DNA of 64,000 nucleotides from Actinomycetota bacterium (GTDB taxonomy: Bacteria > Actinomycetota > UBA4738 > HRBIN12). The notes beneath the pieces are model-generated. The model had not been told where the DNA came from and made no database searches. It saw only the letters and a program-made list of their open reading frames with translations. Shown here piece after piece: positions 1 to 64,000 of this stretch. The translations under genes and the position numbers were made by a program. Every line of letters begins with the position of its first letter. Positions within the stretch are counted from its first letter, which is position 1. Where the stretch lies: positions 650,138 through 714,137 of the forward strand of contig JBBECT010000005.1 of the NCBI GenBank assembly GCA_040881665.1, read 5' to 3'.

Positions 1-182
1 GACGGGCGGTTGTCGGATGTCGGTGGGTGTCGGTACGGTCGTCGCGCTCCCCCCGCACACCCCTTCCGTTCCCCCTGCGTGCCGCAGCGTGGGCTCCCAC
101 CGAGGCCAGGTGGGCTGCCGCGCGGGCGAACGCCGGTGCAGGGAAGGGTGGGCGGACGAGCCTAGGTCACGACGGAACTGCA

Positions 183-302
183 ACCGAGCCACCTCAGGAG
201 GTGATGCGCACACCCACGACCTACCGCGGGCCGTCCGGTACTTCCGTGCCGGTCGGCGACGTCGGGGTCGCCAGCCCCGAACGACCGCGGGGGTGAACCC
301 AC
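183..302 (+). ncRNA. Candidate structured 5' leader
   Basis: The 120 bases before the secreted lysozyme-like gene hold several inverted repeats: CACCTC/GAGGTG at 190-203, CCGGTAC/GTGCCGG with a TTCC loop at 235-252, and GGCGAC/GTCGCC at 255-272. They are followed by GGGGGTGAACCC just before the start codon. In actinobacteria c-di-AMP (ydaO-type) riboswitches often precede cell-wall hydrolase genes, and GGGGTGAA is a familiar string in them. I could not match the full ydaO core, so the identity is a guess. Bases 1-182 show no gene or clear signal. Confidence 0.3.
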
Positions 303-305
303 GCT

Positions 306-758
306 ATGGAGAAGACCCACGCCCGCACCCGCCGCGGCATCGTCGCGGCGTTGTTGATCACCGGCATGTTGACGGCCATGACCTTCACGACCATGACCTT
401 CACGACCGCGCCGTCTGCCTCTGCCGCCCGCCGCGTTCCGCGGCAGCTCTGCAAGTTCGACTGGAAGAAGAGCGATCGTCAGGTCAAGCGCACGATCCGG
501 TGTGCCGTTCGCCGCTGGCACGTCCGTGGCGGCGTTCGCAAGGCCATGAAGGTCGCTCGCCGTGAGTCGGGGTTCGAGCCCCGCGCGTACAACTCGGCCG
601 GCCCCTATCTCGGGGTCTACCAGCACGTTCGCTCGTACTGGCCGAGCCGAGCCCGGCAGATGGGCTTGCCCGGCAAGTCCGCGTTCAACGGCCGTGCGAA
701 CGTGATCGTGTCGATCCGCATGGTCAACAAGCACGGATGGGGTCCCTGGGGCGGCTGA
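306..758 (+). CDS. Secreted lysozyme-fold (transglycosylase-like) protein
   Basis: The 150-residue protein starts with a basic stretch and a hydrophobic segment (about residues 11-41, ending in SASA), which reads as a Sec signal peptide. The mature part of about 110 residues contains ARRESGFEPRAYN followed by GPYLGVYQH and a C-terminal GWGPWGG. This is the pattern of small SLT/lysozyme-like domains, with the Glu of RESGF as the probable catalytic acid. Its likely role is peptidoglycan cleavage outside the cell. The start at 306 follows a structured leader that ends about 10 nt upstream, so expression may be controlled at the RNA level. The family call rests on short motifs only. Confidence 0.7.
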   Translation: MEKTHARTRRGIVAALLITGMLTAMTFTTMTFTTAPSASAARRVPRQLCKFDWKKSDRQVKRTIRCAVRRWHVRGGVRKAMKVARRESGFEPRAYNSAGPYLGVYQHVRSYWPSRARQMGLPGKSAFNGRANVIVSIRMVNKHGWGPWGG

Positions 759-776
759 CCCGGGTCCCGCGAACCT

Positions 777-1106
777 TCAGCGAACCGGACCCCCCGGTCG
801 CGGCGCTCCCAGCAAGGCGTCGCGAACCTCCTCGAGGGAGGTGGCGACGACGTCGGCCCCGGGGGTGTTCCGGTCCGTCACGATCCGCATCGCCGGGTAG
901 CGCTCCCGCACCGTGGCGACGAGTTCCTCGAACGGTCCGAACGCGACGAGGAAATGCGGACGATCGTTGTCCAGCTGTACGAGTGCGTCCGATGCATCGA
1001 TCGCTCCGGACGTCAACTCCCACTCCGCCGAGACCGACGCACGCTTGAGCTCCAACAGCGACCCGCGATCGGTCGACACGCACAGCACCTTCACCGCCCG
1101 GCACAT
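777..1106 (-). CDS. Receiver-like single-domain protein, phosphoacceptor missing
   Basis: This 109-residue protein has the alternating hydrophobic strands and helices of a CheY-like domain (VKVLCVST, then HFLVAFGPFEELVATVRERYP, then MRIVTDRN). The strand-3 position that should carry the phosphorylated Asp reads FLVAFG, with no Asp. It may be a pseudo-receiver, or another small Rossmann-like protein. The start at 1106 is supported by a TAGACT hexamer 6 nt upstream, which suggests a leaderless mRNA. It lies just downstream of corA on the same strand, and the -10 overlaps the corA stop codon. The function is unknown. Confidence 0.55.
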   Translation of the reverse strand: MCRAVKVLCVSTDRGSLLELKRASVSAEWELTSGAIDASDALVQLDNDRPHFLVAFGPFEELVATVRERYPAMRIVTDRNTPGADVVATSLEEVRDALLGAPRPGGPVR

Positions 1107-1112
1107 GACCGC

Positions 1113-1118
1113 AGTCTA
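1113..1118 (-). promoter_or_regulatory. -10 element, leaderless promoter
   Basis: TAGACT on the minus strand is followed by 6 nt and then the ATG at 1106. The first three bases are also the TAG stop codon of corA. No good -35 was found. Confidence 0.5.
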
Positions 1119-2081
1119 GAGCCAGTCACGCTTGCGGAACATCCGGTGCAGTGCGAACGCGGTGATGCCCATCAACGCCAGCGCCATCGCGTACCCGAAG
1201 CGCCAGTCGAGTTCAGGCATGTAGCGGAAGTTCATCCCGTACACCCCCGAGATCAGGGTGGGCACCAGCAGGATGCTCCCCCAAGAGGTCACCCGTTTCA
1301 TGATCACGTTCGTCCTGTTCGCGACCTGCGCACGCTGGGTCTCGATCGCCGACTGCAGCACGTCGCGCACGTTGTCGGCGAACTCCAGGGTTCGGAGCGC
1401 GTGATCGAGGAGGTCACGGTAGTACGGAGCGAGCTTCTCGGAGTTGATCTCGGGCCGGTCGCGGATCATGTCGACGATCTCGCGGACGGGCGCAACCGTC
1501 CGTCGGAAGACCGACACTCGGCGCTTGGCGCGGATCAGGTCGTTCTGCACCCCGGTGCCGGTGGCGTCGTCGAACGCCCGGTCTTCCAGATCGTCGGCGA
1601 CCTCCTCGAACCTCTCGGCGATCGACAGGTACTCGTCGACGACCCCATCGAGCATCACGTACAAGAACGCGGCCGGCCCCTGTACCGCGAGCTCCCGCTG
1701 CGATCGGATCCGCTCGATCGCCGCGGGGAGCCGGCTTCCGGGATCCCGGCGAAACGTGATCAACAGATTCGGCAGGACGATCGCGTGGACCTCGCGATCG
1801 ATCAACTCGCCGTGCACGTCCTGCTCGAGTGCGCGAAGCACGACGGTGAAGTAGTCCGCGAAGAACTCGACCTTCGATCGTTGTCGCCAATGGAGCGCGT
1901 CCTCGATCGTCAGCGGGTGGAGCTCGACGACCTTCTCGATCGCGGCCAGGTCCTCGGGACCGGGTTCCTGTGCGTCGATCCATGCCCGCGTGGAATCGTC
2001 GCGGTCCAGCTCCTCGCGCACACGTTCGATCGGTACGGTGCCCTGGGCTTCCCCGCGCCGGAAGATGTGGGCGGTGAGCAT
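1116..2081 (-). CDS. corA: CorA-family Mg2+/Co2+ transporter
   Basis: The 321-residue protein matches CorA in length and layout. It has a long soluble N-terminal domain (residues 1-255), then the signature YGMNF with GMN at 282-284 at the end of the first membrane helix. A second helix (about 295-313) is followed by a basic C-terminus ending KRDWL. CorA forms a pentameric channel for divalent cations, mainly Mg2+, in the cytoplasmic membrane. It is divergent from the GNAT gene at 2134, and each has its own leaderless-type -10. The start at 2081 is fixed by TAGGCT 6 nt upstream. Confidence 0.93.
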   Translation of the reverse strand: MLTAHIFRRGEAQGTVPIERVREELDRDDSTRAWIDAQEPGPEDLAAIEKVVELHPLTIEDALHWRQRSKVEFFADYFTVVLRALEQDVHGELIDREVHAIVLPNLLITFRRDPGSRLPAAIERIRSQRELAVQGPAAFLYVMLDGVVDEYLSIAERFEEVADDLEDRAFDDATGTGVQNDLIRAKRRVSVFRRTVAPVREIVDMIRDRPEINSEKLAPYYRDLLDHALRTLEFADNVRDVLQSAIETQRAQVANRTNVIMKRVTSWGSILLVPTLISGVYGMNFRYMPELDWRFGYAMALALMGITAFALHRMFRKRDWL

Positions 2082-2087
2082 GTGCCG

Positions 2088-2093
2088 AGCCTA
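2088..2093 (-). promoter_or_regulatory. -10 element of corA, leaderless
   Basis: TAGGCT on the minus strand lies 6 nt before the corA ATG at 2081. It is paired with a divergent -10 at 2122-2127. Confidence 0.5.
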
Positions 2094-2121
2094 CCCCCGG
2101 CCCGGGAACATCCTCGGAACC

Positions 2122-2127
2122 TAGACT
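2122..2127 (+). promoter_or_regulatory. -10 element of GNAT gene, leaderless
   Basis: TAGACT is followed by 6 nt and the ATG at 2134. There is no Shine-Dalgarno sequence, which fits a leaderless transcript. Confidence 0.55.
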
Positions 2128-2133
2128 CTCCGG

Positions 2134-2958
2134 ATGGCCGGTCGAGACGAACTCCTCGCGCGCGTCTGGGAACACGTGGCGTCGATGGACGCGGCCGTCG
2201 CGACGGTCCGGCGGGCTCCTTGGGGAGCGATCGTGACCGATCCCTCGTCCCCGCAGGTCTGGGACGTCAACTACGCCCGGGTCGAGGTCTCCGACCCCGG
2301 CCTCCGTCTTCCTGCGGTCGAGGCGCTCGCACGGCCGGCCCTCGCGGCGGTGGAGGCGCGCCGGCTCCACGTCGTCCTGCAACGTCCCGAGACGACCCTC
2401 GACCTGCTCACCGACCTCAGCACCCGGGGAGATGCCGTGCGATGGGAGGCGATCATGAGCGCGGCGACGGAAACGTCCCCGGCGACTGCCGACCACGACG
2501 AGCGAGACATCGTGGAGCTGGACCAGGATGGCCCCGAGTTCGGCGCGGTGCAGCGGAGTCAGGATCTGGCCTTCGGCGTCGATGACGACGAGGTCTCCGA
2601 GCGACTGCGCGTGATCGAGGAACGGATGCGACCCCTCGGCAAGCGGTTCTTCGGGATCCTCGATCCGGCCGGTCCGGGCGGGTTCGCCGCGATCGCCGCG
2701 ATCGTGCCCGGAGATGGGATCGCCTACATCGACAACGTGGTGACGTTCCCGCACGCGCGGCGACGTGGTCATGCCTCTGCGCTGGTGCGCCACCTCCTCG
2801 GACGGGCGGCCGTCGGTGGCGCGCAGCATGTGTACCTGCTCGTCGACGCGAACGGTCCCGCCGCGCTCTATGCGCGGCTCGGGTTCGACGAACTCACGCG
2901 GATCGCCAGCACGCTCGGTCCGGAGAGGTATCAGCCTTCCTCGGGCGGAGGAACGTAA
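2134..2958 (+). CDS. GNAT-family N-acetyltransferase
   Basis: The protein has 274 residues. The C-terminal half (about 130-265) is a GNAT domain: IDNVVTFPHARRRGHASALVRHLL contains the strand-4 motif and the acetyl-CoA loop (here RRRGHA, for the usual R/Q-x-x-G-x-G/A). LYARLGF is the typical end of the fold. The N-terminal half (1-115) is not recognised and may be a degenerate second GNAT domain. The substrate cannot be told. The 3' end overlaps the convergent SixA-like gene by 28 bp. The start is supported by the leaderless -10 at 2122. Confidence 0.8.
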   Translation: MAGRDELLARVWEHVASMDAAVATVRRAPWGAIVTDPSSPQVWDVNYARVEVSDPGLRLPAVEALARPALAAVEARRLHVVLQRPETTLDLLTDLSTRGDAVRWEAIMSAATETSPATADHDERDIVELDQDGPEFGAVQRSQDLAFGVDDDEVSERLRVIEERMRPLGKRFFGILDPAGPGGFAAIAAIVPGDGIAYIDNVVTFPHARRRGHASALVRHLLGRAAVGGAQHVYLLVDANGPAALYARLGFDELTRIASTLGPERYQPSSGGGT

Positions 2959-3404
2959 CGGCCGCGGACGAACCGGCCGCCCCGTCGCTCGAGGATCCAC
3001 GTCGACGCCTTGCGCCACGCGGTCGTGCCGTCGATCACGAGCCCGTCGGCAGCCAGGTACTCGACGACCGCGGGGATCATGTCGCCGTGGCTGCAGATCA
3101 CCGTCCCGGGCGGTACCACGCGGAGGACATCGAGAGCTTCGGCGGTCGCCGCGCCCTCGACGAAGGAAGGTTCGATCTCGATCTGCAGACCGCGTTCCTC
3201 CGCGATCGGGCGGACGGTCTCGACACAGCGCGTGTAGGAGCTGGACGACACGTGCGTGACCTCGATCGTGGCGAACGCACGCTGGAGCTTTCGCGCCTGC
3301 AGCTCCCCCGGCTTGGACAGGGGTCGCAGGCGGTCGTCTCCCTCCCATCGCGACCTGCTGCCGGCCTTGGCATGCCGGACGAGGTAGACGCGGTCCTCGC
3401 TCAC
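2931..3404 (-). CDS. SixA/phosphoglycerate mutase-like histidine phosphatase
   Basis: The 157-residue single-domain protein opens with VYLVRHAKAG, the RHG-type catalytic motif (Arg10, His11). The second histidine is in VICSHGDMIP. The length suits SixA-type phosphatases. It is the last gene of ppk-CHAD-NUDIX-SixA and starts with a GTG that overlaps the NUDIX stop codon (GTGA). In mycobacteria MutT1 is a NUDIX domain followed by a histidine phosphatase domain in one chain beside ppk1. Here the two halves are separate coupled genes. By analogy it may act on the nucleoside phosphate released by the NUDIX partner, but that is inference. Confidence 0.85.
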   Translation of the reverse strand: MSEDRVYLVRHAKAGSRSRWEGDDRLRPLSKPGELQARKLQRAFATIEVTHVSSSSYTRCVETVRPIAEERGLQIEIEPSFVEGAATAEALDVLRVVPPGTVICSHGDMIPAVVEYLAADGLVIDGTTAWRKASTWILERRGGRFVRGRYVPPPEEG

Positions 3405-3808
3405 GGTATCGCCCCGAGCGAGCGGACGAGCTCGCGATCGTGCCGATAGGTCAGCAGCTCGAGTGCGTCGGAAGAGGGAACCCAGCGCAGCTCGTCGACC
3501 TCGTCGTTCGCAACGAACTCGCCGGGCGTCGCGGCCATGCGCCAGTACCGCACGATCTTGCGCCGGCCCGTCCGATCCGTGTACTCGACCGAGGAGAGCT
3601 CGGATCCGAGGACGGCCTTCAGGCCCGTCTCCTCGAGCACTTCTCGGAGCGCGGCCGCCTCGTGGGTCTCCCCGCCGTCGAGCTTGCCCTTCGGCAGCGA
3701 CCAGTCGTCGTAGCGCGGTCGGTGCACGAGCGCGATGCGCGCTCGACGCCCGTCGTCCCACACGACGACCCCCCCCGCCGCATGGACGACCGCTTCCGGT
3801 TCGCTCAC
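3401..3808 (-). CDS. NUDIX hydrolase (MutT1 N-half-like)
   Basis: The 135-residue protein carries a complete NUDIX box at residues 41-63: G41, E47, R55-E56, then LEETGL. The preceding VHRPRYDDWSLPKGK is typical of MutT/Ap4A hydrolase proteins. Likely substrates are nucleoside diphosphates linked to another moiety, such as 8-oxo-dGTP or diadenosine polyphosphates. The GTG start at 3808 overlaps the stop of the CHAD gene, and the stop overlaps the SixA start, so translation is coupled on both sides. The upstream in-frame extension runs back into the CHAD gene and is unlikely. Confidence 0.88.
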   Translation of the reverse strand: MSEPEAVVHAAGGVVVWDDGRRARIALVHRPRYDDWSLPKGKLDGGETHEAAALREVLEETGLKAVLGSELSSVEYTDRTGRRKIVRYWRMAATPGEFVANDEVDELRWVPSSDALELLTYRHDRELVRSLGAIP

Positions 3809-4743
3809 GTCCAGAACCGCATCCGCTTCCGGGACAGCCGCTTCCAGGCTGCCGGCCAAGCGGCGCGAGCCTCACGGGCAACGGTCTCCTCGATCGAGGC
3901 GAGCTCGCCGGCCACGAAGGCCGCCGGTGCCTGGGCCCCGGTCCCGACCTCACGCAGCCAGGCGGTGGCGATCACCGCATCCTGGTGCACGCCGAGCACC
4001 TCCTGCAGCTCCGCGGCCGCCGCGGCGAACCGGCGGGCGGACTTGCCGAACACCGGCACCAAGGACTCGGCCGCGTATCGAGCGCGCTTCACACGGATCC
4101 GCGCGCCGTGGAGATCCTCATCGGGTGCGGCCTGTCCCAGATCGTCGAGCGCTGCGCGGACGTGACCGTACGGAGCGATCATCAGGGCTCCCGCGACCTC
4201 CTTCGCCGGGTTTCCCGACGCGGGGAGCACGGCGGGGTCCGCGACCTGTCCCACCAGGCGGTCGAACAGGCGGGCGTAGCGGTTCGACCGCATCCGCGTG
4301 AGCAGCTCGTCGTGCGCGTGCCGGCGACGTTCCCGGAGCCGCGCGAGCAACCGTTCGACGGCGACGGCGTCCTCCTCGGACAGGGACGCCGCGGCCGCGC
4401 GCAGCCGGTCGGTCAGGACATCGGCGTCGCGGACCGCCCCCAGGGCCTCGGAGAGCCACCCAAGCTCCTCGCGCAGCCGCGACCCCCAGGCCGGATCGAG
4501 CAGGTCGCGCCACGTCCGAAGGTCCGAACGGAGTCGGCGGATCGCGACCCGCGCTCGATGCACCGACTCGGGGTCCTCACCCAGGCGCAGGTCCTCGTCG
4601 GCGCCCACGAGCTCGATCGCGGCAGACAGCAACGACGATCGCAGCACCTCGGCCGCGTTCGGATCGTCGCCGAGCTCGGGCACGACGAGCACCGGGGGCC
4701 CACCGGCCACGATCGCACCCGTTCCTCGGTCCGGCTCGCTCAC
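3805..4743 (-). CDS. CHAD domain protein (polyphosphate-associated)
   Basis: The 312-residue helical protein has the conserved-histidine helices of CHAD domains. VHRARVAIRRLRSDLRTW (His62) and LHGARIRVKRARYAAE carry the paired His and Arg/Lys residues that line the basic channel known to bind polyphosphate. CHAD genes often sit beside polyphosphate kinase, as here, so the protein probably localises to or protects polyP granules. The GTG start at 4743 overlaps the ppk stop codon, and its own stop overlaps the NUDIX start. A CYTH/triphosphatase domain, often fused to CHAD, is absent. Confidence 0.88.
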   Translation of the reverse strand: MSEPDRGTGAIVAGGPPVLVVPELGDDPNAAEVLRSSLLSAAIELVGADEDLRLGEDPESVHRARVAIRRLRSDLRTWRDLLDPAWGSRLREELGWLSEALGAVRDADVLTDRLRAAAASLSEEDAVAVERLLARLRERRRHAHDELLTRMRSNRYARLFDRLVGQVADPAVLPASGNPAKEVAGALMIAPYGHVRAALDDLGQAAPDEDLHGARIRVKRARYAAESLVPVFGKSARRFAAAAAELQEVLGVHQDAVIATAWLREVGTGAQAPAAFVAGELASIEETVAREARAAWPAAWKRLSRKRMRFWT

Positions 4744-6932
4744 CGTTCGCCCCGTGCCCGCTCCATCGCGAGCTCCTGCAGACGCATCTGGGCGTCGACC
4801 CCTCTCGTGGTCGGCACCTTCGTCCATCCGGCGTCCGGATCCAGCTCCCACGCCAGGGTGTCGTCCTCCCGGCAGACCTCGAGGATCTCGTCGAGGCGCA
4901 CTTGCAGGTGCGGGTCCGTCACCGGCGCGACGGCCTCGACCCGACGATCGAGGTTGCGCGGCATCAGGTCGGCCGACCCGATGTAGTGATCCCTGCCGCG
5001 CTCGCGGGAACCGAACCGGAAGATCCGGGAATGCTCCAGGTACCGTCCGACGATCGAGCGCACCCGGATCGTTTCCGACATACCGGGAACACCCGGGCGC
5101 AGACAGCAGATGCCGCGCACGATCAGCGAGACGCTCGCCCCGGCGATCGAGGCTTCGTAGAGCGCCTCGATCATGTCCGCGTCGACGAGGCTGTTCATCT
5201 TCAGCACGATCTCTCCGTCCGGAGCCTTCGCCTCGCGCTTGATCAGCTCGAGGATCGTGGGCCGCACCCCCGCAGGGGCGACGACCAGCTTGCGGAAGTC
5301 GCGCTGACGGCTGTAGCCGGTGAGGCCGTTGAAGAGCTCCGAAAGATCCTGTCCGAGCTCCGGATCGGCCGAGAGCAGGCCGACGTCCTCGTAGAGCCGT
5401 GCCGTGACCGCGTTGTAGTTCCCGGTGCCGACGTGCGCGTAGCGACGGATGCCCGCGCCTTCGCGGCGGACGACGAGGAGGGCCTTCGCGTGCGTCTTCA
5501 AACCGACCATGCCGTACACAACGTGCACGCCCGATTGCTCGAGGGCGCGCGCCCAGGTGATGTTCGCCTCTTCGTCGAACCGCGCCTTCAGCTCGACCAA
5601 CGCCACGACCTGCTTACCGGCCTCCGCAGCGCGAGACAGCGAACGGATGATCGCCGACTCCCTTCCCGAGGTGCGGTAAAGGCTCTGCTTGATCGCAAGC
5701 ACGTTCGGATCGGCGGCGGCCTGTTCGACGAATGCCTCGACAGAGGTCCCGAACGAATCGTACGGATGGTGCACGAGCACGTCCGTGTCTCGCAGCACTT
5801 TGAACAGGTCCACCCGCCCGGCCTCCTCGCGGGCGAGTCGCGCCTGCGTGACCGGTGCCCACGGCTCGAACCGCAGATCGGGGCGGTCGAGCGCATGCAG
5901 GGCCGAGAGGCCGCCGAGGTCGAGCAACCCCTGGGACACGAAGACCTGCGAGTCTTCGAGATCGAGCTCGCGGATCAGGAGCTCGCGGACCTCGGGCGAC
6001 ATGTCGGGGGCGATCTCCAGACGGACCGGCAGCGCCCCGCGACGCCGGCGCCGCAGCACGGACTCGATCGCATCGAGCAGATCGTCGGCCTCCTCCTCCT
6101 CGAGCTCGATGTCGGCATCGCGCGTCACGCGGAACACATGGTGCTCGTGGATCTCCATGCCGGGAAACAGAGAGTCGAGATGGGCCGCGATCACCTGCTC
6201 GAGGGGGACGAACCGTTCGCCGTCTGGCATAGCGAAGAACCGCGGGAGCAGCGGCGGAACCTTCACCCGTGCGAAGCGCCGGTCTCCGGTCATCGGGTCG
6301 CGGACGATCGCGGCCAGGTTGAGCGACAGGCTGGAGATGTACGGGAACGGGTGCGCAGGGTCGACGGACAACGGCGTGAGCACCGGGAACATGGATTCCC
6401 GGAACTGATCGGACAGGAACATTCGATCCTCGGTCGACAGCGCCGACCACGGTTCGACCCTGATGCGCTCGGACTCGAGGGCCGGAAGGAGCTCCTGCAC
6501 GAGTGTGCGGTCGACACGACCCTGGAGCTGCAGCACCCGCTCGCGGATCGCCTCAAGCTGCTCGGCGGGCGTCATCCCGTCGGGAGCCGCCGTTCCGGTG
6601 ACACCCGCCCCGCGCTGCTCCTGCAGGCCGGAAACTCGAACCTGGAAGAACTCGTCGAGGTTCGTGGAATAGATCGCGAGGAACTTCACGCGCTCGAGCA
6701 GCGGCACCGTCGCGTCTTCGGCGAGCGCGAGCACTCGAGCATTGAACTCGAGCCAGCTGAGCTCCCGGTTGATGAACCGGGGACCCGGATGAGCCTCGTC
6801 CTGCGGTGTATCGAGCTCGTCCGCGCCACGAGGCGGGGCGAGCCGGTGGGCGAGCTCGTCCTCGGGCTCCGCGGTTCGACCGGAGGTCGAGCCGGGGGTC
6901 ACGCCTGGGGAGGACGTCGCCATGGACTGCAC
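4740..6932 (-). CDS. ppk: Polyphosphate kinase 1
   Basis: The 730-residue protein makes polyphosphate from the gamma-phosphate of ATP, reversibly. The N domain begins at about residue 50 with FINRELSWLEFNARVL. The two catalytic-domain histidines are His481 in LKTHAKALLV, the probable phosphorylated residue (E. coli His435), and His649 in HYIGSADLMPRNLDRR (E. coli His592). The first 45 residues are a low-complexity acidic tail. Start choice is uncertain: GTG at 6932 or ATG at 6923, both with a weak Shine-Dalgarno. It heads the four-gene coupled operon and has its own promoter with a PHO box 80 bp upstream, so it is probably induced by phosphate starvation. Confidence 0.95.
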   Translation of the reverse strand: MQSMATSSPGVTPGSTSGRTAEPEDELAHRLAPPRGADELDTPQDEAHPGPRFINRELSWLEFNARVLALAEDATVPLLERVKFLAIYSTNLDEFFQVRVSGLQEQRGAGVTGTAAPDGMTPAEQLEAIRERVLQLQGRVDRTLVQELLPALESERIRVEPWSALSTEDRMFLSDQFRESMFPVLTPLSVDPAHPFPYISSLSLNLAAIVRDPMTGDRRFARVKVPPLLPRFFAMPDGERFVPLEQVIAAHLDSLFPGMEIHEHHVFRVTRDADIELEEEEADDLLDAIESVLRRRRRGALPVRLEIAPDMSPEVRELLIRELDLEDSQVFVSQGLLDLGGLSALHALDRPDLRFEPWAPVTQARLAREEAGRVDLFKVLRDTDVLVHHPYDSFGTSVEAFVEQAAADPNVLAIKQSLYRTSGRESAIIRSLSRAAEAGKQVVALVELKARFDEEANITWARALEQSGVHVVYGMVGLKTHAKALLVVRREGAGIRRYAHVGTGNYNAVTARLYEDVGLLSADPELGQDLSELFNGLTGYSRQRDFRKLVVAPAGVRPTILELIKREAKAPDGEIVLKMNSLVDADMIEALYEASIAGASVSLIVRGICCLRPGVPGMSETIRVRSIVGRYLEHSRIFRFGSRERGRDHYIGSADLMPRNLDRRVEAVAPVTDPHLQVRLDEILEVCREDDTLAWELDPDAGWTKVPTTRGVDAQMRLQELAMERARGER

Positions 6933-6974
6933 CGATCGCCGTGCGGGTCCCCGGGGCCGCCGGGGCGGACCCCG

Positions 6975-7004
6975 ATGCTACGTTCGCCGCGGCGCAAGTC
7001 GCAA
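6975..7004 (-). promoter_or_regulatory. ppk promoter
   Basis: On the minus strand TTGCGA (7004-6999) is followed, after 18 bp, by TAGCAT (6980-6975). The PHO box array begins 7 bp upstream of the -35. The predicted leader is about 35 nt. Confidence 0.45.
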
Positions 7005-7011
7005 GGCGACC

Positions 7012-7044
7012 GCGGTGAACCCGCGGTGAACCCGCGGTGAACCC
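7012..7044 (-). promoter_or_regulatory. PHO box: three 11-bp direct repeats before ppk
   Basis: GCGGTGAACCC occurs three times in perfect tandem, at 7012, 7023 and 7034. Read toward ppk, each unit contains GTTCACC. This is the core and the 11-bp spacing of actinobacterial PhoP operators (Streptomyces PHO boxes). The likely binder is the PhoB/PhoP-type regulator encoded at 7085-7816, whose gene ends 40 bp away. Confidence 0.8.
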
Positions 7045-7084
7045 GCCGGTCGTGACCCGGCGGCAGGAGATCGAGCCCTCGACC

Positions 7085-7816
7085 TCAGGCAACGAACTTG
7101 TAGCCGAGCCCTCGGACGGTGAGCAGGTGGACGGGATGGTGCGGGTCCGCCTCGATCTTCTGGCGCAACCGCTTCACGTGAACGTCCAGCGTTTTCGTAT
7201 CACCGAAGTAGCCGGGACCCCAGACCTCCTCGATCAGGAACTCCCGCGTGAGCAACCGTCCCGCGCGTCGCAGGAACGCCTCGAGCAGTTCGAACTCTTT
7301 CGGAGGGAACGCCACCACCTCGCCACGGACACGAACCTCGTGCCGCACGACGTCCATCTCGACCGCCGTGCCGACGAGGACATCCTCGGGTACGGTCACG
7401 GCCCGCATCCTCGACCGGCGGAGGTTCGCGCGTACCCGCGAGATCAGCTCCCGGACGCTGAAGGGCTTCGTGATGTAGTCGTCGGCACCGAGCTCGAGGC
7501 CGGTGACCTTGTCGGCCTCGGCGTCCTTCGCCGTGACGATGATGATCGGGACGTCGGACTCGGCCCGGATCGCACGGCAGACATCCAGCCCCGACAGCTC
7601 CGGCAGCATCAGATCGAGGACCACGAGCGCCGGTGGTTCGGCGTGGAACCGCGCGAGCCCGGTGTGCCCGTCCCCCGCCACCGAGACGACGTAGCCCTCA
7701 CGTTCGAGGTTGTAGCGGATCGAATCAGCGAGCGACTCCTCGTCCTCCACCAAGAGGATCCGCAGGACCGCCTCTCCGGTCGGGGACGTGCCCTGTGGCT
7801 CGGGTTCAGTCCGCAT
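7085..7816 (-). CDS. phoB: PhoB/PhoP-type OmpR-family response regulator
   Basis: The 243-residue protein has a receiver domain (about 18-135) with the acidic pair in VEDEE (Glu24-Asp25), phosphoacceptor Asp68 in VVLDLMLP and the Lys of DDYITKPFS. A winged-helix DNA-binding domain follows (about 147-243), ending in TVRGLGYKFVA. It is the probable binder of the 11-bp repeats before ppk and pstS. The ATG at 7816 overlaps the end of phoU by 11 bp. Its kinase is most likely PhoR at 12546, which lies at the other end of the pst operon. The extra 17 N-terminal residues are unusual and may be non-essential. Confidence 0.92.
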   Translation of the reverse strand: MRTEPEPQGTSPTGEAVLRILLVEDEESLADSIRYNLEREGYVVSVAGDGHTGLARFHAEPPALVVLDLMLPELSGLDVCRAIRAESDVPIIIVTAKDAEADKVTGLELGADDYITKPFSVRELISRVRANLRRSRMRAVTVPEDVLVGTAVEMDVVRHEVRVRGEVVAFPPKEFELLEAFLRRAGRLLTREFLIEEVWGPGYFGDTKTLDVHVKRLRQKIEADPHHPVHLLTVRGLGYKFVA

Positions 7817-8498
7817 CCGGATTCGCCTCGACGGGATGGGAGGCGTCGGTGAACTCCCGGAACTTGCCGGTGAGCAGGAAGCCGACTTGCTCTCCCACGT
7901 CGACTGCGTTGTCGCCCACACGTTCGAGGTGCCGCGCCACCAAGGACATGTGCAAGCCCCAGTCGAGCTTGTCCGTATCGTCGGCGAGACGGGTCACCTC
8001 GCCGTGCATGTTCCGGTTCAATCGATCGACCGGATCGTCCATCTCCGGAAGCTTCAGGCACAGCTCGAGCTCGCGCCGGCGGAACGCCTCCATCGACGTG
8101 CGGACCATCGGCACGACGAGGTCGCCCATCTCCTGGATCATCGCGCGGATCTGATCGTCGCCCGGCTTGCCGTGGGCCCACCGCACCGTCTTCGCAACGT
8201 TCACCGCCTGGTCGCCGATCCGCTCGAGGTGCAGGTTGATGTGCAGGATCGTCGACACGAGCCGCAGATCGGTCGCCACCGGCGTCTGCAACGCCAGCAT
8301 CTGGAGCGTTCCCTCTTCGATCGACATGTACTTCGCGTCGATCGCGTCGTCTTCGTCCACCACCTTCGCCGCAAGGTCGAGGTCGTCGTGGCCGAGCGCC
8401 GCGACCGCCTGCTCGACGGCGAGCGCGCTCAGCTCCCCCATCTCGAGCAGATCGATCTCGGTCCGCTCGAGCGTCTCGTGGAAGTGCTCGCGGGGCAT
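7806..8498 (-). CDS. phoU: Phosphate signalling regulator PhoU
   Basis: The 230-residue protein has the two-repeat helical bundle of PhoU. Repeated segments HINLHLERIGDQAVNVAK and MSLVARHLERVGDNAVDVGE carry the E/D-rich metal-binding pattern (ERIGDxA and ERVGDNA). PhoU links Pst transport to PhoR and keeps the Pho regulon off when phosphate is plentiful. The ATG at 8498 overlaps the pstB stop (TGATG), and its own end overlaps the phoB start, so it is coupled to both. Confidence 0.95.
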   Translation of the reverse strand: MPREHFHETLERTEIDLLEMGELSALAVEQAVAALGHDDLDLAAKVVDEDDAIDAKYMSIEEGTLQMLALQTPVATDLRLVSTILHINLHLERIGDQAVNVAKTVRWAHGKPGDDQIRAMIQEMGDLVVPMVRTSMEAFRRRELELCLKLPEMDDPVDRLNRNMHGEVTRLADDTDKLDWGLHMSLVARHLERVGDNAVDVGEQVGFLLTGKFREFTDASHPVEANPDAD

Positions 8499-9424
8499 CA
8501 GCCGAACCGTCCCGTCACGTAGTCCTCCGTTCGTTGGTCGCTCGGGTTCGTGAAGATCGACTCCGTCTTGTCGAACTCCACGACCATCCCGGTACGTTGC
8601 CCTTCGGGGCCGACCTCCACCGAGAAGAACGCCGTCCGGTCGCTCACGCGCGCAGCCTGCTGCATGTTGTGGGTCACGATCACGATCGTGTACTCGGAGA
8701 CGAGCTCGCGCATCAGGTCCTCGATCTTCCCGGTCGCGATCGGGTCCAGCGACGAGCACGGCTCGTCCATCAGGATCACATCCGGACGGGTCGCGATCGC
8801 GCGCGCGATGCACAGACGCTGCTGTTGACCTCCCGACAAGGCCATCCCCGACTCGTGCAGCTTGTCCTTCACCTCGTCCCAGAGCGCCGCCTTCTGCAGG
8901 GACTCCTCGATGAGCGCGTCCATGTCCCCTTTGAACCCCGCGATCTTCGGACCGAAGGCGATGTTGTCGTAGATCGACTTCGGGAAGGGGTTCGGCTTCT
9001 GGAACACCATCCCGATCCGGCGGCGCACCTCGACCGGATCGACGTGGCCGTCGTAGAGGTTGACCCCGTGGTACAGGATCTCTCCCTCGACACGGGCGAT
9101 CTCGATCAGATCGTTCATGCGGTTCAGCGTCCGCAGGAAGGTCGTCTTACCACACCCCGACGGACCGATCAGCGCTGTGATCTCGTTGTTGCCGACCGCG
9201 AGGTTCACGTCGCGGACGGCGCGGAAGTCCCCGTAGTAGACGGACACATTCCGCACGTCGAACACGGGTTCTCGCTGGGGCTGGGACACCTGCACCTCGT
9301 CGTGGTTCGGAAGATGCAGCGTAACCTCCAACACGGCGCCCTCGGCGACGGCGGCGGGAGCCTCGTGTGCCTCGGTGCGAGGATCGGTCTCGTTCACATC
9401 GATCGGACTACCACCTTCGCTCAT
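8498..9424 (-). CDS. pstB: Phosphate ABC transporter ATP-binding protein PstB
   Basis: The 308-residue ATPase has Walker [10 protein letters not shown] at 87-95, the Q-loop in [10 protein letters not shown], signature LSGGQQQR, Walker [14 protein letters not shown] and the switch His in IVTHN. It drives phosphate import through PstC-PstA. The first 55 residues are an extra hydrophilic extension compared with the usual 250-260 residues. They come from the ATG at 9424, which overlaps the end of pstA by 17 bp. A later start is possible but no better candidate is evident. Confidence 0.96.
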
Positions 9425-10361
9425 ATCGGTTCCTCAGCAGGATGGCCGCCAGGTTGACCAGGAACACCGCGAGGATCAGGACCAGGATCGCGGCGGCGGC
9501 GAGGTCCTGGAACTCCGGCTGCGGCTTCTTCGTCCACGCGAAGATCAACGTGGGCATCGAGGTGAACCGTTCCTGCAGCTGCTCGCCCGGTCCGCCCTGC
9601 GCCACGAAGAAGCCCGTGACCGCACCGACCATGATCAGCGGAGCGGTCTCCCCGAGCGCGCGGGCCATCGAGAGCACCGTGCCGGTGAGGATGCCGGGCG
9701 CCGCGTTCGGGAGCACATGGCTGCGGATCACCTCCCAGCGCGTCGCACCGACGCCGAAGCCACCCTCGCGGATGCTGCGAGGCACGGCACGCAGCGCCTC
9801 CTGGGTCGTGATGATGATGATCGGCAGCACCATGATCGAGATCGTCAGACCGCCGGCCAGCAGGCTTCGCCCGGCGACGGAGCCGGGACCGACCACATCG
9901 CCCAGGAGCCCGACGAACAACGCGAGACCGAGGATCCCGTAGACGATCGCCGGGACACCCGCGAGGTTGCGGATGTTCGTGTTGACGAACCGCGTGAAGC
10001 CGGTGTCCTTCGCGTACTCCTCCATGTAGACCGCGGCACCGATCCCCAGCGGGAACGAGAGCACCGCCACGAACAGCATCAGGAACGCCGAGCCGATCAG
10101 TCCCTGCTTGATCCCCGCCCGAACCGGCAGTGAAGACGTTCCGCTGGAGACGAATTCCCCACCCCGCTCCTGCAGGACCGGTATCGCGGCGCGCGCAACG
10201 TCGGCGAGCAGCACGAGCAGGACCACGAGCGCGACCAGCAAGGTGAGCAGGAGCACGCCGTGGAACACCACGCTGCGCCAGTCGGCGCGCCGTCCCGTGA
10301 GCGCGCGTCGGACCTCCTCGCGGGCGGCCGCGCTTCCGGTGGCGACTACTCGGGCCTGCAT
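9408..10361 (-). CDS. pstA: Phosphate ABC transporter permease PstA
   Basis: The 317-residue polytopic protein has a long N-terminal hydrophobic segment (about 35-60) and a permease core of about five more helices. The EAA-type loop reads [23 protein letters not shown], the site that docks on Pst[17 protein letters not shown] is typical of PstA. It forms the membrane channel with PstC. The ATG at 10361 overlaps the stop of pstC (TGATG), and the stop is overlapped by pstB. Confidence 0.95.
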
Positions 10362-11302
10362 CAGTACCGCCTCCGAACACGCCGGACGAAGCGCTCCGAG
10401 AACAGGTTCAGACCGAGCGTCATGAAGAACAGGAGCATCCCGACGAAGTACAAGCTCGGGACCGCGGCGCCGCTCCCGGCGGCGCGATCCGACCCCGTCG
10501 CCAGCGAGGTGATCGCGGCCGTCATCGTCTGCCCCCCGCGGAGCGGGTCGAGGTTGAACCCCGACCCCCCCGTCCCGCCGGCGGCGATCGCGACGATCAT
10601 CGTCTCACCGATCGCGCGCGAGATCCCGAGGATCAGCGCGGCCGTGATGCCCGAGACGGCCGCGGGGACCACGATCTTGAGGCTCGTCGTCCGCAGCTTC
10701 GCGCCGAGGCCGAACGAGGCTTCCCGGAGCCCACTCGGGACCGCGTGCATCGCATCCTCGGCCACGGAAGCCACCAACGGAGTGACGAGCAGCCCGACGC
10801 CGATCCCAGCCGCCAGGAAGTTGAAGAACTCCGCCCCGCCGAACAGCTTCTGCACGATGTCGGGACTGATGAAGCGCAGCGCGAAGAACCCCATGACGAC
10901 ACTTGGAACGCTCGCAAGCGTCTCGAGGATCGGCTTCAGCATCCTGCGCGAGCGCGACTTCGCGAATTCCGAGAGGTACAGGGCCGCTCCGAGCCCCAGC
11001 GGCGCGGCAACGACCATCGCGATCAGGGAGACGACGAGGGTGCCCGCGAGGATCGCCGGCAGGCCGAACTCGTTCCGGCGCGGGAACCAGTCCATCACGA
11101 GCATCTGGGAGAACTCGACCTTGCTGAGGTAGTCGATCGTTCCGCCGGCCAGCGACGCGACGATCGCGACGCTGATCGCGATAGACAGCAGGGCGGCGGT
11201 GAGGAAGACCCTGCGGACGACCCGTTCCTTGCGATGGCGTTTCCGATTCCCCCCGAGGTCCTCGAGGGTGAGTCCGCCCCGCTCGATGCTCGCCTGCGCC
11301 AC
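10361..11302 (-). CDS. pstC: Phosphate ABC transporter permease PstC
   Basis: The 313-residue permease has six predicted helices. Motifs are LETLASVPSVVMGFFAL and the EAA loop AMHAVPSGLREASFGLGAKLRTT, followed by LGISRAIGETMIVAIA. It pairs with PstA. The start is GTG at 11302, preceded by CGGAGG; longer in-frame extension upstream lacks a site and would run into pstS. The gap to pstS is 86 bp. Confidence 0.95.
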   Translation of the reverse strand: MAQASIERGGLTLEDLGGNRKRHRKERVVRRVFLTAALLSIAISVAIVASLAGGTIDYLSKVEFSQMLVMDWFPRRNEFGLPAILAGTLVVSLIAMVVAAPLGLGAALYLSEFAKSRSRRMLKPILETLASVPSVVMGFFALRFISPDIVQKLFGGAEFFNFLAAGIGVGLLVTPLVASVAEDAMHAVPSGLREASFGLGAKLRTTSLKIVVPAAVSGITAALILGISRAIGETMIVAIAAGGTGGSGFNLDPLRGGQTMTAAITSLATGSDRAAGSGAAVPSLYFVGMLLFFMTLGLNLFSERFVRRVRRRY

Positions 11303-11388
11303 GTGCCTCCGTCCGATGTCTGTGCGAGTTGTACCAGGGACCCCACGTCCCACGGAAGGGCCGGTCCCGCCCGACCGGTGGAACGCGT

Positions 11389-12399
11389 CTAGCCGACCGC
11401 CTTCTCCCAGGCCGAGCGCGTGGCCCGGACGCGGTCGTCGGGCAGGCTCACGTAGCCGACCTCGGAAACCGACGCCAGCCCCTCGTCCGTGAGGTAGTAG
11501 TCGACGAACGCGGCCACCGCAGCGTTCACGGCCGCCTTCTCTGCGCTGGGATAGATGTAGAGGGAACGCGCGAGCGGATAGGTACCGTCGATGACCGTCT
11601 CCTCGCTCGGAGCCACGCACCCATCGCCGCCGTCGACCTCGACGGCCTTCACCGTGTCGCCGGCGCCGAGCGCGAACGAGAGTCCGACGAAGCCGAGGCC
11701 CGAGGAGTTGTTCGCGGCGTTGTCGATGATCACGTTGTCGTCACCCGATGCCTGGTAGTCCTTGCGGAGCTGATCGTCGGGTTGCTTCTGTGCCTCCGCG
11801 ATGTCGGCGAGCGCGATCTCGATGAACGAGCCGTAGGTACCCGACTCCTCACCGGGCGCGACGATCGTCAACGGCACGTCGGGAAGCCCGCCGTTGCCGC
11901 CGACCTCCGTTGCGAGCTCGTTGGCATCACTCCACTGCGTGAAGCCTTCCGACTCGGGGCCGAACAGGGCGTACAGGTCGCCGAGGGCCAGGCAGTCGAC
12001 CGGGTTCTCCGGATTGGTCACGACCGTCAGCGCATCGAGGCCGACCTCCAGCTCGACGGGGGTCACGCCCGCCGCCTCGCACGCGTCGGCTTCCTCGTCG
12101 TCGATCGCACGGGACGCATCGTTCATGTCCGTGTCGCCGGCGCAGAAGAGCTCGAAGCCGTCGCTGGTTCCCGGACCGTCCACCGCGATCTCGACGCTGG
12201 GGTTCTCGCCGGCGAACTTCTCCGCGTTCAGCGACGAGATCTGCTCGACCGTCGAGGATCCAGACACGTTGACGCTGCCGGTGACTTCGGCAGTGTCGCC
12301 GGCATCGGCCTCGTCGTCGCTCCCACCGCACGCCGCGGCTACGAGCGACAGCACGAGGATCCCAGCGATCAGGGCGAACAGATTCTTGCTGTGGCGCAT
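11389..12399 (-). CDS. pstS: Phosphate-binding lipoprotein PstS
   Basis: The 336-residue protein has a lipoprotein signal peptide ending in LVAAAC, with Cys24 as the lipid-bearing residue. The mature protein starts with an acidic linker and then SVNVSGSSTVEQI, the phosphate-binding SGSST loop of PstS proteins. Further binding residues are expected in DASRAI and PGEESGTYGSF. It captures phosphate outside the membrane for PstCAB. The ATG at 12399 has a strong Shine-Dalgarno (GGAGGG). Two pairs of PHO repeats lie 76-111 bp upstream, so it should be the main starvation-induced promoter. Confidence 0.96.
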   Translation of the reverse strand: MRHSKNLFALIAGILVLSLVAAACGGSDDEADAGDTAEVTGSVNVSGSSTVEQISSLNAEKFAGENPSVEIAVDGPGTSDGFELFCAGDTDMNDASRAIDDEEADACEAAGVTPVELEVGLDALTVVTNPENPVDCLALGDLYALFGPESEGFTQWSDANELATEVGGNGGLPDVPLTIVAPGEESGTYGSFIEIALADIAEAQKQPDDQLRKDYQASGDDNVIIDNAANNSSGLGFVGLSFALGAGDTVKAVEVDGGDGCVAPSEETVIDGTYPLARSLYIYPSAEKAAVNAAVAAFVDYYLTDEGLASVSEVGYVSLPDDRVRATRSAWEKAVG

Positions 12400-12437
12400 G
12401 GTCCCTCCTTGGTCGAACAGCTCCTCCATCCACCGGA

Positions 12438-12443
12438 AGGCTA
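12438..12443 (-). promoter_or_regulatory. Candidate -10 of pstS
   Basis: TAGCCT on the minus strand lies 31 bp downstream of the first PHO repeat. This is nearly the spacing seen at ppk (33 bp from the repeat core to TAGCAT). The -35 region is poor, as expected for an activator-dependent promoter. Confidence 0.4.
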
Positions 12444-12474
12444 TGGAGGGCGGATGACCAGACCCTGGCCCGAA

Positions 12475-12510
12475 GGTGAACGCCGGGTGAACGGTGACCG
12501 GGAGGTGAAC
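12475..12510 (-). promoter_or_regulatory. PHO box: two pairs of 11-bp repeats before pstS
   Basis: GGTGAAC or GGTGACC occurs at 12475, 12486, 12493 and 12504. Spacing is 11 bp within each pair, with the second pair offset by 18 bp. On the strand read toward pstS the units are GTTCACC followed by CGGC, TTC or TCC, matching the Streptomyces PHO-box pattern. The region also lies upstream of divergent phoR, so both promoters could respond. Confidence 0.8.
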
Positions 12511-12533
12511 GGCAGCGCCCACAGATGCCCCCG

Positions 12534-12539
12534 TACACT
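12534..12539 (+). promoter_or_regulatory. -10 element of phoR, leaderless
   Basis: TACACT is followed by 6 nt and the ATG at 12546. The PHO repeats end 24 bp upstream, close to where a -35 would be. Confidence 0.55.
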
Positions 12540-12545
12540 CGCCCC

Positions 12546-13850
12546 ATGGAGCTGAGCGCCGCCCTCGGGGTCGTGCTCGCCGCGATCGCGGGGGCGGGAT
12601 CGGGTTGGTGGGTCGCCACCAGAGCCTTCGGACGACGGCTCCGCTCGGCGACCGACGCGGTGGATCGGCTCGGTGACGCGGACACGGAGGCTCGAACCCT
12701 CGAAGGCGGCCCCGCAGGCGCGGCCGCCTTGGCGGGAGCGGTGAACCGCGCGGGGGAACGTCTCGGAGGACAGGTGCGAGCGCTCCGACGCGAGCAGCGG
12801 ATCCGGGACTTGATCCTGTCCTCGATGCAGGAGGGCGTCCTCCTGTTCGACGGTGATGGCGGCGGTGTCGTCTTCGCGAACGACGCGATCGACCGCCACC
12901 TCCGCACCCGCCCGGCAACGGCGTCGCAGCTGCACCCTCCGGCACTGCGTGAGGCGGTGGAGCACGCGGCGTCTGTGTCGCGCCCCGTCTCCGTCGAGGT
13001 CGAGATGACGGCACCGAGCGCGTGGCTCCGCGGAACCGCCGTTCCCGCGATCGGAGGCAACTCGGTCCTGCTCGTCCTCCGCGACGTCACCGAGGCCAAG
13101 CGGCTCGACGCCGTCCGCCGCGACTTCGTCGCGAATGCGTCGCACGAACTGAAGACACCGGCAGCGTCGATCCAGGCGACCGCGGAGACGATCCGGATCG
13201 CCGCGGAGGACGATCCGGCCGTCGTCCCCCGGTTCGCACAGCAACTCGATCGCGAGGCGATCCGCCTGTCGAGCATCGTCGCGGACCTGCTCGACCTCTC
13301 GCGCCTGGAAACGGGCAGCGACATCGATGACGACGTCCGGCTGGACGTGCTCCTTCGCGAGGAGACGCCACGCATCCAGGACGCCGCGCGCGCCGCGGAT
13401 GTCGAGCTAGAGATCGACGCCGCTCCCGTCCCCCCGATCCGCGGCGCCCGTCGCGACCTCGCGCTGTGCGTCCGCAACCTCGTCGACAACGCGATCCGGT
13501 ACACCAAGCCCGGAGGGAACGTCCTCGTCGCCGTCGTCGAGGGCGCCGGCGGCGAGGTCGTGCTGAAGGTGGCCGACACCGGGATCGGGATCCCGTCGCG
13601 GGACCTCCCCAGGATCTTCGAGCGCTTCTACCGGATCGACCGCGCGCGCTCGCGCGACTCTGGGGGCACCGGACTCGGGTTATCGATCGTCAAGCACGTC
13701 GTCGAGAACCACGGCGGCGCCGTCTCGGTCGACAGCGAGCTCGGCCAAGGAACCCGTTTCGAGATCCGGTTCCCTCCCGATGCCGCGAGGACCGGTCGCG
13801 ACGGCCGCGCGGCGCCCGCCGGCGGGGACGGGGCTATCCTTCCCCGGTGA
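12546..13850 (+). CDS. phoR: PhoR-like sensor histidine kinase
   Basis: The 434-residue protein has one N-terminal membrane helix (about 3-24), a PAS-like domain (about 85-183) and a HisKA domain with phosphorylated His200 in NASHELKTPAAS. The HATPase_c domain has the N box in NLVDNAIRYTKPGG, then DTGIGIP and GGTGLGLSIVKHVV. No extracytoplasmic domain is present, which fits phosphate sensing through PstCAB-PhoU rather than direct ligand binding. The partner regulator is phoB at 7085. The start at 12546 is favoured by the leaderless -10. The 3' end overlaps the next gene by 4 nt (GTGA). Confidence 0.9.
   Translation: MELSAALGVVLAAIAGAGSGWWVATRAFGRRLRSATDAVDRLGDADTEARTLEGGPAGAAALAGAVNRAGERLGGQVRALRREQRIRDLILSSMQEGVLLFDGDGGGVVFANDAIDRHLRTRPATASQLHPPALREAVEHAASVSRPVSVEVEMTAPSAWLRGTAVPAIGGNSVLLVLRDVTEAKRLDAVRRDFVANASHELKTPAASIQATAETIRIAAEDDPAVVPRFAQQLDREAIRLSSIVADLLDLSRLETGSDIDDDVRLDVLLREETPRIQDAARAADVELEIDAAPVPPIRGARRDLALCVRNLVDNAIRYTKPGGNVLVAVVEGAGGEVVLKVADTGIGIPSRDLPRIFERFYRIDRARSRDSGGTGLGLSIVKHVVENHGGAVSVDSELGQGTRFEIRFPPDAARTGRDGRAAPAGGDGAILPR
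13835..13840 (+). promoter_or_regulatory. -10 element inside phoR for the phosphatase gene
   Basis: TATCCT lies 6 nt before the GTG at 13847. It would give a leaderless mRNA starting within the 3' end of phoR, in addition to readthrough. Confidence 0.45.
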
Positions 13851-14485
13851 CGCTCCTGTTGTTGATCCGGCACGGGCTGACGTCCGCGACCGGCACGCGC
13901 CTGGTGGGCTGGACGCCCGGGATCCGCCTCTCGGAGGAAGGGCGCGCGCAGGCCCAGCGGGTGCGCGATCGCCTCGAAGGGACGCGGATCGACGCGATCT
14001 ACTCCAGTCCCCTCGACCGCTGCCGGGAGACGGCGAAGCCACTGGCCGCCGATCGGACGCTGCCGGTCCGCGTCCGCAAGGATCTCGGCGAGATCGGGTA
14101 CGGAGCGTGGACGGATCGCTCCCTTCGCCAGCTCGCGAAGACGAAGCTGTGGCCGCGCGTCCAGCAGGTCCCCTCGCGCGTCCGCTTCCCGCAGGGTGAA
14201 TCGTTCGGCGAGGCGCACGCCCGGATCGTCGGGGCGCTCGACGCGATCGCCGCCGAGCACCCGTCCGAGGTCGTCGCCGCGTTCTCGCACGCGGATGCGA
14301 TCAAGCTTGCGCTCGCCGAGCTCGCCGGCATGCACCTGGACATGTTCCAGCGGATCGTGATCGATCCGGCGTCGGTGTCGGCGGTCGCGCTCGGGGACGG
14401 GGTTCCGCGGCTCGTGCGCGTGAACGACCTCGGGACCCTGGACGCCCTCGCCCCGCGCAAACGGGGCGGGACCCGACAACGATGA
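13847..14485 (+). CDS. MSMEG_4193-type histidine phosphatase/phosphomutase-like protein
   Basis: The 212-residue protein belongs to the phosphoglycerate mutase superfamily. LLLIRHGLTSATG holds the RHG motif, RLVGWTPGIRLSEEG follows, and the second His is in VAAFSHADAIK. In many actinobacteria this gene is followed by a DUF3090 gene and a SCO1664-type gene, as here. The trio's function is not known. The GTG start overlaps the phoR stop and also fits a leaderless promoter at 13835. Confidence 0.85.
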   Translation: MTLLLLIRHGLTSATGTRLVGWTPGIRLSEEGRAQAQRVRDRLEGTRIDAIYSSPLDRCRETAKPLAADRTLPVRVRKDLGEIGYGAWTDRSLRQLAKTKLWPRVQQVPSRVRFPQGESFGEAHARIVGALDAIAAEHPSEVVAAFSHADAIKLALAELAGMHLDMFQRIVIDPASVSAVALGDGVPRLVRVNDLGTLDALAPRKRGGTRQR

Positions 14486-14546
14486 CACGGTCGCGCGCAG
14501 CGACCCGGCGCTCGGCGATCGGAGCCGAGGTGGGAGACTGAGCACC

Positions 14547-15062
14547 GTGGAAATGGACCCGGTCGACAAGATCACCGCCGGTGCGATCGGCGAGCCCGGC
14601 GAGCGCACCTTCTTCCTCCAGGCGCGCGGTGAGGATGAGCTGGTCACCGTCGTGCTCGAGAAGCAGCAGGTCGAGCTACTCTCCGCCTCGATCCTGGAGC
14701 TGCTCGCACAGGTCGGCGATGAAACCGGGACCGGTCCGGGTGAGGACGAGCTCGACCTCGAGCAACCGATGGAGCCACGCTTCCGCGCCGGCAACCTGCG
14801 GATCGGCTACGAGCCCGACCGCGACATGATCCTTCTCGAGGTCGAGGAGGCCGTCGAGGGAGACGACGAAGAGGAGGGCGAGGAGCTCGTCCCCCCCGAT
14901 ACGGACAAGCTCCGCCTGTGGGCCACCCGCGAGCAGATGCTCGCCCTGTCGCGCCACGGCTCGGAGGTCGCCTCCCGGGGCCGCCCGACCTGTCAGTACT
15001 GCGGGAACCCGATCGATCCCGAAGGGCACGTATGCCCGGCGATGAACGGGCACCGAAGCTAG
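14547..15062 (+). CDS. DUF3090 protein with C-terminal zinc ribbon
   Basis: The 171-residue protein is the second member of the conserved actinobacterial trio. The N-terminal part (GERTFFLQARGEDELVTVVLEKQQVELL) and the acidic middle are typical of DUF3090. The end carries CQYCGNPIDPEGHVC, a short metal-binding ribbon. The start is GTG at 14547 or ATG at 14553. It overlaps the next gene by 31 bp. No function is established. The conserved order suggests it acts with the SCO1664 kinase-like protein. Confidence 0.85.
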   Translation: MEMDPVDKITAGAIGEPGERTFFLQARGEDELVTVVLEKQQVELLSASILELLAQVGDETGTGPGEDELDLEQPMEPRFRAGNLRIGYEPDRDMILLEVEEAVEGDDEEEGEELVPPDTDKLRLWATREQMLALSRHGSEVASRGRPTCQYCGNPIDPEGHVCPAMNGHRS

Positions 15063-15817
15063 CCGCCGCCGACCCGGCGCTCGAGCCCGCCGAGGGCGAG
15101 CGCATCCTGGAGACCGGTGTGCTCGAGGTCCTCGGGCTGATGCCGCGCTCATCGAACGCGACCTACCTCGCGAAGGTGCGCTCCGAGGACGACACGGATC
15201 GCGAGGTGCTCGCGATCTACAAGCCCCGCCGAGGCGAGCGCCCGCTCTGGGACTTCCCCGAGGGATCGCTCGCGGCCCGCGAGGTGGCCTCCTACCGCCT
15301 CGCCCGTGCGCTCGGGTGGCCGACGGTGCCGCCGACGGTGCTGCGCGACGGCCCGGAAGGCACCGGATCGGTGCAACTGTTCCGCGGCTTCGACCCCGCC
15401 GAGCACGCGTTCACGCTCGTCGCCGAGCGCGTGGGGGAATTCCGACGGATCGCTGCGTTCGACGTCGTGATCAACAACGCCGACCGGAAGGGCGGACACA
15501 CGCTCCTGGGTGAGGACGGACGGATCTTCGTGATCGATCACGGCGTCAGCTTCCACAGGGAGCCGAAACTGCGAACGGTGATCTGGGAGTTCGAAGCCGA
15601 ACCCCTCGGCGAGGTCCTGCGCACGGACCTGCTCCGGCTCCGCGACGACCTGGCGGCGGGTCCGCTCCGCGCCTCGCTCGGCGAACTCCTCGCTCCGCCG
15701 GAGGTCGATGCGACCCTGCACCGCACCGAGCGGCTCCTCGAGGCGAACTCGTTCCCTACCGCGGACCAGACGGTCGAGGAGACCGACATGCCTCCCTATC
15801 CATGGCCGGCGATCTGA
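15032..15817 (+). CDS. SCO1664-family PI3/4-kinase-like protein
   Basis: The 261-residue protein is the third gene of the trio. Motifs resemble the remote phosphatidylinositol kinase-like fold of this family: YLAKVRS and LAIYKPRRGERPLWDFP for the nucleotide site, DVVINNADRKGGHTLL for the catalytic loop and FVIDHGVSF for the metal-binding segment. Its substrate is unknown. The start ATG at 15032 lies inside the DUF3090 3' end. The stop overlaps the next start (TGATG). Confidence 0.85.
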   Translation: MPGDERAPKLAAADPALEPAEGERILETGVLEVLGLMPRSSNATYLAKVRSEDDTDREVLAIYKPRRGERPLWDFPEGSLAAREVASYRLARALGWPTVPPTVLRDGPEGTGSVQLFRGFDPAEHAFTLVAERVGEFRRIAAFDVVINNADRKGGHTLLGEDGRIFVIDHGVSFHREPKLRTVIWEFEAEPLGEVLRTDLLRLRDDLAAGPLRASLGELLAPPEVDATLHRTERLLEANSFPTADQTVEETDMPPYPWPAI

Positions 15818-16368
15818 TGCCCGCCGCGATCCAGAGCCCCGTGTGGAGCGAGTTCCCCACGCCCCTGGGTCGGCTCGTCGCCATCGGCTCGCCGTCGGGC
15901 ATCTCACGGCTCGGGTTCTCCGACGACGACCCCGTCGCCGCGGTCGAGGACGAGACCGGTCTGCGCATCCCGCGTGACGCCGCCGCACTCCGGGACCTCC
16001 GAGAGCAGGTTCAGGCCTACTTCGAAGGAACGCTCCGCTCGTTCTCCGTCGCACCCGACCTGGGCGCGATCGAGGGGTTCGCGCGGCAGGTCCTCGAACA
16101 AGCACGCCGGGTCCCGTTCGGGTCCGTCGCCACCTACGGCGAACTCGCGGCCCGGGCCGGCTCCCCCCGCGCCGGCCGTGCGGCGGGGAGCGCGATGCGG
16201 CGCAACCCCGTGCAGCTGCTCGTGCCGTGTCACCGAGTGGTTCCCGCCGACGGTTCGATCGGCGGGTACTCGGGCCGAGAGGACCGCAAGGCGTTCCTCC
16301 TCGACCACGAGGCCGCCGCACTCGGTCAGGACGCCGGGCTTCCCGGCTCTGCCGGCCGGGGCCGCTAA
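15817..16368 (+). CDS. ogt: Methylated-DNA--protein-cysteine methyltransferase
   Basis: The 183-residue protein removes alkyl groups from O6-alkylguanine in DNA, irreversibly, onto its own cysteine. The active-site motif is LVPCHRVVPADGSIGGYSGR, with Cys138 and His139. The helix-turn-helix region VPFGSVATYGELAARAGSPRAGRAAGSAMRRNP is typical of Ogt. The start ATG at 15817 overlaps the SCO1664 stop; an in-frame ATG at 15802 is also possible. Its TAA stop forms part of the next gene's -10 element. Confidence 0.94.
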   Translation: MPAAIQSPVWSEFPTPLGRLVAIGSPSGISRLGFSDDDPVAAVEDETGLRIPRDAAALRDLREQVQAYFEGTLRSFSVAPDLGAIEGFARQVLEQARRVPFGSVATYGELAARAGSPRAGRAAGSAMRRNPVQLLVPCHRVVPADGSIGGYSGREDRKAFLLDHEAAALGQDAGLPGSAGRGR

Positions 16369-16371
16369 GCT
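16366..16371 (+). promoter_or_regulatory. -10 element, leaderless
   Basis: TAAGCT contains the TAA stop of ogt and is followed by 6 nt and the GTG at 16378. Confidence 0.55.
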
Positions 16372-16377
16372 CGGGCC

Positions 16378-16821
16378 GTGCTCCCCCGAGTCCACCGACA
16401 TCGGCGCCTCGCGTGCGTGCTGGCCGTCCTCGCTCTGGTCGCAGCCGGCTGCAACGGCGACGCGGAGCCGGAACCGACGACACCCCCGAGCCAGACGATC
16501 GGACCGGTCTCCCAGGCCGAGGCCGACGCAACGGTTGAGGGTCTGTGCGAGATGATCGGGCTCGGTCGCGGTGAGCGCGACGCGGTCAACGCGATCTTCT
16601 ACGACGAGAGCCATGCCGGGATCCACCGGATCGCCGCGGATGTCGAAACCGACGACCGGGCCGCCGCAGCGCTGCTCCTCGAACGCAAGCTGCTCGTGGA
16701 GCAGGGTCTGCTCGCCGAGCCGATCTCCGAGAGCTTCCGCAGCGACGTGCACGACCTCGTGGATGCGATCTCGGCGGCCGTGAAGGTCCTCGGCTTCCGA
16801 GCACCGGACTGCTCCGGGTGA
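16378..16821 (+). CDS. Small lipoprotein, unknown function
   Basis: The 147-residue protein has a basic N-terminus, a hydrophobic stretch and a lipobox LVAAGC (Cys25), so it should be anchored outside the membrane. A Pro/Thr-rich linker precedes a mostly helical domain of about 100 residues with two cysteines (CEMIGLG and the C-terminal PDCSG) that may pair. No family was recognised. The GTG start is fixed by the leaderless -10 overlapping the ogt stop. Confidence 0.7.
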   Translation: MLPRVHRHRRLACVLAVLALVAAGCNGDAEPEPTTPPSQTIGPVSQAEADATVEGLCEMIGLGRGERDAVNAIFYDESHAGIHRIAADVETDDRAAAALLLERKLLVEQGLLAEPISESFRSDVHDLVDAISAAVKVLGFRAPDCSG

Positions 16822-16890
16822 GCGCTGACCCCACGACGCGGATCCGATCCAGCGCGCGACGGAACCCCCCTCGCCTGGGAACATGGGCAC

Positions 16891-17907
16891 ATGCATCTCC
16901 TGACGCGCCACCACCTGCCGCGGTTTCGCCTGGGCCGGGTGATCGCCTTCGTGCTCGCGATCGCCCTGGTCGCCGGCTGCACCGGGGACGACGCGTCACC
17001 CGAAGCCGACCCGTCCTCGGGTGACGCGGTCGAGCTCTACGCCGAGGTCGCGAGCGCGGACGTGGTCGCCGGCGATCAGGAGCGGCTGCTGGTCGGACTC
17101 CTGCAGCAGCCGGAGAACCTATTCCTGGCGTTCGGTGAGGTCGAGATGACGCTGTCCTACCTCGGGACCGAGGAGGAGCCGACCGAGCCCGAGCCACTCG
17201 GCGAGACGACGGGACGGTTCATCCCGACTCCCGGCGGCCCCGACGACCCGTCCCGCGGCGCGGCTCTGGTTCCCCCCTCCGAAGGACGCGGCGTCTACCA
17301 AGCCGAGGCGGTGTTCGCCGATCCCGGCTTCTGGCAGGTGGACGTGACCGCCCGGCTCGACGACGGTCGCGCGGCGACCGGTTCCGCCGCCTTCCCGGTG
17401 ATCCCGAAGGCCCAGTTGCCGGCCGTCGGCGACGACGCCCTGCGGACCGAGAACCACGTCCTCGGAGAGAAGGGGTTCCCGCTCGGGGGCCTCGACTCGC
17501 GTGCCGACGCGCTCGGGGAGGTACCCGACCGTGCCCTCCACGAGTGGACGATCGCCGGCGCGGTCGACGACGGGGTCCCGGCACTCGTGAGCTTCGCGAC
17601 CCCGGCCTATTGCCAGAGCCAGTTCTGCGGACCGGTCATCGACGAGATCGAGGACCTCCAGCGGCGGTTCGGCGACCGGGCAGCGTTCATCCACGTCGAG
17701 ATCTGGCGCGACTTCGAGAAGCAGGTGCTGAACCAGGCCGCCGCCGACTGGCTCTACCGCAACGACACCCTGACCGAGCCCTGGCTGTTCCTGATCGACG
17801 CGAAGGGCGCGATCGTCGATCGCTGGGGAGCCCTGTTCGACCCGGCAGAGGTCGAGGCTGCGCTCGAGCGGCTCCCGAAGCTCCCGGCGGGCACCCGGCC
17901 CGCGTAG
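16891..17907 (+). CDS. Thioredoxin-fold lipoprotein
   Basis: The 338-residue protein has a signal peptide ending in lipobox LVAGC (Cys30). The middle (50-175) is a beta-rich, carbohydrate-binding-like domain. The C-terminal part (about 210-330) looks like a thioredoxin fold: VPALVSFATPAYCQSQFCGPVIDEI at the active-site position, then WLFLIDAKGAIVDRWGALFD. The cysteine pair is spaced C-x4-C rather than C-x2-C, so classic disulfide exchange is not certain. It may be an extracytoplasmic redox or metallochaperone protein. No Shine-Dalgarno or clean leaderless -10 is evident before 16891. Confidence 0.7.
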   Translation: MHLLTRHHLPRFRLGRVIAFVLAIALVAGCTGDDASPEADPSSGDAVELYAEVASADVVAGDQERLLVGLLQQPENLFLAFGEVEMTLSYLGTEEEPTEPEPLGETTGRFIPTPGGPDDPSRGAALVPPSEGRGVYQAEAVFADPGFWQVDVTARLDDGRAATGSAAFPVIPKAQLPAVGDDALRTENHVLGEKGFPLGGLDSRADALGEVPDRALHEWTIAGAVDDGVPALVSFATPAYCQSQFCGPVIDEIEDLQRRFGDRAAFIHVEIWRDFEKQVLNQAAADWLYRNDTLTEPWLFLIDAKGAIVDRWGALFDPAEVEAALERLPKLPAGTRPA

Positions 17908-17938
17908 GCGCGGCCACCGCGAACCGCGTCGCGGCCCG

Positions 17939-17944
17939 TACGAT
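17939..17944 (+). promoter_or_regulatory. -10 element of rhomboid gene, leaderless
   Basis: TACGAT is followed by 7 nt and the ATG at 17952. It favours that start over the ATG at 17943, which lies inside the hexamer. Confidence 0.45.
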
Positions 17945-17951
17945 GGACGCC

Positions 17952-18869
17952 ATGGAGCCCACCCCGCCGATCCCTCCTGCCCCGCCGGGCCTCGAACCCT
18001 GCTACCGCCACCCCGACGAGCGGACCGGCGTGCGCTGCACGCGGTGCGACCGGCCGATCTGCCCGCAGTGCATGATCCCCGCCCCCGTCGGATTCCACTG
18101 TCCGGAGTGCGTCGAGGACGCTCGCAAGGAGTTCCGTCAGGGCGCCGGCCAGGCGATCCGGGACACCGCGACCTGGTCGCTGTCGGTGACGAAGGTGCTG
18201 CTCGCGATCCTGATCGGCGTGTTCGTCCTCGAGCTCGTCTCCGCCGGCGCAGGCGCGCTGGCGACCGGGCCCGACCCCCAGCAGCTCGCGAACATCGGCG
18301 GCCTGTTCCCCCCGGCGGTCGCGGCCGGCGAGTACTGGCGGTTGGTGACACCGATGTTCCTGCACGCGGGGTTGTTCCACATCGCGTTCAACGCGTGGGT
18401 GCTGTGGGTCTTCGGCTCGCAGGTCGAGCGCGCGTTCGGCAGCGCCCGCATGCTCGCGATGTTCCTCGTCACCGGCTTCCTCGCGAGCGTGGCGTCATAC
18501 GTCCTCGGGCCCGTGGTGGTCGTCGGCGTCGGCGCATCCGGAGCCATCTTCGGCCTCGCGGGTGCCTTCATCGCCTATGCCTACCGGCGACGCGGACAGA
18601 TGATGGCGAACGCACAACTGCAGCAGGCGCTGTTCTTCGTCGTGCTCAATGTGGTGCTGGGCTTCGTGATCGAGGGCATCGATTGGCGAGCCCACCTCGG
18701 AGGACTCGTCGCCGGTCTCGCTGCGGGGTGGGTCACCGACCCGAGCCGCCCGCGGCAGACCCGGACGATCGTGACGGTCGCGGGACTCGCCGGACTGCTC
18801 GCCGTCGGTGTCGTCGCTGCGATGGTTCGAACCGCTCAGCTGCGGGATCAGTTCCCCGGCGTCCTCTGA
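17952..18869 (+). CDS. Rhomboid intramembrane serine protease with N-terminal zinc ribbon
   Basis: The 305-residue protein starts with a cysteine-rich segment (Cys17, 29, 32, 37, 40, 50, 53) that resembles a B-box zinc finger. The rhomboid core has about seven helices. The oxyanion HxxxN is His143-Asn147, the catalytic Ser is Ser196 in GVGASGAIFG and the catalytic His is His248 in WRAHLGG. It should cleave membrane proteins within the bilayer. Zinc-ribbon rhomboids are common in actinobacteria. Substrates are unknown. Confidence 0.92.
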   Translation: MEPTPPIPPAPPGLEPCYRHPDERTGVRCTRCDRPICPQCMIPAPVGFHCPECVEDARKEFRQGAGQAIRDTATWSLSVTKVLLAILIGVFVLELVSAGAGALATGPDPQQLANIGGLFPPAVAAGEYWRLVTPMFLHAGLFHIAFNAWVLWVFGSQVERAFGSARMLAMFLVTGFLASVASYVLGPVVVVGVGASGAIFGLAGAFIAYAYRRRGQMMANAQLQQALFFVVLNVVLGFVIEGIDWRAHLGGLVAGLAAGWVTDPSRPRQTRTIVTVAGLAGLLAVGVVAAMVRTAQLRDQFPGVL

Positions 18870-18890
18870 CGATCTCTTCCTCGGGCTGGC

Positions 18891-20489
18891 TCAGCCGCGC
18901 TTGTCGCCGATGCCGTAGATGCCGCCGGCGCGGGTCCCGACGTAGATCTTGCCGTCCCACACCGCCGGGGTGGCCTCGATGCACCCCCCGAGTCGGACGT
19001 CCCAGAGCTCCTTCGGCTGCTTCCGCGGGTTCTTCGAGATGTCGTAGGCGTGCAGGACGCCCTCGCAATCGCCCTGCAGCAACACGCCGTCGATCGGCAC
19101 CGGCGAGGACCAGGTGGGGCCGGGAAGCTTGATCCGCCAGCGCACCTTCCCGCTGGCCTGGTCGACCCCGAGCAGCTCGCCGTAGTTCGTGCTCACGTAG
19201 ACCATGCCGTCGTAGATCGCCGGGGTGGCCCAGATACCACCGAGCCCGTCGCCGCCCTGCTCGGTGACGGGGACGCTCCACACGAGGGGGGTCCGCTTGT
19301 TCGGGTCCAGCTTCATCAGCTGGCCGTTCCGTGCGGCCGTGGCGTTGAACCGTTGCAGCTCGCTCGCGACGTAGAGCATCCCCTCCTCGTCGATCGCGAT
19401 CGAGGCATCCGTGTCGTCGCCGGTCCAGAAGCGGAACACGCGCCGCGCGTCGTCGCTGCGGCCGGCGAGGATCTTGGAGATGTCCCATCCCTGCACGAGC
19501 CCACCGGAGTTCGAGAAGTAGACCACTCCGTCGTGGAACGAGGGCGAGGTTTCGATCGAGACGTCATCGTCCCCAAGCTGGGCCAGCAGCTCATCGTCGT
19601 AGCCGGGGAACGTCGTCACGATGCGGGGATCGACAGTGACCTTGCCGTCGCTGTCGTAGTCCCGGTTGAGCTTCACGACGTAGAACCAGGAGTTCTCGCT
19701 TCCCGCGAGCAGGTAGTCGTCGATGACGAGCGCCGCCCCGTCCCAGTCGTCGTTCCAGAGACCGCCGCTGGGCACGCTCGTGTCGGCGTTGACCGACCAC
19801 AGTTCGGTCGCCTTGCCGCCCTGGGTCGAGATCACCCGGAAGTTGTTGTCGCGCGAGCCCGCGTAGTACAGCGGGAACCCGTCCGGATCCGAGGTCGCCG
19901 ATCCCTTCGCAAGGTCACCGGTGCGGAACGGCTGCTTCAACGCCTTGCCGTTCTTCCCGTCGATGAAGTGGTAGTTCCCGTCGTAGGCGCCGATCCGGAC
20001 CTCGACGTTCCCCTTGCGGTCGACGAGCACGTTCGGCTGGCCGGTCCATCCGGTGCCGCACCACGTCGTCGTCTCACCCAGGTTCGACGATTGCGAGCAC
20101 AGTCCGCCCGCCGTCGGGTAGCGCCACAGGACCCTCGGCCGCGTCGGGAGGGGACCCTCGCCGTAGTAGGTGCGGCTCGCGTTGCCCCGGAACGTCGTGA
20201 TCCCCTCGACCTCGGTGTTGATCGGTCCGGGGGTCCGCACGCCGGCGGCATCGACGTTCGGGTCGGGCTCGGACCGAGGCGTCTGTTCATCGGAGGGCGG
20301 GGTCGTCGCCGATGCCGAAGGATCGGCCAACGCCTCGGCGAGCTGGGGTCCGTCCCCCGGGTCGTCGCCACCGAGCACGGCCCGGACGCCGATCACGAGG
20401 AGCGCGATCACGGCCAGAACCACGACGACCGTTCCGAACGGAGGCGGCCGCCGCGTCCGCTTCCGCACCTGCGTGGGGGGCTGCTGCAT
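18891..20489 (-). CDS. Membrane-anchored PQQ-type beta-propeller protein
   Basis: The 532-residue protein has a short basic N-terminus and one membrane helix (about 18-39), then an acidic/Pro/Thr linker (40-80). The rest is a run of beta-propeller blades in the pattern 'VYVSTNYGELLGVDQASGK' and 'IYVGTRAGGIYGIGDKRG'. No PQQ-dependent dehydrogenase active-site motif was seen, so an enzyme activity is not supported. It may be a scaffold or binding protein on the outer face. The ATG at 20489 has TACCAT 7 nt upstream. It lies 72 bp from pheA on the same strand. Confidence 0.8.
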   Translation of the reverse strand: MQQPPTQVRKRTRRPPPFGTVVVVLAVIALLVIGVRAVLGGDDPGDGPQLAEALADPSASATTPPSDEQTPRSEPDPNVDAAGVRTPGPINTEVEGITTFRGNASRTYYGEGPLPTRPRVLWRYPTAGGLCSQSSNLGETTTWCGTGWTGQPNVLVDRKGNVEVRIGAYDGNYHFIDGKNGKALKQPFRTGDLAKGSATSDPDGFPLYYAGSRDNNFRVISTQGGKATELWSVNADTSVPSGGLWNDDWDGAALVIDDYLLAGSENSWFYVVKLNRDYDSDGKVTVDPRIVTTFPGYDDELLAQLGDDDVSIETSPSFHDGVVYFSNSGGLVQGWDISKILAGRSDDARRVFRFWTGDDTDASIAIDEEGMLYVASELQRFNATAARNGQLMKLDPNKRTPLVWSVPVTEQGGDGLGGIWATPAIYDGMVYVSTNYGELLGVDQASGKVRWRIKLPGPTWSSPVPIDGVLLQGDCEGVLHAYDISKNPRKQPKELWDVRLGGCIEATPAVWDGKIYVGTRAGGIYGIGDKRG

Positions 20490-20496
20490 CCCGCAG

Positions 20497-20502
20497 ATGG
20501 TA
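20497..20502 (-). promoter_or_regulatory. -10 element of propeller gene, leaderless
   Basis: TACCAT on the minus strand lies 7 nt before the ATG at 20489. Confidence 0.4.
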
Positions 20503-20561
20503 GCGGGGGCGTCGCGTTCGGAGCTGGGCGGATGCCCCCGCACGCAACGCGATCCGCGCCG

Positions 20562-21386
20562 CTAGACGGGCGTCGGGCGGGCGGGGTAGGTCCCCAGCAC
20601 CTTCAGCAGCGAGGTGTGCTTGCCGGCCTCCTCGAGCGCAGCTCGGACGTCCGCGTCCGCGGCGGAGCGACCCAAGTCGACGTAGAAAACGTACTCGAAC
20701 GGCGCCCCGGGCCTCGGCCGCGATTCGAGCTTGGTGAGGTTCACGTCGTGCGCGGCGAACGGCGCGAGCGAGGCGAGCAACGACCCCGGACGATCGTGCA
20801 CTGCCATCACGAGCGAGGTCTTGTCCGGCACGCCGAGGTCGACGCCGTCGCCGTTCGCGATCACGACGAATTTCGTGAAGTTCTCCGGATGGGTCTGGAT
20901 GTGCTCGGCGAGCACCGCGAGACCGAACCGCTCCCCCGCTTCGACGCTGGCGACCGCCGCCTCGGTGCGATCGCCGTGCTCGGAGACCAGCCGCGCCGCC
21001 CCGGCGGTGTCGTGCACCGACACCATGTCCGCCCCGAGGGAGTTGAGGAACTCCTCGCACTGTGCGAGCGCCTGCCAGTGCGACAGCACCCGCTTCACGT
21101 CCTCGAGGCGGGCCCCGGGCGGAGCCAGCAGCGCATGGTCGATGCGTACGACCACCTCGCCGCTGATCCGTAGCATCGAGGTGCGCAGGAGCAGGTCGTA
21201 GGTCTCGTTGACCGAGCCCGCCTGGGAGTTCTCGACCGGCACGACCCCCACGTCGGCCTCCCCGGAGGTCACCCGCGAGAAGACGAGCCGCACCGTCTCG
21301 CACGGCAACGGATCGGCCTCGGGGAACAGCGCGAGCACCGCTCGCTCGCTGTAGGCACCGGGTTCCCCTTGATAGGCCACCTTCAT
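20562..21386 (-). CDS. pheA: Prephenate dehydratase
   Basis: The 274-residue enzyme converts prephenate to phenylpyruvate in phenylalanine synthesis. The catalytic domain (1-180) starts AYQGEPGAYSE and contains VPVENSQAGSVNETYDLL; ENFTKFVVI is the TRF-like active-site motif, with Lys in place of Arg. The ACT domain (about 190-270) has RPGSLLASL and the phenylalanine-binding LTKLESRP, so feedback control is likely. It is monofunctional: there is no chorismate mutase domain. TAGGCT lies 9 nt upstream of the ATG, giving almost no leader. Confidence 0.95.
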   Translation of the reverse strand: MKVAYQGEPGAYSERAVLALFPEADPLPCETVRLVFSRVTSGEADVGVVPVENSQAGSVNETYDLLLRTSMLRISGEVVVRIDHALLAPPGARLEDVKRVLSHWQALAQCEEFLNSLGADMVSVHDTAGAARLVSEHGDRTEAAVASVEAGERFGLAVLAEHIQTHPENFTKFVVIANGDGVDLGVPDKTSLVMAVHDRPGSLLASLAPFAAHDVNLTKLESRPRPGAPFEYVFYVDLGRSAADADVRAALEEAGKHTSLLKVLGTYPARPTPV

Positions 21387-21395
21387 GGGAGCGCA

Positions 21396-21401
21396 AGCCT
21401 A
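21396..21401 (-). promoter_or_regulatory. -10 element of pheA
   Basis: TAGGCT on the minus strand is separated from the ATG at 21386 by 9 nt, implying a leader of only 2-3 nt. Confidence 0.35.
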
Positions 21402-21488
21402 CCAACGGGGCTGCTACGCTCAGTCGCCGGGCTTTGCCCTCCCACCTGCGCCGGAGGAGGAACGCCGACTCCCGGCGAGGCGACACGG

Positions 21489-23447
21489 ATGACCGAGCAC
21501 CCGACCGCGACGACGAACGGGCACGCACGTCGGGACCCCCCCGGCGAGCGTCGCGACCCCGCCGCCCGCGCCGCCCGCCGCCGCCGGATCCGCCGCATCG
21601 TGTTGTGGGTGCTCGGCGTGCTCGTGGTCCTCCTCGGGCTCGCTACCGTGTTCGCCGCGATCCAGACGATCGGGATCCGCGAACGCCTGACCGAAGGACG
21701 CGACGCCCTCGACCGGGCGCAGGACGCCGTCACGGACGGTGATCTCGGCGTCGCCGGGCGTTCGTTCGCCGAGGCGCAGAACGCGTTCGCCGACGCGAAG
21801 CGTGCGGCGTCCGGTCCCGCCTACACGATCGTCGGAGCCGTTCCGCTGATCGGACGCACCCCGCGGGCGGTCGAGGGCATCACGACCGCCGGCGAGGAGC
21901 TCGCGGCGGCGGGAACGGTCCTGACCGACGGGATCGCCTCGCTCCCGGACGGGCTCGGGTCACTATCGCCGGAGAACGGGCGCGTGCCCCTGGCACCGAT
22001 CGCGACGCTCTCGGCGGCAGCCGAGCAGGCGGAGGTCCACACGAACGCCGCGGTGGAGGCGATCGAGGGTGCTCCATCCACCCTGCTCGTCGGGCCGCTG
22101 GGCGAGGCGCGACGCGACGCGGCCGAGGGGGTCGACCGCGCCGACGACGCGGTCCACGCCGGCCGCCTGCTGCTCGAGGGACTGCCGACGTTCCTCGGAG
22201 GCGACGGAACGGCTCGCTACTTCGTCGCCGCCGAGAGTCCCGCGGAGCTGCGTGGCACCGGCGGCATCCTGGGCGCGTACTCGATCATGACGGTCGCCGA
22301 CGGGCGGTTCCGGTTCGGGGAGTTCCTCCCCGTCCAGACCTTGTCCGACCCGGCCGCATGGCAGAACGTGAACCTGTCCCCCGATTTCGCCGGCGACGTG
22401 GGCCCGCGGATCGTCGAGCAGTACGAAGCGGAGACCGGGCAGCGGCTGGACGGAGCGATCGAGGTCGATCCGTTCGCGCTCGCGAAGCTCCTCGAGGTCA
22501 CCGGACCGGTCGAGCTGCGCGATCTCGGGGTAGAGCTCACAGCCGAGGACGTCGTCGCGTTCACCGCGAACGAGGCGTACAGCGAGTACCCGGACCCGGC
22601 GACGCGCAAGGCGGTCCTCGGCGAGGCAGCCCAGGAGGTGTTCCTCCGGTTCCTCGCGGGTGGCGAGGGGATCGACGGCATCCGCGCGCTCGGCGAGGCC
22701 GCGGCGGGTGGTCACCTGACCGTCTACAGCACCGACCCCACGATGCAGGAGGGTCTGCAGGCGGTCGGGGCGGCCGGCGACCTCCGCGTCACCGAGGGCG
22801 AGGACTTCTTGGCGGTCGTGATGAACAACGGCGCCGGGAACAAGGTCGACTACTACCAGTCGCGAACCGTGAACTACACGGTGGACCTGCTCTCGGACGG
22901 CACCGGGCGGGGCAGCACCGAGATCACGATCGCGAACGGCGCGCCGGCGTCCGGACTCCCCAAGTACGTGATCGGACCGTTCGACGGGCGCTTCGAAGCC
23001 GGAGAGACGTTCGCACTGGTCGACGTGCTCTGTGCGCCGGGCTGTGCGCTCGACCGGCTGCAGCGCGGCGGCGCCGACGTCGAGCCGGCCGCGACCGGAG
23101 ACTTCGGCGGCATCCCGTACGTGCGGGACGTGTTCTCGATCCCCGCCGGCGAGCAACAGACGCTCGGGGTCGACACCCGGCTAGCCTCCGCGTGGACCGG
23201 GAATTCGTCGGGCGGGACCTACCGGCTCGTCTTCGCGAACCAGACGACGGTGGAGCCCACGCGTCTGCGTGTCGAGATCCGTCCGCCGGACGGGATGGCG
23301 TTCACGCACGCAGGTGACGGGGTCGAACTCGGAGACGGGATCGCCGTGTGGGAGGGCGAGCCGGGAGCGCGGGTCGAGGTCGACGTTGACTTCTCGGCAC
23401 CGGTTCCGGGTCGTTGGTGGCGCAACCTCACCCGCTGGGTTTCATAA
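21489..23447 (+). CDS. DUF4012 membrane-anchored extracellular protein
   Basis: The 652-residue protein has a hydrophilic, Arg-rich cytoplasmic N-terminus (1-38), one membrane helix (about 39-61), a helical stretch (65-220) and the DUF4012 domain. Typical motifs are SPAELRGTGGILGAYSIM and FLAVVMNNGAGNKVDYY. DUF4012 proteins occur in actinobacteria near polysaccharide and cell-envelope genes, as here, but their role is not defined. The ATG at 21489 gives a natural N-terminus. The gene ends before a strong bidirectional hairpin. Confidence 0.82.
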   Translation: MTEHPTATTNGHARRDPPGERRDPAARAARRRRIRRIVLWVLGVLVVLLGLATVFAAIQTIGIRERLTEGRDALDRAQDAVTDGDLGVAGRSFAEAQNAFADAKRAASGPAYTIVGAVPLIGRTPRAVEGITTAGEELAAAGTVLTDGIASLPDGLGSLSPENGRVPLAPIATLSAAAEQAEVHTNAAVEAIEGAPSTLLVGPLGEARRDAAEGVDRADDAVHAGRLLLEGLPTFLGGDGTARYFVAAESPAELRGTGGILGAYSIMTVADGRFRFGEFLPVQTLSDPAAWQNVNLSPDFAGDVGPRIVEQYEAETGQRLDGAIEVDPFALAKLLEVTGPVELRDLGVELTAEDVVAFTANEAYSEYPDPATRKAVLGEAAQEVFLRFLAGGEGIDGIRALGEAAAGGHLTVYSTDPTMQEGLQAVGAAGDLRVTEGEDFLAVVMNNGAGNKVDYYQSRTVNYTVDLLSDGTGRGSTEITIANGAPASGLPKYVIGPFDGRFEAGETFALVDVLCAPGCALDRLQRGGADVEPAATGDFGGIPYVRDVFSIPAGEQQTLGVDTRLASAWTGNSSGGTYRLVFANQTTVEPTRLRVEIRPPDGMAFTHAGDGVELGDGIAVWEGEPGARVEVDVDFSAPVPGRWWRNLTRWVS

Positions 23448-23512
23448 ACCCACGGTCTGAACCTTCCGCGCGACCCATCCACATCGGACCCGGCCGACGT
23501 CTCCGGACGCGC

Positions 23513-23542
23513 GGAAAGCCGGGTCGCGAAGACCCGGCTTCC
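23513..23542. terminator. Bidirectional hairpin between convergent genes
   Basis: AAGCCGGGTC and GACCCGGCTT pair perfectly around a GCGAA loop (23516-23540), extended by GG/CC with one bulge. It lies 66 bp after the DUF4012 stop and 25 bp after the stop of the convergent small gene, so it can serve both. There is no T-tract beyond TT. Confidence 0.6.
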
Positions 23543-23566
23543 GAACGATCGATGGGTGCGGGCGGC

Positions 23567-23869
23567 CTACTCGCTGTGCGTCGCGGCCGAACGCCGGCGC
23601 GCGATCATCAGCGTTGCCACACCTGCAACGATCAACACCCCGAGAAGGACCATCCACATCGAGACATCGCCGCCGGTGAAGGCGGTGTCTCCCGCGGACT
23701 TGACGACGTTGTTCGCGTTGTTCGCGTTGTTCGAGTCGCCAGCCGCTTCAACGCAGTTGGGCTTCGGGGGGTAATCGTTGCAGGCGGCCGTCGCGGTTCC
23801 CGCCGTCACCATCAAGAACATGGTCGCCGAAACGACCATCGCACCGATGACTGCTGTTGCCCGCTTCAT
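23567..23869 (-). CDS. Small secreted protein with sortase-like C-terminus
   Basis: The 100-residue protein has a signal peptide (1-29, ending TATAA), a very short mature part with two cysteines (CNDYPPKPNC) and an Asn-rich run NNANNANN. It then has TAFTGG (62-67), a hydrophobic helix (about 70-90) and a basic tail ARRR. This order matches cell-wall sorting signals; the pentapeptide resembles the LAxTG motif of class E sortases with Thr in place of Leu. No sortase gene is in the window. The ATG at 23869 has AGAAGG upstream. It flanks the polysaccharide locus. Confidence 0.75.
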   Translation of the reverse strand: MKRATAVIGAMVVSATMFLMVTAGTATAACNDYPPKPNCVEAAGDSNNANNANNVVKSAGDTAFTGGDVSMWMVLLGVLIVAGVATLMIARRRSAATHSE

Positions 23870-23936
23870 ATGCCTTCTGCCTTTCTCGCCCGCCCGGAGG
23901 GGCGCCTCCCGGTCGGGCATTTCTCGTAGTCCGAGC

Positions 23937-23966
23937 ATACTAGCTGTTGCACCCAGGTGGGGGCAA
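23937..23966 (-). promoter_or_regulatory. Promoter of the sortase-like small protein
   Basis: On the minus strand TTGCCC (23966-23961) and TAGTAT (23942-23937) are 18 bp apart. The predicted leader is about 60 nt and contains a GGAGG/CCTCC hairpin near 23900. Confidence 0.4.
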
Positions 23967-24070
23967 TAGAACCGACGATGGTCGTCCCCCCTGCCAGCGG
24001 ATATAGGCCGAAAGGCTGAAACGCCGGCATCCGGGTCAATCCCTCCCAGGCACGAGCCGATACCTACCCT

Positions 24071-24265
24071 ATGCGCAGGAACACGAAACTCGACCGTCTC
24101 GCCACGGCCTTCGCCGACTCGGTGGCCGCGGGGCAGCTGGACGAAGCCGAAGGATGGCTGGCGACGGCCTTCCTCGCGGCCGATCGAGCCGACTGCGCGC
24201 ACACCCTCGAGACCGGCGGCCGCGCCTGCGCCGAGTGCCGCGTCCTCGAGCCTGTCGGCCACTGA
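24071..24265 (+). CDS. Small hypothetical protein with a cysteine cluster
   Basis: The 64-residue frame encodes a helical N-terminus (LDRLATAFADSVAAGQLDEAEGWLATAFLAADRA) and then CAHTLETGGRACAEC, whose C-x11-C-x2-C spacing could bind a metal. There is no recognised family. Start evidence is weak: no Shine-Dalgarno, and only poor -10-like strings (TACCTA) directly upstream. Codon use (GC-rich third positions) suggests it is coding. It could also be a chance frame. Confidence 0.4.
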   Translation: MRRNTKLDRLATAFADSVAAGQLDEAEGWLATAFLAADRADCAHTLETGGRACAECRVLEPVGH

Positions 24266-24379
24266 CCGAGCGTCGGTTCGACGGCTTCGGATCCGCCGCA
24301 CCCTTGAGGTCGCTCGCCCGGATGCCGAAGCACCACGGGAAGCACACACGCCGGCGTCGGGCGTCAGGCATGGGGGTGG

Positions 24380-24408
24380 TTGTTCACGTACGGACCCCTC
24401 CGTACACT
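24380..24408 (+). promoter_or_regulatory. Promoter with internal palindrome, before the BY-kinase gene
   Basis: TTGTTC (24380-24385) and TACACT (24403-24408) are separated by 17 bp. The spacer contains a perfect inverted repeat GTACGGA-CCCC-TCCGTAC (24388-24405) that runs into the -10. This is the geometry of a repressor operator. The predicted start is near 24415, giving a leader of about 70 nt with GAGAGGA before the ATG. Confidence 0.6.
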
Positions 24409-24484
24409 GACCAGGTCGAACGCTCCCGTCACCCCCCGGGCGTGGGCCGGCGTAGAGTGACGACCGAGGGACGAGAGGATCCGG

Positions 24485-26113
24485 ATGCCCCCCGAGCACT
24501 ACAGCACCAGCCGCTCGGAGACCCCTGAGGGCACGATCGACCTTCGCGCCTACCTGCAGGTCTTCCGCAACCAGAAGAAGACGATCGCCCTGTGCATCCT
24601 CGCCGCCGTGAGCCTGGCGGCCGCCTATAGCTTCACCCGCACGCCCGCGTATTCATCCAAGGCGACGGTCCTCGTGCAGCCGACGGGTGTCGACGTGAGC
24701 GAGCTCGGCTCGAGCAGCGTCGCCGAGCTCGTCAACCTCGACACCGAGAAGGAGATCGCCGGCTCCACCGAGGTCGAGGAGATCGCGGCCCGAACCCTGC
24801 GCACGGACCCGCAGAACGTGCAGCGTCATACGGCCGTCGCGTTCCCAACGGAGTCGCAGATCCTGGAGATCACCTACACCGATACCGATCCGGAGGATGC
24901 GGCCGCCGGCGCGAAGGCGGTTGCGGACGCTTACCTCGCATACCGGCAAACCCTCGCCGAGGCTGACCGGAAGGTGCGGATCGAGGCGTCGACGGCCACC
25001 CTCAGGGAAGTCATCGAAGACCTGAACGACGCCGCGGACAGCGCCACGACCGAGGAGGCGATCTTCGGGCTCGAGACCGAGTGGGAGCAGACGATCCAGT
25101 TCCTGCAACTGAACACGAACCCCGGCAGCGTCCTCGGGACGCCAGCGATCCCAGCGAACCCGAGCAGTCCGAATCACAAGCTGAACATCGCGGCCGGGCT
25201 GTTCCTGGGCGTTTTCCTCGGGATCGGGCTCGCGTTCCTTCGGGAACGCACCGACGAGCGTGCGCGAAGCCGGCAGGATCTGGAGGAAGCCTTCGCCGCG
25301 CCGGTGCTCGCGATCGTTCCGCAGATCGATGGATGGACCGACCGCCGCTCGACCAAGCTGATCAGCGTCGTCGACCCGAAGGCTTCCAGCTCCGAGGCCT
25401 ACCGATCCCTGCGGACCACGATCCTCGCGATGGCCGGCCGGCAGGGAGTCAAGACGGTCCTGATCACGAGCGCCCTCGCCGGAGAAGGCAAGAGCACGAC
25501 CGCGGCCAACCTCGCCGTCAGCCTCGCGAACGCCGGCAAGCGGGTCGTCCTCGTCTCGGCCGACCTGCGTCGCCCTCGCCTGCATCAGTTCTTCGGGCTG
25601 CCGAACTCGCGAGGTCTGTCGGACATCCTCACGGCGGAGGACGAGACGATCCGGATCGGCCCGCGCGATACCGGGATCGAGAACCTGTGGGTCTTCGTCT
25701 CCGGACCGATCCCCGAGCGTCCGGCCGAGCTGCTGCAGTCACACCGGATGCAGGACTTCATCGACGAGTGCCGCAAGGTCAGCGACATCACGATCATCGA
25801 CGGCCCGCCGATGCTGGCCGTCGCCGACAGCCTCGCGATCGCACCGCATGTCGACGGCGTGATCCTCGTGACCGACTCCGAGAGCACCCCTCGCGGCGCG
25901 ATCGCGCAAGCCCGGCTGGAGCTCGATCGGATCGGTTCGACCGTGCTCGGAGCCGTCCTCAACAACTTCGACCCCTCGAAGGCGCCGAGCTCGTACGGCT
26001 ACCAGAGCTACGAGATGTACGAGCAGCATCCGGAGGCACCGACCGAGGGCAACGGCAGCGGGTCCGAGTCGTCGGCCCGCTCCGGCCGCGGCGCGCGCTC
26101 GAAGCGCCGCTGA
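24485..26113 (+). CDS. Wzz/BY-kinase fusion (polysaccharide chain-length regulator and tyrosine kinase)
   Basis: The 542-residue protein combines an N-terminal chain-length domain with a cytoplasmic bacterial tyrosine kinase. Residues 18-60 hold a Wzz start and membrane helix. An extracytoplasmic helical domain spans about 60-235, and a second helix about 236-255. The kinase has Walker A GEGKSTT at 333-339, Walker A' VVLVSADLRRPR and Walker B TIIDGPP. The C-terminus has a tyrosine cluster (YGYQSYEMY) for autophosphorylation. It should control polymerisation and export by the Wzy/Wzx system encoded on the opposite strand nearby. One chain for both functions is the proteobacterial-like arrangement, also found in actinobacteria. 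Confidence 0.9.
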   Translation: MPPEHYSTSRSETPEGTIDLRAYLQVFRNQKKTIALCILAAVSLAAAYSFTRTPAYSSKATVLVQPTGVDVSELGSSSVAELVNLDTEKEIAGSTEVEEIAARTLRTDPQNVQRHTAVAFPTESQILEITYTDTDPEDAAAGAKAVADAYLAYRQTLAEADRKVRIEASTATLREVIEDLNDAADSATTEEAIFGLETEWEQTIQFLQLNTNPGSVLGTPAIPANPSSPNHKLNIAAGLFLGVFLGIGLAFLRERTDERARSRQDLEEAFAAPVLAIVPQIDGWTDRRSTKLISVVDPKASSSEAYRSLRTTILAMAGRQGVKTVLITSALAGEGKSTTAANLAVSLANAGKRVVLVSADLRRPRLHQFFGLPNSRGLSDILTAEDETIRIGPRDTGIENLWVFVSGPIPERPAELLQSHRMQDFIDECRKVSDITIIDGPPMLAVADSLAIAPHVDGVILVTDSESTPRGAIAQARLELDRIGSTVLGAVLNNFDPSKAPSSYGYQSYEMYEQHPEAPTEGNGSGSESSARSGRGARSKRR

Positions 26114-26276
26114 GACCGTTCATCCCGCTCCTCTGACCGGACCTCTCTCAGGCTATCCACTGCCGTACAACCGATCCCGCTCCCTCCTCTCCGGCACGCA
26201 TCCCCCCTGCTCAAGGCCCGTGTGAGCACGCCGATACCCCGAAAGACGCACGGGGAGGAACCGCAGGGGGATCGTG

Positions 26277-27275
26277 ATGAACCCAACCGAACGACGTCGG
26301 CGCACACCCTCGGTCGCGATCGTCGCCGCGCTCACCACGGCCCTGGTGCTGTCGGGCATCACCGGCGCGGAGGCGAAGCTGGTCCGCCGGGGTGGGGTCG
26401 AGATCCGGGAGCGGGTCGCGGGGCTCGTCCCCAAGCGCGGGTCGCTGTTCGGCTCGTGGGTGAATCCCCGGACCGGATGGAGCATGGACGAGCAGAAGTT
26501 CGCGATCCGCGACCTCGAACGCAAGACCGGACGCCAGCTCGACGTCAATCACTTCTACTACGCGTTCGACAAGCCGTTCCCGACCTGGCGCGAGCCGTGG
26601 AGCCTGCGGCGCGGGGGTATCCCGATGATCTCCTGGAACGGCACCTCGGCGGGCGCGATCGCAGGCGGCCGCTACGACACGATGATCCGTCAGCGTGCCG
26701 ACGCGGTCCGGGAGCTCGGAGCGCCGGTGATCCTCCGGTTCTTCTGGGAGATGGACGGCAAGCCGGAGCTGATCGCGAGCCCGAGCCAGTACATCAAGGC
26801 GTGGCGGCACGTCCACGACATCTTCGTCCGGCGCGGAGCGACAAACGCGGCGTGGAGCTGGTGCCCGAACGGCTGGGCCTTCACCGAGGGGCGCGCCCAG
26901 CGCTTCTATCCGGGGAAACGGTACGTCGACTGGTTGTGCGCCGACGGCTACAACTGGTTCCCGGGCAAGCGCGGCTCGAAGTGGCGCAGCTTCGCCGAGA
27001 TCTTCACCGACTTCTACCGGTGGGGTGTCAAGCTCGACAAGCCCATGATGGTGGGCGAGACCGGCGTCCAGGAAGACCGGCGCAAGGACGGGCGGAAGCG
27101 TCGGTGGTTCCTGAAGGCGAAGACCTCGATGAAGCGGCGGTTCCCGAAGATCCGTGCGTTCGTCTACTTCCACTCGGACTCGATCTATCCGTGGTGGGTC
27201 GATTCGAGTCCCCGCTCGTTGTCCGCGTTCGGCTCGGTGGCTCGCAGCGCGTACTTCCGCACCCGCGGACACTGA
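26277..27275 (+). CDS. Secreted GH26-like glycoside hydrolase
   Basis: The 332-residue protein has a signal peptide (1-33) and a TIM-barrel hydrolase similar to GH26 beta-mannanases. Glu158 in LRFFWEMDGK is the likely acid/base, Glu261 in MMVGETGV the likely nucleophile, and WSWCPNGW and YNWFPGKR line the cleft. It sits between the kinase gene and the polysaccharide operon, so it may trim or release the polymer made here. AGGGGG precedes the ATG at 26277; a GTG at 26274 is the alternative. The gene ends 14 bp before the convergent operon end. Confidence 0.8.
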   Translation: MNPTERRRRTPSVAIVAALTTALVLSGITGAEAKLVRRGGVEIRERVAGLVPKRGSLFGSWVNPRTGWSMDEQKFAIRDLERKTGRQLDVNHFYYAFDKPFPTWREPWSLRRGGIPMISWNGTSAGAIAGGRYDTMIRQRADAVRELGAPVILRFFWEMDGKPELIASPSQYIKAWRHVHDIFVRRGATNAAWSWCPNGWAFTEGRAQRFYPGKRYVDWLCADGYNWFPGKRGSKWRSFAEIFTDFYRWGVKLDKPMMVGETGVQEDRRKDGRKRRWFLKAKTSMKRRFPKIRAFVYFHSDSIYPWWVDSSPRSLSAFGSVARSAYFRTRGH

Positions 27276-27289
27276 CCAACGCGCCCGGA

Positions 27290-28543
27290 TCAGCGGGGGA
27301 CGCGCTCCCGAAGGGCGGCGAGGGCCGCACCGTGGAACCGGGGGTTGGTGCCCGATCCGGCCCGGCGTGCCCCTTCGTACCGAAGGACGAGCTCGAGCGC
27401 GTGCAGCGAGGCGACGGCCTCAGGGTCGGGGATCCCGAGGGAGCGTAGCGCCGGGCCCGCCGCCGCGGCCGATTCCGACAGCGAGACGTCGAGGTCGCGT
27501 CCGTCCCCGATGAACGCCAGCTGGAAGTGGAAGTGCAGGACGTCGAACCCGAGCGGTGCGTACAGACCACCGTGTTCCCAGTCCCACACGACGAAGCGTC
27601 CGTCGTCGCGCGCGAAGTTCCACGGAGACCAGTCCCCGTGCCAGGCGCCGATGCGGACCGTTCGGTCCCCCGCGCGGGACTCGATCGCGTCGGCGAGCGT
27701 GTCCGCCACCTCGACGAGCGACCCTTCAGCCCTCGGGGCCGGCCTCGCTCCCGAGCGTTCCGGCGCGCGCAGGACGGCGAGACGTTCGCGCACGCCCGTC
27801 CAGTACGACGAACCCGCGAGCGTCTCGTCGCGCGCACCTCCGTCGGCGAGGTCGGCGATCGCCCGCGTCACGTCCAGGGGCGGGAGCGCCCTCCACGGCC
27901 GCCATCGGCGAACCCCGACGGGCAGCGGAGCGGCGACCGACAGCTCCAGATCGTTCCATCGGCCACGGTGCAACACTTCGGGGGTCGCGAACGACGACGA
28001 CGCGGCCTGCCCGCACCGCGCGAGCAGGTCGGCCTCGGTCGCGACGAGCTCGCGGGTCACCTCGTTCCATCCCACCTTCGCGAAGCCGACGGGAACGCCG
28101 CGAGACGAGAAGAGCTGCAGCACGGGCTTGCGGAAGGGGCCGGGGCTCCCGACGCCGATCGCCGCGACGACGTCGCGGCCGCCGAACACCTCGGTCCGGA
28201 GGTGCTCGAGAAGGCTCGGCCCGCCCTCCTCGGACACGACCGTGAGCCGGTCGCGCAACGCGACGGGAGCGATCCCGGTGGCCAGCGCCGCCCCGAGAGC
28301 CGCGCGGGCGAACCGGGTGCGCGGATCCCGGAGACGGTTGTAGGCCCGCACGCTCGCCGCGGCGGCGCGGCGCGGCCGGGCCGGGACGAGGAAGCGCGCC
28401 CGCCGCCGATCCGGGACCAGGAGGTAGGACTCGTTCGCAGCACCGGCGCGGTCGCCACCCACGATCGCGCGGCCCCCCGTGTCCGTGGGCCACAGAACGG
28501 AGGTGAGCCAGTCGAGCCGGTCCCCCGGCGCGGGCGCGCTCAC
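27290..28543 (-). CDS. APH-fold kinase-like protein, paralogue B
   Basis: The 417-residue protein ends in an aminoglycoside-phosphotransferase-type C-lobe: WHGDWSPWN gives Brenner's motif (His302, Asp304, Asn309) and VVWDWE gives the metal-binding Asp321. FAKVGWNE (Lys156) is the probable ATP-binding lysine. Residues 1-135 form an unrecognised domain shared with the gene at 30973. The last gene of the operon, it starts with a GTG that overlaps the flippase stop. The context suggests phosphorylation of a sugar or polymer intermediate, not drug resistance. Confidence 0.75.
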   Translation of the reverse strand: MSAPAPGDRLDWLTSVLWPTDTGGRAIVGGDRAGAANESYLLVPDRRRARFLVPARPRRAAAASVRAYNRLRDPRTRFARAALGAALATGIAPVALRDRLTVVSEEGGPSLLEHLRTEVFGGRDVVAAIGVGSPGPFRKPVLQLFSSRGVPVGFAKVGWNEVTRELVATEADLLARCGQAASSSFATPEVLHRGRWNDLELSVAAPLPVGVRRWRPWRALPPLDVTRAIADLADGGARDETLAGSSYWTGVRERLAVLRAPERSGARPAPRAEGSLVEVADTLADAIESRAGDRTVRIGAWHGDWSPWNFARDDGRFVVWDWEHGGLYAPLGFDVLHFHFQLAFIGDGRDLDVSLSESAAAAGPALRSLGIPDPEAVASLHALELVLRYEGARRAGSGTNPRFHGAALAALRERVPR

Positions 28544-30114
28544 GCCTTCGAACCCCGGCGCTTGATCGCCTCGCGGAAGGCATCGAGCTCGAGCACACGC
28601 CGCGAGCGCCAGACGACGGCGAGATAGGCCGAGTACCCGACGATCGATGCGGCGAGGAAGGCGGTCACACTCGATCCGACGACGATCCGCACCGCGACCG
28701 AAGGAACGAGCACACAGGCGACGGACGCCATAACGACGCGGAGCCACGAGCGCCCGAACGGGTGCAGCCGGTCGAAGACCCAGACCTGCACGAGCGGCAA
28801 CAGGTTGTTGGCGAGCAGGCTCACGGCCCAGGCGATCGCCGCTCCTTCGATCCCCAGCGGCGGGATCAGCAACAGGTTCAGCAGGATGTTCAGTGAGAGA
28901 GCGATCACCGTGTTGGCCATCTGCCACCCGCTGCGGCCACCCATCAGCAGCACGATGTCGACCGGGCCGACACCGTTCGCGATCAGACTCGCGCCGGCGA
29001 TGATCGCGAGCGCCGTCGCACCCCGTGCGAACCCGGGGCCGAAGATGCCCAGCACCGTCGAGCCGAACACGATCAAGGTGAAGTAGAAGGGCCAGACGAG
29101 GAGCATCAGCCACGCCGTCGCCCCCTGCCAGAGGTGCTGGGCACGGCCGTGTTCGTCGCGGGCGAGCACCTCCGACAGCCGCGGTCCGATCGCCTGGATG
29201 ATCGCGACGTTGGCGAACGTCCCAACCTGGATGAACCGGGTCGCCGCCCCGTACACGCCCGCCGCGGTGGTCGACGCGAGCGCGGCGACGAGCAAGGTGT
29301 CGAGCCACAGGATGCCCACCTGGAAGAACCCGGCGAAGCCGCGCGGGGCGGTGAAGCGCCAGAACTCCCCCGCGAGCTCGTTCCAACGCCGCCGAACCTG
29401 CACCGGGTCCCGGCGGGAGGCCTCCCAGCGGCGGACGAGCGCCGCCAGCCAGCCCACCGCCACGACCATGCCGGCGAACATCGGCACCGTGTAGGCGAGC
29501 GACACGCCGAGCGCCTCGCCGCCGAGCGCGACCGCGATCAGCGCGAGGACGATCTGGGCCAACGGCTTGCCGATCTTGTCGACGACGACCGTCGGCAGCA
29601 TCGTCCCGAAACCGCGCGTGGCCGCGAGGGTGACCGTCAGGAGCGTCGCGACGGGCAGGAACACCCCGAACCAGCGCACGTAGGGCTCGACGAGCGCCGG
29701 GGGGGAGTTCCGCGAGAAGACCCGGGCGAGCTCGGGTGCGAACACGATCATCGCGCCGCCGAAGATCACGCCGACGAGCGCGACCGGGACGAAGGCGATC
29801 GGCAGGGTCCGGCGGGGCTCGTCCGGGCGCTCGAGCGCTCGGTGGCGAGCGATCATCCGGACGAGCCCGGTGTCCGACCCGAGCTCGGCCGTGTTCGCGA
29901 GGATCTGGAACAGCGCGACCCCGACGAAGAACGCGCCGACACGCTCGGCGCCGAGACCCCTCGTCAAGACCACGACGAGGCCGAAACCGCACAGCCCGCT
30001 CGCGATCGCGCCGACGAGGTTCAGCAGGCCACCGCGGGCCAGCGTCGCCAGGTCCGCGGCGCGATGGCCCGATGCCGGCTCGCCCGGCACCCGATCGTCA
30101 CGAGCGCCAGGCAC
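28540..30114 (-). CDS. Polysaccharide flippase (Wzx/MOP superfamily)
   Basis: The 524-residue protein is hydrophobic throughout, with about 14 predicted helices. It has the N-terminal LARGGLLNLVGAIASGLCGFGLVVVLTRGLGAE typical of MOP exporters. It should move lipid-linked repeat units across the cytoplasmic membrane for the polymerase at 32214. The GTG at 30114 has a good Shine-Dalgarno (GGAGGG) inside the end of the sulfotransferase gene and overlaps it by 17 bp; the stop overlaps the next start. Confidence 0.9.
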   Translation of the reverse strand: MPGARDDRVPGEPASGHRAADLATLARGGLLNLVGAIASGLCGFGLVVVLTRGLGAERVGAFFVGVALFQILANTAELGSDTGLVRMIARHRALERPDEPRRTLPIAFVPVALVGVIFGGAMIVFAPELARVFSRNSPPALVEPYVRWFGVFLPVATLLTVTLAATRGFGTMLPTVVVDKIGKPLAQIVLALIAVALGGEALGVSLAYTVPMFAGMVVAVGWLAALVRRWEASRRDPVQVRRRWNELAGEFWRFTAPRGFAGFFQVGILWLDTLLVAALASTTAAGVYGAATRFIQVGTFANVAIIQAIGPRLSEVLARDEHGRAQHLWQGATAWLMLLVWPFYFTLIVFGSTVLGIFGPGFARGATALAIIAGASLIANGVGPVDIVLLMGGRSGWQMANTVIALSLNILLNLLLIPPLGIEGAAIAWAVSLLANNLLPLVQVWVFDRLHPFGRSWLRVVMASVACVLVPSVAVRIVVGSSVTAFLAASIVGYSAYLAVVWRSRRVLELDAFREAIKRRGSKA

Positions 30115-30973
30115 ACTCCCTCCCCAGGAAGGAGAACAGCGCACGGTTCGGCTCGCGGAACGTCTCGAGCAGACGCTCGAGGGCGGCCGGGGGCATGTCG
30201 GTGTAGCGGCGCGCGTTGTGCTTGCCGTACTCGCCCAACGAACGCGGGGGCAGACCGAGGAACGCGAGCACCCGCGCGAAGCCCGCGTCCGGCTCGGCGA
30301 AGAACTCCTCGCTGCCGAGGATCAGGGTTCGTTCGGACGGCACGTGCTGCGCCCAGGCTCGCAGCTGGTCGAGGTAGAGGCCACGAGTCGCGTACGAGTG
30401 GTGCTGGAAGCTCTGCGACTCGTACGAGGGATCGGCGAGCAGCCGCTCGCGCTCCCCCGCGAGCCGCTCGGGCTCGGCCGCCAGGGCGTCCTCGAACGAC
30501 AGGTCTTCATAGCCGCGGGCCTTCTCGTGCTGGTACTGGGAGTAGGCCCGCTCGACCGGGTCGCGCAGCATCGCGATGATGCGCACCTGCGGAACCGTCG
30601 CGGCGACCCGCTCCGGAACCGCGGGGTGCAACAGGTAGTACGGCGCTCCCTCCCCGGTGACGAGCGGGTGCCCGGTCTTGCGCTCCACGCGACGGGCGGT
30701 CCCGCGGGTCGGGAAATGGCCCCGGTACCAGTCGAGTCCCCGGAGGTAGTTCTCGTCGAAGTAGTGCGCGCCCTTGCCCATCACGACTCGCGCGACGTTC
30801 GGGTGCTCGGCGAGATAGCGATACAGGGAGGTGGTTCCCGCGCGCTGCGCGCCGACGATCAGGAAGTCCGGCAGCACCCGCATCCCGCTCGTCGCGAGAG
30901 CGACACGCTGGCCGGCGCGTTTCGCGGCCTTGCGGACCGGGTCGGGCAGGCGGGTCTCGCTTCGCCCGGCCAT
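30098..30973 (-). CDS. Sulfotransferase C
   Basis: The 291-residue protein has the 5'-phosphosulfate-binding loop in FLIVGAQRAGTTSLYRYL and the 3'-phosphate site in IAMLRDPVERAYSQYQHE, so it uses PAPS. KGAHYFDENY is typical of heparan-sulfate-type sulfotransferases. It differs from the two sulfotransferases at 34468 and 35430, so it may modify a different sugar position. The ATG at 30973 overlaps the stop of the kinase gene by 1 nt. Confidence 0.9.
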   Translation of the reverse strand: MAGRSETRLPDPVRKAAKRAGQRVALATSGMRVLPDFLIVGAQRAGTTSLYRYLAEHPNVARVVMGKGAHYFDENYLRGLDWYRGHFPTRGTARRVERKTGHPLVTGEGAPYYLLHPAVPERVAATVPQVRIIAMLRDPVERAYSQYQHEKARGYEDLSFEDALAAEPERLAGERERLLADPSYESQSFQHHSYATRGLYLDQLRAWAQHVPSERTLILGSEEFFAEPDAGFARVLAFLGLPPRSLGEYGKHNARRYTDMPPAALERLLETFREPNRALFSFLGRECAWRS

Positions 30974-32217
30974 CAGGCGAGCCCCTCGAGCACGGCGAGC
31001 GCCCCCTCGGGAGCACGGTCGCCGGGGGGAAGGGTTCCGGCGGCGCGGGCCTCCTCGTAGCGCGCGAGCCGCTCGACGAAGTACCAGGAGAGCACGGCGT
31101 CGGGGTCCCCTGCCCGCAGCTCGGACAGCGCCTCGACGACGGCACCGCGCGCGAGGCCGAGCGCACGCGGGAGGTCGCGGCCGCTCGCGTGCGAGGCGAC
31201 CTGCACCTCCCAGTGCACCGCGTCGAGCCCCACCGGAACGCCGGCCGCGGCGCGCTCCCAGTCCCACACGGTCCACCGTCCTCGCCACCACGTGGTGTTC
31301 CAGGGAGCGAGATCGCCGTGCCACGAGCCGAACGGCACCGAGGTGCCGGCGAGGTGGCGTTCCATCGCGTCGAGGATCACTCGGGCCCGGGCCTGCACAG
31401 ACCCGTCTCCGGAACGTTCGATCCGATGGCGCAGGTCCGCCCAGCCGGGCTCGTCCACGATCCTCCGCGGCGTGGTCCGTTCGCGATCCGCGATCTCGCG
31501 GACGACCTCCAGGGGAACGCCCCTCGGGCCCCGCCGCACGAGGGGTTGCGGGGCGGGCGACACGATCCCGACCGGGAACCCTCCGAACGCGACGAGACCG
31601 ATCGGTGCCGGGACGTCGAAGTTCCGGGGCGGCGCATCGCTCCACGCGCGGAGGACCTCGTTCTCGCGGTCAACCAGGGCGCGCGTGAGCTCGTTCCAGG
31701 CGACCTTGGCGAACGCAACGACCCGACCTGAGGGCCGCAGCACCTGCACGACCGGCTTCGCGTTGGGCCGTACGCTGCCGAGGGTGATCGACAGCACCGC
31801 GTCCGGTACACCGAGCGTCTCTCGCAGGAACGGCTCGATCGCCTCGTCGTTCCCCGCCGCGGACACGCCGTCATCCGCGCGCAGCACGATGTGCAGGGTG
31901 CCGGCGGACAGACGCGCGCCGACGCCGAGACGGAAGGCCGCGCCGGCCGCCGACTTGCGCAGCCGCGCCGTCGCTCCCATCCCGTGGTTGAACTGATTGA
32001 GCGACGCGGAGGCGGCCCGCGGCGCACCGGCCGGCACGAGCAGGCGTGGAGCGGAGGCTCGTGGCACGATCGCGTACGACGCGACGGCCGTCGTGCCCAC
32101 CCGTGGCGACCCCAGCTCCGCGCGCACACGGGCAGCCGGCCAGAGGACGGAGGCGAGCCACCGGAGAGGGTCGGCCGTCGTCGACGCGGCCGGCGTCGTC
32201 GCGCCGGCGTCGCTCAC
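30973..32217 (-). CDS. APH-fold kinase-like protein, paralogue A
   Basis: The 414-residue protein shares its full layout with the protein at 27290. Residues 1-140 are an unrecognised domain beginning WLASVLWPAA. Lys171 lies in FAKVAWNE, Brenner's motif is WHGDLAPWN (His300, Asp302, Asn307), and WTVWDWE carries Asp319. The shared stretch around 'KPVVQV...FAKVAWNELTRALV' shows a duplication within the operon. It is coupled on both sides (GTGA with the polymerase, TGATG with sulfotransferase C). The substrate is unknown; a sugar or lipid-linked intermediate is the obvious candidate. Confidence 0.75.
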   Translation of the reverse strand: MSDAGATTPAASTTADPLRWLASVLWPAARVRAELGSPRVGTTAVASYAIVPRASAPRLLVPAGAPRAASASLNQFNHGMGATARLRKSAAGAAFRLGVGARLSAGTLHIVLRADDGVSAAGNDEAIEPFLRETLGVPDAVLSITLGSVRPNAKPVVQVLRPSGRVVAFAKVAWNELTRALVDRENEVLRAWSDAPPRNFDVPAPIGLVAFGGFPVGIVSPAPQPLVRRGPRGVPLEVVREIADRERTTPRRIVDEPGWADLRHRIERSGDGSVQARARVILDAMERHLAGTSVPFGSWHGDLAPWNTTWWRGRWTVWDWERAAAGVPVGLDAVHWEVQVASHASGRDLPRALGLARGAVVEALSELRAGDPDAVLSWYFVERLARYEEARAAGTLPPGDRAPEGALAVLEGLA

Positions 32218-33551
32218 GAGCCGGCCGCCGCGCTACCGGACAGACCGGCTTCGGCGCGCAGCCCGGCGAGGCGTTCCTCCTCGAGGATCGCGGTCTCGTC
32301 ACGGACGGCGCGGAGTCCGAGCGCCATCGCGACCATCGTGATCATCAGCTGGGCGGGCAACTGGCCGTAGAACGCGAGCTGCACCGTCGCGATCAGCACC
32401 ACCACCTGGCACCACAGGACCAGATCGGATCGGGCGCGGCGCATCCTCCATAACGCGATCAGGTACCACGACACGTAGAAGACGATCCCGGGGATCCCGT
32501 TCGAATACGCCACGAGCCAGAATTGCCCGTGCGTTCCCACCGACGGCAGGTTCGAGTTCTCTTCGGAGTCGCGCGGCGACCCGTACCCGAACAGGGGCGA
32601 CGCGGCGATGCCCGTCGCGGCCTCCTCGTACAGGGTCGAGCGCCCCTCGTCGCTGTGGCCGGTGGCGATCCGCGCCTCGATCACACCGCGCAGCGGACTG
32701 AAGAGCACGAGCATGCCGATCACGGCCACGCCGAGCAGCAGGTAGCCGAGCGGTTTGCCCCGCCCCTGCTGGGCCATCCGGAGCGCGGCGTACAGGATGC
32801 CGATCGACAGCGAGACCCACAGCCCTCGGTTCATCGACAGGATCACCGGGACGACCGCGAGAGCCAGCAAGACGCGTGCCAGGTTGCGCGCCGAACGCGT
32901 GCGCAGGTACTTCCACCCGAGGATCGCGAACGGGGTGAGCAGCGCGATCGCCGCCCCCCAGTCGTTCGTGTACTCGAACGGGAACTTCGGCCGCGGCGCC
33001 GTGTAGCCGAGGAACTCCGACTCCTGCGCGAACTCCAGGTGGACCATGTTGCGGACCCAGTCGTTGGAGGTCAGGCCGCCGGGCAGCGCCAGCTCCGTCG
33101 GGCTCGCGGCCTCGAACCCCTGCAGCACGACCCCGAGGAAGCCGCCGAGCACGACGATCGACCACAGGGCCGCCACCGACATCACGATCGCCTTGTCCGA
33201 CATCCGCTCGCGCGGCGCGTTGTACAGGTACAGGAGCAACAGCGTGGCGCTGATGTACTGCAACGCCCGGAACCCGAACGGCACGAGGCGCCCCGCTTCG
33301 CCCAGCATGATCGCCGAGCACAGCATCCAGCCGAGGAACAGCAGCCACACGCCGAACCCCTTCGGTGCCTCGACCCGATCGCGCATCACCAGCGAAAGCC
33401 CCATCGCGGCGCCCATCAGGAACCAGACGAACACCCCGAACCCGAGGACCCACCAGAAAGCGAACCCGACGAACACAACGTAGAAGGGCCAGCCATAGGG
33501 CAGGCGGGGAGCGCCGATACGCGGGCCGACGGCGAGGCCGACCGAGCTCAT
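32214..33551 (-). CDS. O-antigen ligase/polymerase-type protein (Wzy-like)
   Basis: The 445-residue membrane protein has about 11 helices and a large extracytoplasmic loop. WGAAIALLTPFAILGWKYL and MNRGLWVSLSIGILYAALRM match the O-antigen ligase/Wzy_C region; FGYGSPRDSEE, GTHGQFWLVAYSNGIPGI and the loop before them hold the conserved His expected for transfer of lipid-linked sugars. In this cluster it most likely polymerises the repeat units. The ATG at 33551 overlaps the GT2 stop (ATGA); the longer upstream frame runs inside that gene. Confidence 0.88.
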   Translation of the reverse strand: MSSVGLAVGPRIGAPRLPYGWPFYVVFVGFAFWWVLGFGVFVWFLMGAAMGLSLVMRDRVEAPKGFGVWLLFLGWMLCSAIMLGEAGRLVPFGFRALQYISATLLLLYLYNAPRERMSDKAIVMSVAALWSIVVLGGFLGVVLQGFEAASPTELALPGGLTSNDWVRNMVHLEFAQESEFLGYTAPRPKFPFEYTNDWGAAIALLTPFAILGWKYLRTRSARNLARVLLALAVVPVILSMNRGLWVSLSIGILYAALRMAQQGRGKPLGYLLLGVAVIGMLVLFSPLRGVIEARIATGHSDEGRSTLYEEAATGIAASPLFGYGSPRDSEENSNLPSVGTHGQFWLVAYSNGIPGIVFYVSWYLIALWRMRRARSDLVLWCQVVVLIATVQLAFYGQLPAQLMITMVAMALGLRAVRDETAILEEERLAGLRAEAGLSGSAAAGS

Positions 33552-34471
33552 ACGCCCCTCCCCGTCGCATTGACCGCCTTGACCACCCACGCCGGACGCA
33601 CCGCACCGGTGGACACGGCCCAGGCCAGGTACCCGCGAGGCTGGCGGGGGTCGAGCCGGATCGAGCGCTTCGCCCACCGGCGCGCTTCGTCCCGGTCACC
33701 GGACGCCGCGTGCGCGAACGCGATCCGACCGTACATCCGTCCGAGGTTGCGCGGATCCCGCGAGAGCTCGGGATGCTTGTCGAGCTGGTACTCGAGCGCA
33801 GGAACGATCGTCCCCCACCGGTCGGCGAAGAACGATCCCGCCCAGTGGACACGCGCGAGCGGCTCGGGAACCGCGACGATCGGTGCGACCTTCGCGGCCC
33901 GCAGCAGCAGGTCGTAGTCCTCGCCGTAGCTCCCGGGGATCTCCTCGTCGACGAGACCGATCTCCTCGACGAGCCGGTCGCGGCGCATCGCGAGGGTCGA
34001 GGAATGCACCTCCATCCGTCGCGACCGGGTGAGGTGGTCGAGCGTCACCCGGGGCCCGGGCGGGCGGCGGACGATCTCGCGCCCGCGGTTGACCACGTAG
34101 ATGCCGCACGTGGCGAGCGATGCATCGGGGTGGGCCCGGAGTGCCTCGATCTGCAGCCGGAGCTTGGAGGGGAGCCACTCGTCGTCGTCGTCGAGGAACG
34201 CGAGGAACTCGCTCGTCGCGGCGAGCACCCCCGTGTTGCGGGACCCGGCCAGGCCGGGGCTGCGTTCGTTCTCCGAGAGCGTGATCGTGCGGCCGGCGAC
34301 ATCAGGCACCCGTGGCGGCTCGGGTTCCTGCTGGTCGAACACGATCCGGATCTCGATCTCACCCGGGTAGTCCTGCTGTTGCACGCTGCGGACGGCCCGT
34401 GCGAGCAGCTCGGCTCGGTCGTGGGTCGGAACGATCGCGGTCACCCGCGGCCAGCGGTCGCCGTCGCTCAC
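33548..34471 (-). CDS. Family 2 glycosyltransferase
   Basis: The 307-residue protein has the GT-A fold signature TAIVPTHDRAELLARAVRSVQQQ, then SPGLAGSRNTGVLAA and the metal-binding FLAFLDDDDEWLPSKL. EDYDLLLRAAKV supplies the catalytic-base region. The C-terminal 60 residues are a TPR-like helical tail (GDRDEARRWAKRSIRLDP). It is the only classic glycosyltransferase in the operon besides the Alg13/14-like pair. It is coupled by GTGA and ATGA overlaps on its two sides. Confidence 0.92.
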   Translation of the reverse strand: MSDGDRWPRVTAIVPTHDRAELLARAVRSVQQQDYPGEIEIRIVFDQQEPEPPRVPDVAGRTITLSENERSPGLAGSRNTGVLAATSEFLAFLDDDDEWLPSKLRLQIEALRAHPDASLATCGIYVVNRGREIVRRPPGPRVTLDHLTRSRRMEVHSSTLAMRRDRLVEEIGLVDEEIPGSYGEDYDLLLRAAKVAPIVAVPEPLARVHWAGSFFADRWGTIVPALEYQLDKHPELSRDPRNLGRMYGRIAFAHAASGDRDEARRWAKRSIRLDPRQPRGYLAWAVSTGAVRPAWVVKAVNATGRGV

Positions 34472-35433
34472 GGGTCCCTCCGGTAGCCGTACCGGCGCAG
34501 CAGGGGAAGGGTCAGCAGCGAGACCATCCGCGCGTCGGCCTCCGGCAGCTCGCGACGCCACGCCTCGTCGAGCTCGAGGTCGATGCGCCCGGTCGCGAAC
34601 CGCATCGGATTGCCGGCGACGGTGTGGTCGCTCGCGAGCTCGACGGCGGCCGCACCCGCACCCTCGGTCACGAAGTCGAGAGCATCGGACCCGGCGCGGA
34701 GACGAGCGAACCGCACAACGCGCTCGGTCTGTGCCCGCGGGCGCTCGATCAGCGATTCGTACCGCACCAGCATCGTCGGGACCCCCGTCACGGGAAGCAG
34801 GTCGAACAGGAGGTTGAAGCCGATCCACCACCCGGCCATCGTCGCCGGCCGGAACAAGGGCATCAGCTCGTCGCGGCCCACGATCTCGGGCTTGACCACC
34901 TGTTTCGTCCAAGAATACGCCACGCCCCGTGGATCCCGGACGAGATGGACGGCCCGGAGATCGATCTCGGGGACGGCCCGGTACAGGTAGGCCGCGCTGG
35001 GATGCTTGCTCGAATCGATCACGATCTCGGCACCGCTCGCGTCCCGCGCGGCCCGAAGCACGCGGCCGACGTAGGAGCCGTACCGCTCGAGCGCCGCCCG
35101 GAACCGCGGTTCGGTCCGCGGCGCCAGCAACAGGGGGACGTATCGATTGCGATCCACCGCGCGTTGCAGCGCCAGGACCTCGTTCACGTCGATCCGGTCC
35201 CACCCACCGAACGCGAGGTCCCCGACCTTCGTCCAGAACGGGCAGGCGGAGAACGCCTCGCCGCACCCGCATCGTTCGTCGTCCCGCACCCCCCGCGCCC
35301 ACAGATGCACGACCTCGCCGAGCGACACGGCTCCGGGAACCTGGCCCACGATCCGGTCCAGGAGGGTGCTCCCCGACCGGCCCGCACCACCCACGTAGAG
35401 CACCGGCGTGGAGGCAGGGGCGCCGGCGCTCAC
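34468..35433 (-). CDS. Sulfotransferase B
   Basis: The 321-residue protein has the PAPS-binding loop LYVGGAGRSGSTLLDRI, the cysteine-rich insert CGCGEAFSACPFW and the 3'-phosphate motif LVRDPRGVAYSWTK. It is a close paralogue of the next gene upstream (35430), with the same order of motifs. The GTG at 35433 overlaps that gene's stop codon (GTGA), and its own stop overlaps the GT2 start. The acceptor is presumably a sugar of the exopolysaccharide. Confidence 0.9.
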   Translation of the reverse strand: MSAGAPASTPVLYVGGAGRSGSTLLDRIVGQVPGAVSLGEVVHLWARGVRDDERCGCGEAFSACPFWTKVGDLAFGGWDRIDVNEVLALQRAVDRNRYVPLLLAPRTEPRFRAALERYGSYVGRVLRAARDASGAEIVIDSSKHPSAAYLYRAVPEIDLRAVHLVRDPRGVAYSWTKQVVKPEIVGRDELMPLFRPATMAGWWIGFNLLFDLLPVTGVPTMLVRYESLIERPRAQTERVVRFARLRAGSDALDFVTEGAGAAAVELASDHTVAGNPMRFATGRIDLELDEAWRRELPEADARMVSLLTLPLLRRYGYRRDP

Positions 35434-36443
35434 GGTGCGCCCTGCTCCAGGTTCGAAGGCGTCGGGACCGACGTCCCGTTCCGTCCCCGGACGCCGTACC
35501 CGTAGCGGATCAGTCCCGGCAGGGTGAGGCCGGTGAGCGCGATGCGGTCGCGGGCGGGCAGCGCCGCACGCCATTCGTCGTCGACGCGGAGGGTCCGGCG
35601 GCCGAACGTGAAGCGCATCGGGTTGCCCTCCACCGTGTGGCTGGGCGCGAGCTCGACCTCCCGGCCGTCGAGGAACTCGAGGTCCTCTGCCGCCGGTACG
35701 ACCCCGGCGAGCGCGAGTGCCCGCTGGGTCTGCCCGGCGGGATCGGCGATCAGATCCTCGTAGCGCATGAACGCGTACGGAACCCCGAGCCGCGCGATCG
35801 CCGAAGTCTCGGCGTTGTACACGAGCCACCGCGCCGCCGACCCGGCGACCCCGTACCGCGGCAGGTAGGCCGGATCGCCCTTCGACACCTTCTTCTGCAC
35901 GAGCTTGCGCCACGAGTAGGCGACGCCGCGGCTATCGCGCACCAGATGCAGCATCCGAAGGTCGACCCGGGGGACCGAGCGGAGCAGGTACGCGTGCGAG
36001 GGGATCTTCGTCGAGTCGACGAGCGCGCGTGTGTCCGGACCGGCGGTCTCGGCGATCGCCCCGTACAGCGTGTCGAGGATCGCCCGGTACGTGTCGACCT
36101 GCGAGCGGGTGCCGGGACGGACCCTCGCCGCCGCGCCCGGCATCGCGAGCAACGGCACCATCCACGGCTTGTCGAGCTCGTTCTGCAGCTCGATCGCGCG
36201 GTGCACGTCGAGCTGGTTCCATCCACCCCAGCCGCGCTCGCCCACCTCCGTCCAGAACGGGCACGCGGAGAACGCCCGGTCGCAGCCGCAGGGGCGGTCC
36301 TCCACGACGCCGCGGAGCCAGATCTCCCGAACCTCGCCGAGCGAGACCACTCCCGGCACGTGGCCGAGCAACCGATCGAGCAGGGTGCTCCCGCTGCGCC
36401 CCCACCCGCCGATGAACAGCACGCGCACCCTGGCGGTGCTCAT
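35430..36443 (-). CDS. Sulfotransferase A
   Basis: The 337-residue protein has LFIGGWGRSGSTLLDRLL (5'-phosphosulfate loop), CGCDRAFSACPFW and HLVRDSRGVAYSWRK (3'-phosphate site). It pairs with sulfotransferase B as a tandem duplicate that has diverged in the acceptor-binding middle region. The ATG overlaps the stop of the Alg13-like gene (ATGA). Transfer from PAPS to sugar hydroxyls is inferred from the family and context. Confidence 0.9.
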   Translation of the reverse strand: MSTARVRVLFIGGWGRSGSTLLDRLLGHVPGVVSLGEVREIWLRGVVEDRPCGCDRAFSACPFWTEVGERGWGGWNQLDVHRAIELQNELDKPWMVPLLAMPGAAARVRPGTRSQVDTYRAILDTLYGAIAETAGPDTRALVDSTKIPSHAYLLRSVPRVDLRMLHLVRDSRGVAYSWRKLVQKKVSKGDPAYLPRYGVAGSAARWLVYNAETSAIARLGVPYAFMRYEDLIADPAGQTQRALALAGVVPAAEDLEFLDGREVELAPSHTVEGNPMRFTFGRRTLRVDDEWRAALPARDRIALTGLTLPGLIRYGYGVRGRNGTSVPTPSNLEQGAP

Positions 36444-36964
36444 GCCCCCGACCCCCCTTCGCCGGGCACCACGCCGTCGACGAGGCTCGCGAATCGAGCG
36501 ATCGCTTCGGTGACGTTCGGGTCACCGGACTCCGCGCGGAACGACCTGGCGCCGGAAGTGGCCGCATCCAGCAGCTTCGTCAGGTCTGCCTCGTTCGCGG
36601 CGAGGACGGCCTTCCCGAGTCCCGCGAGCCGTTGCGCGAACTCGACCTGGTGATCGTCGACGTGTTCGCCCTCAGACCCCAGACGGGGCACCACGATCGG
36701 CAGCCGGCCGGCGGCGCGCGCGAGCATCACGCTGCCGGTGCCGCCGTGGCACACGACCGCGTCGGCTTCCTCGAGCAGGGACCGGACACGGTCGAAGGGC
36801 AGGTAGTCGTGCCCCTCGGCGTGGACCGGCGGACGTGCGGTCCCGTACTGGACGATGACCCGGGCCCCCTCGGCGGCCGCGGATCCGGCCCAGGTGTCGA
36901 CCCACCCGATCAGCCGCTGGAACGGGTAGGTCTCGGTGCCGACGGTGACGAACACGGTGGTCAT
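36440..36964 (-). CDS. Alg13-like glycosyltransferase catalytic subunit
   Basis: The 174-residue protein is a GT28 C-terminal half. It starts MTTVFVTVGTETYPFQRLI and has DAVVCHGGTGSVMLARAAGRLPIVVPR, the UDP-sugar-binding loop. Together with the Alg14-like protein encoded just upstream it should form a two-subunit transferase that adds a sugar to a lipid-linked acceptor, as EpsF/EpsE-type or Alg13/Alg14 pairs do. The ATG at 36964 is chosen over an upstream frame extension. A 55-bp gap separates it from the Alg14-like gene. Confidence 0.9.
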   Translation of the reverse strand: MTTVFVTVGTETYPFQRLIGWVDTWAGSAAAEGARVIVQYGTARPPVHAEGHDYLPFDRVRSLLEEADAVVCHGGTGSVMLARAAGRLPIVVPRLGSEGEHVDDHQVEFAQRLAGLGKAVLAANEADLTKLLDAATSGARSFRAESGDPNVTEAIARFASLVDGVVPGEGGSGA

Positions 36965-37019
36965 GGGGAAGGGGTCGCACACTCCTCGTGTGTATGGCCT
37001 CGGTCGCTGGGCCTCGTTC

Positions 37020-37469
37020 CTAGAGCAGGGTTCCGATCACGTGCCCACGAGGATAGAACCGCTTCTGCTCGGGCCACTGGAGGACGAACAGGGTGCTCAG
37101 CGGGTAGCACAACCGCCCGGTCAAGGAGGGGGCGTCCATCCGCTCGTAGGCCTCCACGTAGACGGTCGGGATCCCCCGGAGGCGGGCGATCACGAAGAAG
37201 GGGAACGCGACCCCCGCGCCGCTCGAGACGAGCACGTCCGGGCGATCACGGCGGAGCAGGCGCCAGGCCAGCCGGAGGTTCCGCAGGGCGTTCGGCACGT
37301 TGCGCTGGGTCGGGTGATGGGCCCACGCGACCCGCTCACCGGCGAGGAGCGACCCGGCGTCGAGCTTGTCGAAGGTCACCCATCGTCGCTCGTGCGCGCT
37401 CCACCACGGGCGCAACTGGTGGAGGAGGAGCAGATGCCCCCCCGACGAGCAGACGAGGAGGACCCGCAC
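37020..37469 (-). CDS. Alg14-like membrane-anchoring subunit
   Basis: The 149-residue protein begins RVLLVCSSGGHLLLLHQL, the Alg14 N-terminal loop, and has VLVSSGAGVAFPFFVIARLRGIPTVYVEAYER in the middle. Alg14-type proteins bring the Alg13-type catalytic half to the membrane and supply the acceptor site. The GTG start lies 3 bp after the sugar-transferase stop. It ends with RGHVIGTLL, a normal end for the family. Confidence 0.9.
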   Translation of the reverse strand: MRVLLVCSSGGHLLLLHQLRPWWSAHERRWVTFDKLDAGSLLAGERVAWAHHPTQRNVPNALRNLRLAWRLLRRDRPDVLVSSGAGVAFPFFVIARLRGIPTVYVEAYERMDAPSLTGRLCYPLSTLFVLQWPEQKRFYPRGHVIGTLL

Positions 37470-37472
37470 CCG

Positions 37473-38984
37473 TCAGTAGGCTCCGCGGCGCGTCACCAGC
37501 TGTGGGATCGTCTTCGCGACGATGAACAGGTCGTAGGCGAGCGACCAGTTCTCGATGTAGAACAGATCGAGTCGCACGTACTCGTCGAACGACAGGTTGC
37601 TACGGCCGCTGACCTGCCACAGCCCGGTGACCCCGGGCTGCACTTCGAGCCGGTCGAACTGCCAGTCTTCGTACTCGCTGACCTCCTCGGGCAGCGGCGG
37701 CCGCGGGCCGACCATGCTCATCTCGCCGCGAAGGACGTTCACGAGCTGTGGGAGCTCGTCGAGGCTCCACTTGCGCAGCCACTTGCCGACGCGCGTGACA
37801 CGGGGGTCGTCCTTCAACTTGAACAGCGGGCCGTCCGCCTCGTTGTGCTCGCGCAGCGCGGCGAGCCGCTCCTCGGCGTCGGCCGCCATCGTGCGGAACT
37901 TCAGGATCGTGAAGGGCCTGCCGCGCTGACCGACCCGGCGCTGGCGGAACAGGACCGGACCAGACGAGGAAAGCCTGATCGAGGCCGCGATCACGATCCA
38001 CAGGGGCAGGGTGAGCAGCAGTCCGAAGCTCGAGAGGGCGATGTCGAACAGCCGCTTGGCGATCGCCTGCGTTCCCGTCAGGCGCACCGGACGCAGCGAC
38101 AGCGACATCAACCCGCCCAGCGGTTGCGCCGACACGCGGGTCGACAGGACCTGGGGCAAGGTCGCCGTGACGCGGACCTCGACGCCTTCGAGCCGCACCG
38201 CCTTGGCGACGTGACCCATCTCCTGGGTCTCGAGTGCGCTCGAGGCCACGAACACGCAGTCGGCCCCGGACTCGCGGATCACCTCGCGCAGGTCGCTGAC
38301 CCCACCCATGACGGGCCCAGGGGTATCGGCAGGCGGCACATCCGAGGTCGAGACGAAGCCGATCGGCGTGTAGCCGAGCGCGGGTCGGTCCATCAGGTCG
38401 TGCAGGTGCGTTGCCTCCTCGTTCGTGCCGACGATGAGGGTGCGGAACCGCAGGTCGCCGCGCTCGCGGGCGCGGCCGATGTACCAGTGCCACACACGGC
38501 GCGAGAACAGGGTGAACACGAGGGTGAATCCCCAGGTCAGCGCGATCCAGCCGCGGGCGAACGAGGACTTCGCCCAGAACGAGACCGTGGCGAACCCCAT
38601 CACGCCGAGGGACACGGCCAGGATGATCCGGCGGAACTCCTCGACCGGGGTGAAGTGGTGTGCGTCGTAGAGGCGGAACAGCGCGAAAACGCCGGCGAAG
38701 AACAGCGGCGCTGCCACGAACAAGGCCACGAACTCCGGCTCCGGAGAGTTCCAGCCGAATCGGATCAGGTAAGAGACCCCGAGGGCCAGCGCGATCGACA
38801 GGGCGTCGGTGAGCGCCATCCGGCGGTAGAGAGCGCCGTAGCGCTCTCGCGCGGACGGCAGCGCGGTGTCGTATCGAGGGATCGCGGTGCGCAGCCGCTC
38901 GGCAACGCCGATCCCCGATGTGGAAACGTCTTCAACGCGTCCCTGCAACGACTCTCCCTCTCGTTCCCCTACCGCCCGCCACAC
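37473..38984 (-). CDS. Polyprenyl-phosphate sugar-1-phosphate transferase (WbaP/WcaJ type)
   Basis: The 503-residue protein starts polysaccharide synthesis by loading a sugar-1-phosphate on undecaprenyl phosphate. Four helices (about 60-165) and a Rossmann-like CoA-binding-type domain (175-300) precede the C-terminal transferase. RLFDIALSSFGLLLTLPLW is the membrane-associated helix, and KFRTMAADAEE, KWSLDELPQLVNVLRGEMSMVGPRPP and PGVTGLWQVSGRS are catalytic motifs. Start is uncertain: GTG at 38984 has no Shine-Dalgarno, while TTG at 38948 has GGGAG 5 nt upstream. It is the first gene of the eleven-gene operon. Confidence 0.93.
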   Translation of the reverse strand: MWRAVGEREGESLQGRVEDVSTSGIGVAERLRTAIPRYDTALPSARERYGALYRRMALTDALSIALALGVSYLIRFGWNSPEPEFVALFVAAPLFFAGVFALFRLYDAHHFTPVEEFRRIILAVSLGVMGFATVSFWAKSSFARGWIALTWGFTLVFTLFSRRVWHWYIGRARERGDLRFRTLIVGTNEEATHLHDLMDRPALGYTPIGFVSTSDVPPADTPGPVMGGVSDLREVIRESGADCVFVASSALETQEMGHVAKAVRLEGVEVRVTATLPQVLSTRVSAQPLGGLMSLSLRPVRLTGTQAIAKRLFDIALSSFGLLLTLPLWIVIAASIRLSSSGPVLFRQRRVGQRGRPFTILKFRTMAADAEERLAALREHNEADGPLFKLKDDPRVTRVGKWLRKWSLDELPQLVNVLRGEMSMVGPRPPLPEEVSEYEDWQFDRLEVQPGVTGLWQVSGRSNLSFDEYVRLDLFYIENWSLAYDLFIVAKTIPQLVTRRGAY

Positions 38985-39086
38985 AACGGGGACCGTACGG
39001 ATGTCCGCGAACCCTGGCCGTCACCTGCGGGCTCCGTAGGGAGGATGGCTCCTCGCATGGAACGATACGCGGTCGCTCCGAGCTAC

Positions 39087-39092
39087 ACCATA
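39087..39092 (-). promoter_or_regulatory. Candidate -10 of the polysaccharide operon
   Basis: TATGGT on the minus strand has no proper -35 (ACGAAC at 17 bp). The palindromic element at 39124-39153 would be centred near -58, where an activator site is expected. Confidence 0.3.
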
Positions 39093-39123
39093 CGGCGAAG
39101 GGTTGGGCCGTTCGTAGTAGCTC

Positions 39124-39153
39124 AGGACCGAAAGACTTAGGTCTTTCGGGCTA
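39124..39153 (-). promoter_or_regulatory. Double NarL/DosR-like box or hairpin upstream of the polysaccharide operon
   Basis: AGGACCGAAAGACTT is followed directly by AGGTCTTTCGGGCTA, so the two 15-mers form an inverted repeat (CCGAAAGAC/GTCTTTCGG, 39128-39149). Each half resembles DosR/NarL-type operators (GGGACTTTCGGCCC-like). It could instead be an RNA hairpin or the end of the tad transcript. Confidence 0.35.
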
Positions 39154-39173
39154 GTCGTCACACCGGTCACCTC

Positions 39174-39191
39174 GGGGAGCGCCGTCTCCCC
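39174..39191 (-). terminator. Possible terminator after tadC
   Basis: GGGGAG and CTCCCC pair around a 6-nt loop 31 bp after the tadC stop codon. There is no T-tract. The rest of 38985-39221 holds no gene. Confidence 0.35.
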
Positions 39192-39221
39192 TGTCCGCCC
39201 TACTGTGGCGTCTCTGCGACC

Positions 39222-40154
39222 TTACCCGAAGAGACTGTCGATTATGCGGATCACGCCGGGTCCGACGATCACGATGAACAGCGCCGGAAGGATGCAGATG
39301 ATGAGGGGGAACACGATCTTCACGGGAGTCTGCTGTGCAGCGCGTTCGGCGCGCTGACGGCGCTTGATCCGCAACTGCTGGGACTGGGTGCGCAGCACAT
39401 TGCCGATGCTGACACCGAACACATCCGCCTGGATCATCGCGAGGGTGAACGCGTTCAGCTCCTCCACGTCGGTCCGCTCTGCGAGGCTGCGGAACGCGTC
39501 CGCACGCGAGACCCCGAGCTGGATCTCCTGCAACATCCGCGCGAACTCCGACGAGAGCGTTCCCGGCGTGTTCTGCACGACCCGGGACAGCGCCGCGTTC
39601 AAGGACAGACCCGCCTCGACGCTGATCGTGAGCAGGTCGAGGGTGTCCGACAGGGCGTTGCGGATCTCCCGCTGACGTTCCCGTACCTTGCCGTCCAGGA
39701 TCGCGTCGGGGCCGACGAACCCCACGAACCCGAGCAGGACGAGCATCGCGATCACGATCATCCCCGAGAACCCCGCGATGCCCGCGAGGATGAGTCCCCC
39801 GACCGCTCCGCCGATCACCCCGAGCACCTTGAACGCCAGGACGCGCTCGGCGTCCCACCCCGGCGGGTTGCCGGCGAGCACGAGCTTGCGGGCCATGCGC
39901 TCGCGCGCCTCGACGGGCGTGAAGCGTTTCGCGATCGAACCGGCCGCGCCCACGAGGGGGAGCAGTGCCCGGTTCGTGAACGGCTGTTCCAGCTCGTCCT
40001 CACGCTGGTTGGCACCCGCACCCTCGCCGACCTGCGACTCGAGGAGCTTCACGGCGCGCTCCCGGTCCGAGATCGACCAATCGAGCGCGACGCCGGCCAG
40101 CACGATGGCCGCGAAGGTCATCCCGAGCCCGAGGAACAACCAGAGGTTAGACAT
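39222..40154 (-). CDS. tadC: Tad pilus inner-membrane platform protein TadC
   Basis: The 310-residue protein has the T2SSF fold: [25 protein letters not shown] and [31 protein letters not shown] are the conserved parts, with membrane helices near the N-terminus, at 100-150 and at the C-terminus. With TadB it forms the platform on which the CpaF motor acts. The ATG at 40154 overlaps tadB by 8 bp. It is the last gene of the tad operon. Confidence 0.9.
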
Positions 40155-41157
40155 CGATGTCGATGACCTTTCGCATCCAGACCACGCCCACACCCATGAG
40201 GACGACGGCTCCCGCGACGAGCACCCACCCGAGCGTCGTCGTGAACAGCAGCCCGATGTAGTCGGGGTTCACCAGTCCCATGTAGGCGGCGATCACGAAC
40301 GGCATCGCGATCAGCACGACCGCGGACAACCGTCCCTCGGTCGTCAGCGTCGTGATATCGCGCCGGATCTCCTGGCGCTCGCGGATCGTCATCGCGACGG
40401 TGTCGAGGATCTCTGCGAGGTTGCCGCCCACCTCACGCTGGATGTTGATCGCGAGGACGGCCCAGGTGAAGTCCTCGACGCCGATCCGCTCGGCCATCGC
40501 GTCGAGCGCCTCCTCGGATGCACGCCCGAGGCGGATCTCGGCAACCACCCGGTTGAACTCCGCGGCCGCGGGCTCGTCGATCTCCTTCGCGACCGTGTCG
40601 AGCGCCTGCAGGAAGCTGTGTCCAGCGCGCAACGAGCTCGCGAGGATCGTCAACACGTCCGGGAGCTGCTCCTGCAGCTTCGTGTCGCGCTTGGAGATCG
40701 CCCGACGGACGATCACGTAGGGGATCGCGCCCGCCGCCACCGCCAGCAAGGCAGCGAGCACCACGGGAACACCGAGCACCACCGACAGCACACCGCCGCC
40801 GAAGGCGGCGAGGACGGTCACGACGACGAACTCCCCGCCACGCAGCGGCAGTCCGCTCTGTTCGAGCTTCGCGTCGAGCGACACGCCGAAGCCGCCGGCG
40901 GTCGCGACCTTGCCGCCGGCATGGGCCACCGACGTCGGGATCCACGACATCGCCTGATCGACCTCGTCATCGTCGACGGACTCCGGATCCCGCGGAGTCC
41001 CACTGCGCGCCAAGAGCATCCGCGCGGCCATCCGCCGTTCCTCCCGCATCCGGAGGCCGGTCCCGAGGATCATCCAGAACAGCATTCCGAACGCCGCGAA
41101 GCACACGGCCACGACGATCACGAGGCCGAGCGTGCCGCTGAGGGCGGCGCCGATCAC
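40147..41157 (-). CDS. tadB: Tad pilus inner-membrane platform protein TadB
   Basis: The 336-residue protein has two N-terminal helices, a T2SSF domain with [26 protein letters not shown] and [25 protein letters not shown], and C-terminal helices (about 270-330). It pairs with TadC. The GTG at 41157 overlaps the cpaF stop (GTGA). Confidence 0.9.
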
Positions 41158-42512
41158 GACGCCTCCTTCTGCTTCGCGCGTTGCCGTGGCTTCTGGGCCT
41201 GCGCGGGCGCCGGCGGTGCGAACAGTTCCGGCTTCACACTCACGCCGCGTTCGGCCATCTTGTCCAGGAACGAGGGACGCAGACCGGTCGCCTGCAACGA
41301 CCCCTTGAATTTGCCCTCGCCGTCCATACCGGCGGCGAAATCGAACAGGAAGATGTCCTGCAGGGTGATCACGTCGCCCTCCATCCCGACGAGCTCGGTG
41401 ACATGGGTGAAGCGGCGCGAGCCGTCCTTGAGGCGCGACTGGTGGACGACGAGGTTGAGCGCGCTCGAGATCTGGTCGCGCAGCGAACGGCTGGATAGTT
41501 CGATCCCCGCCATCATCGCCACGGTCTCGAGCCTCGAGAGCGCGTCACGTGGTGAGTTCGAGTGGATCGTCGAGATCGATCCGTCGTGGCCGGTGTTCAT
41601 CGCTTGGAGCATGTCGAGCGCCTCGCCGCCGCGGACCTCACCGACGACGATGCGATCGGGCCGCATCCGCAGCGCGTTGCGTACCAGGTCGCGGATCGCG
41701 ACCTCGCCCCGGCCCTCGATGTTCGGTGGCCGGTACTCCAGTCGCACGACGTGGGGCTGCTGGAGACGGAGCTCGGCGGCGTCCTCGATCGTGATGATCC
41801 GCTCGTCGTCGGGGATGAACGACGACAGCACGTTCAGCGTCGTCGTCTTCCCCGCACCCGTTCCTCCGGACACGAGGATGTTCACCCGACCGCGCACGCA
41901 CGCGTCGAGGAACTGCGAGACGGGCGAGGACATCGTCCCGAACCCGATCAGGTCGTCGGCGCCGTACGGATCGGCGGAGAACTTCCGGATCGTGAGGGAG
42001 GGGCCGTCGATCGCCAGCGGCGGGATGATCGCGTTCACGCGCGAGCCGTCGGGCAGTCTCGCGTCGACGTACGGGCTCGACTCGTCGACCCGGCGCCCGA
42101 CCTTCGCGACGATCTTGTCGATCGTGCGACGCAGCTGCTGTTCGTCGTGGAACTTCACGCCGGTCCAGTAGAGCTTGCCGGCGCGCTCGACATAGATCGT
42201 GTCCCAGCCGTTCACCATGATCTCGGTGACCTCCGGGTCGCGCACGAATGGCTCGAGCGGCCCGAGTCCGAGGACGCTGTCCCCGATCTGCCGGACGATC
42301 AGCAGCTTCTCCTGCGCCGAGAGCGGCGCTTCCTCTTCGTCGAGCAGCTCGCGCAGCCGCTGGTGGACCAGGCCCTCGAGCTCGGTGTCCGAAAGGGTCG
42401 AGTCGTACAGGCGCGGTCCGAGGACCTCGACGAGGCGCTCCTGCACACGGGAACGCACTTCAGCGATGCGGTCGCGCTGCTGGGCTTTCGCGAGCCGGTC
42501 TGCGAGGGACAT
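41154..42512 (-). CDS. cpaF: Tad pilus assembly ATPase CpaF/TadA
   Basis: The 452-residue secretion ATPase has an N-terminal domain (1-190), Walker A in [14 protein letters not shown] (Lys222), the Asp box in [12 protein letters not shown], Walker B in [16 protein letters not shown] and the His box in [13 protein letters not shown]. It powers pilin assembly and, in some systems, retraction. A 25-bp gap with GGAGGG-like sequence separates it from cpaE. The C-terminal 30 residues are Ala/Lys/Gln-rich. Confidence 0.95.
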
Positions 42513-42537
42513 GGGGAGGGTTCCTCTCTGTTCGGGC

Positions 42538-43746
42538 CTATCCGCGAGCGAACAGCCGGAACTTCTTCCGACTGGTCTCGGGTACGGGGGTCGGGTCCTC
42601 GCCGACGGGCTTTCCGGTGAACCGGCCGGCGAGCGCTCGGATGCTGTGGGAGACCTGCGCGTCCGGCTCGTCGATCACGACGGGGATGCCTCGGTTCAAC
42701 GACATCGGAACCTTCACGCTCGAGGGGATCATCGCGTCCACCTCGATGTTCATGACACGTTCGACGTCCGCGCTGTCCAGGCCCACCTTCGAATCGGCCC
42801 GGTTCAGCACGACGCGGAACCGGTCGCGCGGTAAGCCGATCGAGAGCAGCGTGTCGAGCGCCTTGGACAGGTGCTTGACGCCTACGACGTCCAGGCCGGT
42901 GATCAGGCAGATGTCGTCGGAGACGTCGAAGCAGACCAGCGCCGAGTCCGAGTAGTCCACGGACGCGTCCACCACGACGTAGCCGAACGTGTCGCGCAGC
43001 GCCCGCAGGTACTTGCCGATCGTCTCGCCCGCCGGCGTCTCGACCGCCGGGTCGACCGGCGCGCCGTAGCCGTAGAGGTTGTCGCCGAGCTTGAGCCCCG
43101 CGTCCTTGATCGTCCGGGCGTCGGCGCCCTCGCCGAGCAGCATCAGATCCTCGAGCGTGGCCTCGGGCTCACGCCCGAAGTAGGTGAAGACATCGCCCAT
43201 GTCGAAGTCGAGATCGACGACCGCGGTGTCCTCACCGGTGAGCTCCGCGATCGCGGTCGCGAGGTTGGTCACCATGAAGGTCTTCCCGGTGCCGCCCTTC
43301 GAGGAGAACACGGAGATGATCTTGCCCCGCTCCCCCTTCACCTCGCGGTGTTCGGTCGCCGACCGGAGGTTCTGCGCCCAGTCGATCGCTCGCTCGACGG
43401 CGTCGCGCAGCTCCTCGCTGCCCTGGGTCATGTCGACGACGTCGCGGATCCCGGCCCGCATCGCTGCCGGCAGCAGCCCGTTCCAGGTGTGGTCGCGCAC
43501 CATGACGATCGCCGTCCCCGGTGCCGAACGCCCCACGAACTCGGCCAGGCCGAGCGCGTCGGGGTCCTTCACCTCGTGGGAGAGCACGAGCACGTCGACC
43601 GGGTCGGCCGCCGTCAGCAGCACCTCTTCGGCCGCGGTCGCGCTCTGGGCCCAGCCGACGGCGTCCTGCTCGACCTCGAGCGCGCGCGCCAGGGTCTGCC
43701 GGAACGACGGCGGGGTGCCGACCGCGTAGACGGAGGGCTCGCTCAC
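42538..43746 (-). CDS. cpaE: CpaE-like ParA/MinD-type ATPase of the Tad system
   Basis: The 402-residue protein has a receiver-like N-terminal domain (1-125) without a clear phosphoacceptor (VLVLSHEV at that place) and a ParA/MinD ATPase domain. The deviant Walker A is SSKGGTGKT with KGGTGKT at 150-156, then [11 protein letters not shown] and VVVDASVD. CpaE proteins place the pilus machine in the cell. The GTG start overlaps the cpaB stop (GTGA). Confidence 0.92.
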
Positions 43747-44537
43747 CGACCGACCACCTGGGCGATACCGACGGGCTTCACCTTCGTGACCTCATCGCCC
43801 GGACGGATCAGGCCGAGCCACACGCTTCCGGTGTTCTGCGAGGTGATCAAACGCATGGCGTCCTCGGGCGTCAGTTCGAGGGTCACGATCTGTTCCTCCT
43901 GCACGTCGCCCTCGTCCGCCGCGGCGGGATCCGTTTCGGTGGGTGCCTGGGTCACGGCGAGCACCCGCGCGTCGGGCACAACCATCACGGTGGCGGGCTC
44001 GATGGAGCCGCCGCCCGACTCGCCCGGCGCCTTCCCGCGAGCGAGATCCTCCAGGCTGAGGTCGGCGAGCGCGAGACCACCGAGGAACGCGTAGAACGAC
44101 ACTCGGTCGCCCCCGCGCAGAGCACGCCCGACGAACTGCTCGGGCGTGAGCTTGACCGAGAGCGCCTGGTAGTCCTCGCGCAGACCGAGCGTGCCGCCGG
44201 GAACGTCCGAGCCGGTGTCCGACAAGCGCCCCAAGGCGATCTGCTCGTTCGCGAGGATCGCCTGCTCGGCCGTGCGACCCTGGAGCTCGTCCAGGCTCGT
44301 GACGGCGCCCGACACGACCGCGTCGGTCGGCACGTCCTGCTGCACGAACCCGTCCGCCGAGATCAGCTCGTCGAGCTGAGTCCCGGCCGCGATGTCGACC
44401 GTGGACACGATCACGGGCGTGAGCTCGCCACCCGTGCGGGCGTCCTCACGGACGTTGTTGACGTAGAGGAAGACGGCCGCCGTGGCCCCGACGGCCAGCA
44501 ATACGGCGAGCGCCACGATCAGGCTCCGTGACTTCAT
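43743..44537 (-). CDS. cpaB: CpaB/RcpC-type pilus assembly protein with SAF domain
   Basis: The 264-residue protein has one N-terminal helix (about 6-28) and an extracytoplasmic SAF-like domain (VIVSTVDIAAGTQLDELIS to about 115), then the RcpC region (LSVKLTPEQFVGRALRGGDRVSFYAFL). In Gram-negative Tad systems CpaB works with the secretin. Here no secretin gene is seen, so it must act at the cell surface of a monoderm or with a distant partner. The ATG has TCCTTT-complement AAAGGAGC upstream. Confidence 0.88.
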   Translation of the reverse strand: MKSRSLIVALAVLLAVGATAAVFLYVNNVREDARTGGELTPVIVSTVDIAAGTQLDELISADGFVQQDVPTDAVVSGAVTSLDELQGRTAEQAILANEQIALGRLSDTGSDVPGGTLGLREDYQALSVKLTPEQFVGRALRGGDRVSFYAFLGGLALADLSLEDLARGKAPGESGGGSIEPATVMVVPDARVLAVTQAPTETDPAAADEGDVQEEQIVTLELTPEDAMRLITSQNTGSVWLGLIRPGDEVTKVKPVGIAQVVGR

Positions 44538-44570
44538 GTTCGGCTGCTCCTTTCGTGCATCATCACGACG

Positions 44571-45926
44571 CTATTCCTGCTCGGGGCACGAACCCGAGAT
44601 GTCGAGCTCGCACAGTTGGACGCCCAGTTCGTTGAACGGCCTGCCACCGACGCCACCACTTCCGAACGTGCTCTCGGCCCAGGCGATACGCACGCAGTGG
44701 CCGCTGTCGTTCGACGCGGCTGGAGCGCCGCAGACGCCGAAGGTCTCCCACACGAAGCTGATGCGCGGAGGATTGGTTGTCGGGGGGTCGGTCGAGCGCC
44801 AGGTGATCGTGTGCGTCGACTCGTCGTAGTCGTAGTCCGATCCGAGCGCGCACAGGGCGTTGCCCGCTCCACCGCAGCCTCGGACCTCGAGGCCCGTGAG
44901 CACGTCCGGCACGGTCCCCGGGCAATCCGTCCCGGAGAGGGTGGCGAGGTCGACCGTCGGGGCGTTCGGCCCGAGGAAGGTGTCGGTGGACACGCAGGTG
45001 CCGGCGTCGCCCCCGGCGGCGCCATCCTTCGCCCGAACCACCTCGAGCAGCGTCATTGATGCGAATCCGACCACGTTGAACTTCCCATCGGTCGGAACCT
45101 CGTCCTCCGTGAGGGGGAACGTGATGATCTTTCCCACGTTCGCCTCGAGGGCGCCGTAGAGAGGCTCGGAATTGCCGTCGCCCGAGCACACCCAGGTGGG
45201 ATCCGGGTAGTTCACGGACAGGTTCTCCGGATAGCCGCCGGCCTCCGCGTAGTCGATATTGCCGGGGAGGTCCTTGCTCGCGCAGTTCTGCGAGATGGGC
45301 ACGTCCCATTTGTTCAGGTTCAGGGAACCGAAGAGGCCGTTGCCGAAACCGGCCGCCCCCCCGCCGCCGTTGTCGAACCAGAAGGCGCATTCCTCCCCGA
45401 CCGGGATGGAGTCCCCCGGTCCCTCGGGGATCGAGCAGTTGCCGGACGAGAACGATCCGGTCACGAGAACGAACGGCACGGGCCTCGAGGCGCGAGCCCC
45501 GCCGAACACCGCCGTCGCCTCGGCCGACACGCCGCCCTCGGTGTCCCCGAACAGACCTGCGAAGAACAACGGCTGGGTGGTCGTGTACCGGACGGTGACA
45601 TAGCCGGAACCGTTGCCGCAGTTCTGCTCGGCGATGATCCCTCCGTCCGACCCCGAGTTGCCGAGGACCTCGGCGTTCGCGCCGGCGTACTTGTCCGCTT
45701 GCGCCTCCGCGTCCCCGGAGGCACGTGCGCACGACTGCGCCGCGGCGAGCGCGGCCGAGTCCGCGGCACGGACCATCGCGCGTCGGCTCACGAGCAAGGC
45801 ACCGACGTCCACGACCAGGACCACCATCGCCAACAACGAGAAGATCGAGATCGCGACGATCACGGCGGTGGCCCCGTCCTCTGATTCCGGGCGAAAACGT
45901 TGCCGAAGAGGGCGTCCGAGCGTCAC
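44571..45926 (-). CDS. TadG-like pseudopilin-type surface protein
   Basis: The 451-residue protein starts with GATAVIVAISIFSLLAMVVLVVDVGALLVSRR, the TadE/TadG-type N-terminal helix, then AADSAALAAAQSCA. The extracytoplasmic part (about 60-451) is rich in Gly, Asn and cysteines, with several Cys pairs (CSIPEGPGD, CAFWFDNGGGGAAG, CELDISGSCPEQE) that suggest disulfides. There is no von Willebrand domain seen. GTG at 45926 overlaps the tadE stop (GTGA) with CAGGAG upstream, which I prefer over an ATG at 45944. Confidence 0.82.
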   Translation of the reverse strand: MTLGRPLRQRFRPESEDGATAVIVAISIFSLLAMVVLVVDVGALLVSRRAMVRAADSAALAAAQSCARASGDAEAQADKYAGANAEVLGNSGSDGGIIAEQNCGNGSGYVTVRYTTTQPLFFAGLFGDTEGGVSAEATAVFGGARASRPVPFVLVTGSFSSGNCSIPEGPGDSIPVGEECAFWFDNGGGGAAGFGNGLFGSLNLNKWDVPISQNCASKDLPGNIDYAEAGGYPENLSVNYPDPTWVCSGDGNSEPLYGALEANVGKIITFPLTEDEVPTDGKFNVVGFASMTLLEVVRAKDGAAGGDAGTCVSTDTFLGPNAPTVDLATLSGTDCPGTVPDVLTGLEVRGCGGAGNALCALGSDYDYDESTHTITWRSTDPPTTNPPRISFVWETFGVCGAPAASNDSGHCVRIAWAESTFGSGGVGGRPFNELGVQLCELDISGSCPEQE

Positions 45927-46342
45927 GGCGACTCCTGCTCGCATCGGAAACTGCCCGAGATCGTGGCCGTGCGCGTGGTGCTCGGGACGAGCGGGATGCT
46001 GATCTCGAACTGCTGGGACCACGACACCTCGACGGACGCGTCGGGTGAGTCGGCCGAGTCAGGACAGCTTCCCATCGAGATCGATCCGGTGATCGCGTCG
46101 AAGTCGGAGCCGGCGGCTCGCTGGATCGCCGAGAGCGCCTCGGCCTCGGATCCGCCGACCGCCCGGACCCTCGCGCCCTCGCGCGCCGCGGACTGGAAGG
46201 TCTGGTACTGGCTGAAGACGATGCCGAAGACGATGATCGCGAACACGATCATGAACAGCAGCCCGGCGATCAGCGCGAACTCCACCGCCGCCACACCACG
46301 TTCATCCTCGATCCGGTCCGCGATCCGCCGCGTTCCGTTCAC
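45923..46342 (-). CDS. tadE: TadE-like pseudopilin
   Basis: The 139-residue protein has the TadE signature ERGVAAVEFALIAGLLFMIVFAIIVFGIVFSQYQTFQSAAREGARV, with the prepilin-peptidase-like site before VAAVEF. The extracytoplasmic part has two cysteines (GSCPDS and FRCEQ). It is thought to be a minor pilin. It is coupled to the TadG-like gene by a 4-nt overlap and separated from flp by 138 bp with two hairpins. Confidence 0.9.
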   Translation of the reverse strand: MNGTRRIADRIEDERGVAAVEFALIAGLLFMIVFAIIVFGIVFSQYQTFQSAAREGARVRAVGGSEAEALSAIQRAAGSDFDAITGSISMGSCPDSADSPDASVEVSWSQQFEISIPLVPSTTRTATISGSFRCEQESP

Positions 46343-46378
46343 GCGTTCACCCCTGTTACGAACTCCGCCGAGTTGGGA

Positions 46379-46449
46379 ACGCCGGGGACGATGCCCCGGC
46401 GTCGGTGCCGCCGCCGGCCCCTCGCTCCGCTCCCCGCCGGAGTGAGCGA
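46379..46449 (-). terminator. Two hairpins between flp and tadE
   Basis: On the transcript after the flp stop, the first hairpin pairs TCGCTC..CTCC with GGAG..GAGCGA (46422-46449, one bulge). The second pairs ACGCCGGGG with CCCCGGCGT around a 6-nt loop (46379-46402). Neither has a T-tract. They may reduce readthrough or protect the flp mRNA, giving more pilin than assembly proteins. Confidence 0.4.
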
Positions 46450-46480
46450 CCGGCGTGGTCGCCCTCGTACGTTTCCGTGC

Positions 46481-46681
46481 CTAGCTGCCGACGGCGTCCG
46501 CGACTGAGTCGAACTTCGTGTCCGCGTTGTTTCCGAGCAGCGTCACCGACACGATGATCACGGCCGCGATCAGCGCCACCATGAGCGCGTACTCGACCGC
46601 GGTCGCGCCGCCCTCTTCGGTCGCACGACCGCGCAGGTCGTCGTGCCACACCTTCACTCGAGTGAACAGGCTGGTCAGCAT
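46481..46681 (-). CDS. flp: Flp/Fap-type major pilin
   Basis: The 66-residue prepilin has a 25-residue basic leader and the cleavage context EEGG-ATAVEYALMVALIAAVIIVSV. Gly25 is the -1 residue and Glu30 the conserved +5 Glu, followed by Tyr31. The mature protein of 41 residues is nearly all helix. AGGAGGTGAAGGA precedes the ATG at 46681, one of the strongest ribosome-binding sites in the window and fitting for an abundant structural protein. The prepilin peptidase gene is not in the window. Confidence 0.93.
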   Translation of the reverse strand: MLTSLFTRVKVWHDDLRGRATEEGGATAVEYALMVALIAAVIIVSVTLLGNNADTKFDSVADAVGS

Positions 46682-46752
46682 TCCTTCACCTCCTTGCACT
46701 TCGCCCCGAGGTGAGCTTCACGCGTGCTCTCACCGGATGTTTTTTGCCGCGC

Positions 46753-46785
46753 TTCAAGTTACGGCGCAGGGGGGGAGAACTTGAA
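46753..46785. repeat. Spaced inverted repeat upstream of flp
   Basis: TTCAAGTT (46753-46760) and AACTTGAA (46778-46785) are perfect inverted copies 17 bp apart, in the divergent region between flp and the membrane protein gene. They could be an operator or a looping site for a regulator of pilin expression. Confidence 0.4.
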
Positions 46786-46864
46786 TTCCGAGTTGCCCGG
46801 TACCCCCGTACGTTGTTCTGCGTACTGCAGTCGTCGCAGGCGTGTGAGGCAGACCTGCCTGACC

Positions 46865-46870
46865 TACGAT
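46865..46870 (+). promoter_or_regulatory. -10 element, leaderless
   Basis: TACGAT is followed by 6 nt and the GTG at 46877, which I take as the start of the membrane protein gene. An in-frame GTG at 46871 would lie too close to the hexamer. Confidence 0.5.
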
Positions 46871-46876
46871 GTGGTC

Positions 46877-48367
46877 GTGCCGGCCGCGAAGAACGCTGGG
46901 CAGGGTTCGCGCCTGGGGATCACGACCTCCCAGCTGTGGATCGTCGTTGCGGTCGCCCTGCCGGTGATCGCCGTCCTGCTCCGACGGGCGACCTCGCCCG
47001 ACCTCGCGTATCAGCTTCGACTCGGTGAGTTCCTGCTCGACTCCCATTCGATCCCTCGGGTCGACGCCTTCACGTTCACCGTGACCGGGCGTCCGTGGAT
47101 CGATCAGCAATGGGGAGCACAGATCGTGCTGGCGTCCGTCTTTCGCTGGGGCGGCTGGGCGGCTCTCGGCGCGCTCCGAGCCTTGCTCGTGGGGGCCACA
47201 GCGGTGCTCCTCGTGCTGGCGTGCCGCGCGAGCGGCGTCTCGAACCGAGCGGCGGCGCTGCTGACCGTGACCGGATCCCTCGTTGCGCTCCCGGCACTCA
47301 CGATCCGCCCGCAGCTCCTGGTGGTTCCGTTGTTCGCGGCGACCTTGTGGATCGTCGCCACGAGGCACGCACATCCCGGTCGCCTGTGGGCTCTGCCGGG
47401 GATCGTCCTCGTGTGGGCCAACGTGCATGGAAGCGTGGTCCTCGTCGCGGTCGTGCTCGCACTCTGCGTCGTTGCGGACATCCGCACGGACCGTCCGATG
47501 GTCCGGCGCCTAGCGCTCGTGTTGGGAGCATGCGTCGTGGCGGTGTTCGTGAACCCGTTCGGGTTTCGGCTCGTCGAGTACGTAGCTCAGATCGCGACGA
47601 ACGACACGATCCGAGACCTCATCACCGAGTGGGAACCGCCGACGTTGGGCGACCCGTGGGGAGCTCTGTTCCTCGTGTCCGGGTTCTCCGTCGCCGTCTA
47701 CCTCGCGCGGAGCGATCGCCCGACGCCGTGGCCCACCGTCGCCTGGCTCGGTGCCTTCTTCGTCCTCGGGCTCACCGCGTATCGATCCGTGCTCTGGTGG
47801 GCATTGGCAGCTCCGGTGGCGATCGCATCCACGATGGCACCCACGGATACCAGCGAGGTGCGCCGGCGCTCGCCCCAGCGCTCCGATGACCAGCGCATGC
47901 TTCCGAACGCCGTGGCCGCCGGTGGGCTGCTGATCGCCGTTCTGCTGTTGCTCCCGGGTGCCGTGCGCGGGGGCGATGCCCCGTTCTGGCTCCCGAAGGA
48001 TGCTCCGCTGGGTCTCACGGAGCGCGCCCGGGAAGGACTTCCTCCGGGAACGAGGACGTTCGTCGCCCAGCCGTGGGCTTCGTGGTTCGAGTTGGAGGCT
48101 CCGCACCTGCCGGTGTTCGTCGACTCGCGGATCGAGCTGTTCCCCGAGCGAGTATGGGAGGACTACTCGCTCGTCGTGAACGGCAGGGACGGGTGGCAGG
48201 ACGTTCTCGACCGATACGGCGTCGACGCGGTGATCGAACCCCGGGAGGGATCGGAGTTGTTGTCGCGGATCTCCGACGACCCGTCGTGGACGACCCTCGC
48301 AGAGGACCAGGATGGAGTCATCTTCGTCCGCTCATCCGGTGGAGCCGAGGAGCTCGGACCTGGGTGA
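46877..48367 (+). CDS. Polytopic membrane protein, glycosyltransferase-like, unknown function
   Basis: The 496-residue protein has about ten helices. An extracytoplasmic loop near the N-terminus (AYQLRLGEFLLDSHSIPRVDAFTFTVTGRPWIDQQWGAQ) is followed by helices to about residue 365 and a soluble C-terminal domain (380-496) with FVDSRIELFPERVWEDYSLV. This layout resembles GT-C-type membrane proteins whose early loop carries acidic residues and a QWG motif. The substrate is unknown. Its 3' end overlaps the convergent GT87 gene by 36 bp. Confidence 0.7.
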   Translation: MPAAKNAGQGSRLGITTSQLWIVVAVALPVIAVLLRRATSPDLAYQLRLGEFLLDSHSIPRVDAFTFTVTGRPWIDQQWGAQIVLASVFRWGGWAALGALRALLVGATAVLLVLACRASGVSNRAAALLTVTGSLVALPALTIRPQLLVVPLFAATLWIVATRHAHPGRLWALPGIVLVWANVHGSVVLVAVVLALCVVADIRTDRPMVRRLALVLGACVVAVFVNPFGFRLVEYVAQIATNDTIRDLITEWEPPTLGDPWGALFLVSGFSVAVYLARSDRPTPWPTVAWLGAFFVLGLTAYRSVLWWALAAPVAIASTMAPTDTSEVRRRSPQRSDDQRMLPNAVAAGGLLIAVLLLLPGAVRGGDAPFWLPKDAPLGLTERAREGLPPGTRTFVAQPWASWFELEAPHLPVFVDSRIELFPERVWEDYSLVVNGRDGWQDVLDRYGVDAVIEPREGSELLSRISDDPSWTTLAEDQDGVIFVRSSGGAEELGPG

Positions 48368-49545
48368 GAGGGAGCGCCTGCGGACAGCAACCGGCTGTGC
48401 GGGCATGCGCACCCAACGCACCAGGCACCAGATCAGGGCAGCGGCGCGGAGGATGACCGCGGCGCGCAACGTCGTCGACGAGGCGCCTCCGAACCCCGAT
48501 TGCTCACCGAGCCACGAGAGTTCGGAGAGGTGCACGGCGACGTCCGTGACGGCCAGTGCGGCCCATGTGCGGACATCGGGGAACACGAGGGCGAACCACG
48601 GCAGCAACCACAGGGTGTACTGCGGCGAGTACACCTTGCTGGTCAACACGAAGGCGACGAGCAATGGGAATGCCAGCGTCCACCCGGCGAACTCGGGTTC
48701 TCGGCGACGCTTGGCAACGAACACGAACCCCGAAACGACGAGGAAGGCAGCGAGTGAGAGCGCGCCGACGACGTCGTCGGAGACACACGCCACCGTGCCC
48801 GTTCGCCCGCACCCACCGAACCAGATCGAGCCCGGACTCGGAGGCCTGGTCGTGTTGAAGCGGAAGAACAGACTCCACGCCGAAGGGACCACGATCGCGA
48901 CCGGCAGGTTGACGATGAGCACCGCGGCGAGCGCCCATCCCGTGATCGTCCCGGCGGCGCGCCGTGACCCCGTTCGGAACCGATCCAGGACGAAGGCAAC
49001 GCACACGAAGACTGGATAGAGCTTCGCCGCCACCCCGAGACCCGCAAGGAACCCGGCGGCGCGATCCCGCCGCTCGACGAAACACAAGGCCGCCCAGGTC
49101 GAGAGGAAGACGGGAGCAGGTCCCAGTTGAGGAATGCCGCGAGCACCAAGGATGGCGACGCGACGAACAACAACGCTCGGTCACCCGTCAACCGGATCAG
49201 GATGAGGGCGGTTGCGAACGCACACGCAGTCAACACCAAGACGTTCGCCGTGAGATAACCACCGTCGCTTCCTGCCGGCAGCGTCGTGAGGTACATCACG
49301 CTTGCGGTCAGGACGGGGTACTCGTTCGCTTCGTCCAGATACGGAACGGATCCCGCGTCGAGTCCTCGGGTCTCGTGGAGCGCGAGGATGTCTGTGTAGC
49401 AGAAGCGCTCGTACGGTCGACCGTCCTCCCACGATCCCTCGGCGCACGGCACTTTCAGGAGGAAAGCGGAGGCCAGGACACCCCCGAGGACCAGGAGCAG
49501 GGATGCGGCAGACAGGCGACGTGGGATCGAGCTGAGCCGCTGCAC
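48332..49545 (-). pseudogene. GT87-type (DUF2029) mannosyltransferase, frameshifted
   Basis: Two frames together encode one protein of about 404 residues. The first frame runs from 49545 (RLSAASLLLVLGG...) through LVLAAFLNWDLLP. The second continues VFLSTWAALCFVERRDRAAGFLAGLGVAAKLYPVFVC to the stop at 48332. 'NWDLLPVFLSTWA' and 'GLGVAAKLYP' are hallmark motifs of the GT87 family, which uses polyprenyl-phosphate mannose. The break lies near 49110-49112, after CTCCCG. One missing base there would restore the frame. It may be a true mutation or a sequence error. Confidence 0.8.
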
Positions 49546-49556
49546 CGCGGTCGCGG

Positions 49557-50258
49557 TCAGTCGAGCCCGCCGGCGCTGACGAGGCCGGAGCGCGCGGCAG
49601 CGCGGATCGCCGCGAGCCGGCTGCCGACGCCGAGCTTGCCGTAGATGCGGCCGAGATGGGTCGTGACCGTCCGCTCGCGGACGCCCAGCCGTTCCCCGAT
49701 CTGCTTCGCGGTGAGACCTTCGGCCGCGACGGTGAGCACCTCGCGCTCGCGGGCGGTCAGCCGGACCTCGACCTCGCGACGGCGTTCGATCCCCTCGGCG
49801 ATCTCACCCACGACATCGACCGGCGGGCCGGCGAGCACCATCTCACCGTGGTGGGCGCTTCGCAGCGCCTCGAGGAAGTCGACCGGGTCGAGGTTCTTGT
49901 CGATGAAGCCGTCGGCGCCGACGAACAGGGCACGGGAGATCGCGATCGGGTCGGACTTCGCACCGGCCGCGAGGATCGCCACCGACGGGTAGCGCTCCCG
50001 GAGCTCACGGATCAGCCAGAACGCGTCGTGATCTCCGTCGAGCCCGAGGCCGACGAGTGTGACGAGCGTCGTGCGGCGCAGCCTGGCGATCTGCAGGAGC
50101 CCCTCGTCGGCGTCCCCGGCCTCGGCCACGACCTCCATGTCGGGCCGGTCATCGATCAGCATCGCGATCCCCGCGCGCACGACCGGCAGCGGGTCGATCA
50201 ACGCGATGTCGACACGATCTGTCCGTGACGATCGGGTCGAACCGGCGCGCTTCACCAC
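49557..50258 (-). CDS. NarL/LuxR-type response regulator with altered receiver
   Basis: The 233-residue protein has a receiver-like domain (about 20-140) and a LuxR helix-turn-helix (LTAREREVLTVAAEGLTAKQIGERLGVRERTVTTHLGRIYGKLGV). Where NarL-type receivers read VVLLDLxLPG, this one reads VTLVGLGLDGD, so the phosphorylated Asp appears to be Gly. The Lys of GFIDKN is kept. It may work without phosphorylation. AGGTGG lies 6 nt before the GTG at 50258, which fixes the start; the longer upstream frame lacks a site. Confidence 0.85.
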   Translation of the reverse strand: MVKRAGSTRSSRTDRVDIALIDPLPVVRAGIAMLIDDRPDMEVVAEAGDADEGLLQIARLRRTTLVTLVGLGLDGDHDAFWLIRELRERYPSVAILAAGAKSDPIAISRALFVGADGFIDKNLDPVDFLEALRSAHHGEMVLAGPPVDVVGEIAEGIERRREVEVRLTAREREVLTVAAEGLTAKQIGERLGVRERTVTTHLGRIYGKLGVGSRLAAIRAAARSGLVSAGGLD

Positions 50259-50352
50259 GTTGGACCACCTGACACGGGGCGAACGATGATCGGGCGGCCC
50301 CGTCGTCCCAGCGTACCCCCGTGCGCGCGGAAGCTCCAGACCGAAGTCCACC

Positions 50353-51045
50353 TCACCGGCCGACCGAGCCCGTTCCGTCCGAGGGGTCGAGCTCGATCAG
50401 CCCGAGGGAAGCCGCCCGTGCGATCGCCTGAACCCGCGTCGCGACGCCGAGCTTGCGGTACAGCCTCGTCACGTGGCTCTCGACCGTGCGCGGAGAGATC
50501 TTCGCGCGGGTTGCGACCTGCCGGATCGTCAGGCCTTCGGCGAGCAAGCGGAGCACCTCCAGCTCGCGGGGCGTCAGGGTCTCGGAAGCCCACTTCTGCG
50601 TGCGGGCTGCCTTCGCGAATCGCCCGAGGGCGGCGACCGCGTCGCGTTCGAACCCCGGAGGGAACACGCGGCCTCCCGAGGCGACGGTCTCGATCGCCTC
50701 CGCGATCGGTCCGACGCCGGCGCTCTTCGCGACGCAGCCGTCCACCTTCGCGCGCAAGCAATCCAGCACGAGCGTCCCGTTCACGGTCGCGGCGAGCACG
50801 AGCATGCGAGCTTCCGGTCGGACCTCGCGCAGTGCCGTCACCGCCTCGAACTCGCGTGTTCCGGGCAGGTCGGGATCGATCACGAGGAGGTCGGGCTCGT
50901 GCTCTTCGCAGGCGGTCGTCGCCTCGGCCAGATCCGCGGCCTCCGCCACCACGGTGAGGGTCCCCGTCGCCTCGCACGCCGTCCGCACGACACCGCGGAC
51001 GATCGGGTGCGGGTCGACGATCAGGACCCGGTGGGCAGTCGCCAT
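50353..51045 (-). CDS. NarL/LuxR-type response regulator
   Basis: The 230-residue protein has a receiver with acidic pocket VDPHPIVRG, phosphoacceptor Asp in LLVIDPDLPG and Lys in GCVAKSAG. The LuxR domain reads LTPRELEVLRLLAEGLTIRQVATRAKISPRTVESHVTRLYRKLGV. It is the middle of three tandem regulators and, unlike its neighbours, keeps all phosphorylation residues. No histidine kinase lies nearby. Targets are unknown. Confidence 0.9.
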   Translation of the reverse strand: MATAHRVLIVDPHPIVRGVVRTACEATGTLTVVAEAADLAEATTACEEHEPDLLVIDPDLPGTREFEAVTALREVRPEARMLVLAATVNGTLVLDCLRAKVDGCVAKSAGVGPIAEAIETVASGGRVFPPGFERDAVAALGRFAKAARTQKWASETLTPRELEVLRLLAEGLTIRQVATRAKISPRTVESHVTRLYRKLGVATRVQAIARAASLGLIELDPSDGTGSVGR

Positions 51046-51067
51046 CTGGGGCCAAGGCTACCCGCCA

Positions 51068-51742
51068 TCACGCGGTGCGCGACGTGGGTGCGAGGCCGTG
51101 GCGCCACGCGAGCGTGACGGCCTCGACCTTCGAGTGGACACCGAGTTTCGCGAGGATGCTCTTCACGTGACTCTGCACGGTGAGCCGGCTGATGCCGTAC
51201 TCCTCGGCGACCTCGACGGTGGAACCGCCGCGCGCGAGCGCCCCGAGGACCTCGCGCTCGCGGACCGTGAGCCGATCGAGTCCCTCCCGGGCCTCGGCGC
51301 GTGAGGCTCTGCGGGCATCGAGCTGTGCGACGACCTCTTGGAGATCGCCCACGGGCATCACGATCTCCCCCATCGCGGCGCATCGCAGGACGGCGGCAAG
51401 ATCTTTGGGCTCGCTCGCACTGGGAACGAACCCGCACGCCCCGGAGGAGAGCACCAGCGCGATCCGCTCGGGACTCTGCATCTCGGCGGTCACGACGATC
51501 TTCGCCTCGGGTGCGGCCGCGTGCAGCACGCGAGTGGCGTCCGTTCCCTCGATGCCGTCCAGATCGAGGTCGAGCAGCACGACGTCGGGTCGGTCGCCGT
51601 TGCGGCATCGCTGTTCGGCCTCGTCGAGTCCGGCGGCGACGGCGAGCAGCTCGACCCCGTGGCCGTCCTCGAGCAGGCGCGCGACGGCGCCACCGAACAA
51701 CCGGTCGTCTCCCACGACGAGCACTCGCGTCAGCTCGTTCAT
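51068..51742 (-). CDS. NarL/LuxR-type response regulator, receiver partly degenerate
   Basis: The 224-residue protein keeps the acidic pair in VVGDDRLF, the Asp in VVLLDLDLDG and the Thr in IVVTAE, but the conserved Lys region reads CGFVPSASEP with no Lys. Signalling by phosphorylation may be altered. The LuxR domain is LTVREREVLGALARGGSTVEVAEEYGISRLTVQSHVKSILAKLGV. It is the first of the three tandem genes, divergent from the cyclase gene at 51849. CAGGG precedes the ATG. Confidence 0.88.
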   Translation of the reverse strand: MNELTRVLVVGDDRLFGGAVARLLEDGHGVELLAVAAGLDEAEQRCRNGDRPDVVLLDLDLDGIEGTDATRVLHAAAPEAKIVVTAEMQSPERIALVLSSGACGFVPSASEPKDLAAVLRCAAMGEIVMPVGDLQEVVAQLDARRASRAEAREGLDRLTVREREVLGALARGGSTVEVAEEYGISRLTVQSHVKSILAKLGVHSKVEAVTLAWRHGLAPTSRTA

Positions 51743-51836
51743 CCCTGTGTGGTCATCGGCGCCGGAGGCACGAAACCTGAGCGTCGATGGGCCGTTCGGC
51801 CGACACCCGGCGTGGGGGGCCCGGGTGAGGGAGTCC

Positions 51837-51842
51837 TAGACT
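51837..51842 (+). promoter_or_regulatory. -10 element of cyclase gene, leaderless
   Basis: TAGACT is followed by 6 nt and the GTG at 51849. Confidence 0.55.
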
Positions 51843-51848
51843 CAGCCC

Positions 51849-54800
51849 GTGCGCACGTGTCCGAACTGCGGTGAGTCCAACCCCGATCGCGCACGGTTCT
51901 GCCTGGCGTGCGGGAGCGCGATCGGCGGAGGCAGCGATGAGGAACGCAAGGTCGTCACCGTGCTCTCCTGCGATCTCGTCGGGTTCACCCAGCGCAGCGA
52001 TCGCGCGGATCCCGAGGACGTGAAGGACACGCTGCGGACCTTCCACGCACGGCTCAAGCGTGAGATCGAGGACATCCAGGGAACCGTCGACCAGTTCATC
52101 GGCGACGCCGTGATCGGGGTGTTCGGCGCGCCCGTCGCACATGAGGACGACCCCGAGCGGGCGATCCGGGCGTCGCTGCGGATCCTGGAGGCGATCGCGG
52201 ACCTGAACGAGGGCGACCCGGACCGGGAGCTGTCGGTGCGGATCGGGATCGAGTCGGGCGAGGCGCTCGTCGCGCTCGGCGGCCCGGACACCAACGCTCC
52301 CCTCGTCACGGGCGACGTCGTCGCACGCGCGAACCGGCTGCAGTCCCAGGCCCCACCCGACGGCATCCTCGTCGGAGCGCGCGCCTACGAGTCGGCCGCG
52401 CCGAACTTCGAGTGGGACGCACCCGACGAGATGGCCGAAGGCATGGCCTGGATCCCCCGTTCGGCGCGCTCGCTCCCCGGCACCGATCCACGCCGACGCC
52501 AGTCGACGCCGCTCGTGGGACGGGTCGAGGAGCTCGCCCTGCTGAAGGCCGCCTACCGGCGAACGGTGCGCGAGGCGACCGTGCAGTTGGTGACGCTCGC
52601 CGGCGAGCCCGGCATCGGCAAGAGCCGCATGATCGCCGAGCTTGCTTCCTACCTCGATGAGCTCCCGGAGTTGATCCGCTGGCGCAAAGGCCGGTGCCTT
52701 CCCTACGGGGACGGCGTCAGCTTCTGGGCGCTCGGGGAGATCGTGAAGCAGGAGGCGGGCATCCTCGAGTCCGACGACCCCGAGCTGGCCGGCAAGAAGC
52801 TCCGTGGTGCGGTCGACGCCGTGTTCGCCGACGACCAGGACGCCGGATGGATCGCCGGCCGTCTCTCACCCTTGGTCGGACTCGGCACCGACGAGAGCGG
52901 AGACCGTGAGTCGGCCTTCGTCGCGTGGCGCCGGTTCCTGGAAGCGCTCGCGGCGGATGCACCGACCGTCCTCGTGGTCGAGGACATCCACTGGGCCGAC
53001 GCGGCGATGCTCGAGTTCGTCGACGGCCTCGTCGACCGGCTCGCCGGCGTTCCGCTGCTCGTCGTCTGCGCGGCACGGCCCGAGCTGTTCGCCCAGCAAC
53101 CGGGGTGGGGCGGCGGCAAGCGGAACTCCTCGACCGTGTCGCTGTCGCCGCTGACCGACGCCGAGACACAGATGCTGTTGATCGCGACCCTCGACGAGCC
53201 CCCTCCGCCCGAGGCGGCGTCCGCGATCCTCGACCGTGCCGGCGGCAACCCCCTGTACGCGGAGGAGTTCGCACGGATGGTCGCCGAGCGGGGCGAGACC
53301 GGCGGTGCGATCCCCGTGCCGCCGACCGTGCAGGCGCTGATCGCCGCGCGGATCGATGCGCTCGAGCCCGAACCGAAGGCCTTGCTGCACGACGCCGCCG
53401 TGCTCGGTCGCGAGTTCTGGCCCTCGGCGCTCGCGGCGATGGGCGGCCGGCCCGAGGACGAGATCGTCGATCGCCTCCGGGAGATCGTGCGGAAGGAGCT
53501 GGTGCGTCCGCGCCGGACGTCGCGGATCCGCGGACAGCGCGAGTACACCTTCTGGCACGCGATCGTCCGCGATGTCGCGGAGTCACAGATCCCGCGCGCC
53601 GACCGCGCCCAGAAGCACCTCGCGGCAGCGCGCTGGATCGAAACGGTCACGGGCGAGCGCCTCGCCGATCAGGCGGATGCGCTCGCACACCATTACCGAA
53701 GCGCCCTCGAGCTCACCCCTGCCAACGAGCCGTCGCGCCCGGGGCTGCGAGCCAAGACGGCCCAGGCGCTGACGTTGGCGGGCGATCGCGCGATGCGCCT
53801 CGACGGGGTCCGCGCCGAGCGGACCTACACCGAGGCGCTGGAGCTGCTCCCCGACGAGGATCCCGACCGGGCTCGCCTGTCGGTGAAGGCTGCGAACGCC
53901 GCCGAGCTCGTCGGCAACTTCGAGGTCGCGAGCCGCCGGTTCCGGGAGGCGATCGAGCGGTTCCGCGCTGCGGGCGACCGGCTCGCCGTCGGAGAGGCGA
54001 CGGCGCTGCTCGGCCGTGCGGTGGGGATCCAGGCGCGCGGCGACGAGGGGATGGCGCTGCTGCAGGAGGCCGTCGCCCTGCTGTCCGACGAGGCGCCGGG
54101 ACCCGAGCTCGTGCTCGCCACATCGCGTCTGTCGGGTCAATGCCTGATCGCCGGCCGCTACGAGGAGGGGCTCGGACATGCGCGGCGCGCGCTCGACCTC
54201 GCGCAGGAACTCGGACTCGAGGCCGAGGAGGTGCGTGCGCTGCAGTACCGCGGCGCACTCCGGGTCGAGCTCGGCGATACCGACGGTCTGGAGGATCTGC
54301 GGCACGCGCTCGACCTTGCGCTCGAGCGAGGGTTCGGCGACGAAGCCGCGATCGCGTGGGGGAACCTCGCGTACGAGACCTGGCTCCACGAGGGGCCGCG
54401 CACCGCCGTGCCGATCTGGCGCGCGGCCGACGCGTTCAGCAGCGAGCGCGGCTACCCGGCGCACCACCGCTGGTCGCAGGCGGGACAGCTCGAGTGCCTC
54501 TACGACCTGCTGGCGTGGGACGAGGGACTCGCGATCGCCCGCGACATGGCGAGCTGGGACGCCGAGCACGGCCGGAGCCAGATCGGTCTGTACGCCCGCA
54601 CCTTCGAGGTGAGCGTCCTCACGCTCCGCCAGCAGACGGACGAGGCAAGCGAGAAGCTCGAGGAACTCCTCCCCCACGCGCGCGAGTCGGGGATGCCCGA
54701 GCACGTGGGCATGGCGGCGCTGGCCGCGTCCGCCCTCGCGACCCAACGCGAGGACCGAGGGTCCGCGCTGGCGTTCCTCGACGAGTTCGCGTCGGCGACG

Positions 54801-55250
54801 CAGGACGCGGGCGACTTCCGCGCGAACAACCTTCCGTCGGTGATCCGCGTCCTGATCCAGATCGGAGCGATCGACCGGATCGACGGGTTCCTGATCCCCG
54901 AGGAGAACGTCTCGTCCCCGCGGCACCGCCTCGCGATCGCGACGGCATGGGCGATGCGGTCCCTGTTCAGGCGCGAGCTCGACGACGCGGTCCCACGGCT
55001 CGAGGACGTCCGCGAACGGTGGCGCCGGATGGACGTGTCGATCGAGGAGGCGCTGGCCGCGGCAGCGCTCGGACAGGCCTATGCGCTCTCCGGCCGCGGG
55101 AGCGACGCGTCCGAGGCCTTCGGCAGCTCGAAGCAGCTCCTCGCGATCGGGGATGCGCGATGGCCACTCGCGGTGATCGGAGCACTCGAGCGATCCGTGC
55201 TCCAGGGCGAGCCCGACGCGGCCCGTGATGCGCCACGGATGAAGCGATGA
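51849..55250 (+). CDS. Zinc-ribbon, adenylate/guanylate cyclase, ATPase and TPR protein
   Basis: The 1133-residue protein has four parts. A zinc ribbon uses Cys4, 7, 18 and 21. A class III nucleotide cyclase domain (about 33-185) has metal-binding Asp42 (LSCDLVGF) and Asp86 (FIGDAVIG). An AAA/NTPase domain has Walker [10 protein letters not shown] at 252-260 and Walker [11 protein letters not shown] near 375. A TPR-type helical region fills 560-1100. This is the layout of large actinobacterial signalling proteins (Cya-AAA-TPR, often with a C-terminal LuxR, absent here). It should make cAMP in response to a partner bound by the TPRs. The stop overlaps the next ATG (ATGA). Confidence 0.9.
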
Positions 55251-57307
55251 GCGGTGGCAATCGGCTCGCAACGCAGACGAGTCCCTACCTGTTGCAGCAC
55301 GCGGACAACCCCGTCGACTGGCAACCGTGGGACGAGGAGGCGCTCGACCGCGCGCGTCGAGAGGACAAGCCGCTGCTCGTCTCGATCGGGTACGCGGCCT
55401 GCCACTGGTGCCACGTGATGGAGCGCGAGTCGTTCGAGGACGAGGACACGGCCGCGCTCATGAACGAGCACTTCGTCAGCATCAAGGTCGACCGTGAGGA
55501 ACGTCCGGACGTCGATGCGATCTACATGGACGCTGTGCAGGCGATGACCGGCCATGGTGGCTGGCCGTTGACAGCCTTCTGCACGCCCGACGGCGCACCC
55601 TTCTATTGCGGCACGTACTTCCCGCCGCAGGACCGGCCCCCGATGCCGTCGTTCCGACGGGTGCTGACCGGGATCGCCGAGGCGTGGACCGAACGGCGCG
55701 ACGAGCTCGTCGCGCAGGGGACGTCGGTCGTCGAGGCAATCGGCGGCGCGAACGCGCTCACGGCCGACGACGATCCGCTCGACGAGCGGTTGCTCACCGA
55801 CGCCCTCGCGACGCTGCACCGAACGTTCGACCCGGACTGGGGAGGGTTCGGTGGCGCTCCGAAGTTCCCCCAGCCGATGACGCTGGAGCTGCTGCTGCGG
55901 CGCGCCGCGACCGGAAACGACGAGGCCCGACGGATGGCCACCGTGACGATGGACCGGATGGCCGCCGGCGGGATGTACGACCAGCTCGGTGGCGGGTTCG
56001 CCCGGTACTCGGTCGACGAACGCTGGCACGTCCCGCACTTCGAGAAGATGCTCTACGACAACGCACAGCTCGCGCGCCTGTACACGTCGGGGTGGAGGCT
56101 GACCGCCGACGACGCCTACCGGGGCGTCGCGACCGCGACGCTGGAGTTCCTGCTCCGCGAGATGCAGCACGCGGAGGGCGGGTTCTTCTCCTCACAGGAC
56201 GCCGACAGCGAGGGCGTCGAGGGCACCTTCTACGTGTGGACGTGGGACGAGCTCGTGGCGCGCACCTCCGAGACGGTCGCGTTCACCTTCGGCGCGCTCC
56301 CCGAGGGGAACTGGCCCGAGGGCGGTCCGGGCGCCAACGTGCTCTGGCGACCGGTGCCGCTGGAGGCGATCGCGCGCGAGCGTGAGATCCCCGTCGATCG
56401 TCTCGCGGCCGAGGTCGAGCGGGCGCGGTCGATCCTGCTGGCGGCGCGCGAGGAGCGGGTCCGTCCCGCGACCGACGACAAGATCCTCGCGGGATGGAAC
56501 GGTCTCGCGATCGGAGCGCTCGCCGAGGCCGGCCGCGCCTTCGACGAGGCTCGTTACGTGGACGCGGCGGTGCGCGCGGCAACGTTCGTCACGACGCGCC
56601 TTCGCCGCGACGACGGGAGGCTGCTGCGCTCGTGGCGCGAGGGCAACGCGCAGGTCCCGGCCTTCTCCGACGACCACGCCCTGCTCGCAGACGGACTGCT
56701 GACCCTGTACGAGGCGACCGGCGATGTGCGTTGGTTCGTCGAGGCGCGCGGGCTCGCGAACGCCTTGCTGGATCTGTTCAACGACGCCGATCGCGGGGGG
56801 TTCTTCCAGACCGGCGCGGATGCCGACGCGCTCGTGCTGCGACCGAAGGAGCTGACCGACAACGCGGTTCCGAGCGGGAACTCCGTCGCCGCCCGGATGC
56901 TGCAGCGGCTCGCCCTGCTCACCGGCGAAACCCGATACGAGGAAGCGGCCCTCGGCGCGCTGCGCCTGGTTCGCGACCACATGGCGCGCTGGCCCGGCGG
57001 GTTCGGCGAGGCCCTGTGCGCCGTCGACCTGCACGCGTCGCGGTCTCCCGAGATCGCGATCGTCGGCGAACCGGACGCGGAGGCCACTCGAGCGCTGATC
57101 GCGGTCGTGGACGAGGCCTACCGTCCCAACCGGGTGCTGGCCGTCGCCGACCCGGGCGATCGCGTCGCGATCGAGGCGGTCGGGTTGCTCCGGGAGCGCG
57201 TGCAGCTGGGGGACCGTCCGACCGCGTACGTGTGCGAGCGCTTCACCTGCTCGCTGCCCGTCACCGAGCCCGACCAGCTCCGACAGCAGCTCGCGGATAC
57301 CCGATAG
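55247..57307 (+). CDS. YyaL/spermatogenesis-associated-20-type protein (DUF255)
   Basis: The 686-residue protein starts with a thioredoxin-like domain (1-165): [21 protein letters not shown] is the family signature and [11 protein letters not shown] (Cys52, Cys55) the redox-like motif. It continues with an (alpha/alpha)6-barrel region similar to N-acylglucosamine 2-epimerases ([35 protein letters not shown]). The family is widespread and its function is not settled. The start overlaps the cyclase stop, so the two are coupled. The TAG stop forms the start of the next gene's -10. Confidence 0.93.
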
Positions 57308-57310
57308 GCT
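57305..57310 (+). promoter_or_regulatory. -10 element of peroxiredoxin gene
   Basis: TAGGCT begins with the TAG stop of the YyaL-type gene and is followed by 8 nt and the ATG at 57319, giving a leaderless or nearly leaderless mRNA. Confidence 0.45.
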
Positions 57311-57318
57311 CGGGCGCC

Positions 57319-57804
57319 ATGGCCGATGCCACGACACCCGCGATCGGGGACCCTGCCCCCGACTTCGCGCTCTCGGACCAGCATGGCAAGCAGATCGCCC
57401 TGCATAACTACCGAGGCCACAAGCTGCTGATCTACTTCTATCCGGAGGCGGACACGCCCGGATGCACGACGCAGGCTCGGGCGGTGCACGATGCGAAGGA
57501 GGACCTCGACACGCTCGGGGTCGGCGTCGTCGGGATCAGCCCGGACACGCCGGCGGAGCAGCGCGCGTTCGACGAGAAGTACGGACTCGGGTTCCCATTG
57601 CTGGCCGACGAGGATCACGCGGTCGCCGAGGCCTACGAGGTATGGGGGCCGAAGAAGCTGTACGGGCGCGAGTACGACGGGGTGATCCGCTCGGCGTTCC
57701 TCGTCGACGAGGAGGGAGTGATCGCCGGATCGTGGCCCAAGGTCAGCCCGGCGGAGACGGTCCCCAAGGCCCTCCGCCGCCTGACCGAGCTGACCGCCGA
57801 CTAG
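57319..57804 (+). CDS. bcp: BCP/PrxQ-type peroxiredoxin
   Basis: The 161-residue thiol peroxidase has the peroxidatic Cys49 in YPEADTPGCTTQA. In many BCP/PrxQ proteins a resolving Cys lies five residues later; here that place is Arg54 and no other Cys is present. It is therefore a 1-Cys type that needs an external thiol. The C-terminal half (SAFLVDEEGVIAGSW) is normal. It reduces H2O2 and organic peroxides in the cytoplasm. Confidence 0.92.
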   Translation: MADATTPAIGDPAPDFALSDQHGKQIALHNYRGHKLLIYFYPEADTPGCTTQARAVHDAKEDLDTLGVGVVGISPDTPAEQRAFDEKYGLGFPLLADEDHAVAEAYEVWGPKKLYGREYDGVIRSAFLVDEEGVIAGSWPKVSPAETVPKALRRLTELTAD

Positions 57805-57843
57805 CTCGCCCCGATCCCCGATCGCGAAGGAAACGCGAGGCAC

Positions 57844-57849
57844 TATGCT
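57844..57849 (+). promoter_or_regulatory. Candidate -10 of cyclophilin gene
   Basis: TATGCT lies 37 bp before the ATG at 57887, giving a leader of about 30 nt that contains AGAAAGG. The -35 is not recognisable. Confidence 0.35.
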
Positions 57850-57886
57850 GCCGGCTCCAGGCGTTCACCGACAGAAAGGCCGTTCG

Positions 57887-58393
57887 ATGACCACCGCCAC
57901 CTTCGTCACGAACAAGGGCTCGTTCACCGCCGAGCTGCTGCCCGACCACGCACCGGTCACGGTCGAGAACTTCGTCGGCCTCGCGAGCGGCTCCAAGGAG
58001 TGGACCGACCCGCGCGACGGCGAGCGCAAGAGCGAGCCCCTCTACGACGGAACGACCTTCCACCGCGTGATCGACGGCTTCATGATCCAGGGCGGCGACC
58101 CCACGGGCACGGGGATGGGCGGGCCGGGCTACACCTTCGAGGACGAGGTCTCGGCCGACGGACCATCGTTCGACCGCCCCGGTCTGCTCGCGATGGCGAA
58201 CGCGGGACCGGGCACGAACGGCTCTCAGTTCTTCGTGACGACCGGCCCGACGCCCCACCTGACCGGGCGGCACACGATCTTCGGGGAGGTCACCGACGGC
58301 TACGAGGTCGTCGACGCGATCGCGAAAACGCCGACGGGCTCCCAGGACCGGCCCGCGGACGACGTCGTCCTCGAGCGCGTGGAGATCTCCTAG
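57887..58393 (+). CDS. Cyclophilin-type peptidyl-prolyl isomerase
   Basis: The 168-residue cytoplasmic enzyme speeds cis-trans isomerisation at proline. FHRVIDGFMIQGGDP holds the catalytic Arg and Gln, and NAGPGTNGSQFFVTTGPTPHL the substrate-binding residues. There is no signal peptide. The ATG at 57887 with AGAAAGG upstream is preferred over the frame extension at 57845, which would start inside the -10. Confidence 0.94.
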   Translation: MTTATFVTNKGSFTAELLPDHAPVTVENFVGLASGSKEWTDPRDGERKSEPLYDGTTFHRVIDGFMIQGGDPTGTGMGGPGYTFEDEVSADGPSFDRPGLLAMANAGPGTNGSQFFVTTGPTPHLTGRHTIFGEVTDGYEVVDAIAKTPTGSQDRPADDVVLERVEIS

Positions 58394-58396
58394 CCA

Positions 58397-58431
58397 CCCC
58401 TGCGGGGGAGCGGGTTCCACCCTCCGGGGTG
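58397..58431 (+). terminator. Weak hairpins after the cyclophilin gene
   Basis: CCCC-TGC-GGGG (58397-58407) and CACCC-TCCG-GGGTG (58418-58431) follow the stop codon closely. Both stems are short and lack a T-tract. Confidence 0.25.
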
Positions 58432-58484
58432 ATGGGCTGAGCGTAGGTCGGTTCCTAGACTGGCGCTCACCAGCGGCGACGCCC

Positions 58485-58490
58485 TATACT
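58485..58490 (+). promoter_or_regulatory. -10 of the malyl-CoA gene cluster
   Basis: TATACT is a near-consensus -10. No good -35 is present at 16-18 bp. The transcription start would be near 58497, so the operator at 58503-58516 would sit just after it. Confidence 0.5.
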
Positions 58491-58502
58491 TCGGCCCTCG
58501 TT

Positions 58503-58516
58503 TGAACGACCGTTCA
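58503..58516. promoter_or_regulatory. TetR-type palindromic operator
   Basis: TGAACG-AC-CGTTCA is a perfect inverted repeat with a 2-bp centre, flanked by T and G. This spacing and sequence are typical of operators for TetR/AcrR-family repressors that control acyl-CoA metabolism. Lying just downstream of the -10, it would block transcription when occupied. No TetR gene is in the window. Confidence 0.55.
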
Positions 58517-58580
58517 GGCTGACAGGCAGAGCGCCTCGCGCCCCGAGCCGCTCGCCGCAACCCTAGGAGGGGGAACCGTC

Positions 58581-59714
58581 ATGGCCGAGACCACCACCAT
58601 CCCGGCGCTGAACCCGGGTGAGCGACTGCTCGCCGGGCCCGGCCCGTCGAACGTCCACCCCAAGGTGCTCCAGGCGATGCAGCTGCCGATGAACGGCCAC
58701 CTCGACCCGGACTTCTGGGACATCCTGCTCGACCTCGTCGCGGGCCTTCGCGCCTTGTGGCGACGCGGCGACCAGGGGCTCACGCTCGCGATGTCCTCCT
58801 CGGGAAGCTCGGCGATGGAGGCCGGGTTCATGAACCTGGTCGAGCCCGGCGACAAGGTCCTCAGTTGCCACTGGGGATTCTTCGGCTCCCGGCTGAACGA
58901 CTTCGCCCACCGCGTGGGTGCCGATGTCGTCGAGCTGACCGCCGACTTCGGACAGCTCGTCCCCGTCGAGCGGATCGTCGAGACGGTGAAGGCGAACCCC
59001 GACGCGAAGATCGTGTCGATCGTGCACGCGGAGACCTCGACGGGCATCGACTTCCCCCTCGCCGAGCTCTCCACCGCACTGAAGGAGAGCGGTTCGGACG
59101 CGTTGCTGTACGTGGACGCGGTCACCTCGCTCGGCGGTCAGCAGGTCGAGGCCGACGCGTGGAGCATCGACTACGGCTATAGCTGTTCGCAGAAGTCCCT
59201 CGGGTGTCCCCCGGGCCTCGCGCCGGTCACGATCAGCGACCGGGCGATCGAGCGGATGCGCGGCCACAAGTCGCCGGTCCCCTACTACTACGACTTCGAG
59301 GAGCTGGCGAGGTACTGGATCGAGCGGCCGATCACCTATCACCACACGATCCCGATCCTCCAGTACTACGCCCTGTACACGGGCGTGAAGCTCGCACTCG
59401 ACGAGGGATTGGAGAACCGGTGGCAGCGCGGCGCCGACGCCGGGCGCTACTTCCAGGACCAGATCCGCAAACGCGGCTTCGAGCTGCTCGCCGACCCCGA
59501 CCACCAGCTCGTGGAGCTGACTGCCGTCAAGGTTCCAGAGGGGATCGATGGCAAGCAGATCCAGCTCCGCCTGCTACGGGAGCACGGCATCGAGGTCGGT
59601 GGCGGTCTTGGTCCGAAGGCACCGCCGATCTGGCGGGTCGGTCTGATGGGCGTGAACGCGAACCGCGAGACGGCGGATCGGGTGCTCGCGGCGTTCGACG
59701 CCGTCCTCCCCTGA
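58581..59714 (+). CDS. Class V aminotransferase, serine/alanine-glyoxylate type
   Basis: The 377-residue PLP enzyme starts with LLAGPGPSNVHPKVLQAM and GHLDPDFWDI, the signature of alanine- and serine-glyoxylate aminotransferases. PLP should bind Lys205 in SCSQKSLGCPPGLAPV, close to the equivalent Lys of human AGT. It transfers an amino group from serine or alanine to glyoxylate, giving glycine. In the cluster it would consume the glyoxylate that malyl-CoA lyase produces. AGGAGGGGGAACCGTC precedes the ATG. Serine or alanine as donor cannot be told apart here. Confidence 0.88.
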   Translation: MAETTTIPALNPGERLLAGPGPSNVHPKVLQAMQLPMNGHLDPDFWDILLDLVAGLRALWRRGDQGLTLAMSSSGSSAMEAGFMNLVEPGDKVLSCHWGFFGSRLNDFAHRVGADVVELTADFGQLVPVERIVETVKANPDAKIVSIVHAETSTGIDFPLAELSTALKESGSDALLYVDAVTSLGGQQVEADAWSIDYGYSCSQKSLGCPPGLAPVTISDRAIERMRGHKSPVPYYYDFEELARYWIERPITYHHTIPILQYYALYTGVKLALDEGLENRWQRGADAGRYFQDQIRKRGFELLADPDHQLVELTAVKVPEGIDGKQIQLRLLREHGIEVGGGLGPKAPPIWRVGLMGVNANRETADRVLAAFDAVLP

Positions 59715-59716
59715 CC

Positions 59717-60676
59717 ATGGCCGTACGCGACCGACTGCACCGGAGCGAGCTCGCCGTCCCCGCGTCGAACACGCGGGCGATCGAGAAGGCTCCGACGCTG
59801 GGGGCCGACGTCGTCTTCCTCGACCTGGAGGACGCCGTCGCCCCCGACGACAAGGAGCAGGCGCGAGCGAACGCGATCGAGGGTCTGAACACGCTCGACT
59901 GGTCCGGCGGCGCCGTCTCGGTGCGGATCAACGGGCTCGATACCCACTACTGCTATCGCGACATCGTCGAGATCGTGGAACAGGCCGGCGACAAGCTCGA
60001 CACGCTGCTGATCCCGAAGGTCGGAGACCCGAGCGACGTCGAGTTCGTCGCGACGATGCTCGACCAGATCGAGACCGCGAAGGGCCTGCGCCCGATCAAC
60101 CTGCACATCCTGATCGAGACGGCGCTCGGGATGGCGAACGTCGAGGCGATCGCACAGGCCCGCCCCGACCGGCTCGAGGCGATGGTGTTCGGCGTCGCGG
60201 ACTACGCGGCGTCGGTGCAGGCACGCACCACGAAGATCGGGGGCGCGAACCCCGACTACAGCGTGTTGACCGACCCGGACGAGGCCGATGCGCGCGAGCG
60301 GCACTGGGGCGACCAGTGGCACTACGCGATCAGCCGCATGACGGCCGCGTGCCGCGCGTACGGGCTGCGCGCGATCGACGGTCCGTTCGGCGACTTCGAA
60401 GACCCGGACGGGTATCGCTCCGCGGCCCGGCGGGCGGCGGCGCTCGGCTGCGAAGGCAAGTGGGCGATCCACCCGAAGCAGGTCGAGCTCGCGAACGAGG
60501 TGTTCTCGCCGAGCGAGGACGAGGTCGATCGCGCCCGGCGGATCCTCGACGCGATGGAGGAGGCCGCCAAGCAGGGCAAGGGCGCCGTGTCGCTCGACGG
60601 ACGCCTGATCGACGCGGCCTCGACCCGCATGGCCGAGAACCTGATCGCGAAGGTCGAGCAGCTCCGGGCGCGATAG
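59717..60676 (+). CDS. mcl: L-malyl-CoA lyase
   Basis: The 319-residue HpcH/HpaI-family enzyme splits malyl-CoA into acetyl-CoA and glyoxylate. RLHRSELAVPASN, VVFLDLEDAVAPDDKEQAR (Glu38-Asp39) and SVRINGLDTHY (Arg70) line the active site. LIETALGMANVEAIA, VFGVADYAAS and GPFGDFEDPDGY follow in the order of the Methylobacterium serine-cycle lyase. From memory the similarity is high along the whole length, which favours malyl-CoA lyase over citrate lyase beta. It starts 2 bp after the aminotransferase stop. Activity on beta-methylmalyl-CoA is possible. Confidence 0.9.
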   Translation: MAVRDRLHRSELAVPASNTRAIEKAPTLGADVVFLDLEDAVAPDDKEQARANAIEGLNTLDWSGGAVSVRINGLDTHYCYRDIVEIVEQAGDKLDTLLIPKVGDPSDVEFVATMLDQIETAKGLRPINLHILIETALGMANVEAIAQARPDRLEAMVFGVADYAASVQARTTKIGGANPDYSVLTDPDEADARERHWGDQWHYAISRMTAACRAYGLRAIDGPFGDFEDPDGYRSAARRAAALGCEGKWAIHPKQVELANEVFSPSEDEVDRARRILDAMEEAAKQGKGAVSLDGRLIDAASTRMAENLIAKVEQLRAR

Positions 60677-60701
60677 CGGCCGGGAGCGATAGGACGGGAC
60701 G

Positions 60702-61904
60702 ATGAACATCCACGAGTACCAGGCGAAGGAGCTGCTGAAGGCCTACGGGGTTCCCGTGCCGCCCGGCGAGGTGGCCTACTCCGGCAAGGCCGCGGTTCGC
60801 GTGGCGGAGGAGATCGGCGGCAACCGCTGGGTCGTGAAGGCGCAGGTGCACGCGGGCGGGCGCGGCAAGGCCGGCGGGGTCCGGCTTGCCGACACGCCTG
60901 CCGACATCCGGGCGTTCACCGACGCGATGATCGGTCATCGCCTGGTGACCGTGCAGACCGGCGAGCAGGGCCAGCTGATCCAGCGCGTCCTGATCGAGCG
61001 GGCGACGAAGATCGAGCGCGAGATCTACCTCGGGCTCGTGATCGACCGCGTGAGCCAGCGGATCGTCGTGATCGCCTCCGGTGAGGGCGGCGTCGACATC
61101 GAACAGATCGCCTCCGAGCACCCGGAGAAGATCCACAAGGAGGTCGTCGACCCGGCGACCGGACTGCTCGACTTCCAGTGTCGCAAGCTCGCGATGGCGA
61201 TCGGACTCCAGCACCGCATGAGCCCGTTCGTCAAGATCGTGAAGCAGTTCTACCGGCTGTTCCGCGACAAGGACGTCCTGCAGGCCGAGATCAATCCGCT
61301 CGTGGTGACCGAGGATGGCGACCTGATCGCGCTCGACTGCAAGATCGGGTTCGACGACAACTCGCTGTTCCGTCAGGGCGAGGTCGCGGAACTGCGTGAC
61401 TTCGACGAGGAGGACCCGAAGGAGGTCGAGGCGAGCGGTCACGACCTCAACTACATCGCGCTCGACGGCGACGTGGGCTGCATCGTCAACGGCGCGGGCC
61501 TGGCGATGGGAACGATGGACGCGATCGCGCACCACGGCGGGCGTCCGGCGAACTTCCTCGACGTCGGCGGCGGCGCGAGCCCGGAGAAGATCGCGAACGC
61601 GTTCCGCATCGTGCTGAAGGACCCGGACGTGAAGGTGATCCTCGTGAACATCTTCGCGGGGATCAACCGATGCGACTGGATCGCGACCGGAGTCGTCCAG
61701 GCCTCCAAGGACCAGGAGATCGACGTGCCCGTGATCGTCCGTCTCGCGGGGACCAACGTCGAGGAGGGGCGGAAGATCCTCGACGACAGCAGGATGTCAC
61801 TGATCCAGGCGGCCGACCTGGACGAGGCGGCCCGCAAGGCCGTCGACGCGGTCGCGACCGCCGGGCCCCGCCGCGCACCCGCCCCGGAAGGAGCACCGGC
61901 ATGA
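60702..61904 (+). CDS. mtkA: Malate-CoA ligase beta subunit (SucC-like)
   Basis: The 400-residue protein has an ATP-grasp domain (1-240: MNIHEYQAKELLKAYGVPVP, KAQVHAGGRGKAGGVRL, EINPLVV) and a CoA-ligase domain (250-380: VNGAGLAMGTMDAI, FLDVGGGASPEKI, NIFAGINRCDWIA). Alone it could be the beta subunit of succinyl-CoA synthetase. Directly after malyl-CoA lyase it is more likely the malate thiokinase subunit that makes malyl-CoA from malate, CoA and ATP. The ATG follows the lyase by 25 bp. Its stop overlaps mtkB (ATGA). Confidence 0.82.
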   Translation: MNIHEYQAKELLKAYGVPVPPGEVAYSGKAAVRVAEEIGGNRWVVKAQVHAGGRGKAGGVRLADTPADIRAFTDAMIGHRLVTVQTGEQGQLIQRVLIERATKIEREIYLGLVIDRVSQRIVVIASGEGGVDIEQIASEHPEKIHKEVVDPATGLLDFQCRKLAMAIGLQHRMSPFVKIVKQFYRLFRDKDVLQAEINPLVVTEDGDLIALDCKIGFDDNSLFRQGEVAELRDFDEEDPKEVEASGHDLNYIALDGDVGCIVNGAGLAMGTMDAIAHHGGRPANFLDVGGGASPEKIANAFRIVLKDPDVKVILVNIFAGINRCDWIATGVVQASKDQEIDVPVIVRLAGTNVEEGRKILDDSRMSLIQAADLDEAARKAVDAVATAGPRRAPAPEGAPA

Positions 61905-62812
61905 GCGTGTTCGTCGACAAGCACTCGAAGGTCGTGATCCAGGGCTTCACCGGCCAGCACGCGACGTTCCACGCGCAGGAGGCGATGGAGCACGGCACGC
62001 AGGTCGTCGGCGGCGTCACGCCCGGCAAAGGCGGCACCACCCACCTGGGGCTGCCGGTGTTTAACAGCGTTGCCGAAGCCGTCCGGGAGACCGGGGCCTC
62101 GGTGTCGGGGGTGTTCGTTCCTCCGCAGGTCGCGGTCGACTCGCTGCTCGAGGCGATCGAGGCCGGGATCGAGATCGCGGTCATCATCGCCGACGGCGTG
62201 CCGGTGCAGGACATGGTGCGCACCAAGCGCTATCTCACCGGCCGGAACACGACGATCATCGGCCCGAACTCCCCCGGGATCATCACGCCGGGCGAGTGCA
62301 AGGTCGGGATCATGCCCAGCCACATCTATTCCAAGGGGCGCGTCGGGGTCGTGTCGCGCTCGGGGACGCTGAACTACGAGGCCGTCTCGCAGATGACCAA
62401 GCTCGGACTCGGACAGTCGAGCTGCGTCGGCATCGGCGGCGACCCGGTCAACGGCACCGACTTCAAGACCGTGTTGCAGGCTTTCGAGAACGACGACGAC
62501 ACCGACATCGTCGTGATGATCGGCGAGATCGGTGGTCAGCAGGAGGTCGAGGCGGCTGCGTGGGCAGCGCAGTACATGACCAAACCGCTCGTCTGCTTCA
62601 TCGCGGGCGTGTCGGCGCCGCGCGGTCGCCGCATGGGGCATGCGGGCGCCGTGATCTCCGGAGACTCCGACACCGCGCAGGCCAAGCTCGACGCGATCGA
62701 GGCCCTCGGCCACCACACGGTGCGCAACCCCGCCGAGATCGGTGAGACGGTCGCGAAGGCGGTCGCCGAGTCGGGGGTCGGGCTCGGCGACGGCTCCCGC
62801 ACGGGTGCCTGA
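61901..62812 (+). CDS. mtkB: Malate-CoA ligase alpha subunit (SucD-like)
   Basis: The 303-residue protein has the CoA-binding Rossmann domain ([35 protein letters not shown]) and the ligase domain with the phosphorylated His247 in [37 protein letters not shown] and [13 protein letters not shown] are shared by SucD and MtkB. As with mtkA, the assignment to malate rather than succinate rests on the gene neighbours. The start overlaps the mtkA stop, as expected for subunits made in equal amounts. Confidence 0.82.
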
Positions 62813-62891
62813 GATGCTCGAGGTCCCGCTCTCCGATCCCGGCTGAACGGAGGTCGACACCGACCCGGACGGTCCGCCATCATGGCGAGTG

Positions 62892-64000
62892 ATGCGAACC
62901 CCCCAACGGCTCCTCCTGGTCTGCCTGACCTTCGGCGTCCTCGCTGCGGGCCTGTCGGGTGGCACAGCCGGCGCCGCGAGCACGGTGGTGCTGGTCGGCC
63001 CTGTCACGATCTCCCCGGGGGTCGAGTTCACTCGCTACGACGTCGTGCAGAGCGACGGGACGAAGGCCAAGGTCCACGTACTCGAGATCGACCCGTCGAC
63101 CTCCGCCACGATCGACGTCGGCTACTCGAAACCCAAGCTCCCGGGCAAGGACTACCTGAGCTCCTGGGGTCCAGCACAAGGGGCGGTTGCCGCGATCAAC
63201 GGGGACTACAGCACGAATGACCGCCCGGACCACCTCTACGTCCAAGACGGCGCCCTGTGGCAGACCGGACCTCGTAAAGGCTCGGCCTTCGGGATGCGAC
63301 AGGACGAGTCGGCCGCCTACGCGATCGACCCGAAGATCCGCGTCTCGATGGAGACCGAAACCCACACCTCGGTGATCAAGCGGTGGAACAGCGGTGCCCC
63401 GGCGAAGTCGGAGATCGCCGGATATTCTCCGGAGGGCGGGTCGATCGAGGATCCGCCGGGCAGGGCGTGTTCCGCGCGACTGGCCCCCGTCGCCGGTTCG
63501 TTCCGCTGGGCGAGGGCCCGCAAGGGAACACTCACGAACTACACGGTTCAGGCCCGTCGGTGCAGGGCGGATCCGCTCCCGGAGAAGAACAAGGTCGTGA
63601 TCACCTCGCGCCGAGGACCGGCGAGCCTGCAGGCCGTGATCAAGGCGCTCGACAAGGGTGAGACGGTCACGATCCGAACCGCGTACGGCATGCCCGGAAC
63701 GGTCGACGCGATCGGCGGCCAGCCCGTCCTGCTGCGCGAGGGGACGATCCCGACGTTCACGTCGTGCACGAACAACAGCACCCTGTACTGCAAGCACAAC
63801 CGGACCGCCGTCGGGTTCAACCAAGCATGCGCGGAGCGGACGCCTGGCTGCCGCGTGTACTACGTCGTCGTGGACTCACGCCTGAACGGCTGGTCGAGCG
63901 GTATGAACCCGTCGCAGCTCGCGCAGTTCTTCAGGGATGACCTCGGCGCTTGGGGCGCGGTGAATCTCGACGGCGGCGGTTCTTCGGAGATGTGGGTCCA
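62892..64000 (+). CDS. Secreted phosphodiester glycosidase (NAGPA/DUF2233 domain), 3' end cut by the window
   Basis: An open frame runs from the ATG at 62892 to the window end, at least 369 residues, with no stop. It starts with a signal peptide (MRTPQRLLLVCLTFGVLAAG, cleavage near GAAS). GAVAAINGDYSTNDRPDHLYV and the closing GAVNLDGGGSSEMWV are hallmark segments of the phosphodiester glycosidase (NAGPA-like, DUF2233) domain, which removes sugars attached by phosphodiester bonds. In actinobacteria such proteins are secreted and may act on cell-wall polymers. Several cysteines in the middle may form disulfides. Confidence 0.82.
   Translation, partial: MRTPQRLLLVCLTFGVLAAGLSGGTAGAASTVVLVGPVTISPGVEFTRYDVVQSDGTKAKVHVLEIDPSTSATIDVGYSKPKLPGKDYLSSWGPAQGAVAAINGDYSTNDRPDHLYVQDGALWQTGPRKGSAFGMRQDESAAYAIDPKIRVSMETETHTSVIKRWNSGAPAKSEIAGYSPEGGSIEDPPGRACSARLAPVAGSFRWARARKGTLTNYTVQARRCRADPLPEKNKVVITSRRGPASLQAVIKALDKGETVTIRTAYGMPGTVDAIGGQPVLLREGTIPTFTSCTNNSTLYCKHNRTAVGFNQACAERTPGCRVYYVVVDSRLNGWSSGMNPSQLAQFFRDDLGAWGAVNLDGGGSSEMWV

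Follow-up and report, generated by a model that had tools for sequence, protein, structure and literature searches.

In Streptomyces lividans, ppk, pptA (encoding a CHAD-domain protein) and a nudix gene overlap, are co-transcribed and are under positive PhoR/PhoP control; conservation of this ppk-CHAD-NUDIX operon has been described for Streptomyces and denied for other prokaryotes (PMC8003754). PHO boxes are known at ppk of S. coelicolor and S. tsukubaensis, and the Streptomyces ppk gene is located beside pstSCAB (PMC7866108). For Streptomyces, the position immediately before the -35 element has been described as one from which a box activates (PMC7244524). Here we compare these systems with a ppk locus in a 64-kb stretch of actinobacterial DNA (the window).

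The ppk gene of the window (4740-6932, minus strand) encodes polyphosphate kinase 1 with all four PPK domains (Pfam). It is followed on the same strand by genes for a CHAD-domain protein (phosin, PptA-like; 3805-4743), a NUDIX hydrolase (3401-3808) and a SixA-like histidine phosphatase (2931-3404). Start and stop overlap by 4 nt (GTGA) at the ppk/CHAD, CHAD/NUDIX and NUDIX/SixA junctions, so the original prediction was right that three coupled genes lie downstream of ppk. As in the Streptomyces-type operon, the overlapping CHAD and NUDIX genes are directly behind ppk and near pstSCAB. The pstS gene (11389-12399) is followed by pstC, pstA, pstB and phoU, all on the minus strand, and a gene for a phoR-type histidine kinase (12525-13850, plus strand) is divergent from pstS. 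The CHAD, NUDIX and histidine phosphatase proteins, PhoU, the ABC ATPase (PstB), the phosphate-binding-type protein (PstS) and the histidine kinase were also recognised by Pfam.

Three exact tandem copies of GCGGTGAACCC occupy 7012-7022, 7023-7033 and 7034-7044 with zero mismatches, as had been predicted. Consistently, TRF reports 7010-7046 (period 11, 3.4 copies, 100% matches) with the top score within the window. Because phoB and ppk are both on the minus strand, the functional reading of the array is the minus-strand one (GTTCACC), which is GTTCACCGCGG three times, directed at ppk. These units are at 7032-7042, 7021-7031 and 7010-7020, and the predicted 7012-7044 is their complementary register within 7010-7046. 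The three 11-nt units are in phase and each GTTCACC core matches at 7/7 positions. Across the 64 kb, only one other run combines at least three perfect copies with a period of 7-15, and no such run arose when the window was simulated 60 times with a third-order Markov model. The second run consists of three perfect copies of CGTTGTTCG at 23707-23733.

All 11 unit positions are identical among the three units, spacers included, and the chance for the spacers is about 5e-5. The identical spacers suggest a recent duplication of the unit. One could therefore regard the array as a chance tandem duplication, or as a GC-rich terminator-like structure after phoB, with no operator function, and as RNA the array does fold better than shuffles (z -3.8). 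However, the duplicated unit is exactly the PHO unit, found elsewhere in the genome only at pstS, and neither a T-run nor a terminator was detected by scan after phoB. A hairpin directly behind phoB (about 7043-7063) folds only a little better than shuffled sequence (z -1.4). We consider an origin of this kind, free of operator function, extremely improbable.

The second place with this unit is the pstS operator (12471-12510, minus strand), which reads GTTCACC TCCC GGTCACC / GTTCACCCGGC GTTCACCTTCG. Over 12449-12510, its two perfect units are accompanied by a second box upstream, GTTCACCTCCCGGTCACC, and by a weak unit, GGTCATCCGCC, 22 bp downstream (12449-12459). By eye, a weaker unit at the same 22-bp distance is also seen at pstS of several relatives, and this recurrence suggests a conserved multi-unit operator. 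The 11-bp unit was then searched by pattern in the whole genome (2,458,355 bases, 2.46 Mb), a check proposed with the original prediction. Zero-mismatch GTTCACC-N4-GTTCACC occurs in the ppk array (two overlapping pairs) and upstream of pstS, and nowhere else. When two adjacent full 11-mers with at most three mismatches were required, no second site was found across the genome. The two one-mismatch sites of the GTTCACC-N4-GTTCACC search outside the locus (L087 and L088) were rejected as operators, since they lie inside coding sequence and are probably due to chance.

A weight matrix was built only from the pstS sites of 14 relatives, which themselves score 22.0-24.3. With this profile, the ppk array and the pstS site of the window both reach 23.7 bits, while 212 further 300-bp blocks from the window gave at most 13.2. 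When the entire window was scanned, the next best site, disregarding the second box within the pstS operator, scored 14.2. Of 17 actinobacterial genomes that gave a pstS match (the present one among them), 15 have a GTTCA(C/T)-type direct repeat in 11-bp phase in the 400 bp before pstS (p at most 0.025 and mostly 0 against shuffled sequence). The motif is thus found at pstS of this organism and of its relatives. Three units with perfect cores are rare: of 396 genomes sampled across the phylum, only this genome and G213 have them. In G213, the three perfect units (L201:1501-1529) have a PHO4 phosphate transporter gene on one side and, on the other, a divergent gene whose product by eye resembles a LytR C-terminal-type protein.

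The presumed ligand of the array is encoded immediately next to it, by a phoB/regX3-type response regulator gene (7085-7816, minus strand). The protein has an OmpR-type receiver and a winged-helix domain, and its closest solved chain is RegX3 (2oqr, E 8e-80), with which it shares the identical stretch DTKTLDVHVKRLR in the DNA-binding domain. In its regulator the locus resembles the mycobacterial SenX3-RegX3 system with ppk1 (Rv2984), cited in PMC6754071. With GTTCACC units at 11 bp, an adjacent RegX3-type PhoB and a motif shared genome-wide only with pstS, the proposal that the pattern matches actinobacterial PhoP operators is supported by sequence comparison, and from its sequence the array is almost certainly a landing site for the phosphate-starvation regulator. 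A different regulator, such as a PolR-like protein that responds to oxygen, could in principle use GTTCAC repeats. The sequence bound by PolR at ppk and pstS of Microlunatus phosphovorus is GTTCACnnnnnGTTCaC, and the PolR box GTTCACn5GTTCaC has the same repeat and the same two targets as in the window (PMC6754071). Unlike the presumed PhoB ligand here, the protein bound to that box is a DevR-like regulator thought to be oxygen-responsive (PMC6754071). The direct adjacency of phoB, and the sharing of the box with pstS and with the phoB-flanking positions of relatives, argue against such a regulator, which we regard as very unlikely.

A putative -35 (TTGCGA, 6999-7004) is located 5 bp downstream of the array on the minus strand, and a putative -10 (TAGCAT, 6975-6980) follows at 18 bp. 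The original prediction had placed a plausible -35/-10 here; the pair is readable and partly recurs at ppk of relatives, but it is too weak to be detected by a simple sigma-70 scan. By eye, TTGCRR-18-TA(G/C)NAT is also present at ppk of two same-family relatives (G006 and G014), and a TAGCAT-like -10 at ppk of most relatives. The distance from the array to the -10 appears greater than that at the pstS box, so the activation geometry would differ between the two promoters.

These elements suggest how the array may work. On phosphate limitation, the histidine kinase (12525-13850) would phosphorylate the RegX3-type PhoB (7085-7816). Phosphorylated PhoB would bind head-to-tail to the GTTCACC units just upstream of the weak -35 and recruit RNA polymerase, and ppk-CHAD-NUDIX-SixA would be raised together with the pst operon. 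Because this position relative to the -35 has been described as an activator position in Streptomyces, activation by phosphorylated PhoB is favoured. The opposite sign is conceivable, in which bound PhoB would lower ppk expression or damp transcription that continues from the pst-phoB operon, as the array sits between phoB and ppk and PhoP repression has been proposed for Streptomyces boxes overlapping the -35 or downstream of it (PMC7244524). The array, however, leaves 5 bp before the putative -35 begins, and the control of the S. lividans ppk operon is positive (PMC8003754), so repression or dampening is improbable. We therefore favour the reading of the array as a three-unit PHO box at which phosphorylated PhoB raises transcription of the ppk operon on phosphate limitation, with a probability of about 0.85. 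Binding by PhoB, its activating rather than repressing effect and the transcription start are all inferred, and induction of the ppk operon on phosphate limitation is a well supported prediction.

The PPK1 reaction is reversible. The original prediction that polyphosphate synthesis is switched on goes too far, since the PhoP-induced Ppk of S. lividans makes ATP from polyphosphate under energetic stress (PMC8003754), and in the same species polyphosphate content tracks medium phosphate and polyphosphate degradation is delayed without PhoP (PMC4433243). Net polyphosphate synthesis is thus not predicted with confidence.

The gene order pstSCAB-phoU-phoB-(DUF47-Pit-DUF47)-ppk-CHAD-NUDIX is kept in the family and the order, with SixA next where the locus extends (G018 has its pst genes on the opposite strand; in the relatives, DUF47 and Pit were recognised by eye from reading frames). 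The ppk-CHAD-NUDIX operon was present in 5/5 loci examined in the order. A strong PHO box was absent from the immediate ppk upstream regions of the same-family relatives G002, G006 and G014, so this control of ppk does not extend to every member of the family. In a set of 101 ppk upstream regions, few others had a similar motif, all weaker than that of the window. Two further boxes (18.2 bits in G023, L120, and 13.8 bits in G025, L133) face a divergent gene, away from ppk. In the family of this genome, a ppk match is absent in 8 of 17 genomes, some of them incomplete, and most family genomes without it have a phoB homologue (70-80% identity).

PHO boxes were also found within 60 bp downstream of the phoB stop (the slot) in G016 (22.3), in G013 and G003 (16.9) and, as a three-unit box (15.7 and 15.0), in G001, with DUF47 behind the box in all four. 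These boxes before DUF47-Pit belong to genera g4 and g2 (L206:6871, L207:7019, L172 and L187). They led us to revise the view that this genome alone had gained PHO control of ppk. No PHO box was found in the slot of G002 and G018, where ppk directly follows phoB as in the window. The only PHO4/Pit match of this genome is about 12 kb before the window start (G000:C5:637243-638124). In the sister genera the box precedes the DUF47-Pit module and ppk comes last. With the module missing from the slot, ppk would come directly under the PHO box, and the unit would then have been amplified to three perfect copies. We offer this cis-regulatory rewiring as a tentative and rather doubtful scenario; the PhoB tree with the slot boxes mapped is compatible with a common origin and with separate origins.

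The window resembles S. lividans and S. coelicolor in the overlapping CHAD and NUDIX genes behind ppk (ppk-pptA-nudA), in the linkage of ppk to pstSCAB (PMC8003754, PMC7866108), and in having 11-bp GTTCACC direct-repeat units before ppk together with a PhoR/PhoP-type system. Unlike in these species, the same cluster holds phoB, phoU and a divergent phoR, there is an additional SixA gene, the overlaps of the genes downstream of ppk measure exactly 4 nt, and the three units are letter-perfect including the spacers. As PHO control of ppk is already proven in Streptomyces, the arrangement appears largely ordinary. It likely adds an actinobacterial order, represented here mostly by fragmented draft genomes, to those in which PhoP/RegX3 controls polyphosphate kinase, and in this order ppk-CHAD-NUDIX operons recur outside Streptomyces. 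The comparison of slots provides a small testable case of the possible inheritance of an operator despite replacement of the genes that follow it. Compared with the known systems, new features are the boxes in the slot after phoB before DUF47-Pit in two related genera, the rarity of three perfect units and the identity of their spacers.

Follow-up and report, generated by a model that had tools for sequence, protein, structure and literature searches.

What do four PHO-type repeats between two divergent genes of phosphate regulation control, and do all four act together? The question is raised by an Actinomycetota genome (2.46 Mb in 7 contigs, 95.87% complete) in which pstS and phoR are separated by 146 nt. 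We studied the locus within a window, the whole stretch of 64,000 nucleotides that was analysed, and compared it with the corresponding loci in relatives. The features of the window are as follows.

7014..7042, minus strand: PHO triple in front of ppk, an exact GTTCACC repeated three times with an 11-bp period and followed after 33 bp by TAGCAT
7085..11302, minus strand: pstC-pstA-pstB-phoU-phoP, from coordinates and frames, ends overlapping from pstC onward
11389..12399, minus strand: pstS, ATG at 12399 after AGGAGG; NCBIfam TIGR02136, E = 6.3e-56, with 189.7 bits short of the 206.6 set as cut-off
12438..12443, minus strand: candidate pstS -10 element TAGCCT, 31 bp after the proximal pair
12453..12459, minus strand: weak third repeat, GGTCATC (5/7 matches), at offset +33 and nine bases before the -10, where pstS would have its -35
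12475..12492, minus strand: proximal PHO pair GTTCACC-N4-GTTCACC, exact, core operator of the predicted pstS promoter
12493..12510, minus strand: GTTCACC-N4-GGTCACC, the distal PHO pair, which directly adjoins the proximal one and is identical to it at 14/18 positions
12534..12539, plus strand: candidate phoR -10 element TACACT, six bases before the ATG at 12546
12546..13850, plus strand: phoR sensor kinase, probably leaderless, ATG at 12546; best NCBIfam matches PnpS (302.2 bits) and phoR_proteo (273.9 bits), both below cut-offs

The two genes lie start to start, with pstS on the minus and phoR on the plus strand. PstA, PstB and PstC score above their NCBIfam cut-offs, and the matches of PhoR and PhoP are both under theirs. 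Among solved structures, PhoP (at 7816) is closest to RegX3 (2oqr, E = 1.6e-79). The named relatives of PstS are mostly records labelled Actinomycetota or Acidimicrobiia, so that the genome probably belongs to a deep-branching actinobacterial lineage. A second, weak PstS-like stretch is found elsewhere in the genome (G000:C5:754599-754823, E = 3.6e-4). Across 7085-12399, phoP closes the pst cluster and phoR lies on the other side of the operator, so that one PHO array splits the two-component pair; ppk, with its own PHO triple, is next after phoP. The genes pstSCAB-phoU-phoP are likely to form one operon headed by the array, with phoP as the last gene, but the single operon is unproven because of the 86-bp gap between pstS and pstC.

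All four units are read on the pstS strand: GTTCACC at 12510-12504, GGTCACC with one mismatch at 12499-12493, and GTTCACC at both 12492-12486 and 12481-12475. Their start-to-start steps are 11, 7 and 11 bp, which gives two abutting 18-bp pairs with zero spacer, as in the first-pass annotation, where they had been read as four GGTGAAC-like units in two 11-bp pairs offset by 18 bp. The third weak unit at 12459-12453 had been missed there. Four one-strand units with at most one mismatch are expected in a 146-nt intergenic region with P of about 5e-5 (20,000 simulated regions), and a four-unit cluster occurred in none of 60 simulated 64-kb windows. The exact pair GTTCACC-N4-GTTCACC is found three times in the genome, once here and twice, overlapping, at ppk, with no further exact site. 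There are also three pairs with one mismatch, namely the distal pair and two others, both within long open frames; all four sites inspected among the 36 listed for the genome (two with one mismatch, two with two) lie within such frames. A cluster of three weak units at 48584-48620 of the window falls in open frames, one of them 282 codons long, and has the appearance of coding sequence.

The PHO unit of Streptomyces is GTTCACC with an 11-nt period (PMC6988585, PMC4415409), and pairs of it are described as recognised by PhoP (PMC6988585, PMC7866108). The locus has the corresponding properties: direct repeats resembling GTTCACC, two or more in number and with an 11-nt period, here as two pairs, one of them exact; a position upstream of phosphate-regulated genes, which in the window are pstS and ppk; and a cognate PhoR-PhoP encoded in the same region. 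The pstS/phoR array is an ordinary actinobacterial PHO operator with a local variant. No sigma-70-like promoter was found in 12380-12620, and a -35 element of that type is absent. The distances to the -10 element given in the first-pass annotation, 31 bp at pstS and 33 bp at ppk, are correct, and the former turned out to follow a conserved rule in relatives.

To define this rule, we collected two groups of loci. The pair was present with at most two mismatches in 18 of 30 phoR loci fetched, and with at least 11/14 matches in 53 of 71 named pstS loci, where the search took in 450 nt of upstream sequence or the initial 60 nt of the match. A good pair was not found in the other 18 of the 71, which counts against the explanation that we favour below. 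The set analysed comprised 70 loci: 52 of the 53 pstS loci, after a duplicate locus had been dropped, and 18 phoR loci. The latter were 17 of the 18 pair-bearing ones, without the more distant L022, plus L007 (GTTCACG/GTTCATG); in some of them (e.g. L002, L005, L018 and L021) the downstream gene was unmatched to PstS by BLAST. Offsets were counted after aligning the loci on the pair alone, and 58 loci were non-redundant.

The 58 non-redundant loci show TA at positions 49-50 and T at position 54. A TANNNT element begins exactly at +49, 31 bp downstream of the pair, in 46/70 loci (41/58 non-redundant), compared with 0.13 on average at each of the other offsets. We call the 31-bp distance a rule because this fixed spacing is seen across relatives. 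The unit at +33 is also enriched (z = 6.2), with at least 5/7 matches in 23/58 non-redundant loci, and in Streptomyces lividans the pstS promoter has CTTCATC at +33 as well, by our own arithmetic on the primer sequences printed in PMC2605767. Judged by alignment, the 31-bp gap holds a weak unit at the place of a -35. In another 14 of the 70 loci, +49 is empty and TANNNT is found at +71, exactly 22 bp further. Ten of these 14 have a unit with at least 5/7 matches at +33, the other four have TTCACG one base earlier, and the unit at +55 is enriched too (z = 3.9). The 14 loci represent related lineages and are reduced to 7 once near copies are removed. They are L097, L099-L109, L114 and L125, named Acidimicrobiia-type records in which the whole array is shifted exactly 22 bp upstream. 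TANNNT is at neither position in 10/70 loci, two of which have TAGCTT at +50, and these ten also count against the explanation favoured below.

A wider test of the spacing used the pattern GTTCACC-N4-GTTCACC-N(25 to 37)-TASNNT in 296 genomes of the phylum. It gave 24 matches in 21 genomes from 13 families, with a spacer of 31 in 22 of them, 30 in one and 33 in one, the latter being the ppk site of the window, while the reversed pattern used as a control gave one match. PstS was identified by tblastn at 12 of the 24 matches; most other downstream frames are PstS-lipoprotein-like and one is Ppk-like, as judged by eye. The pattern is strict, and the 275 of 296 genomes without a match are uninformative on looser PHO boxes. 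On this comparative evidence, the proximal pair is a PHO promoter widely shared in Actinomycetota, and the proposal of the first-pass annotation that the repeats are aimed at pstS is supported by both sequence and comparison. The precision of the 31-bp and 22-bp rule may be new: we recognised no earlier statement of it at the level of titles and abstracts, with the subscription literature outside the scope, and it may be in print. The rule is testable: 31 bp lead to the -10, a weak unit stands nine bases ahead of that element, and one group adds a step of 22 bp. In uncultured lineages it could help to locate PhoP targets and -10 elements.

The distal pair behaves differently. Units at -18 and -7 occur together in 1/70 loci, that of the genome of the window, and L007 has a lone unit at -18. 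A conserved upstream array in relatives was rejected on this count. The first-pass annotation had treated the two phased pairs as one unit, a view that is not supported: relatives share the proximal pair, which keeps to the 11/22-bp ruler, whereas the distal pair was seen in this genome only and departs from that ruler. With 10.5 bp per helical turn, a step of 18 bp corresponds to a rotation of about 257 degrees, compared with 34 degrees for 22 bp. The distal pair has no alternative -10 element of its own, as there is no TANNNT at its +49 (CTGGTC) or +71 (CTTCCG). It is probably an 18-bp tandem duplication, as suggested by its 14/18 identity to the proximal pair, and this locus can be seen as a natural case of the rule broken. 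In Mycobacterium tuberculosis, PhoP is reported to require a 4-bp spacer strictly, a 3-bp spacer costing about 20-fold in affinity (PMC4832192). By analogy, the zero-bp joint between the two pairs should not carry a normal dimer contact. The roles open to the distal pair are extra local sites, competition at the joint, an effect on phoR, or none.

The array upstream of ppk was rejected as a conserved partner of the pstS array. No comparable pair was found upstream of ppk in the other loci checked (15 beyond that of the window, one of them without upstream sequence), and three of them, L038, L040 and L045, have a single exact GTTCACC. As there is no equivalent in these loci, the ppk array of the window also looks like a local gain. 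A Ppk-looking frame (by eye) with the exact 31-bp PHO promoter layout was seen in L186, from another family.

The locus is very probably a PHO operator of the RegX3-like PhoP, whose own gene is the last of the pst cluster. Under phosphate limitation, phosphorylated PhoP would bind the proximal pair as a tandem dimer, and a further subunit would occupy the weak +33 unit, where a -35 is missing and the -10 is nine bases away. PhoP could then recruit RNA polymerase to pstSCAB-phoU-phoP, and the presence of phoP in the cluster would provide positive feedback on phoP. The distal pair, presumably a recent 18-bp tandem duplication, would offer another site for a dimer, out of phase with the first. 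It probably increases occupancy locally or causes competition at the joint, and may be dispensable for the basic switch. This explanation is favoured by the Streptomyces-like motif and 11-nt period, the 31-bp spacing, the 22-bp step, the third unit at +33, the lack of a sigma-70-like promoter in 12380-12620, the adjacent two-component genes and, for the distal pair, the spacer requirement of M. tuberculosis PhoP; the match of only 5/7 at the +33 unit of the window speaks against it.

A further reading is that the operator is bidirectional, the array also setting the transcription of phoR by activation or repression, with the distal pair as the phoR side. We regard this as possible, without favouring it. 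The repeats do lie between divergent genes, one of which is the kinase gene, and in 20/70 loci a divergent phoR lies no more than 900 nt from the array. The distal pair ends close to the phoR -10, as the first-pass annotation had noted, although the gap is 23 bp and not 24. The same annotation had proposed a leaderless phoR, and this gains support from TABACT located 4-12 nt before an in-frame start in 13/24 phoR loci, given only 16 occurrences of TABACT on that strand in the 91,776 nt of these loci; phoR is probably leaderless. It has no recognisable -35, and among the phoR loci compared (24 in the TABACT test) we found neither a conserved -35 nor a PHO unit at a fixed distance from the phoR -10. 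The distance from the array to that element, measurable in 12 loci, ranges between 14 and 110 bp, which leaves shared control of phoR unproven. Moreover, the units point away from phoR, and relatives with the same divergent arrangement lack the distal pair. Streptomyces offers a precedent that makes control of phoR by the array possible: its phoRP genes are described as self-activated by PhoP from PHO boxes oriented the other way, towards phoU (PMC6283541). A more elaborate version holds that the ruler is Actinomycetota-wide (pair, weak unit at +33, -10 at +49, steps of 22 bp only) and is broken here by an 18-bp duplication, whose second PhoP dimer site on a different helix face serves phoR while the ruler-bound pair serves pstSCAB-phoU-phoP. 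If so, the kinase and regulator genes would be set separately from one operator, but we consider this version unlikely.

That the distal pair is a neutral, functionless tandem duplication, with only the proximal pair and the +33 unit of importance, is a real possibility, a little short of an even chance. Its restriction to one locus and a period equal to the length of the pair agree with this, and extra upstream units are no commoner in the 70 loci (13/70) than in a downstream control stretch (22/70), with 4/70 on the reverse strand. However, each distal unit keeps 6 or 7 of its 7 positions, and the ppk array, lacking in relatives, hints at selection for more PhoP sites. That the repeats are used by a different regulator of the OmpR type, for example an AfsR-like SARP, is very improbable. 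AfsR is reported to bind Streptomyces PHO boxes (PMC6988585), and in SARP operators the repeats are spaced by 11 or 22 bp and the final one stands 8 bp before the -10 (PMC10936776). The 11- and 22-bp steps are present here, but the gap to the -10 is 9 and there is no clear SARP in the genome, which at its estimated completeness has one weak BTAD stretch (69 profile positions, E = 4.1e-5). PhoP agrees better with the location of the array beside phoR and pstS and with its linkage to phoP. A chance cluster can hardly be credited: GGTGAAC is over-represented across the window (25 versus 6.3 expected), but the spacing, position and conservation of the units argue otherwise, and for the proximal pair a chance origin is refuted by the conserved spacing to the -10 in relatives.

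The preferred PhoP operator has counterparts in other systems. The PHO boxes of Streptomyces (pstS, ppk, glpQ and phoRP-phoU) likewise have paired 11-nt GTTCACC units upstream of pstS and ppk. In contrast to Streptomyces, phoR of the window faces pstS and not phoU, phoP follows the pst genes, and the pairs abut with steps of 11/7/11. The PolR sites of Microlunatus, described as GTTCACnnnnnGTTCaC, are also located at the pstS and ppk promoters (PMC6754071), but PolR is a response regulator of the DevR type and is thought to respond to oxygen, whereas the window has a RegX3-like PhoP next door. The pho box of Escherichia coli shares the 7+4+7 layout with 11-nt units (PMC4415409) and differs in its motif, CTGTCAT.

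Follow-up and report, generated by a model that had tools for sequence, protein, structure and literature searches.

Sulfated polysaccharides are usually associated with animals, algae, cyanobacteria and a small number of marine bacteria. Among bacterial Wzx/Wzy pathways with sulfotransferases, the parallel with the best chemical proof is synechan, the product of the xss cluster of Synechocystis sp. PCC 6803, whose sulfated polymer has been isolated and analysed (PMC8205485). The closest described actinobacterial system is the wps-1 cluster of Actinoplanes missouriensis (AMIS_7280-7380), reported by Tezuka and Ohnishi in Appl Environ Microbiol in June 2026 (PMC13390465). It encodes a GT2 glycosyltransferase (WpsA), a sulfotransferase (WpsB), a GT26 (WpsC), a GH26 (WpsE), a methyltransferase (WpsF), a Wzx (WpsG), a heparan-type sulfotransferase (WpsH), a protein-kinase-like protein (WpsI), a Wzy (WpsJ) and a Wzz (WpsK), adjoins an ATP sulfurylase/APS kinase gene, and is predicted to produce a sulfated polysaccharide (PMC13390465). 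Mutants in wpsA, wpsC, wpsG, wpsH, wpsI, wpsJ and wpsK form squashed sporangia, with the wpsI deletion giving the phenotype of the cluster deletion; wpsB mutants have sporangia that look normal, with spore release down about ten times; and a mutant of the adjoining SAT/APS kinase gene shows severe defects (PMC13390465). The first-pass annotation of the DNA analysed here had called sulfated polysaccharides little described in actinobacteria, a statement to be amended in one respect, since wps-1 is a homologous cluster (PMC13390465).

Here, we analysed a 64,000-nucleotide stretch of the genome of an Actinomycetota bacterium (the window), in which eleven open reading frames on the minus strand, from 38984 to 27290, form a single chain with all frames intact. 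Gene content and order, motifs, predicted folds, PAPS genes and conservation were observed directly. Building on them, we infer that the operon very probably uses the Wzx/Wzy pathway to produce a sulfated exopolysaccharide, where the polymer, the order of the steps, the substrates and the roles of the kinases are the inferred part. Domain families were assigned by Pfam and NCBIfam searches, which agree, for each gene with a known domain, with the eleven-gene operon and the families originally named. The features of the locus are as follows.

37473..38984, minus strand: PHPT, polyprenyl glycosylphosphotransferase for repeat-unit initiation, 503 aa (448 aa from an alternative start at 38819); Bac_transf 2.4e-68; EPS_sugtrans 430 bits, above the cut-off.
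37020..37469, minus strand: Alg14/PssD-like half of a two-part glycosyltransferase; Alg14 5.5e-12; NF041549 PssD 105 bits (cut-off 110).
36440..36964, minus strand: Alg13/PssE-like catalytic half of the glycosyltransferase; Glyco_tran_28_C 4.4e-14; PssE 5e-23 and WelK 1.5e-27, both below the cut-off.
35430..36443, minus strand: ST-A, sulfotransferase, predicted cytoplasmic; Sulfotransfer_3 8.2e-11; PAPS motifs; predicted fold.
34468..35433, minus strand: ST-B, sulfotransferase, paralogue of ST-A; Sulfotransfer_3 9.1e-10.
33548..34471, minus strand: GT2 glycosyltransferase; Glycos_transf_2 1.3e-20.
32214..33551, minus strand: Wzy polymerase; Wzy_C 1.2e-12; several membrane segments.
30973..32217, minus strand: K1, APH-fold kinase, WpsI-like by position; APH matches of the family profile; model and Foldseek; invariant residues.
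30098..30973, minus strand: ST-C, sulfotransferase of the heparan sulfate 3-O-sulfotransferase/NDST type, WpsH-like; Sulfotransfer_1 3.3e-18; HS3ST3A1 2.3e-21.
28540..30114, minus strand: Wzx flippase; Polysacc_synt 1.3e-16; 11 TM-like segments.
27290..28543, minus strand: K2, second APH-fold kinase; 35% identity to K1; different subclade.
26274..27275, plus strand: GH26-like glycoside hydrolase, secreted, convergent with the operon; Glyco_hydro_26 6e-7; signal peptide.
24485..26113, plus strand: Wzz/BY-kinase chain-length regulator (Wzz-tyrosine kinase); Wzz 4.8e-12 and AAA domains.
21489..23447, plus strand: DUF4012 membrane-anchored protein; DUF4012 5e-23.

Eight of the ten operon junctions overlap, by 1-17 nt, in keeping with the overlaps first noted for nearly all neighbours. 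Six of these are 4-nt overlaps (Alg13/ST-A, ST-A/ST-B, ST-B/GT2, GT2/Wzy, Wzy/K1 and Wzx/K2); K1 and ST-C share 1 nt, and the 17 nt shared by ST-C and Wzx depend on the choice of start. Gaps of 3 nt and 55 nt separate PHPT from Alg14 and Alg14 from Alg13. So many overlapping junctions indicate a single transcript with coupled translation. By domain searches, the Wzx/Wzy-pathway set is complete, with an initiating PHPT, glycosyltransferases, flippase, polymerase and co-polymerase. The GH26-like hydrolase has both catalytic glutamates (motifs WEMDG and VGETG), and the convergent GH26, Wzz-kinase and DUF4012 genes extend the functional locus beyond the eleven genes, to about 21489-38984. The DUF4012 gene adjoins sulfotransferase clusters in relatives as well (loci L033 and L156). 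It is scarcely credible that the operon has decayed or that its product is an unsulfated capsule, as all frames and PAPS motifs are intact and the proteins are conserved at 39-51% identity over the family.

Two different sulfotransferase families meet in the operon: ST-A and ST-B (Sulfotransfer_3), which are paralogues with 46% identity, and the heparan-type ST-C (Sulfotransfer_1). All three keep the 5'-phosphosulfate (5'-PSB) and 3'-phosphate (3'-PB) motifs, which in ST-A read GGWGRSGST and LVRDSRGVAYSW, so that domains and PAPS motifs alike bear out the idea of three PAPS-type sulfotransferases in a Wzx/Wzy polysaccharide cluster. The model of ST-A (pLDDT 89.2) best matches PAP-bound tyrosylprotein sulfotransferases (TPST), with TM-scores of about 0.5; these matches support a sulfotransferase fold and carry no indication of the substrate. 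A phmmer search of ST-A against PDB sequences returned nothing useful. ST-C matches heparan sulfate 3-O-sulfotransferases, HS3ST3A1 among them, and NDST at 1e-21 to 1e-14, and is 40-51% identical to its cluster-linked homologues. Transmembrane segments were seen in none of ST-A, ST-B and ST-C, which suggests that they act before the flippase; most likely, the lipid-linked repeat would be sulfated in the cytoplasm, prior to Wzx action.

Could the sulfotransferases instead act on a glycolipid or a small metabolite, like Stf0 and other mycobacterial sulfotransferases, and lie in the operon by chance? Stf0 and STF1/STF9 do occur, weakly, among the structural matches of ST-A. However, the sulfotransferase genes overlap the polymer genes and appear to be co-transcribed with them, they remain linked to Wzx/Wzy in 70 of 77 loci from across the phylum (from the best 80 of 441 relatives, see below), and the nearest relatives of ST-C with solved structures are heparan sulfate sulfotransferases; we therefore consider a chance location decidedly improbable. 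Another target such as a glycolipid, which the first-pass annotation had itself raised as an objection, is also made less likely by the fact that the three proteins are the only PF00685/PF13469 (Sulfotransfer_1/Sulfotransfer_3) matches found in the 2.46 Mb genome, and that the same sulfotransferase types lie within Wzx/Wzy clusters in dozens of genomes.

Sulfation of a polymer demands our attention to PAPS, and the genome, a 2.46 Mb assembly of seven contigs, was searched family by family. The genes for PAPS synthesis, whose absence would have counted against sulfation, are present away from the operon: contig C4 encodes an ATP sulfurylase (Sat, 1.2e-103), with a CysH-like gene as its neighbour, and contig C7 an APS kinase (CysC, 1.4e-60). 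Two CysH-like proteins were found, both with the CC...CxxC paired-cysteine motif of APS reductases; going by the family, sulfate assimilation probably runs via APS and leaves PAPS free for sulfation. The proposed search for sulfatases found seven of the formylglycine type (motif CC[PA/PS]xR), behind N-terminal leader-like sequences. APS kinase is common across the order (23 of 27 genomes, some of them lacking this cluster), so its presence in itself is weak support, and a dedicated PAPS supply was dropped as a discriminating test because the enzyme occurs with and without the cluster alike. A UGD gene is present in the genome (C5:733598) and in the same-family locus L033 of genome G002. Since no UGD was found in the kinase loci of the best 80 of 441 relatives, we do not claim a glucuronate polymer.

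Comparison with related genomes, as initially suggested, shows that the gene set recurs both within the family and in other Actinomycetota. Of two loci from the same family, L032 contains GH26, ST-A, Alg13, Alg14, GT2, ST-B, Wzy, K, ST-C, a Wzx-type flippase and Wzz, and L033 contains DUF4012, PHPT, Alg13, Alg14, Wzz, ST-B, GT2, Wzy, K, ST-C and Wzx. The ST-B of L032 is assembled as two separate frames. The cassette is also found in other, distant Actinomycetota families (loci L059-L064). A scan with the kinase alignment, taking one genome per species, gave 441 confirmed relatives; the best 80 were analysed, and all are Actinomycetota wherever the record title gives phylum or genus. Without the three query loci, these best 80 of 441 leave 77 loci, found by the kinase profile only, some on contigs too short to display every gene. 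Within 10 kb of the kinase, ST-C, Wzx and Wzy were each found in 70 of these 77 loci, Wzz in 64, GH26 in 57, GT2 in 49 and ST-A/B in 33. Among the 59 loci with both flanks (again from the best 80 of 441), Wzx is always present and ST-C is present in 58. In 62 of the 72 loci having both a kinase and an ST-C gene (from the best 80 of 441), the two share a strand and lie at most 150 bp apart. An APS kinase gene was found in 33 of the best 80 of 441 kinase loci, against a chance expectation of well under 1 in 80 for a random 20 kb of a several-Mb genome; Pfam searches of two such loci showed it to be fused to an ATP sulfurylase.

Of 397 sampled Actinomycetota genomes, 19 were found to encode the kinase and 30 a close homologue of ST-C. 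Ten of the 397 gave a strong match to the kinase (E <=1e-40); nine of these contain ST-C, and the remaining one is a bin of 66% completeness. Not all versions of the cassette depend on the kinase, since a locus from the same order (L163) has the arrangement Alg14-Alg13-ST-ST-GT2-Wzy-Wzx-ST-C with the kinase absent. Sulfotransferases are found in 25 of the 27 genomes of the order, frequently two to four close together, suggesting that sulfated products may be common in the lineage and that the operon is one version of them.

What, then, are K1 and K2? The label 'kinase-like' given to them at the outset was right, even though a Pfam search with either protein singly matched no model. The two are paralogues with 35% identity. 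Within the 75-member kinase family, the Pfam APH model gave matches at E up to 0.1 for 31 proteins, K1 not among them. Searched with Foldseek, the model of K1 (pLDDT 91.5, pTM 0.90) matches homoserine kinase, Rv3168, glucosamine kinase, fructosamine-3-kinase (FN3K) and maltokinase with modest TM-scores; phmmer of K1 against PDB sequences gave nothing useful. Over the 75-member alignment, K154, K171, E185, H300-G-D302, N307, D319, E321 and D332 are invariant. For W-H-G-D and P-W-N, this follows from the collection scan, which used that motif; for the other residues it does not. Taken together, the model and the alignment support an active APH-type kinase that acts on a sugar or small molecule. 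In the tree, K1 groups with the same-family kinases and K2 falls in another subclade, which contradicts a recent local duplication. Because long branches meet there, the absence of a recent duplication is the only safe conclusion, and the exact placing is unsure.

The constant adjacency of K and ST-C, together with the fact that neither K1 nor K2 alone matches Pfam, could also suit pseudokinases or scaffolds that tether the sulfotransferases to the membrane complex. Such a role is improbable, as none of the 75 sequences varies at the lysine, the glutamate, the HGD aspartate, the asparagine or the metal-binding aspartate (with the WHGD/PWN part fixed by the scan itself). Because K adjoins ST-C in most relatives, we rather consider it most likely that the substrate of K1 and K2 is a sugar or the nascent repeat, phosphorylated at the step feeding ST-C. 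Tentatively, the phosphate could stay in a polymer that is both phosphorylated and sulfated, either as a lasting substituent of the repeat or as a WbdD-like termination mark. An APH-type fold close to that of sugar kinases (glucosamine kinase, maltokinase, FN3K), the invariant catalytic residues, the adjacency to ST-C seen in 62 of 72 loci (from the best 80 of 441) and the phenotype of the wpsI deletion in A. missouriensis (PMC13390465) would fit a phosphorylated repeat, but APH-fold kinases mostly act on small molecules, and K could make a sugar phosphate precursor instead. WbdD-like chain termination in particular was rejected, as profile comparison with WbdD reached no significance (E 0.26) and WbdD belongs to the ABC-transporter pathway. 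Bolder, and in our estimation unlikely, is the idea that the K family is a hitherto unclassified kinase that primes or licenses ST-C sulfation by phosphorylating a sugar of the lipid-linked repeat, which would make the product a phosphorylation-gated, glycosaminoglycan-like sulfated polymer in actinobacteria.

The proposed pathway would thus start with PHPT, which would load the first sugar phosphate onto undecaprenyl phosphate. Alg14/Alg13 and GT2 would add further sugars, giving a repeat of about three sugars if each acts once. ST-A, ST-B and ST-C would then transfer sulfate from PAPS, the product of Sat and CysC, to the lipid-linked repeat in the cytoplasm, after which Wzx would flip the sulfated repeat and Wzy polymerise it. 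The Wzz-kinase encoded on the opposite strand may set the chain length, and the secreted GH26 may trim or release the polymer. With three sugar-adding steps and three sulfotransferases, a short repeat with heavy sulfate decoration is plausible, as the first-pass annotation had proposed; its reading of the product as a sulfated exopolysaccharide gains inferential support from the cluster content, the PAPS genes, the sulfatases and the recurring gene set. The sulfated-polymer cassette appears to be spread over many Actinomycetota families, well beyond the sporangium-forming genus of the first study, and with three sulfotransferases and about three sugar-adding steps, it offers a compact set for reconstituting a bacterial sulfated polymer. 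Its most constant unexplained partner is the K family, which is conserved, apparently active, mostly adjacent to ST-C and required in A. missouriensis.

Finally, we would like to set the locus against known systems. The Alg14/Alg13 pair has the split architecture of PssD/PssE, Cps14F/G and WelK; its matches to PssD, PssE and WelK do not reach the NCBIfam equivalog cut-offs and so do not warrant assigning it glucuronosyl transfer. The likeness of ST-C to heparan sulfate 3-O-sulfotransferase and NDST is one of sequence only, those enzymes acting on a GlcA/GlcN polymer. With the APH-fold sugar kinases (glucosamine kinase, maltokinase and fructosamine-3-kinase), K1 and K2 have the fold and catalytic residues in common, but TM-scores of about 0.3-0.6, 9-18% identity and an N-terminal extension of about 140 residues mark the K family as a separate one. 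The xss cluster resembles the locus in combining Wzx/Wzy/PCP machinery with sulfotransferases of two subfamilies, and differs in having eight glycosyltransferases, two sulfotransferases and its own regulators; a kinase of the K1/K2 type is not reported in the portion of the xss study used here (PMC8205485).

The comparison with wps-1 draws on its published text and on proxy genomes in place of the AMIS sequences; the locus of Actinoplanes sp. NBRC 103695 (L132) has the wps-1 genes in identical order, except wpsD. Like wps-1, the window contains GT2, two sulfotransferase families, one of them heparan-type, Wzx, Wzy, Wzz, a kinase and GH26, the latter also at the cluster (26274-27275, convergent). 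The block Wzy-K1-ST-C-Wzx follows the order of the wps-1 centre, with the kinase gene beside that of the heparan-type sulfotransferase in both. The window departs from wps-1 in its numbers of sulfotransferases (three) and kinases (two) and in its PHPT and Alg14/Alg13 pair; GT26, methyltransferase (SAM) and DUF4262 genes are absent from its operon. The present lineage gave no indication for or against sporangia. GT26 and SAM methyltransferase genes are variable among relatives. An ATP sulfurylase/APS kinase gene adjoins wps-1, whereas the PAPS genes of the present genome lie elsewhere; as such a gene is found beside only 33 of the best 80 of 441 loci, we treat it as optional to the cluster type. 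The operon is thus a deep-branching member of the recently described wps-1 kind rather than a new kind, set apart by its three sulfotransferases and by kinases from two subclades.

Sulfotransferases of the PF13469 family are widespread in the order to which the window belongs, being present in 25 of its 27 genomes (e.g. at loci L154, L156, L158 and L163), often with two to four of them inside 10 kb, mostly in clusters that lack a K-family (APH-fold) kinase; several of these clusters are arranged unlike the window's operon. At L163:2979-4633 in the related genome G021, the kinase-less cassette has two alpha/beta hydrolases next to its heparan-sulfate-type sulfotransferase, as well as a second Wzx-like flippase. 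In G010, the homologue of the Sulfotransfer_3 enzyme ST-B (L032:5135-6450) is split into two overlapping frames, owing to a frameshift or else to an error in the assembly.

A remoter branch of the K family (f14, L065-L071; 23-25% identity) has polyprenyl glycosylphosphotransferase or Wzz genes nearby and may represent a related kinase serving other polysaccharide clusters.

Immediately upstream of the window's polysaccharide operon, a pilus cluster stops:
39222-46342, minus strand, Tad/Flp-type pilus cluster (T2SSF proteins, TadA-like ATPase, ParA-like protein, TadE/pilus-assembly-like genes)

Elsewhere in the window's own genome, on contig C7 (L011), a phosphodiesterase gene lies immediately upstream of the APS kinase gene:
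8452-9837, minus strand, type I phosphodiesterase/nucleotide pyrophosphatase (PF01663, 1.4e-41)
7829-8455, minus strand, APS kinase

The same pair occurs in G006 (L164:13387-15407), and in G001 a phosphodiesterase gene of the same type (L156:843-2216) neighbours that genome's sulfotransferase cluster and DUF4012 gene. The phosphodiesterase paired with APS kinase might have a role in PAP or PAPS turnover.
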